IMG/VR virus record: IMGVR_UViG_3300048672_000151
Span: 1-22,516 of that record
Direction: 5' to 3' (one strand)
From: a virus
Length of the DNA stretch: 22,516 nucleotides
The notes beneath the pieces are model-generated. The model did not search any database, was not told where the DNA came from, and saw nothing but the letters and a program-made list of their open reading frames with translations. A program made the translations under genes and the position numbers. This document shows positions 1 to 22,516 of the stretch, piece by piece. Position 1 is the stretch's first letter; every line of letters begins with the position of its first letter.

Positions 1-133
1 CTTGTTCCCACAACCACCGTTGGTGCCCCTTGACACGCTCTACAATCTCGGGCCAAGTTTCCTTTGTACCATCTTCTTTTTCTCGTGCGTAGGTACGAGA
101 GATAATCAATTCACTTCGCGCTTCTAGACTCAT
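1..133 (-). CDS. nrdJ: Class II (adenosylcobalamin-dependent) ribonucleotide reductase, N-terminal fragment
   Basis: This is the first 44 codons of a gene running leftward off the window. The N-terminus reads [17 protein letters not shown], then has a GTKETW block and [10 protein letters not shown] recall this combination from monomeric B12-dependent ribonucleoside-triphosphate reductases of phages, which reduce NTPs to dNTPs for phage DNA synthesis. No catalytic residues lie in the visible part, so the call rests on the N-terminal signature alone. The ATG at 133-131 has a GGAG five bases upstream. That GGAG belongs to the last codons (AAG GAG TAA) of the upstream homing endonuclease, so the two genes are probably translationally coupled. 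A B12-dependent enzyme needs no oxygen and no radical-generating partner subunit, which would suit a phage whose host makes or imports cobalamin. Confidence 0.72.
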
Positions 134-135
134 TG

Positions 136-768
136 TTACTCCTTATTATCCATTCTTACGATTTTATACTTGAAGCTATCACAGACGTGAGGCTCAATCC
201 CATCCATAAACTTGTTGACGTCTTTAGTGCCAAGAGACAGGTAAAGGAACTTACCGTGTCGGTGAATCTTGAACTTGATGCCGAGGTTATTCTGAATAGA
301 GTCAGCCAACAGTAATTGGTCTTCCATATTCAAACGCTTCATGTTCAATGTCACAGAGCAAGACGGATTGACCATTCCAATCTCGGGGCGAAGATACTTG
401 TTACCGCATCCGTCACACATGTACAGAATGGCGAGGTCTTTCCAACCAATATCCTTGATATACTTTGCGTCCAAGCCCTTGTACCCGCTCCTGTACACCC
501 GCTTGTGCATCTCTGTCAACACTTCGCTCGTTCTACTCTCCAAGCGGAACTGCTCACGCCGAACGTGTCCATCTGTGTTGTAGTCTTTACGGTTGTGTAT
601 TCGCGCGGGAACAACTTTTTCTAGAGCATCTTTAACAAGGTGAATGTAGTCTTGGTTGTCTTTCACCATATTCATAATGAACTTTACATTAGTGCAGCGA
701 CCAACACGATACAGCCCGCCATCGCCCATGACCATAAACGATGTTGTTTTTAAGTCTTCTTCCGTCAC
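136..768 (-). CDS. LAGLIDADG-family homing endonuclease
   Basis: A protein of about 210 residues with two LAGLIDADG-like helices: [12 protein letters not shown] near residue 11 and [11 protein letters not shown] in the middle. The second half ([15 protein letters not shown], then a [12 protein letters not shown] segment) resembles the LAGLIDADG DNA endonuclease family typified by PF03161. Two motifs in one chain imply a monomeric enzyme with two acidic metal ligands. Such enzymes cut an intronless allele and spread by repair. The start chosen is GTG at 768-766, preceded by AAGGGGAGGTGAT; the longer reading frame up to 882 is arginine-rich and shadows the neighbouring gene. The upstream gene's TGA lies two bases from this GTG. 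The gene sits directly in front of nrdJ and its last codons (AAG GAG TAA) provide that gene's ribosome site. Ribonucleotide reductase genes are frequent targets of homing elements. Confidence 0.8.
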
Positions 769-769
769 A

Positions 770-979
770 TCACCTCCCCTTAAGCAACTCCACCAACATC
801 CTGCCCCTCTTTTCCTCCCAATCACTCTTCTCCCTCCACACCTTCTTAGCCAACGGCTTCTCACAAACAAAACGAGCACCATCCTTCAGTGCTCGTTCAT
901 AATTCGTTTCATGGTAAAGAAGGCCAATGTTGTAGAGGTTAATAGGATCAAGCCTCAACAGGTATGGCTCAAATCGCAT
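770..979 (-). CDS. Small hypothetical phage protein (69 aa)
   Basis: A 69-residue basic protein beginning MRFEPYLLRLDP and ending KRGRMLVELLKGR, with many charged residues and no motif I recognise. It is the first gene behind the leftward promoter at 1026-1054. The ATG at 979-977 has no good Shine-Dalgarno of its own. A GGGAG six bases before an upstream ATG at 995 starts an eight-residue reading frame whose TGA (971-969) overlaps the start of this gene, so translation may be coupled. Its TGA at 772-770 abuts the GTG of the homing endonuclease. Its position under a promoter, and the coupling on both sides, argue that it is expressed. Function unknown. Confidence 0.6.
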   Translation of the reverse strand: MRFEPYLLRLDPINLYNIGLLYHETNYERALKDGARFVCEKPLAKKVWREKSDWEEKRGRMLVELLKGR

Positions 980-995
980 TTGATTTGAATCTCAT
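969..995 (-). other. Eight-codon leader reading frame with good RBS
   Basis: ATG at 995-993 with GGGAG (1006-1002) six bases upstream encodes MRFKSNAI and stops at TGA 971-969. It overlaps the ATG of the 69-residue gene (979) in another frame. The best ribosome site in this leader therefore serves the short frame, not the gene. It may act as a coupling or leader peptide, or be chance. Confidence 0.35.
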
Positions 996-1025
996 TTGCC
1001 ACTCCCTTTTCAAGTCAGAAAGGAT

Positions 1026-1054
1026 ATTATATCACAGGATAGGTGCTATATCAA
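1026..1054 (-). promoter_or_regulatory. Sigma-70-type promoter, leftward
   Basis: On the minus strand TTGATA (1054-1049) is followed after 17 bases by TATAAT (1031-1026). This is one mismatch from the sigma-70 consensus with ideal spacing. Transcription would start near 1019 and read the 69-residue gene, the homing endonuclease and nrdJ. The -35 lies between the arms of an inverted repeat (1037-1086), which suggests control by a DNA-binding protein. Confidence 0.75.
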
Positions 1055-1086
1055 TAGGTAAGGAAATTTTATTTAAACACCTATCC
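1037..1086. repeat. Inverted repeat around the -35 box (operator candidate)
   Basis: GGATAGGTG at 1037-1045 is repeated in perfect inverted form as CACCTATCC at 1078-1086, 32 bases apart. A further ATAGGT occurs in direct orientation at about 1053-1058. The left arm lies in the promoter spacer and the right arm upstream of the -35. Three copies of an ATAGGT core around one promoter look like binding sites for a repressor or activator. The protein is not identified. The 159-base gap between the flanking genes otherwise holds only the promoter and leader; no clear terminator follows the methyltransferase. Confidence 0.5.
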
Positions 1087-1138
1087 GCCTCACGGCAATG
1101 TCCTTACACCCACGAGGATTATTAAACGAACGCCCAGA

Positions 1139-1921
1139 TTATGCAGCAAATCCTTGCGCTTGTGCAGTTTTGATTCTTGCAATAGCATCAGCACTGTGTT
1201 GCTCATCCTTCTCAATGCAAATCCACTTACGCCCACAACGCTCTGCACCAAGGGCAATGAAGCCACTTCCTGCGGTATTATCCAACACAGTGTCGCCTTC
1301 GTTACTATACGTCCTAATCAGATATTCTGCAAGGGCCACGGGCTTCTGTGTAGGGTGAATACGTTGCTGCGCTGACACGTCCATTGGGATGTTCAGAATA
1401 CTCTTAGGGTAGCGTGTGCCTTCGTTAGAGAACTCTGTGCGAGGCTTCAGCCCATATCCGTGATGATTCACGCGCCCCACATACCCTTCAGGGTTCTTGC
1501 TCTTGCGAGAATACGGTTCTCCTGCTTCCATCTGAGGATTATACACTGTGCGCTTCGGAGCAAACACAATGATGTCCTCGTGTGTCTGCATAGGCCGAAT
1601 CTTAGCAAGACCCGGAGAGCCACATTTGTTCTTGTTCCACACAAGGCACTGCTTGAACCACTTCAGATTGCTTTGCACAACATCAGAGGTGAACGGTTGA
1701 TTGCCGAACAGGATAACAGTGCCAGTGGGCTTCAGAACACGCTTATAGGCTTCCCACAGCTTATCGAACGGAAGCACTGTGTCAAAAGCACAATTTGTGG
1801 TTCCGTAGGGTAAATCTGCTAGGACTAAATCTACAGAGTGTGTTGGAGCATACTGCATGATTTCAAAGCAGTCTCCTGTGTACCACACCCCGTTACCAAT
1901 GACTTCGCTTGTGTACTTCAT
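1139..1921 (-). CDS. DNA methyltransferase, beta-class (N6-adenine/N4-cytosine family)
   Basis: A 260-residue protein of the PF01555 type that transfers a methyl group from S-adenosylmethionine to an exocyclic amino group of adenine or cytosine. The catalytic motif IV is DLPYG at residues 36-40, a DLPY variant of the DPPY motif. HPTQKP at about 189 and motif I DNTAGSG at about 214 follow, so the order IV then I indicates the beta class. WICIE near the C-terminus fits the motif II strand. The ATG at 1921-1919 overlaps the TGA of the upstream DUF3310 gene (TGATG), so translation is coupled; a GTG three bases earlier is possible. There is no cognate restriction gene nearby, so it is probably an orphan enzyme protecting phage DNA. 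Target sequence unknown. Confidence 0.88.
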   Translation of the reverse strand: MKYTSEVIGNGVWYTGDCFEIMQYAPTHSVDLVLADLPYGTTNCAFDTVLPFDKLWEAYKRVLKPTGTVILFGNQPFTSDVVQSNLKWFKQCLVWNKNKCGSPGLAKIRPMQTHEDIIVFAPKRTVYNPQMEAGEPYSRKSKNPEGYVGRVNHHGYGLKPRTEFSNEGTRYPKSILNIPMDVSAQQRIHPTQKPVALAEYLIRTYSNEGDTVLDNTAGSGFIALGAERCGRKWICIEKDEQHSADAIARIKTAQAQGFAA

Positions 1922-2367
1922 CACACCACATGCTTTCGCGGATCAATCGTGACCCCCTCTTCTGCAAGTTTCCACCACATGAAATACTGTTTCGCCTTGT
2001 TGGTGTCCTTGTCAGAGTTCTCCCCTTCCTTGCTCCCTGCGCGCATTGAATACTTGATGAAGTTACCTTTACAGAAGCCTACGAACTCTTCAGGTGACAT
2101 CAGAGCTTGCATTAACTCAATTGGTTGGATAGGCTTGGAGTTGTAATGCTTGCTCGTAGCAGCACTCCCAACATCTTCCCGGACAGCAACAGGCTTATCT
2201 TCGCAAGGTTCAACTACAGGCGTTAGTGATGAGGCAAACTCCCACATCTCATTATCAGAATCTTCCCATTTACACCACACTTCGTTCCCGTGTAGTCGAG
2301 CCACGGTGCCAACACCTCCACCTGCATCCGAGACAAGCATCCCCACCTTAATGTCTTCAATCTTCAT
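1921..2367 (-). CDS. DUF3310-containing phage protein
   Basis: A 148-residue protein. Residues 74-142 carry the DUF3310 signature: HYN, then IQPIELMQALMSPEEF, GFCKGNFIKY, RAGSKEG, KAKQYFMWW and a final IDPRK. These proteins are common in phage genomes near nucleotide and replication genes; some are annotated as nucleotide kinase-like, but no activity can be read from the sequence. The first 50 residues (VGMLVSDAGGGVGTVARL) look like a small beta-barrel domain fused in front. ATG directly follows the TAA of the preceding gene (TAAATG), with the Shine-Dalgarno GGAGGAG inside that gene's 3' end. Confidence 0.82.
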   Translation of the reverse strand: MKIEDIKVGMLVSDAGGGVGTVARLHGNEVWCKWEDSDNEMWEFASSLTPVVEPCEDKPVAVREDVGSAATSKHYNSKPIQPIELMQALMSPEEFVGFCKGNFIKYSMRAGSKEGENSDKDTNKAKQYFMWWKLAEEGVTIDPRKHVV

Positions 2368-2598
2368 TTACTCCTCCTTCTTATCCAAAGATTCTCTCCA
2401 CTTCATAAACGCATTCCAAGTCTTCTTGGACGGCACCTCAATAGGTTTGATTGCAGCCTCACTACGGTAGAATGTTGGGCCAAGGTAATTGTGGTGATCG
2501 CACCACACCTTTGCACCGTATGGCTCAAGATTTACCCAATGATCGCCGTGGCTGATGTGCCCAATAAAACCCGGCCCTGAAAAATAGGTGCAGGCCAC
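2368..2598 (-). CDS. Small hypothetical phage protein (76 aa)
   Basis: A 76-residue protein starting with GTG at 2598-2596, with GGAGG four bases upstream. The GTG overlaps the TAG of the preceding gene (TAGTG). The N-terminal half is rich in aromatic, glycine and histidine residues (GFIGHISHGDHWVNLEPYG, then WCDHHNYLGPTFYRS), and the C-terminal end is charged and probably helical. The clustered H, C and D residues could bind metal, but no named domain was recognised. It lies in a translationally coupled series with DUF3310 and the methyltransferase. Confidence 0.65.
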   Translation of the reverse strand: MACTYFSGPGFIGHISHGDHWVNLEPYGAKVWCDHHNYLGPTFYRSEAAIKPIEVPSKKTWNAFMKWRESLDKKEE

Positions 2599-2810
2599 TA
2601 ATCCTCCGCTCTCGATTCAACGTAATCTCCAAGTGCTGAAATGAACCCGTCAGCACACTCCAAGTGCCCTAGACAACTGTACAGCCACCTTGCACTCTCG
2701 ACAGGGACTCCGTACTCCTCTGCCATATCCGCAACATATTCTGAGATGTTATTGTACCCTAGTTCTTTAACGTAGTCTAGTGCTTGTTGGTATTCTTCTG
2801 TATTGGTCAT
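2598..2810 (-). CDS. Small acidic hypothetical protein (70 aa)
   Basis: A 70-residue acidic, mostly helical protein (MTNTEEYQQALDYVKELGYN, ending YVESRAED), with several Glu-rich turns and two cysteines. The ATG at 2810 follows AAGGGG ten bases upstream. It is the first gene of the leftward operon driven from the control region at 2811-3395. Small acidic phage proteins of this sort often bind host proteins, but nothing here proves that. Function unknown. Confidence 0.6.
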   Translation of the reverse strand: MTNTEEYQQALDYVKELGYNNISEYVADMAEEYGVPVESARWLYSCLGHLECADGFISALGDYVESRAED

Positions 2811-2956
2811 GCTTGTTGCCCCTTTTATTAACTCCAGTGTTGCTAGTGTGCCTTACCAATGTCTGTATGTCAATACATTCTTCTATCTATTTCTACTCAA
2901 TTGTTGTTAGACATTGTTAGGGTCTGTATAGTAGTTTCTGAGGAAACATGCAACCC

Positions 2957-2985
2957 TAGAGTGTACACCTTAGAGGTATACTCTA
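2957..2985. repeat. Imperfect 29-bp palindrome (operator candidate)
   Basis: TAGAGTGTAC (2957-2966) and GTATACTCTA (2976-2985) form inverted arms with one mismatch in ten. Each arm contains its own small palindrome, GTGTACAC on the left and GTATAC on the right. Nested dyads like this are typical of dimeric repressor sites, and the stretch lies between the leftward promoter candidate and the first leftward gene. It could also fold as an RNA hairpin in the leader. Confidence 0.4.
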
Positions 2986-2993
2986 TAAGTTAT

Positions 2994-3288
2994 TTATATA
3001 CAACCTTTAGGAAATTCAGATACAATGCCCCCTACCCCCATTGCTTGTTTTAAGTTTCTTGTAACAGTCTGTATCCTGCTCTTGTCACTAGCAATGAAGG
3101 TAGGAAGCAAATCAAGCCGAATGTCGTAACCTTTGAGGTTCCTGACACAACCTGCTGTACCGCTCGGAATCTCACCGAACCCCCTGTATGGTACAGATGG
3201 GAATGAAGGATACTTTCTCCATTCCCCATTTGTTATCGACATTGTACAGCACGAAGCACCTAGTGTCAATACCTACCTTGAAATAATA
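2994..3288 (-). pseudogene. Possible frameshifted remnant of a small gene
   Basis: Two minus-strand frames join into one protein-like sequence if one G is removed from the five-G run at 3184-3180. The first part reads CFVLYNVDNKWGMEKVSFIP then ICTIQG. The second continues FGEIPSGTAGCVRNLKGYDI and RLDLLPTF to a TAA at 2996-2994. Upstream the first frame is closed by TGA at 3291-3289, and no well-placed start codon with a ribosome site is visible. The composition is protein-like but I recognise no family. It may be a decayed gene, a frameshifted gene or chance; the promoter candidate at 3241-3269 overlaps it. Confidence 0.3.
3241..3269 (-). promoter_or_regulatory. Leftward sigma-70-type promoter candidate
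   Basis: On the minus strand TTGACA (3269-3264) is followed after exactly 17 bases by TACAAT (3246-3241), one mismatch from consensus. A transcript from about 3234 would have a leader of some 420 bases before the first leftward gene at 2810. It overlaps the frameshifted reading frame, so one of the two readings may be fortuitous. Confidence 0.55.
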
Positions 3289-3325
3289 TCACACAATCTT
3301 CCAGCAAATTGTTTGCACAAGACCC

Positions 3326-3355
3326 TTGACATTGCCAGAACGTATGTTGTAAAAT
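3326..3355 (+). promoter_or_regulatory. Rightward sigma-70-type promoter
   Basis: TTGACA (3326-3331) and TAAAAT (3350-3355) are separated by 18 bases. The transcript would begin near 3362 and reach the first gene after about 30 bases. This is the only good promoter seen ahead of the zinc-ribbon, SleB, helicase and polymerase genes, so it probably drives the early rightward operon with host RNA polymerase. Confidence 0.72.
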
Positions 3356-3388
3356 GGCTACATTGACTGACAAATAGGAGACAGAAAG

Positions 3389-3406
3389 ATGGCGCATGTA
3401 CTGTAA
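3389..3406 (+). other. Five-codon leader reading frame
   Basis: ATG at 3389 has GGAG eight bases upstream and encodes MAHVL before TAA. It overlaps the ATG of the zinc-ribbon gene (3396) in another frame. The arrangement mirrors the eight-codon frame ahead of the leftward 69-residue gene. Confidence 0.3.
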
Positions 3407-3542
3407 CGATTGCAACCGTGTAATCCCACAAGACTACGCAAATGTAGGCATTTGTCCTTGGTGCCTTGACAGCGAGGAAGATACAGAGGACTATAGCGAC
3501 ATCATCAATGATTTGGATTTGGAGGAAGACTATGAACAATGA
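3396..3542 (+). CDS. Small zinc-ribbon protein (48 aa)
   Basis: A 48-residue protein with CxxC pairs at C3/C6 and C20/C23 (MYCNDC, then GICPWC), followed by an acidic tail of mostly D, E and Y. This is a zinc ribbon followed by an acidic C-terminus. The first gene of an early phage operon is often a host-interaction factor, but no function is proved. GGAG at 3377-3380 is 15 bases upstream, which is long. It is better placed (8 bases) for an overlapping five-codon frame starting at 3389, so initiation may be coupled. It overlaps the next gene by 11 bases. Confidence 0.6.
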   Translation: MYCNDCNRVIPQDYANVGICPWCLDSEEDTEDYSDIINDLDLEEDYEQ

Positions 3543-3678
3543 ACACAACATCCCTCGCCTGCAAGGGGAATCTGATTACCACTATTCTCAACGATGCAAG
3601 GCTATTACCTACCTCGGAAAGCGGTGGATACTTGCTGAGAAGGTTGCCCGCCCTGCTAATCCTGAGTGGCGATGCTAA
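3532..3678 (+). CDS. Small basic hypothetical protein (48 aa)
   Basis: A 48-residue basic protein, MNNEHNIPRLQGESDYHYSQ followed by RCKAITYLGKRWILAEKV and ending EWRC. The start at 3532 is chosen because GGAGG (3521-3525) is six bases upstream, inside the preceding gene. The longer frame from 3466 would run against that site. The gene overlaps both neighbours (11 and 7 bases), a sign of genuine coupled phage genes. No domain recognised. Confidence 0.6.
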   Translation: MNNEHNIPRLQGESDYHYSQRCKAITYLGKRWILAEKVARPANPEWRC

Positions 3679-4121
3679 GGCTTCTGACGGCCCTCCTTGC
3701 ATTCCTCCCTATAAAAACGTCTTCGGGCACATTCCCCACTATAGCACAGCCCTCTAAGGCTGAAATACGTTGCCTAGCAGATATCGTCTACCACGAGGCA
3801 AGGGGAGAAAGCAAGAAGGGGCAGGAAGCTGTTATGCACGTTGCACTGAATAGAGCACAACGCAACAATTCCTCTGTGTGTAAGGAGCTTGTAAAGCCTA
3901 ATCAATTTAGCTTCTACAAGGGGAAAGTGCACAACGTGTCTGATGCTTGGATGCAGAAGGCTAAGACGATGCTCCTGTGGGATATGCACGGGTATAGAAG
4001 AGACTTCACGCAGGGAAGTATCCACTTCGTCAGGGCAGATGTGTTAGAGTCTCAGACTTGGGCGCAGAAGATGAAGCGTGTTATGGTTATTGGAAAACAT
4101 GTGCTGCTAAAGGAGGAATAG
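3672..4121 (+). CDS. SleB-type cell wall hydrolase (Hydrolase_2)
   Basis: A 149-residue protein with a short hydrophobic N-terminus (MLRLLTALLAFLPIK), probably a signal or anchor segment. A SleB-like hydrolase domain of the PF07486 family follows: CLADIVYHEARGES at 34-47, where E42 is the expected catalytic glutamate, then VALNR, SVCKELVKPNQFSF and a closing W/H region. Family members cut peptidoglycan glycan strands (lytic transglycosylase or amidase activity). It may be the endolysin, or an enzyme that remodels the wall at entry or exit. Its place in the early block rather than beside tail genes is unusual but seen in other siphophages. ATG 3672 overlaps the preceding stop (ATGCTAA); a GTG at 3666 is the alternative. 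Confidence 0.8.
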   Translation: MLRLLTALLAFLPIKTSSGTFPTIAQPSKAEIRCLADIVYHEARGESKKGQEAVMHVALNRAQRNNSSVCKELVKPNQFSFYKGKVHNVSDAWMQKAKTMLLWDMHGYRRDFTQGSIHFVRADVLESQTWAQKMKRVMVIGKHVLLKEE

Positions 4122-4122
4122 C

Positions 4123-4318
4123 ATGAACGAACAAGACTTAGTTTATCGCCTGCGGGAACGTGCTAGGATTCGTCGGCAAATTCCTACGAGGAAATCTGTG
4201 CAAGAGGGGGCAGCCTGACAGGATTGCTGATTTGTTGGAGGAGGCTGCTGAGTATATTTCACACCTTGAGGGGCGTGTTGAAGAGATGTGTGATGAACTT
4301 ATAGGGATTCTGGAATGA
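4123..4318 (+). pseudogene. Small conserved phage protein, interrupted by +1 frameshift
   Basis: ATG 4123 with GGAGG six bases upstream encodes MNEQDLVYRLRERARIRRQI, then PTRKSVQEG, and runs into TGA at 4216. Removing one G from the five-G run at 4206-4210 continues the frame as QPDRIADLLEEAAEYISHLE and a helical acidic end, stopping at TGA 4316-4318. The joined product of about 64 residues matches a small helical phage protein type I recall with the pattern RKSVQEGKPDRIADLLEEAA. The stop then overlaps the next ATG (ATGA), as expected for an intact gene. The extra base may be a sequencing error, a real mutation or a programmed +1 slip. Confidence 0.72.
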
Positions 4319-5961
4319 GTTATGAAAGGAAAGAAAAACGAATGACAAATGTTGTGAAGTATGAGCCGAAGGAAACCCTAAAGGATATTGCAGGCTTCCC
4401 GTTTGTCGACGTACCTTCTCGGGGTATCACCAAAGCCACTTGCGAGAAGTTCGGCATTCGTGCTGCTGTCAGCCAAGAGGACGGAAAGACAGTTGAGGCA
4501 TTCTACTTCCCAAGTGTAAATCAAAAGGGGAAGGTGACAGGCTATAAGAAACAAAATCTATTGTTGGATAAGAGTGAAGAAGGTCATTGGACGGCTATCG
4601 GCAGTGTCAATATCAACAACAAGTTGTTTGGTCAGGACGTTGCTGAGAAGGTTGCTCGCAAACGGGTAAGTCTGACGATCTGCGAAGGGGAGTGGGATGC
4701 TGTTAGCTGCTATCAGGCTATTGTGCACGATGTCAAGGGCACCAAGTTTGAGGGACTTGAACCGTTTGTTGTAAGCATCCCACTTGGCACAGCAAATGCC
4801 GTTGAGGCCGTCTTGCACAACAACGAGTTCGTTCATTCTTTTGATGGTTTGTCTATCTTCTTTGATGACGACTACTGCACACCGAAGGAGAAGGCCAAGG
4901 GTATCCTAAAGGGACATGAAGCCCGTGAGGCTGTTGCAGGTGCACTTGTAGGCACCTCCCTGAATCTGAGTGTGATTAGCCCTGCCAATGGCTACAAAGA
5001 CGCGTCCGATTTGATGCAAGCAGACAAGAGCACAGAACTTGCGAAGTTGGTACAATTTGGTAAGCGCCCATATTCAGCAGAGAAGATCACACACGCAGGG
5101 GATGTTAGTTTCGAGGCACTTATCGAGAAGCGACCTGAAGGGCTGCACGTACAAGCGTTTCCAGAGTTGAACCATAAAATCCACGGCTTTAGGACGCGGG
5201 AGTTGGTACTGCTTACCTCTCCTTCAGGGGTTGGCAAGAGCACTGTCACATCAATCTTCGCTGGCGCATTCATTGAGGCCGGTGAGAAGGTTGGCATGAT
5301 TTACCTTGAGGAAACAAATAAGGAAACATTGCAACGAATGGTTGCTGCAAAACTCAAGGTAAATTACAATAAGTTCAAGAATGATCCACTAGGTTGTGCC
5401 TCACGCGAGGCTATCCAAGAGGCTTATGATTCGATTGTAGATAACGACCAACTGATTATGCTTGGGCACTTCGGCAGCCTACCTATCACAGAACTCATGG
5501 CTAAAATCAAGCACATGGCTCTTGTGGAGAAGTGTGGTTACATTATCCTTGACCACCTCTCTGTAGTAATTAGCGGCTCTGCCATTGACAATGAGCGAAA
5601 AGAGTTGGATATTGTGATGACGGAACTAGCAGCATTCTGTGCAAGCAACGATGTTTGCATTATTGCTGTGTCGCACATTAACCGTGGTGACGGTACAATG
5701 TTCAAGCCCCCGAAAGGTAAAGAGAATGAGCCGTTCTGGGCACGAGTTACAAAAGAGTCCATGCGTGGGTCTGCTGCGCTTGAGCAACTTAGTTTCATCA
5801 TCCTCGGGCTAGAGCCTGAGATTCGTCCAGATCGGAAACGTGGCAATGTGCGGCTCACTGTGCTGAAGAATCGCCCTTGGGGATACCTTGGAGAAGCGGA
5901 TACGTTCTTTGTAGATGATGACACATGGGAAGTAATTCTTGTAGAAGACACCGGATTTTAA
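4315..5961 (+). CDS. TOPRIM primase/DnaB-family replicative helicase
   Basis: A 548-residue T7 gp4-like protein. Residues 120-190 form a TOPRIM domain (ICEGEWDA at 122-129, FFDDD at 182-186) expected to bind magnesium in primer synthesis. The C-terminal half is a RecA-type hexameric helicase: Walker A SPSGVGKST at 302-310, Walker B YIILDH at 409-414, and IIAVSHINR near 449-457. No N-terminal zinc finger is present, so it resembles the short T7 gp4B form. Priming ability is therefore uncertain, and recognition of priming sites may be altered or lost. ATG 4315 overlaps the preceding stop; ATG 4342 is an alternative with AAGGAA further upstream. It acts at the replication fork with the polymerase and SSB-like protein. 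Confidence 0.9.
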   Translation: MSYERKEKRMTNVVKYEPKETLKDIAGFPFVDVPSRGITKATCEKFGIRAAVSQEDGKTVEAFYFPSVNQKGKVTGYKKQNLLLDKSEEGHWTAIGSVNINNKLFGQDVAEKVARKRVSLTICEGEWDAVSCYQAIVHDVKGTKFEGLEPFVVSIPLGTANAVEAVLHNNEFVHSFDGLSIFFDDDYCTPKEKAKGILKGHEAREAVAGALVGTSLNLSVISPANGYKDASDLMQADKSTELAKLVQFGKRPYSAEKITHAGDVSFEALIEKRPEGLHVQAFPELNHKIHGFRTRELVLLTSPSGVGKSTVTSIFAGAFIEAGEKVGMIYLEETNKETLQRMVAAKLKVNYNKFKNDPLGCASREAIQEAYDSIVDNDQLIMLGHFGSLPITELMAKIKHMALVEKCGYIILDHLSVVISGSAIDNERKELDIVMTELAAFCASNDVCIIAVSHINRGDGTMFKPPKGKENEPFWARVTKESMRGSAALEQLSFIILGLEPEIRPDRKRGNVRLTVLKNRPWGYLGEADTFFVDDDTWEVILVEDTGF

Positions 5962-5974
5962 CAAAGGAGCAAAA

Positions 5975-6220
5975 ATGACATATAACACACCACTAAACCT
6001 CTACTACCGCCAAGACAAGAACACACCTGAGAAACTTCTGCTAGAGCGTCTTGAGATCATTCTTGATAAGAGTTTCAAGAGTGAATACGACCATGTAGAA
6101 GATGGCTACGGTACAGATGATATGGAAGAAGCCTATTACCACGGGGCAGAAGAAGTAAAGGAATACCTTACGGATGCACTGAAGATTTATGCTTATGAGA
6201 AGGGAGTTTATGGTGAGTAA
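5975..6220 (+). CDS. Small acidic hypothetical protein (81 aa)
   Basis: An 81-residue acidic protein starting MTYNTPLNLYYRQDKNTPEK, rich in Glu, Asp and Tyr, with helical stretches (KLLLERLEIILDKSF; EEVKEYLTDALKIYAYEKG). AAAGGAG is five bases before the ATG. It sits between helicase and polymerase and overlaps the next gene by 11 bases. No family recognised; a role in regulating replication proteins is only a guess from position. Confidence 0.65.
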   Translation: MTYNTPLNLYYRQDKNTPEKLLLERLEIILDKSFKSEYDHVEDGYGTDDMEEAYYHGAEEVKEYLTDALKIYAYEKGVYGE

Positions 6221-6452
6221 GACAGGTTATACAAGCGTAAACGATGTCACAGGGGCGCTTATGGTAAGCAAGCCTGCTACGAAAGCATACGAATCGGGAT
6301 GGGATCGGATATTCCGCAAGCAAGTATGCGAACATTGCGAGAAGCCTGTTGCAAGCGATGTGCAAGTGGAGTATAATGGTATGTTGTTCCATGAGTGGTG
6401 TTTGGACGAATGGATGCGTAACGAGAGTGATGAAATGGAGGGGCGATCTTGA
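6210..6452 (+). CDS. Small zinc-finger protein (80 aa)
   Basis: An 80-residue protein with C40-x2-C43 and H61-x2-C64 (VCEHC, then LFHEWC), the spacing of a treble-clef or LIM-like zinc site. The N-terminus is flexible and the C-terminus acidic (NESDEMEGRS). The start is ATG 6210 with AAGGGAG upstream; GTG 6213 is equally well spaced. It overlaps the gene before it by 11 bases and the polymerase after it by 4. Its place directly before the polymerase suggests a nucleic-acid or polymerase-associated role, but this is inferred. Confidence 0.62.
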   Translation: MVSKTGYTSVNDVTGALMVSKPATKAYESGWDRIFRKQVCEHCEKPVASDVQVEYNGMLFHEWCLDEWMRNESDEMEGRS

Positions 6453-8845
6453 ATAAACGTCGTTGCTGTTTCGATATTGAGTCTAGCGGCCTTTTGGATG
6501 ATAGCACTGTTGATTACACTGCTTCACCTTGGGTGCTGCGAGATACTTTTGAAGTTCATTGTATTGTTGTGATTGATATTGACAGCAACGAAGTATTCAA
6601 GTTTGTACAGGCAGAGTGTTACGAGCAATTCCCTAAGTGGGCTAAGGAAAATGTTGGCGTAATCATTGGGCATAACATTATCAACTTCGATCTACTTGCT
6701 TGCAAAGCAGCCTTCGGTATGGACTACACAGTTGGCCCGGACACTTGGCAAGGGGAGTCTGTTGAGATTATCGACACCTATGTTCTCTCCAAGACGCTGA
6801 ATCCAGATCGCCGTGGGCACTCTATGGATTACTTCGGGGAACTGCTTGGTTTGCCCAAGATTGATTGGCGTGCCAAGGCCGTTGAGATAGGATTGATTGA
6901 GGCTAACGCCCCACGAGCCGCCGAGTTCAAAACGTACCATCCAGAAATGCTTGTGTACAATGAGCGGGACGTTGTTGTGAATATAAAAACATACCGTTAC
7001 CTGATGAATGAATGGGGAGACTGGAACTGGACGGATGCCTACGAACTTGAGAAAGCTGTGGCTGAAATCATTACGCGCCAGTCCCACCGTGGCTTCTGGT
7101 TTGATAGTGACCTTGCCAAAGAAAACGTCAGAGAGCTTGATATTCTCATGGCAGAGCGTAAGGCTATTGTTGAGCCTGCTTTGCCAGCAAAGCCTATGGG
7201 CAAGACAAAACTGAAGGAGTACATTCCCGGAGCCAAGCAATTCAAGATGAACGGAGAGCCTGATGCCAACATCCACAAGTGGTGTGCCAAGCATGGGGGT
7301 ACTATCGAGAAGGTCGGTGACATCTACCAGACCACGCTGCATGGTAAGACTTACACGTTACCAATCCCGCAGGAGCCTATTGTAAGCACAGAGCCAAGCA
7401 ATATTGATGACAGCACGTTCATCAAAGGCTTCCTCGTGGAGCTTGGCTGGAAGCCTACGCAATACAAGGAGCGTGACCTTACTGTTGATACGAAGAAGCA
7501 GAAGTTGTCAGCAGAGCGCTTTGCAGAAACCGTAGAGCGTTACGTTGAACAGACTTTGAATAGCCCGTTCTGTGCAGACCGTTGTGAGCGTGTCAATTGT
7601 TCGCCTAAAGACCTTCGCACAAAGCTGCTGAAGCACGACATGAAGAAGCCGCTGAAGGTCTATACGAACCCTACATTCACTGTCGGACAGGAGAAGGAAA
7701 TTGACCCTGCGCTGGAGGAAATGAAGAGCACGTTCCCGCACGTTCAGAATATCGTTGAGTACCTGACCTATAAACACCGCAGGAATAGCATTCTCGGCGG
7801 GGGTCTTGACCCGGATGACTTGGACGAAGAAGATGACGTAACGGGCAAAGGCTTCCTTGCGAATGTGCGTTCTGATGGGCGAATCCCAACGCCAGCAGAT
7901 ACCTGTGGGGCTGCGACTGGAAGGTTTAAGCATAAGATCTGTGTAAATGTGCCTCGCGTTACTACCCTGTACGGGGAGCCAATGCGTAAGATGTTTGGTG
8001 TCGGAGATACAAAACGCTATGCACAGTTTGCTTTCGATTTCGCATCGTTAGAGAATCGTGTCCAGAGTCATTTCTGCTGGCGCTACGATGAGTCTAAAAA
8101 CTACTGTAACAGTTTGATTTTAGAGAAGCCACTTGACTCGCACACCCAAACTGCCAAGAAAGTTAGCGAGGTTATTGGGCAACTATTCTCAAGGCAGTCT
8201 GCAAAATCGGTGGGCTATGCATGTGTGTATGGAGCACAAGCTGCACGGGTTGCTAAGACCGTAGGTTGTGATTTGCACCTCGGGCAAAAGATTTTTGATG
8301 CTTTTTGGCAGGCGTCACAGCCCCTTGCTGAACTCAAGGAGCGCCTTACACAGTATTGGAAAACAACCGGGCAAAAGAAGTTTATCCTCGGACTAGACGG
8401 GAGAAAGATCAACACGCGCAGCGAGCACGCTTTGTTGAATTCATTGTTCCAAAGCTCAGGTATTATTGGGGCTAAACGAACAATGGTTTACCAAGAGAAA
8501 CTTATGGGCGAAATGGGAATCACAGTGGATTTCTGGAAAGATGATTGGAGAACAAAGTCCTACGCACAGCAGATTATGCACGCGCACGACGAAGCCCAGT
8601 TTGAAGTAACAAAGGATTTAATCCAATGGAAAATGTTCAAGGAAGAAACAGAGTGCAAAGATTTTGTTGCTAACAACCCAGAATGGGTTGGGCCGGGACG
8701 ATCTGAGCGGGGTTATTTTGCAGCATTGAGTCCAGTCAACACGGTTGTAAGAAAAGCTGTGGACTTGACAAATGCTTACTATAAGATGCGGGTTCCGCTT
8801 GCAGTTGATCCTCAGTATGGTCGCAACTGGGCAGAATGCCATTAA
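6449..8845 (+). CDS. Family A DNA polymerase with 3'-5' exonuclease (T7-like)
   Basis: A 798-residue polymerase that copies the phage genome. The proofreading domain has Exo I FDIES (D9, E11), Exo II GHNIINFD (74-81) and Exo III YNERD (170-174). The polymerase core has motif A FDFASLENR (metal ligand D530), motif B R582-x3-K586-x3-Y590 and motif C HDE (713-715). Y590 corresponds to T7 polymerase Tyr526 (Phe762 in E. coli Pol I). No 5'-3' exonuclease domain is fused; the separate gene at 12500 may supply it. The start is TTG 6449, overlapping the previous TGA (TTGA), with GGAGGGG upstream. The next in-frame ATG would remove Exo I, so TTG is well supported. The C-terminus GRNWAECH looks natural, so the following homing endonuclease does not split the gene. 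Confidence 0.93.
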   Translation: MNKRRCCFDIESSGLLDDSTVDYTASPWVLRDTFEVHCIVVIDIDSNEVFKFVQAECYEQFPKWAKENVGVIIGHNIINFDLLACKAAFGMDYTVGPDTWQGESVEIIDTYVLSKTLNPDRRGHSMDYFGELLGLPKIDWRAKAVEIGLIEANAPRAAEFKTYHPEMLVYNERDVVVNIKTYRYLMNEWGDWNWTDAYELEKAVAEIITRQSHRGFWFDSDLAKENVRELDILMAERKAIVEPALPAKPMGKTKLKEYIPGAKQFKMNGEPDANIHKWCAKHGGTIEKVGDIYQTTLHGKTYTLPIPQEPIVSTEPSNIDDSTFIKGFLVELGWKPTQYKERDLTVDTKKQKLSAERFAETVERYVEQTLNSPFCADRCERVNCSPKDLRTKLLKHDMKKPLKVYTNPTFTVGQEKEIDPALEEMKSTFPHVQNIVEYLTYKHRRNSILGGGLDPDDLDEEDDVTGKGFLANVRSDGRIPTPADTCGAATGRFKHKICVNVPRVTTLYGEPMRKMFGVGDTKRYAQFAFDFASLENRVQSHFCWRYDESKNYCNSLILEKPLDSHTQTAKKVSEVIGQLFSRQSAKSVGYACVYGAQAARVAKTVGCDLHLGQKIFDAFWQASQPLAELKERLTQYWKTTGQKKFILGLDGRKINTRSEHALLNSLFQSSGIIGAKRTMVYQEKLMGEMGITVDFWKDDWRTKSYAQQIMHAHDEAQFEVTKDLIQWKMFKEETECKDFVANNPEWVGPGRSERGYFAALSPVNTVVRKAVDLTNAYYKMRVPLAVDPQYGRNWAECH

Positions 8846-8895
8846 CATAATAAAGGTACTAGATGATTGAAACTAATGACGAATAGCGAACTGTA

Positions 8896-9399
8896 ATGTA
8901 TAAAGGACACACCACAGATAGAATGGTAAATCGTGAAGGTGTGGTGAAAAAGCGTACAGGCGAGGTGTTATTGTGGTCTAACAACGGGGCAGGCTATTTT
9001 ACAATCGGATTGAACTGGAAAGGCTCTTGTGTACGCAGGTATGTCCACCGGGTTGTGGTCGAGGCGTTCTTGCCAAATCCCGATAACCTCCCGCAAGTGA
9101 ACCACCTAGACTGCGACAAATCTAACAACCACGTCGACAATCTAGTATGGAGTACAAGAAGTGATAACATTCTTGATGCACATGCCAAGGGCCGCATGAT
9201 TAAAAGAACAACCAATGCGCAGACAACCATTCTTACCAAAGACCAAGTTATTGACCTTTACACAGCAGTAAAACGGGACGGTGTAGGCATATCGGAGAAA
9301 GCTCGTCAAATGGATATTCCGCGTACCACTGCAAGTAGTATCATAAACAAGCGCGGCCGCGAAGACATCACGGATAAATTGGATAAGGAGTTTGCATAG
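8896..9399 (+). CDS. HNH homing endonuclease with C-terminal HTH
   Basis: A 167-residue freestanding endonuclease. The HNH core spans about residues 50-90: VHRVVVEAF, then QVNHLDCDKSNNHVDNLVW, with H51 and the NH pair at 69-70 as likely metal and catalytic residues. Residues 112-150 (LTKDQVIDLY, ISEKARQMDIPRTTASSIIN) form a helix-turn-helix for DNA recognition. It lies just after the polymerase gene; homing enzymes commonly sit beside replication genes that contain their target. The ATG at 8896 lacks a strong ribosome site. Its last codons include AAG GAG, the Shine-Dalgarno for the next gene, whose GTG overlaps this TAG. Confidence 0.85.
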   Translation: MYKGHTTDRMVNREGVVKKRTGEVLLWSNNGAGYFTIGLNWKGSCVRRYVHRVVVEAFLPNPDNLPQVNHLDCDKSNNHVDNLVWSTRSDNILDAHAKGRMIKRTTNAQTTILTKDQVIDLYTAVKRDGVGISEKARQMDIPRTTASSIINKRGREDITDKLDKEFA

Positions 9400-10085
9400 T
9401 GCAAGAAGAAAAGCTAATAGATGACCCTCCACAGGAGCTAGACCTTACGTTGGTAGACAAGAACAACGTGCTTCTCTACCAACATCCCGAGGACTCCCTC
9501 TACCACAAACTCACCCTAGACCAACAACTCTTCCTATCGAAGAAACGCAGAGGCAAGGGACGTGTCCCAAAGAGTATCCTGAAGCTATGGCCCAAAGCTG
9601 ATAAGCACCTGTACGCTGACATCCTGAAGCATTGTGTAGATACCTTGATACATGCCTCTGAGGATAATGCCGTGAGGCTGGATAGGGTGTATGTGAGAAT
9701 GCGCTTGCCCTTCAACTATCGCACTAAATGTAACAAAGCATTCCCAAGACCAGTAATTGTAGGCTACGACGATTGGCATATTTATTGTCAATTCAGGGTT
9801 GACCCAATCATTGATTATCTGTATAGTATTGGGAACTCTACGTTTGATGCGAAGCAGCTTAGACGAGAACTGTGGAGCATAAGGAATGACTTTGACAAAT
9901 ACTTGTGGTACGACCAATACACAATTCCATTGTGTACGACAGAGTATTTGAATGAGGCTATTCCGCAGGCTACGATTGCCCGGACAGAGAAGGGCAAGGG
10001 AAAATGGAAGAGGACGTATGTTCATAAACGGAAGGAGAAGGAATGCGGTATCTTGGTGGAAAGTCAAAAATCAGAAAGCAAGTGA
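9399..10085 (+). CDS. Hypothetical protein (228 aa)
   Basis: A 228-residue protein starting with GTG 9399, with AAGGAG eight bases upstream inside the homing endonuclease gene. It has a lysine- and arginine-rich segment (FLSKKRRGKGRVPKSILKLW), several Trp/Tyr-rich strands (GYDDWHIYCQFRVDPIIDYL) and a strongly basic C-terminus (KGKGKWKRTYVHKRKEKE). The basic ends suggest nucleic-acid contact. No known domain was recognised. It overlaps the Dam-type methyltransferase by 43 bases and lies between polymerase and SSB-like genes, so a role in replication is plausible but unproven. Confidence 0.7.
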   Translation: MQEEKLIDDPPQELDLTLVDKNNVLLYQHPEDSLYHKLTLDQQLFLSKKRRGKGRVPKSILKLWPKADKHLYADILKHCVDTLIHASEDNAVRLDRVYVRMRLPFNYRTKCNKAFPRPVIVGYDDWHIYCQFRVDPIIDYLYSIGNSTFDAKQLRRELWSIRNDFDKYLWYDQYTIPLCTTEYLNEAIPQATIARTEKGKGKWKRTYVHKRKEKECGILVESQKSESK

Positions 10086-10783
10086 GTCAGTTTCTTGAGT
10101 CTGTGCGGAAGCAGGGTCAAGTTTATTTTGAACCGTTCACAGGAGGGGGTTGGATTCTTCAGGAAATGTCGGGGGAGCGCATTGCCTCTGACGGCAATGT
10201 TGCACTTGTTGCAATGTATAAAAGCCTGCAAGAAGGGTGGGTTCCTCCCGAGTTTGTAAGTGAGGAGGAGTGGAGACGCTGGCGGCAACACAAAGAGGTT
10301 GTCGCAGAGCCAATGATGGCGTTTTGCCGGTTTGGCTGCGGATTTGGTGGAGACTGGAACGGCGGATATGCCCGCAGCAAAGGTAGATGCTTTGCTGCGG
10401 AATCTAAGCGCGGCCTGATGAAGCAACTCCCGATGATTCAAGATGTAGAGTTTATTTATGGGTTATATCAAGACCACTCACCTAAAGGTATGCTTGTGTA
10501 TTGTGATCCTCCTTATGCAAACACTACACAGTACGGTGCCTTTGATGGATTCGATCATAAGGCTTTCTGGGAGACAATGCGTCAGTGGGTAGACAATGGC
10601 AATACAGTTGTCGTAAGTGAATATGAAGCGCCGGAAGATTTTGTTTGCGTGCGGGAGTTTATAAGCCAAATGGGGCTGTCATCAGGTGATGCTGTTACGC
10701 GCACAAGACGTATTGAGCGAGTGTTTATGCACAAATCTCAAGCGCATTTAGCAAAACCTCTTGACACACCCTCAAATCCTTGA
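10043..10783 (+). CDS. Dam-type DNA adenine methyltransferase (MethyltransfD12)
   Basis: A 246-residue adenine-N6 methyltransferase. The N-terminus RYLGGKSKI is the typical D12-class start and contacts S-adenosylmethionine. Motif I is FEPFTGGG (29-36), ASDGN (48-52) follows, and the catalytic motif IV is YCDPPY (153-158). The order I then IV places it in the alpha class, unlike the beta-class enzyme at 1139. E. coli Dam methylates GATC, but the target here cannot be read. ATG 10043 follows GAAGGAGAAGG and overlaps the previous gene. The 3' end contains the -35 of the SSB-gene promoter. It probably protects phage DNA or times replication. Confidence 0.88.
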   Translation: MRYLGGKSKIRKQVSQFLESVRKQGQVYFEPFTGGGWILQEMSGERIASDGNVALVAMYKSLQEGWVPPEFVSEEEWRRWRQHKEVVAEPMMAFCRFGCGFGGDWNGGYARSKGRCFAAESKRGLMKQLPMIQDVEFIYGLYQDHSPKGMLVYCDPPYANTTQYGAFDGFDHKAFWETMRQWVDNGNTVVVSEYEAPEDFVCVREFISQMGLSSGDAVTRTRRIERVFMHKSQAHLAKPLDTPSNP

Positions 10784-10789
10784 TATAAT
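10761..10789 (+). promoter_or_regulatory. Consensus sigma-70 promoter for the SSB-like gene
   Basis: TTGACA (10761-10766), 17 bases, then TATAAT (10784-10789): a perfect match to the host sigma-70 consensus with optimal spacing. The -35 lies inside the end of the Dam gene and the -10 begins right after its stop codon. Transcription from about 10796 gives a 100-base leader before the SSB-like gene. Confidence 0.88.
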
Positions 10790-10806
10790 GTGCGTTCTGT
10801 TGTAAC

Positions 10807-10824
10807 AAGCTGGCACAGCAGCTT
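10807..10824 (+). other. Small 5' stem-loop in the SSB-like leader
   Basis: AAGCTG (10807-10812) and CAGCTT (10819-10824) form a perfect six-base stem with a six-base loop about ten bases from the predicted transcript start. Stem-loops at the 5' end often protect an mRNA from decay. The rest of the leader shows no clear riboswitch. Confidence 0.4.
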
Positions 10825-10881
10825 TAGCAAATGCCTCTGTGTGATTCTATTAACGTGGCAAAGATGTAAGTCCACAAGTCC

Positions 10882-10898
10882 AGAAGGAGATATACATG
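10882..10898 (+). promoter_or_regulatory. T7 gene 10-like ribosome binding site
   Basis: Directly before the SSB-like start the sequence AGAAGGAGATATACAT (10882-10897) is identical, as I recall it, to 16 bases of the T7 major capsid gene leader; the ATG used here (10896) is two bases closer. It is a very strong Shine-Dalgarno and fits high expression. Confidence 0.65.
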
Positions 10899-11894
10899 GC
10901 TTTTGAAGCGTATGGTAGTACCACCACCGAATCTACCGGGAAAAGTACGGTGGATTATGATGCACTAAATCAGTATGTGGTTGAGACGGCAGCATTGCAG
11001 AACCGCGAAACGATCACAGGGTACGTGGCCGGAATCGTTGATCTGGGCTTGCAAGAACTCCCCGATGCAGAAATCCCGTTCACGGGTTCTGCGGAAGACG
11101 AGGCAAAAGAAATTGAGAAGAATCCTGACACCTACTTCGAGGACGGGTTTGACGATAAGCGTAAGCCTTGCCGCATGAAGCGTTACCCACAACGCCCACA
11201 GCAATGCGTTACGCTGGCTATTGACTTTCCTGAGATTATGCTCAACAAAGGGCAGTTCTTTGGTGACGACTCAGCCAAGGAGTTGCCACTCCGTTTGTGG
11301 CTTGGTGGGCAGTTTTATATGCAAGGCAAGGGCATGGTTGTTGGTCGTCCAATTCCTCTGCGACTTACTAATCTTGCAGAACAGGGTGCGCCTAAGAAAT
11401 GGAGCTTCAAGCCAAACCACACGTTGTACAAGATGGCACTAGGGGCTAAGATCATTAACCCCGGTGATTGCTTCCTACCAAAAGACATTGACAAGCTGAT
11501 CGGTAAAAGCCTTCAGTTTGAGGCTCAGGTTTTTATGAAGGAAAGCAAAGGTAAGTCTTACTTCACAGAGTATGTGAAGTATGTCTCCGGTCTTGGTAGG
11601 GGGCAGAAGGAACTGGCGTTGGTCTCGGACACCTTCGTTGTTCAGATGAATCAGCCGAACACCCCCAAGGCGTTGAAGGAACTGCGGAATCACATTGTAA
11701 ATACCGTCAGGATGGCTGGGAATTATGTAGGCTCGGTGTTGGAGAAAGAACTTAGTGATGCACGACCCGCTCGACAAGAAGAGGCAGAGGAGGCCACACC
11801 CCCCGCCCCCGCTCCTACACCAAAGCAGAAAACAACTCGTACTCCTGTACAGGCTCCCCCAGAGCCAGATTTTGACGATGACATTCCTTTTTGA
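10896..11894 (+). CDS. Phage single-stranded DNA-binding protein with SSB-like C-terminal tip
   Basis: A 332-residue protein whose C-terminus is PDFDDDIPF, ending in the same DFDDDIPF as the tip of E. coli SSB, which recruits DNA-repair and replication partners. A Pro/Thr-rich acidic linker (TPPAPAPTP, TPVQAPPEP) joins it to the body. The body (WLGGQFYMQGKGMVVGRP, EAQVFMKESKGKSYFTEYV) has beta-rich segments compatible with an OB-fold. The call rests on the tip, linker and position; the core is too diverged to name a family with certainty. It is set apart from the operon by its own consensus promoter, strong ribosome site and terminator, as expected for a protein needed in high copy. It would coat single strands made by the helicase and pair with the exonuclease and polymerase. 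Confidence 0.78.
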   Translation: MAFEAYGSTTTESTGKSTVDYDALNQYVVETAALQNRETITGYVAGIVDLGLQELPDAEIPFTGSAEDEAKEIEKNPDTYFEDGFDDKRKPCRMKRYPQRPQQCVTLAIDFPEIMLNKGQFFGDDSAKELPLRLWLGGQFYMQGKGMVVGRPIPLRLTNLAEQGAPKKWSFKPNHTLYKMALGAKIINPGDCFLPKDIDKLIGKSLQFEAQVFMKESKGKSYFTEYVKYVSGLGRGQKELALVSDTFVVQMNQPNTPKALKELRNHIVNTVRMAGNYVGSVLEKELSDARPARQEEAEEATPPAPAPTPKQKTTRTPVQAPPEPDFDDDIPF

Positions 11895-11916
11895 TCTAAG
11901 TCAATTATAATCCGAA

Positions 11917-11938
11917 CCCTCCCGCTTGCGCGGGAGGG
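11917..11938 (+). terminator. Hairpin terminator after the SSB-like gene
   Basis: CCCTCCCGC (11917-11925) and GCGGGAGGG (11930-11938) form a perfect 9-bp GC-rich stem with a TTGC loop, 22 bases after the stop. The following ATATTCTT is only moderately T-rich, so termination may be partial and let some transcripts reach the exonuclease. Confidence 0.7.
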
Positions 11939-11961
11939 ATATTCTTGTAGGAGCAGTGCAC

Positions 11962-12499
11962 ATGAATTTCAACAACTATTTCTTTTACGACGAGGACAGC
12001 CCAAACTATTTGAGGTGGGGGTGTTGATATTAAAGGGAACAGTAATCCAAAAACGGGAGATGTTGCTGGCTCTCTTGATAATAGAGGGTACTACAGGGTA
12101 AGAGTCAATGGCAAGCGTTACCAAATTCACAACATTATCTATTGGCTGTTTTACGGAGATATTGAAAAAGGTTTGTGTGTAGACCACATAGATCGAAACA
12201 CAACAAACAACCGACCTGCCAACTTGAGACTTATCCGGCAATCTATAAATTGTAGAAACCGAAATAAGTCTGTTAAAAACACATCTGGCGTGACAGGTGT
12301 GTTTGTTGAGAAGTACAAAGGTGTTCAAAAGTATGTCATAGCGATACACAACGACCCATAGGGGCAACACAAGAAGCGGTTCAGTATAGCGGTTCTTGGG
12401 CTTGATGTGGCATTTGCAAGGGCTGTAGAGTACCGTAAAAACTCTATTTCCCTATTGAACCAGCAAGGTGCTGGATACACAGAGAGTCACGGAGGGTAA
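11962..12499 (+). pseudogene. Broken HNH/AP2-type homing endonuclease
   Basis: ATG 11962 has AGGAG eight bases upstream and starts MNFNNYFFYDEDSPNYLRWG, then meets TGA after 21 codons. Removing one G from the five-G run at 12017-12021 continues VDIKGNSNPKTGDVAGSLDN, an HNH core (IHNIIYWLFYG, CVDHIDRNTTNN, ANLRL) and the AP2-like NTSGVTGVF. An in-frame TAG at 12359 interrupts HNDP/GQHKKRFSI. Past it the frame stays open to TAA 12497, ending GYTESHGG. The intact paralogue at 14889 has the same architecture and a similar end (GYTTTHG), so both lesions lie within a real gene. Other genes here stop at TAG, so recoding is unlikely. The TAA is followed at once by the ATG of the exonuclease, whose GGAGG lies in this gene's last codons. 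Confidence 0.85.
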
Positions 12500-13540
12500 A
12501 TGGCACAAGAAGTATTATTCGACTACGACCCGCTGTTGTATGCTTGTGGCCCCTTAGCAGAAGAACGCTTTGTCAAGGCTACAAACATTCACACAGGTGA
12601 TGCCTATGAAGTAGCCAATCGCACAGCGTTCTACGGACACTGGAAGAAAAAGCAAGGTGGGCTGCTTGCTAAGATGAACGAAGAGGCCATTAAGCCACTT
12701 ACAGCAGAAGATTTCACATACGAGGACGTACAGGAACCTACTAATGTAAAATGGGCTACAAACGCCTTGGATGCAATGATTGAGAAGGTGTTAGAGAAGT
12801 TTGGCACAAATCAATATTATGGTTATGTTGGTAAGGGTAAGGTGTTTCGCCATGATCTTGCTACTATCGTGCCCTATAAGGATGGTCGGGATAATGCACT
12901 CAAACCCTTGTGTATTGACTACCTTAAGCAATACCTTGTGAAACAACATAACGCCAAGATCATTGAAACGATTGAAGTCGACGATCAGTGCACGATTGAC
13001 AGTGTAGAAGCCTTTGCTGCGTGGAAGAAAGGTGAGCGTGAAGCCCTTGTGACAGGCGCGGTAGACAAGGATTATCGCTGCGGGCCTATTCACATGTACA
13101 ACATGAATGACGAGACTTACGATACCATTGACGGCTTTGGCAAGCTGTGGATTCAAAGCTCTGTCTCGGCCTCAGGTGCAAAGAAGCGTGAGGTGAAGGG
13201 TTGTGGACGTATCTGGCTGGTTCATCAGGTACTCAGTGGTGACGATGCTGACACGTACTGGGCTAATTCAGCTTGCCCGGAGAAGCCTTGGGGTGAAATG
13301 AGTAGCTACAACCTCTTATGTAATTGCACAACAGATAAGGAAGCGTTTGAAGCTCTTGTGCAAGGATATAAGACGTTGTACCCAGAGCCTAAAGTAATCA
13401 CAGGCTGGCGTGGAAATGAAATCGAAGTGGATTGGCTGTATGTTGCAGCAGAGAACTGGAGTCTTGCTAAGATGCTGAAGAAGCCGGGAGAGTTTGTTAC
13501 ATTGCAATCAGTCCTAACCAAACTCGGCATTAAGTATTGA
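12500..13540 (+). CDS. 5'-3' exonuclease, PIN/FEN-like
   Basis: A 346-residue protein with the acidic pattern of phage 5' nucleases: FDYDPLLY (D8, D10) at the N-terminus, VPYKDGRDN (124-132), EVDDQCTIDSVEA (159-171), a VDKDYRCG strand (188-195) and SGDDADTY (246-253), which resembles the helix-hairpin-helix-adjacent acidic cluster. These residues hold two metal ions in flap or 5'-end cutting. T7-like phages use such enzymes to remove RNA primers and degrade host DNA. The polymerase in this genome lacks a 5'-3' nuclease domain, so this gene probably supplies it. The N-terminus is intact despite the homing-endonuclease remnant directly upstream. Confidence 0.8.
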   Translation: MAQEVLFDYDPLLYACGPLAEERFVKATNIHTGDAYEVANRTAFYGHWKKKQGGLLAKMNEEAIKPLTAEDFTYEDVQEPTNVKWATNALDAMIEKVLEKFGTNQYYGYVGKGKVFRHDLATIVPYKDGRDNALKPLCIDYLKQYLVKQHNAKIIETIEVDDQCTIDSVEAFAAWKKGEREALVTGAVDKDYRCGPIHMYNMNDETYDTIDGFGKLWIQSSVSASGAKKREVKGCGRIWLVHQVLSGDDADTYWANSACPEKPWGEMSSYNLLCNCTTDKEAFEALVQGYKTLYPEPKVITGWRGNEIEVDWLYVAAENWSLAKMLKKPGEFVTLQSVLTKLGIKY

Positions 13541-13552
13541 AAGGAGAATGAA

Positions 13553-13735
13553 ATGACTGAACAAGAATTTGTTGAGACTTATTCAGGCGCAAACCTGTCT
13601 GAAGAAGATATTGCCTATCTTGCTTGCATTAAACTCGAATGGGGAAGCAACCTTGCTTACCTTGCCTCGATTTACCTTGGCGCAGGTAAGGAGTTCCTTG
13701 ATGCGCTGGACGGTCTTGATTTTGTGATTGGTTAA
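13553..13735 (+). CDS. Small hypothetical protein (60 aa)
   Basis: A 60-residue acidic protein, MTEQEFVETYSGANLSEEDI, then a Tyr/Leu/Ala-rich helical part (AYLACIKLEWGSNLAYLASIY) and an acidic end. AAAGGAG lies six bases before the ATG. It directly follows the exonuclease in the same transcript. No domain recognised. Confidence 0.65.
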   Translation: MTEQEFVETYSGANLSEEDIAYLACIKLEWGSNLAYLASIYLGAGKEFLDALDGLDFVIG

Positions 13736-13746
13736 AGGAGACCACA

Positions 13747-13812
13747 ATGGGATGGTGTAGCGGGGTCACGGGTAAGATGAGTAAAGTGTTCCAGTCTCCG
13801 AATATGTGGTGA
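13747..13812 (+). CDS. Very short reading frame starting MGWCSG (21 aa)
   Basis: ATG 13747 has GGAG six bases upstream and encodes MGWCSGVTGKMSKVFQSPNM plus W before TGA. MGWCSG is a start I recall from small phage proteins that are normally longer, so this may be a truncated copy or a short functional peptide. Its TGA is within a few bases of the next start, so it may also couple translation. Confidence 0.4.
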   Translation: MGWCSGVTGKMSKVFQSPNMW

Positions 13813-13816
13813 TGTG

Positions 13817-14014
13817 ATGAACCAAAAACAATTCACAGCACTGTCATCTCAGGGATATTTCAACCAAATCACCAGTGAATATGATTACTTCACAGCCTCC
13901 CATAGCGACTATGGCCCTATGAAATGGCCTACAGCTTTCCCTGATACGTTCAAGGAACATTGTGTGGCTGCGAAATGGTATAAGCGTTCTAAAGGCAATT
14001 GTAATAAGCGTTAA
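13817..14014 (+). CDS. Small hypothetical protein (65 aa)
   Basis: A 65-residue protein, MNQKQFTALSSQGYFNQITS then EYDYFTASHSDYGPMKWPTA, with a basic C-terminus (KWYKRSKGNCNKR). The first half is rich in aromatic and polar residues. There is no clear Shine-Dalgarno; the start overlaps the end of the 21-codon frame (TGATGTGATG) and is probably coupled to it. GTG 13814 is an alternative start. It is the last gene before the 181-base non-coding segment. Function unknown. Confidence 0.5.
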   Translation: MNQKQFTALSSQGYFNQITSEYDYFTASHSDYGPMKWPTAFPDTFKEHCVAAKWYKRSKGNCNKR

Positions 14015-14195
14015 ACGGCTTAATGGTTGTTATATGAGCTATTACGGTTTTCCGGTATTTCAAGGATTTATACGGAAAGCCGGAAACGGGACGTAGTATA
14101 TCTTGAACGTCGGCGGGGTGTTTGTTCATTATATGTTACGTTCGCTATTTGCGAATTACGAATGAACGTTCAATAATCGTGAACAAGGAGAAATT
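14015..14195 (+). other. Structured non-coding segment
   Basis: This is the longest gap within the rightward operon. TTTCCGG (14049-14055) can pair with CCGGAAA (14080-14086), or TTTCCG with the nearer CGGAAA (14073-14078): two competing hairpins. Downstream, ACGTTC (14138-14143) can pair with GAACGT (14164-14169) or with GAACGT at 14105-14110, GTTCATT (14124-14130) with AATGAAC (14161-14167), and TTCGC (14141-14145) with GCGAA (14151-14155). No tRNA, promoter or clear terminator was seen. A 20-codon frame at 14034 has no ribosome site. A structured leader or small RNA is possible. Confidence 0.4.
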
Positions 14196-14357
14196 ATGAA
14201 CAAGCTTGATAGTTACTTTGAGAAGATTAAAACTGAATCTGACTACTGGACCCTACGTCGATTGGGATTTTTATTTGAGTTTTATCCTATGGCTCCACAG
14301 TCGTGGGAGCAGCACATCATAACGCTTGCGCAGAGGGAGGCAGGTAAACTTGACTAA
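14196..14357 (+). CDS. Small hypothetical protein (53 aa)
   Basis: A 53-residue protein, MNKLDSYFEKIKTESDYWTL then a Phe/Tyr-rich helical core and QREAGKLD at the end. AAGGAG is six bases before the ATG (14196). It follows the structured segment and overlaps the TTG of the next gene (TTGACTAA), so the two are coupled. No domain recognised. Confidence 0.62.
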   Translation: MNKLDSYFEKIKTESDYWTLRRLGFLFEFYPMAPQSWEQHIITLAQREAGKLD

Positions 14358-14892
14358 GGAGCCTTGGGAAGAACACCCTGACGTGTGGCCCACAAAAGCT
14401 AAATTCTTTGCTTGGCTTCGGGGCTGCTTCAGGCGGGCTATCTGGAACCTTTCCCCTTGTAAGATTAAGTTCAAGAACGCCCACTGCTCCCCTCCACCTG
14501 AAGGTTACAAAGGTAAAGCCAAGAGTGGTGCTAACTGTGCACTAACAGGAGAGTGGGAAGGAAAGAGCAAACTTGAGGTTGATCACATCCAAGGAGAATG
14601 TTCGCTGCGTGACTGGGACGATGTTGCTACATTTGTTCGTCACTTGTGCCCACCTAACGACAATTTGCAACTTGTGACGAAGGAAGCACACAAGATAAAG
14701 ACCTTAGCAGAGCGTAAAGGTATCTCATTCGAGGCCGCATTACTGGAGAAGAGGGTAATTGCCTTTGCAAAACTCCCAGCAGCACAACAAATAAAAGTGT
14801 TGCAAGAAAGTGACAAGTGTGGTAAAATGGCTGCTACAAATGCAAAGAGCAGAGTGGCGTTATATAGGCAGATTATTGAGGCGGGTAAATGA
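14350..14892 (+). CDS. HNH endonuclease of the phage replication module
   Basis: A 180-residue protein with WPTKAKFFAWLRGCFRRA at its N-terminus and the HNH core VDHIQGECSLRDWDD (77-91), N105-L and AHKIKT (113-118). This resembles a conserved endonuclease often found next to the 5' exonuclease in siphophages, which probably processes branched or packaged DNA; it is not a typical homing enzyme. The usual first-strand cysteines are partly replaced (C63 remains in ANCALTG), so zinc binding is uncertain. The start is TTG 14350, with GGGAGG nine bases upstream and overlapping the previous stop; TTG 14326 is the alternative. Confidence 0.72.
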   Translation: MTKEPWEEHPDVWPTKAKFFAWLRGCFRRAIWNLSPCKIKFKNAHCSPPPEGYKGKAKSGANCALTGEWEGKSKLEVDHIQGECSLRDWDDVATFVRHLCPPNDNLQLVTKEAHKIKTLAERKGISFEAALLEKRVIAFAKLPAAQQIKVLQESDKCGKMAATNAKSRVALYRQIIEAGK

Positions 14893-15422
14893 ACGATTGG
14901 CACGAGGTTTTCACGTACTCAGAGGGGAGTCCGTCTGGGTTAGTGTGGAAACAATCCAAGTATTTGCATGTGAGATATAAAGCTGGACAGCCTGTTGGGA
15001 CGGTTTGTCCTGATGGGTATTGGAGGGTGATGGTAAATCGGATGAGAGTTCATCTCCACCGATGTGTTTATGAAATGTTCTATGGTAAAATACCAGATGG
15101 TAAAGTAATTGACCACATAGACGGCAACAGAAAAAACAACGTGATTTCCAACCTACGATTATTGGACAAATCTGAAAATACACGCAACTGTAAAAAACGA
15201 GAGGACAATACGTCAGGGGAAACAGGTGTGTATAAGACGGGCGGTAAATGGGTGGCAGACTGGCGCAACAGTGACGGTAAAAGGGTATCTGCGAGGTTTT
15301 CCGTGACCAAGTATGGTTATGAACTCGCCTATAGATTAGCTGTTGCTGTAAGAAAAGAAGCTGAAATCTCGCTGTTGAGTAACATCAAGGGCTATACAAC
15401 AACACATGGACGAAGGGAGTAA
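14889..15422 (+). CDS. HNH homing endonuclease with AP2-like domain
   Basis: A 177-residue protein: N-terminal YSEGSPSGLVWK motif, HNH core with H57 (HLHRCVYEMFYG) and VIDHIDGNRKNN at 73-84, SNLRLL, then an AP2-like DNA-binding part (NTSGETGVYK, a KWVADW strand, ARFSV). It is the intact relative of the broken gene at 11962. The ATG overlaps the previous stop (ATGA). The final codons supply the Shine-Dalgarno (AAGGGAG) for the exonuclease gene starting two bases after the TAA. These enzymes cut homologous unoccupied sites so that the gene is copied into them. Confidence 0.85.
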   Translation: MNDWHEVFTYSEGSPSGLVWKQSKYLHVRYKAGQPVGTVCPDGYWRVMVNRMRVHLHRCVYEMFYGKIPDGKVIDHIDGNRKNNVISNLRLLDKSENTRNCKKREDNTSGETGVYKTGGKWVADWRNSDGKRVSARFSVTKYGYELAYRLAVAVRKEAEISLLSNIKGYTTTHGRRE

Positions 15423-15424
15423 TT

Positions 15425-16327
15425 ATGGAAGATTGGAAGGTAGCGGCAAGTTTGCTGAATGATGGTTCCCGTTCTTGGCGTGCAATTGCCAAGGCTCTTG
15501 GTGTAGCGAAGTCCACTGTATCGGATTATCTTCGTAGCACTACCTCCAGTGAGGTAGCGGTAACACAGAAGGTACTTTTACTGGATATTGAGACTGCGCC
15601 CACGTCGGCCTATGTATGGGGGCGCTGGAAGCAAAACGTGGGGTTGAGTCAGGTGGTGTCCGAGGGCTATATGCTCACCTACTCTGCAAAGTGGCTTGGG
15701 GACGATTTGATTATGTGCAATCGTATCAAGCGCCCGGAAGACGATAAAACCCTTGTCGAAGAACTTGCTGCACTTATTGACCAAGCAGATTTGATTGTTG
15801 CACACAACCTTGTAAAATTTGACTGGCCCACAATTAAGACCCGCATGGTGTATCATAATATGCCTCCACCAAAACCTGTGCGTGTTGTGGATACGCTTCA
15901 GATTGCTAAGAAGGCTTTCCGCTTCCCAAGCAACAGTCTTGACAGCATTGCTGCGTATCTCGGCCTTGAGCGTAAGTTGCAAAACTCTGGTATGGATTTG
16001 TGGATTCGTTCTATGCGCCTTGAGGACGCAGCAATGGAAGACATGCTTGAATACAACCGACAAGACGTATTGGTGCTTGAACAAGTGTATGAGCGACTTG
16101 CCCCTTGGTATAATCAGCATCCGTCTGTAGCAGTTTTGTATGATGATGGTAAGCAACATTGTCCGTTATGCGGGGGAACCAATCTTTCCAAGATGGATAA
16201 GAGTGCTTTCACAAACAATAGTGAATTTGACGCTTTCCGTTGTGGTGATTGCGGCAAAGTGAGCCGTAGCAAACAGAATCTTCGTGGCAAGGAAAGCATG
16301 AAGAACACCCTCGTAAATGTAATGTAA
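15425..16327 (+). CDS. DnaQ-like DEDDy exonuclease with HTH and zinc ribbon
   Basis: A 300-residue protein with three parts. Residues 6-38 (SWRAIAKALGVAKSTVSDYL) form a helix-turn-helix. Residues 50-220 form an RNase H-like 3'-5' exonuclease with Exo I DIET (D54, E56), Exo II HN (127-128) and D133, and Exo III Y210 with D214. Residues 246-276 form a zinc ribbon (CPLCGG, then RCGDCG). The DEDDy set should hydrolyse single strands from the 3' end. Phage relatives of the exonuclease are common, but the added DNA-binding ends suggest sequence- or structure-directed action. The polymerase already has proofreading, so this enzyme may act in recombination, host DNA breakdown or repair. AAGGGAG lies six bases before the ATG. 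Confidence 0.82.
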   Translation: MEDWKVAASLLNDGSRSWRAIAKALGVAKSTVSDYLRSTTSSEVAVTQKVLLLDIETAPTSAYVWGRWKQNVGLSQVVSEGYMLTYSAKWLGDDLIMCNRIKRPEDDKTLVEELAALIDQADLIVAHNLVKFDWPTIKTRMVYHNMPPPKPVRVVDTLQIAKKAFRFPSNSLDSIAAYLGLERKLQNSGMDLWIRSMRLEDAAMEDMLEYNRQDVLVLEQVYERLAPWYNQHPSVAVLYDDGKQHCPLCGGTNLSKMDKSAFTNNSEFDAFRCGDCGKVSRSKQNLRGKESMKNTLVNVM

Positions 16328-16338
16328 AGGAGAAACAA

Positions 16339-16512
16339 ATGAATTCAATTTGGTTCGTAGAAACAAAAATCGCGGGGCAATACATCCCGCACACAGCAGA
16401 ACGCAGCCGTGACGATGCACGAGCATTGCAGAAGTATTTGAAGGCTATCCGGCAGATTGGTGTTCCCTCTCGTATCCGTCGTTATACACCTGACAACATT
16501 AGCCGAGGCTGA
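16339..16512 (+). CDS. Small basic hypothetical protein (57 aa)
   Basis: A 57-residue basic protein, MNSIWFVETKIAGQYIPHTA then a charged helical stretch (ERSRDDARALQKYLKAIRQI) and IRRYTPDN at the end. AAAGGAG lies six bases before the ATG at 16339. The helix has alternating basic and acidic residues and may bind a partner. No domain recognised. Confidence 0.65.
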   Translation: MNSIWFVETKIAGQYIPHTAERSRDDARALQKYLKAIRQIGVPSRIRRYTPDNISRG

Positions 16513-16515
16513 TTT

Positions 16516-16794
16516 GTGATAGCACAAGAACAGATTCCAATAATCCCTTGTGCTATCGCGCTGGATAATGAGAGGAAGATGATTGCTTTTAATCGCCCCC
16601 CTTCTCTGCCGATCTTTGTGGATATTCGTGGGAACATTACAGCAATGTGGGATAAGAAAGTGTTGAAGATAGACGAGCAAGAATACGCTTATAACACTTT
16701 CTTTTCCGTTGCGGATAGTAATTCTGTTCTTCATAAGTATTTCAAAGAACTAATTATCTCAGACCGCCAAGAGCCTGTGGTGTTCAGTTTTTAA
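16516..16794 (+). CDS. Hypothetical protein (92 aa)
   Basis: A 92-residue protein starting with GTG 16516, with GAGG seven bases upstream and three bases after the previous stop. It is beta-rich and hydrophobic in places (IPIIPCAIALDNERKMIAFN, then LPIFVDIRGNITAMW). It ends FSF directly before the ribosome site of the MazG-like gene. No domain recognised; a small beta-barrel is plausible. Confidence 0.55.
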   Translation: MIAQEQIPIIPCAIALDNERKMIAFNRPPSLPIFVDIRGNITAMWDKKVLKIDEQEYAYNTFFSVADSNSVLHKYFKELIISDRQEPVVFSF

Positions 16795-16803
16795 GGAGAA
16801 CTA

Positions 16804-17271
16804 ATGCAACAAGCATACCAAGACGTTGTACAATTTCAAACATACTGCGGCAAGCTGGATTCTGTTGCAGATAAAACTGCGTTGCTTCAGCAGGCTATGT
16901 TAATTGTTGAAGAAGCAAATGAGCTTTACGATGCCATTATGGATGAGCAGGGCGGTGAGCAAATTCTGAAGGAAACTTGTGATAACCTTGTTGTTCTATT
17001 CGGCATGGTGGCTATGCTACAGCGTAGCGGATACCGTGTTACAGAAGCTATGAAGGCTGTGTGCGATAATAACATGAGCAAGTTTTCCACTACGCAAACA
17101 GATGGCGCTTATACATTAGCCGCTTATGAAGCCACTGAACTAGGCTTTTTTACGCTAAAGCAAGTTGATTTCAATAAGTGGGGCGTGTTTGACAATAACG
17201 ACAAGCTACGCAAGCCGATTGGCTATACTAAATGTTCTGTCCAACAATTTATTCCACAAGGAGGTATGTAA
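16804..17271 (+). CDS. MazG-like nucleotide pyrophosphohydrolase
   Basis: A 155-residue protein with the all-alpha NTP-PPase signature: EEANE at 36-40 and, 17 residues on, ETCD at 57-60, supplying the E-E-x-x-E and E-x-x-D metal ligands. The C-terminal third (GFFTLKQVDFNKWGVFDNND) looks like an added small domain. MazG-type enzymes remove pyrophosphate from non-canonical or excess NTPs. In phages they may clear damaged nucleotides or lower alarmone levels. AAGGAG is six bases from the ATG and the stop overlaps the next start (TAATG). Confidence 0.75.
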   Translation: MQQAYQDVVQFQTYCGKLDSVADKTALLQQAMLIVEEANELYDAIMDEQGGEQILKETCDNLVVLFGMVAMLQRSGYRVTEAMKAVCDNNMSKFSTTQTDGAYTLAAYEATELGFFTLKQVDFNKWGVFDNNDKLRKPIGYTKCSVQQFIPQGGM

Positions 17272-17549
17272 TGAAATACGTTAAGCAAGCAGGGAGTGTG
17301 TGGGATACCTATTACGCCATTGATGACGACAACCTTGCCGTATCTGCCGTGGAGGCTCGTTATACCGATGCCACCAAGACTTATATTGAGACATACCTGA
17401 TTACCAATTACAACGCCTCTCGTGGCACGTATGACGGCATTGCCCGTGATAGCCTCGCTGATCTGGACAAGATTACACAGAAGGAGTGGAACGAGGCCAA
17501 GAAGGATTGTCTGGCATTTATCAAATACGTAGAGGGCCAAAGCCAATGA
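17271..17549 (+). CDS. Hypothetical protein (92 aa)
   Basis: A 92-residue acidic protein, MKYVKQAGSVWDTYYAIDDD then beta-rich YTDATKTYIETYLITNYNAS and a helical end (WNEAKKDCLAFIKYVEGQ). ATG 17271 overlaps the previous stop (TAATG), with AAGGAGG seven bases upstream, so it is preferred over the earlier in-frame start at 17232. No domain recognised. Confidence 0.62.
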   Translation: MKYVKQAGSVWDTYYAIDDDNLAVSAVEARYTDATKTYIETYLITNYNASRGTYDGIARDSLADLDKITQKEWNEAKKDCLAFIKYVEGQSQ

Positions 17550-18076
17550 TGAAGCGTGTTTCATTCTCAGATGTTCTCCATCTTCATCCTTTCAAAGGCA
17601 TGAACCAATTTGATCTTCTGCCACCAAAAATGGATAGCAATACCTTCCCCTATCTGTTCAAAATGGGTGTAGATATTGATAAGCCAGTACATGTGCAGGG
17701 CTGTCTGCACCGTAACCTCGAAGGTTATCAAGTGATGGGCTACAGCTACATTGGCCTTGAGCGTCAGGACAAGCCTTGGCTCAACAGTCGTCATAGCAGC
17801 CTTCAGGCCCGTATTGCTGCACAGAAAGACACAGAGCTTCGTGCCGATATGATTAATGCTTCAAGGGAGGGTTTAGATTGGGCAGCCTTCAAGAAAATGG
17901 CTGTGATGTCTGCGGGTAAAGACGGCACCACAAGTCACACAGGGCCACTTGAGCCGGAAGAAACGTATGAAGAAGATATTGCAACAATGACCACCCTTCG
18001 CTCCTTGCAGATTACCATTCGTGGGCCTCTGCACCCAGACGAAGATATGATAAACCCGCCACAAGGAATCGCATAA
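17546..18076 (+). CDS. Hypothetical protein (176 aa)
   Basis: A 176-residue protein, MMKRVSFSDVLHLHPFKGMN then MGVDIDKPVHVQGCLHRNLE and GYQVMGYSYIGL. It has a charged middle and an acidic, Thr-rich C-terminal region (EPEETYEEDIATMTTLRSLQ). The start is ATG 17546 or the adjacent ATG 17549; GAGGG lies nine bases upstream and the previous TGA overlaps (ATGA). Conserved-looking HxH and C positions could bind metal. No family recognised. Confidence 0.6.
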   Translation: MMKRVSFSDVLHLHPFKGMNQFDLLPPKMDSNTFPYLFKMGVDIDKPVHVQGCLHRNLEGYQVMGYSYIGLERQDKPWLNSRHSSLQARIAAQKDTELRADMINASREGLDWAAFKKMAVMSAGKDGTTSHTGPLEPEETYEEDIATMTTLRSLQITIRGPLHPDEDMINPPQGIA

Positions 18077-18201
18077 TGAAAGAAGCCCTTTACGGAATGG
18101 TAGGAGTTGTGTTAGGTGCTTTGAGCATCTGTTACTCCATTGCTTTTCTTGCAACCCCTGCTGTCGTATTCTTGGCAGCAATCAAATATCTCAACTCTTA
18201 A
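18076..18201 (+). CDS. Small membrane protein (41 aa)
   Basis: A 41-residue protein, MKEALYGMVGVVLGALSICY then SIAFLATPAVVFLAAIKYLN, which is almost entirely one hydrophobic segment of 25-30 residues. It overlaps the previous stop (TAATG), with AAGGAA upstream. It could be a small holin-like, superinfection-exclusion or lysis-timing membrane protein, but nothing in the sequence decides this. Confidence 0.6.
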   Translation: MKEALYGMVGVVLGALSICYSIAFLATPAVVFLAAIKYLNS

Positions 18202-18216
18202 TCGAAAGGAATAAAT

Positions 18217-18456
18217 ATGACTACATTGAATTCTACCCAACGTGACGCCCTGAAGCCCTTCAAGGTTGAAGCCTACAGCTACTACACCGAGGCCGATGCT
18301 ATTAAGGAGAATCTGAAAGACCTCGTTGAAGCTGCTGCCGAAAAGACTGGCATTGACAAGAAGATTGTAGCAAAGCACTTCGCTGTATCGTATAAGGGCA
18401 CCCTTGATGATCTGAACGAGGAAGTGAGTAATCTGAATTTCCTTGCAGAAGACTAA
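18217..18456 (+). CDS. DsbA-like phage double-stranded DNA-binding protein
   Basis: A 79-residue acidic helical protein, MTTLNSTQRDALKPFKVEAY, with the core LKDLVEAAAEKTGIDKKIVA then KHFAVSYKGTLDDLNEEV. This resembles the small T4 DsbA-type family, annotated as a double-stranded DNA-binding protein affecting late transcription. The match is by pattern and is moderate. AAAGGA lies nine bases before the ATG. It is the last gene of the rightward block, just before the terminator. Confidence 0.6.
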   Translation: MTTLNSTQRDALKPFKVEAYSYYTEADAIKENLKDLVEAAAEKTGIDKKIVAKHFAVSYKGTLDDLNEEVSNLNFLAED

Positions 18457-18463
18457 ACGAAAA

Positions 18464-18500
18464 GAAGCCCTACACCTCTCGGTGTAGGGCTTTGTTTTTA
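18464..18500. terminator. Strong bidirectional terminator
   Basis: AGCCCTACACC (18466-18476) and GGTGTAGGGCT (18481-18491) form a perfect 11-bp stem with a TCTC loop. On the right side TTGTTTTT follows; on the left strand the reverse reading gives TTCTTTTC. It thus stops rightward transcripts after the DsbA-like gene and leftward transcripts after the tail fibre gene, whose TAA (18500-18498) lies in the T-run. Confidence 0.92.
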
Positions 18501-19319
18501 TACGAATTCCTTAAACACGTAATACTTCGTGTAGAGGATTTGAGGAGTTCCATTCACATAGTGCAGAACCATGTTGTCACAGCTTGGCCGATACGCCCAC
18601 CAATCCCCGCCGAGTTCATAATCACTGAACGGCGGAGTTATGAGAGCGTTTGTCCCAAACTCTCTGTGCTCAATCACAGGGGTCAATATCGCGTATTTCC
18701 ACTCTAGGGCTGTTCCTGCTGCATTTAGTGTGAGTGGCTTGCCGCCATTCCCCGTCTTGTCGGGGAGTACATCAAACATGTCTGATGCCGTAAAAGATAC
18801 TGCTCCGGTGCGACCGTTGAAGCTATTAACCGTTACAGGGAAGGTAATAGGTGTCGATGCGATGCTTGTAATCAATCCCTTACTGTTAACCGTGACAGTG
18901 AGCGTGCTCGTTGCGCTTCCATACGCCCCGGCAGCAGCGCCGCTGTTAGCCAGTGTTACTGCGGCGTTTGCATTAGCACTCCCGTCGACAGACATTGAGC
19001 CTGTTACGTCACCTGACAGCGACAATGCCCTTGGTGTGTTCCACTTGACTGTTGAACCACTGGAACCCGCGCAGGAGCCAGAGTAGACGCTATTGCTCCA
19101 ACTGCCCATTGTGTCCCAAGCAGTGTTGTTTGAATTACGTCTGCGAAAGATCGGGGGATTAGTTGATGTATCCTGCCACACCATGTTTGATTCTGGCTCC
19201 GTGGGGGCTGTTGCCCCAGCAAAACTAGAGACAAGCCCGTTAATGATGTCATTCAATCGCCCAACAAACACAGGGCCATTATCTTCTCCGTCAACATCCA
19301 TGTATGTTGGTTGCGTCAT
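18498..19319 (-). CDS. Tail fibre protein
   Basis: A 273-residue protein, MTQPTYMDVDGEDNGPVFVG then a helical N-terminus. A Ser/Gly/Ala/Thr-rich repetitive middle follows (LSLSGDVTGSMSVDGSANAN, ATSTLTVTVNSKGLITSIA), typical of trimeric fibre shafts. The segment VNSFNGRTGAVSFTASD is a motif often seen in phage fibres. The C-terminus (WWAYRP, YVNGTPQILYTKYYVF) is the probable receptor-binding tip. It lies directly downstream of gpJ in the tail operon, which fits adsorption. The start is ATG 19319 with GGAG six bases upstream; a TTG at 19331 would place the ribosome site inside the gene. Confidence 0.82.
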   Translation of the reverse strand: MTQPTYMDVDGEDNGPVFVGRLNDIINGLVSSFAGATAPTEPESNMVWQDTSTNPPIFRRRNSNNTAWDTMGSWSNSVYSGSCAGSSGSTVKWNTPRALSLSGDVTGSMSVDGSANANAAVTLANSGAAAGAYGSATSTLTVTVNSKGLITSIASTPITFPVTVNSFNGRTGAVSFTASDMFDVLPDKTGNGGKPLTLNAAGTALEWKYAILTPVIEHREFGTNALITPPFSDYELGGDWWAYRPSCDNMVLHYVNGTPQILYTKYYVFKEFV

Positions 19320-19332
19320 TTGTTTCTCCAAT

Positions 19333-19353
19333 AAAAGGGGCTTCGCCCCCTTG
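19333..19353 (-). terminator. Hairpin with T-run between gpJ and fibre genes
   Basis: Read leftward, a GGGGC and GCCCC stem (19349-19337) around a short loop is followed by TTTT, right after the gpJ stop and before the fibre ribosome site. It resembles a weak intrinsic terminator that would lower fibre expression relative to gpJ, or an RNA processing site. Confidence 0.55.
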
Positions 19354-19354
19354 G

Positions 19355-22300
19355 TTATGCCTTGCGCCCATATCCCTTTGCTACCCAGTCAATTTGACCC
19401 GCTTTAGCCACGCCTGCCGAGTTGTAAATCTTAACAGTGAAGCCTGAAGCTGACTTGTTTGTGATCCGGTGGTAATCCCCTGTCACCATGTTGTCAATGT
19501 TGATTGCAATCGCCGGTGTTACAGAAAATGCCCCATCGAACGCAATACTTTGCCCATAAGAGGGAATACTTACGTTCTCCCCGCCTGCTACGCGATCAAC
19601 GGCGTCCAGCGACACAGCAAGTTCGGTCACATACATTGCGTGCTGTGCGCTAGTAACTGCCATCTCAACCTTGAACCGGAAGCCTCTTGCCGTGTAGTCC
19701 GACACAACAAACTCTGACCATTCTCCCCACACAGCCCCAGAACTATAAGGATCATCTGTTGTGGCGGAGACAAGCAGCTTCAGCGAGCCACTGTTAATGA
19801 TTTCCCCGTTGAACCTTGTCCAAGTGTTAATAGGATCAAGACGGCTATTGATTGTGTCGTTCTGCACAGCGGCGTAACCCTTAACATTACCAAAAGCCCG
19901 AACAGTGTATGTGTCGGTCAAATCAATAACATCACTGAACAGATAGGTGCCAGCTAGAGCCGTGTCATCCACAGGGAGCAGCCGCAGTGTTCCAGAGGCA
20001 ACTGTCAAGTTTGTCTTGGTGCCAGAGAACAACGGGTGCTCCGTAAGCGTAGCCATTGCGTTTGTGTTAAGCACGTCTGTGTATGCGCTGTTTGCGGAAG
20101 CAAAGCCAACAGAATATCTGCCGCCCTCATCAATAGCCTTGGCTGTGTATGTGCCCTGCATAAGCGGCACAACAACTTGTGTAGCGTTTCCGGGGGCTGT
20201 TGCAACAACAACACCGTCCTCCCAAGACACACTCTCTACCTTGTCTGTGTACTTGATGATAATACTGCCACCAACAGTAACATCGAGGTCGGGATGAGAA
20301 TCCCATACCACCAGCCCACCGCCATTGAGAGCCTTCACTGCCAACCCTGTAACATTGGTCGGGTTTGCTGTCTTGCCAAGAATTGAGATTGTCTCTGTGT
20401 AGCCTTGGCTTTGGTGCCCGAGCACGTCATTTGCCCATACGGTGAATACATAATCCCCCACAAGCGTATCAACCACCTCGTAGGAAGTTGCCTTTTGGCG
20501 CAGGCTCTCAAACCTACTGCCGTCTGGTGCTACAACATACACATCATACGTCACAGCCTTATTTGGGGTTTTCCAATCCACTCGCACCTTACTTTTTACA
20601 GATACCCCGTCAGAGTAAAGAATCTCTGTTGCCACAACATCTGTCACTGTTCCGACGTAGTTGGACGGTAAGGTGTTAAAAGTAAGCCGTTCATCTCGTT
20701 CAATCTTCGCATATTTGCTCGGATTGTAAGAGACAGCAGAAATTTCATACTTGGCACTCTCTGCTTCTGTCACACCTGTTACGCGAAATAATTCAGGCGC
20801 AATGTTGTTGTCAGCTATGATGAAGATGCTATCCTTAGCCAACTCTTTTGGGAGCACCGGCACAATCACCTGATTAGTTGTGCCAGATGTGGAGAACGTT
20901 GTCTCAACAAGTTTCCCATCCACGTCTAGGGCGGTGAAGGTGTAAGTCATTCCGCTAACAAAGGTCATTTCAGCATCGAGAGTTATCAGTGAGCCAGTAA
21001 GCATGAAGTTCTCTTCATCCACTTGTTCATAATACTCAAGCAGAAACTCCTTTACGCGGCCACCGCGACGTTCAGTGGCACGAAGGCTATCCGAGATTTT
21101 GATAACATCGCCGGGTTTGGGGATAATCCCCTCAATGCCCGCAGAAAATGTTACAGCGTCAGTCTCGTAGGAGTTGGTGTAGAGTAGCCACTTCCCAACA
21201 CGCCTAGCCATGCTTTTAGATGTACAACCGAACGCCACAACACTTGTGTGGTTGATATACCCCGTCTCGGCAATCACGTCATCATCAGCAACGTACTCAA
21301 CACCTTGTCTGTAGAAATTACTTGGATCGTTATACGTCACAGAGACAGCGTTGTAGCGGGTGTTTACATCGCTGGATTGGTAGGTGAACATCCCATCGAC
21401 AACGTTCGTGTTATTGAACGCATACACAGGGTCTTTAGGACTATCCTGCACAGGCACGATATTTCCTGTGGCCCAATATGTGATGCCTCGGAACACGGTT
21501 GCCATGTCGGAGATAATCCGGTATGCCTCTGCCTGATTGTTGATATATACATTGCAAGTGAAACGAGGCTCGTAACCACCTTGCCCATCCGGCACATACT
21601 CATCACAGTACTGCCCGATCTGATACAGAGAGGCTTTATCAACAAAGCTCTCGGGGATGCGCTCCCCAAGCCCGTATCGCTTGTTGGTCAGAAGATCATA
21701 GAAACACCACGCAGGGTTGTCACTCCAAGCCACCTTAAAGCCTCCGTCCCAGAAGCCCACATACTCTCGTGTCAAAGGGTTATAGTTATTCGGCACCTTG
21801 ATACGCAGCATTTTGCAATCATACGCCCGCGTAGGGACGCTGCTGAATTGTGTGGCATCGACACTAATCCCTGCCAACACGCTGCCCGGATAACGGAACT
21901 TCTCCTCTGTCACTACCGACACAGCTTGAAATGTTGTGGCATTCTGGAGGTAGTTGCTGGTGCTATCGGGAGTCAGGCGGGTAATGCGAACAGTGTAAGG
22001 ACTGTCACCTGTCACACGGAAAGCGTCCTCGCGCTCGTATGCCGAGGTGGTTTTACCGACAATGCGCCGAACACCATCGTCCGACACTGCAATTCCACCG
22101 ACGAGGCCCGACACTTGTGAATAGCTGCCCTGAATAAACGTACCAGCGGGAACAAACGAAGAGTCGGTCAAGGCTACCCTGAAATCCACACTGTCCGTGC
22201 TGCTGCAAGAATACGTTGTTGTGGCTGATGTAACAGCAGAGACGGATTCTGCCTTAATTGTAATCCAAGCGCCTGAGCCAACCTTCACCTGAAGCTCATA

Positions 22301-22516
22301 GACACAAGGCTGTAGCACTTCTGCACCTCCGTCAGCACTGTTCAAATAATAACGTGAAGGGTGAACTGTGTAGCTAATGGAAAACTTGCTATACCCCGTG
22401 TAAGGGCCAATCCCGTAAGTAAGTGGATCGTAAGTGTATGTGGGATCTTGCCTTGGAACTAAATGCCAAGTTGGGTTGTCATCGCTGCGATACTCAATCT
22501 TATATTCAACAGTGGT
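19355..22516 (-). CDS. Tail tip attachment protein, lambda gpJ-like (partial)
   Basis: The reading frame is open from the window edge to TAA 19357-19355, giving 1053 visible residues; its start lies beyond 22516. The central part carries gpJ/TipJ features: FWDGGFKVAWSDNPAWCFYD, then TNKRYGLGERIPESFVD and ADMATVFRG-like segments (here SDMATVFRGITYW), then PKDPVYAFN and a KPGDVIKISD strand. A fibronectin type III-like domain follows at about visible residues 617-710 (RVDWKTPNKAVTYDVYV, FTVWANDVLGHQSQGY). The C-terminal 300 residues are beta-rich and divergent, as expected for the receptor-contacting end. Lambda gpJ sits at the tail tip and binds the host receptor. It lies on the opposite strand to the replication genes and is followed by the fibre gene. 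Confidence 0.88.
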   Translation of the reverse strand, partial: TTVEYKIEYRSDDNPTWHLVPRQDPTYTYDPLTYGIGPYTGYSKFSISYTVHPSRYYLNSADGGAEVLQPCVYELQVKVGSGAWITIKAESVSAVTSATTTYSCSSTDSVDFRVALTDSSFVPAGTFIQGSYSQVSGLVGGIAVSDDGVRRIVGKTTSAYEREDAFRVTGDSPYTVRITRLTPDSTSNYLQNATTFQAVSVVTEEKFRYPGSVLAGISVDATQFSSVPTRAYDCKMLRIKVPNNYNPLTREYVGFWDGGFKVAWSDNPAWCFYDLLTNKRYGLGERIPESFVDKASLYQIGQYCDEYVPDGQGGYEPRFTCNVYINNQAEAYRIISDMATVFRGITYWATGNIVPVQDSPKDPVYAFNNTNVVDGMFTYQSSDVNTRYNAVSVTYNDPSNFYRQGVEYVADDDVIAETGYINHTSVVAFGCTSKSMARRVGKWLLYTNSYETDAVTFSAGIEGIIPKPGDVIKISDSLRATERRGGRVKEFLLEYYEQVDEENFMLTGSLITLDAEMTFVSGMTYTFTALDVDGKLVETTFSTSGTTNQVIVPVLPKELAKDSIFIIADNNIAPELFRVTGVTEAESAKYEISAVSYNPSKYAKIERDERLTFNTLPSNYVGTVTDVVATEILYSDGVSVKSKVRVDWKTPNKAVTYDVYVVAPDGSRFESLRQKATSYEVVDTLVGDYVFTVWANDVLGHQSQGYTETISILGKTANPTNVTGLAVKALNGGGLVVWDSHPDLDVTVGGSIIIKYTDKVESVSWEDGVVVATAPGNATQVVVPLMQGTYTAKAIDEGGRYSVGFASANSAYTDVLNTNAMATLTEHPLFSGTKTNLTVASGTLRLLPVDDTALAGTYLFSDVIDLTDTYTVRAFGNVKGYAAVQNDTINSRLDPINTWTRFNGEIINSGSLKLLVSATTDDPYSSGAVWGEWSEFVVSDYTARGFRFKVEMAVTSAQHAMYVTELAVSLDAVDRVAGGENVSIPSYGQSIAFDGAFSVTPAIAINIDNMVTGDYHRITNKSASGFTVKIYNSAGVAKAGQIDWVAKGYGRKA

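Follow-up and report, generated by a model that had tools for sequence, protein, structure and literature searches.

RNase III cleaves hairpin sites in the early mRNA of phage T7, cyanophages carry elements resembling the glutamine riboswitch (RF01739), and some phages hold slots of gene exchange accompanied by free-standing HNH endonuclease genes. These are the described systems closest to the locus considered here, an interval of 181 bases inside the replication and recombination operon of a virus whose whole IMG/VR record (22,516 bases, class linear) was analysed and is called the window below. The operon lies on the + strand, spans 4315 to 18456, and its content also includes a primase-helicase, a DNA polymerase, an HNH endonuclease and a methyltransferase. 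The interval (hereafter the gap) is set among the following features.

12500–13540, + strand: exonuclease gene (PHROG 107), upstream border of a variable slot
13814–14014, + strand: 66-aa ORF, upstream neighbour of the gap, with gene-like codon usage and no known relatives
14015–14195, no strand assigned: non-coding gap of 181 bases, from the ORF stop at 14014 to the ATG at 14196, with no coding signal in six frames
14187–14192, + strand: ribosome-binding-site-like AAGGAG, recognised in the sequence, preceding the ATG at 14196
14196–14357, + strand: 53-aa ORF, downstream neighbour of the gap, with gene-like codon usage and no known relatives
14326–14892, + strand: HNH endonuclease gene (PHROG 1985), downstream border of the variable slot
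14889–15422, + strand: HNH-AP2 endonuclease
15425–16327, + strand: RNase H-fold protein of 300 aa

The initial annotation described a gene-free segment within a tightly packed operon, and the borders that it gave are exact, with the 66-aa ORF ending at 14014 and the next ATG standing at 14196. Its picture of neighbouring genes that overlap or nearly touch applies locally, from 13540 to 18456 (except for a 78-base interval with a 21-codon frame), but the same operon also has a gap of 112 bases, which holds a consensus promoter, and another of 605 bases, which holds a terminator and an HNH remnant. At the far end, the + strand operon closes with a terminator-like hairpin (18464–18493, 13 pairs followed by a T run, reading on both strands). 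Positions 14175–14187 and 14192–14204, in the start-codon region of the 53-aa ORF, form a direct repeat (85%) of AATCGTGAACAAG, which is perhaps a small duplication.

The gap is non-coding. Its best open frame has a codon-usage score of −0.165 per codon; windows taken from real genes average 0.27 (sd 0.12) and wrong frames −0.39 (sd 0.17). An unannotated small protein is very unlikely: a 49-aa frame started by TTG (14027–14176) and a 46-aa frame started by ATG on the − strand (13989–14129) are both open, but the codon usage of both is at the noncoding level, no ribosome-binding site is seen ahead of either start, relatives of neither frame were found by search, and the 50-codon stop-free run in the gap is equalled in length by 19% of shuffles. 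On codon usage, absent relatives and the chance-level open run, a coding gene in the gap was rejected. Searches for relatives of the 66-aa and 53-aa ORFs, the scope of which included viral contigs and the records of 20 relatives (the latter without a positive control), returned none, the one match that surfaced for these small flanking ORFs being at chance level (E 0.2). The genome-contig search with the RNase H-fold protein and the viral-contig search with the DNA polymerase were also empty.

What occupies the same place in related phages was established from 12 loci in which both border genes, exonuclease and HNH endonuclease, were found, with ORFs counted from 50 aa upwards. In 12 of the 12 relatives such ORFs fill the slot, leaving at most 9 bases uncovered vs. 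181 here, and a non-coding hole occurs, among the loci compared, only in this phage. These figures depend on the cut-off: at 40 aa, the gap is largely occupied by the 49-aa TTG frame, and no uncovered stretch of the window is then longer than 78 bases. Regarding content, the slot holds an ORF of 312 aa in L014 and L015, of 319 aa in L016 and L018, and of 321 aa in L023 (the latter methyltransferase-like, as read from its sequence), while the other relatives have one or more small ORFs. Because these contents vary among relatives, the slot can be regarded as a place of gene exchange. L014 and L015, as well as L016 and L018, are close to each other, so that there are fewer independent cases than 12. 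Left out of the count were loci with values identical to those of a retained one (L003 and L005, as L004; L013, as L012; L017, as L018), those where the exonuclease and the PHROG 1985 HNH gene were not both matched (L006, L008–L011 and L022), and L024–L033.

Gene decay is demonstrable, by sequence comparison, in the gap's own operon: an interrupted HNH copy at about 12050–12493, 1.5 kb upstream of the gap, shares 42% identity with the HNH-AP2 gene, which is intact. This interrupted copy directly follows a strong terminator-like hairpin (11917–11938). For the gap itself, the searches used brought up no DNA relatives among viral contigs, genomes, phages and plasmids, nor any for 12500–16500 in the phage collection. 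When the gap was compared with the whole records of the 20 relatives, weak matches appeared in 6 of them (best E 0.034, 38 bases at 76%), but these do not rise above chance and fall in different places along the query; an 18-base pattern match in L034 falls in apparent coding sequence and was likewise taken as chance. Within the window, the best self-match pairs 14120–14149 with 8882–8912 on the other strand (81% over 31 bases, E 0.04), the latter being the start region of an HNH gene at 8896; it is too weak for the gap to be a repeat of another site.

Traces of a former gene were sought by comparing the translated gap with the related loci and the proteins of the window with the gap, and by tblastn of the gap's frames against phages; no convincing match resulted, and none of the slot genes of the relatives shares sequence with the gap. 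Two points of the initial annotation are borne out in part. It had proposed a remnant of a lost element as one possible reading, with which the filled slots of the relatives agree, but no protein-level likeness to an intact gene was found; it had also named, as a refutation of its view, a relative carrying a gene at this position whose decay explains the segment, and genes do stand there in relatives, but the decay of any particular one is unsupported, as none has the gap sequence.

With a confidence barely above even, we favour the reading of the gap as a non-coding spacer that gene turnover left behind in the variable slot and that now serves as the leader of the 53-aa ORF. Phages of this kind would gain and lose small genes between the exonuclease and HNH endonuclease genes; such turnover most likely left the gap, either as a former gene or as an exchange junction, decayed past recognition. 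The spacer would presumably be transcribed with the operon, thereby forming the leader of the 53-aa ORF, and its hairpins may slightly influence mRNA processing or translation. Since no sequence trace of a former gene was found, we infer its loss from position alone, and since no slot gene matches the gap, the remnant reading draws on position and precedent. Two observations count against a plain spacer: the mild excess of structure and complementarity described below, which a plain remnant does not need, and the distance of the relatives compared, as the protein relatives reached are just 25–59% identical.

The repeats listed by the initial annotation are all present (TTTCCGG at 14049–14055, CGGAAA at 14073 and 14081, ACGTTC at 14138, GAACGT at 14105 and 14164). 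The gap has 14 six-base complementary pairs vs. 5.6 in dinucleotide shuffles, a number reached by 1% of 2000 shuffles and by 0.5% of 745 window segments, and three of its six-mers have at least two partners vs. 0.49 in shuffles (reached by 3.6% of shuffles and 1.3% of segments). The fold energy is −49 kcal/mol for the + strand and −29 kcal/mol for the − strand. On the + strand, the fold tool gives a z-score of −2.18 (equalled or bettered by 5 of 200 shuffles) and a separate set of 80 shuffles gives −3.04, a value at least matched by 7 of 233 windows from the operon, while 6% of 1117 windows fold equally well after correction for GC content. Given these proportions of comparably folding windows, the structure of the gap is real and mildly above chance, yet not exceptional. 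Moreover, the difference in folding between the strands (−19.6 kcal/mol) compares with a shuffle mean of −15.6 kcal/mol and is exceeded by 15% of shuffles, which indicates that the strand bias is largely compositional, the + strand being G+T-rich. The strongest folding of the window for its GC content is located elsewhere, on the − strand at 2941–3200 (up to z −4.0 at 2961), in a mostly gene-free region separating the − and + strand gene blocks. The structural elements predicted in and around the gap are as follows.

14021–14044, + strand: hairpin H1, 8 pairs, dominant in short contexts only
14045–14082, + strand: hairpin H2, the most stable RNA element, predicted by folding, −15.5 kcal/mol alone
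14089–14143, + strand: hairpin H3, 13 + 6 pairs, predicted by folding, −17.6 kcal/mol alone
14122–14132, + strand: candidate anti-start segment TTGTTCATTAT, an inverted repeat 91% complementary to 14193–14203
14193–14203, + strand: ATTATGAACAA, start codon region of the 53-aa ORF, partner of 14122–14132

A regulatory RNA had been proposed in the initial annotation on the basis of at least two sets of mutually exclusive pairings. In the ensemble computed for the gap alone, TTTCCG has the first CGGAAA copy as its partner at a probability of 0.90–0.97, while the switch of TTTCCGG to the second copy does not exceed 0.03; ACGTTC pairs with the two GAACGT copies at 0.00 and 0.02, its main partner being GGACGT (14089–14094) within H3. 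At such low probabilities (at most 0.03), the proposed alternatives are hardly populated. What stands of the proposal is a non-coding and slightly over-structured segment, whereas the named alternatives are nearly empty and no Rfam family corresponds to it.

A functional RNA may nevertheless be considered in another form, as a cis-acting element serving the downstream genes as a leader or processing site, a possibility that we regard as doubtful. According to this model, H2 would be a fixed hairpin and H3 may form first, with the start codon of the 53-aa ORF still accessible, after which a longer transcript may pair 14122–14132 with 14193–14203 and mask that start codon; as a variant, H3 could be a processing site, by analogy with the RNase III cuts in T7 early mRNA. 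Beyond the two fold z-scores and the excess of six-base complements, the model is consistent with the behaviour of the hairpins: H2 keeps a mean pair probability of 0.73–0.98 across all contexts folded, H3 is dominant without the downstream gene and mostly lost once the RNA extends beyond about 14260, and the helix 14122–14132/14193–14203, which excludes H3, emerges when downstream sequence is added. Furthermore, when 20 starts of the window were compared, this one had the top anti-start complement score, 8, vs. 5–7 for the rest. On the other hand, this score is reached by 8% of shuffled leaders and the probability of the helix is just 0.00–0.53, varying with the stretch folded, so that the pairing is not clearly beyond chance; the operon and GC-corrected windows that fold equally well and the largely compositional strand bias also argue against a leader function. 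A translation switch peculiar to this lineage of phages, in which H3 would hold TTGTTCATTAT early and TTGTTCATTAT would then pair with the start region, allowing a brief synthesis of the 53-aa product, seems to us quite improbable. No RNA family with a start-codon switch of such a kind is described in Rfam 15, and nothing found demands a dedicated switch. Were the start-codon pairing true, it would add to the phage operons in which RNA structure controls timing.

The gap could instead act at the DNA level, as an operator or weak promoter on the GAAC/GTTC palindromes of 14105–14185, on either strand. We consider such a control site unlikely. The gap does contain six GAAC/GTTC words vs. 1.6 expected (about 1% of windows are equal) and a promoter-like TTCGCA-16-TATAAT on the − strand (10 of 12 positions), but the half-sites are irregularly spaced and promoter-like sites are not enriched, with 28 vs. 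22.9 (sd 4.0) in shuffles. The phage's likely promoters also score higher, at 11–12 of 12 (10761–10789, 3326–3355 and 3241–3269). The first of these is a perfect sigma-70 consensus promoter (TTGACA-17-TATAAT with TG) ahead of the gene at 10896, and the two sites with 11 of 12, at 3326–3355 and 3269–3241, lie one on each strand.

Known RNA elements were looked for in the gap with the same outcome throughout: Rfam 15 gives no family match, its three sub-threshold matches (15.6–16.7 bits, far below gathering) being attributable to chance, ARAGORN finds no tRNA or tmRNA, and no intrinsic terminator (GC-rich hairpin followed by a T run) is reported within it. A known RNA family, a tRNA and a terminator were therefore all rejected for the gap. 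One likeness to described non-coding DNA emerged from the searches, and it concerns a single stretch.

14136–14171, no strand assigned: palindromic stretch, the − strand of which resembles hairpins in cyanophages S-PM2 and DSL-LC03 and in a Caballeronia plasmid

This stretch is 88.9% identical over 36 bases (E 3e-4 to 1e-3) to a non-coding segment of S-PM2. In both cyanophages the segment lies inside an RF01739-like element, those of S-PM2 and DSL-LC03 scoring 33.3 and 34.2 bits for that family, just under its gathering score of 35, and S-CREM1 carries a riboswitch annotation at a related place. We note that the two riboswitch-like elements (L035:2979–3080 and L036:2979–3035) precede small genes of S-PM2 and DSL-LC03 and are unannotated in those records. 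At face value, the identity might point to a degenerate glutamine riboswitch on the − strand of the gap, but we give this reading almost no credence: cmscan with RF01739 against 14015–14195 yields no match at E up to 5, no − strand gene with a coding signal lies downstream, and the likeness is limited to the palindromic hairpin, which is shared with the Caballeronia plasmid, where it sits upstream of merR. After checking annotation and Rfam, we attribute the cyanophage and Caballeronia likeness of 14136–14171 to convergence or chance in a palindromic hairpin.

If the gap is a spacer, its significance is limited to illustrating how genes turn over between the conserved recombination and repair genes of phages. 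Compared with the RF01739 elements of cyanophages, it has in common a palindromic hairpin of about 30 bases, as found in S-PM2 and DSL-LC03, but the family model fails on it and the likeness is on the strand opposite to the genes. The sites that RNase III cuts in T7 early mRNA are similar in being hairpins of 13–19 pairs between genes of one operon, but their location is not comparable, and the predicted hairpins of the gap are without conservation. With regard to phage gene-exchange slots bearing free-standing HNH endonucleases, a non-coding hole here fills part of the slot and the gap itself is without an endonuclease trace, but the two have in common a variable content between conserved exonuclease and endonuclease genes, with HNH genes and an HNH remnant nearby.
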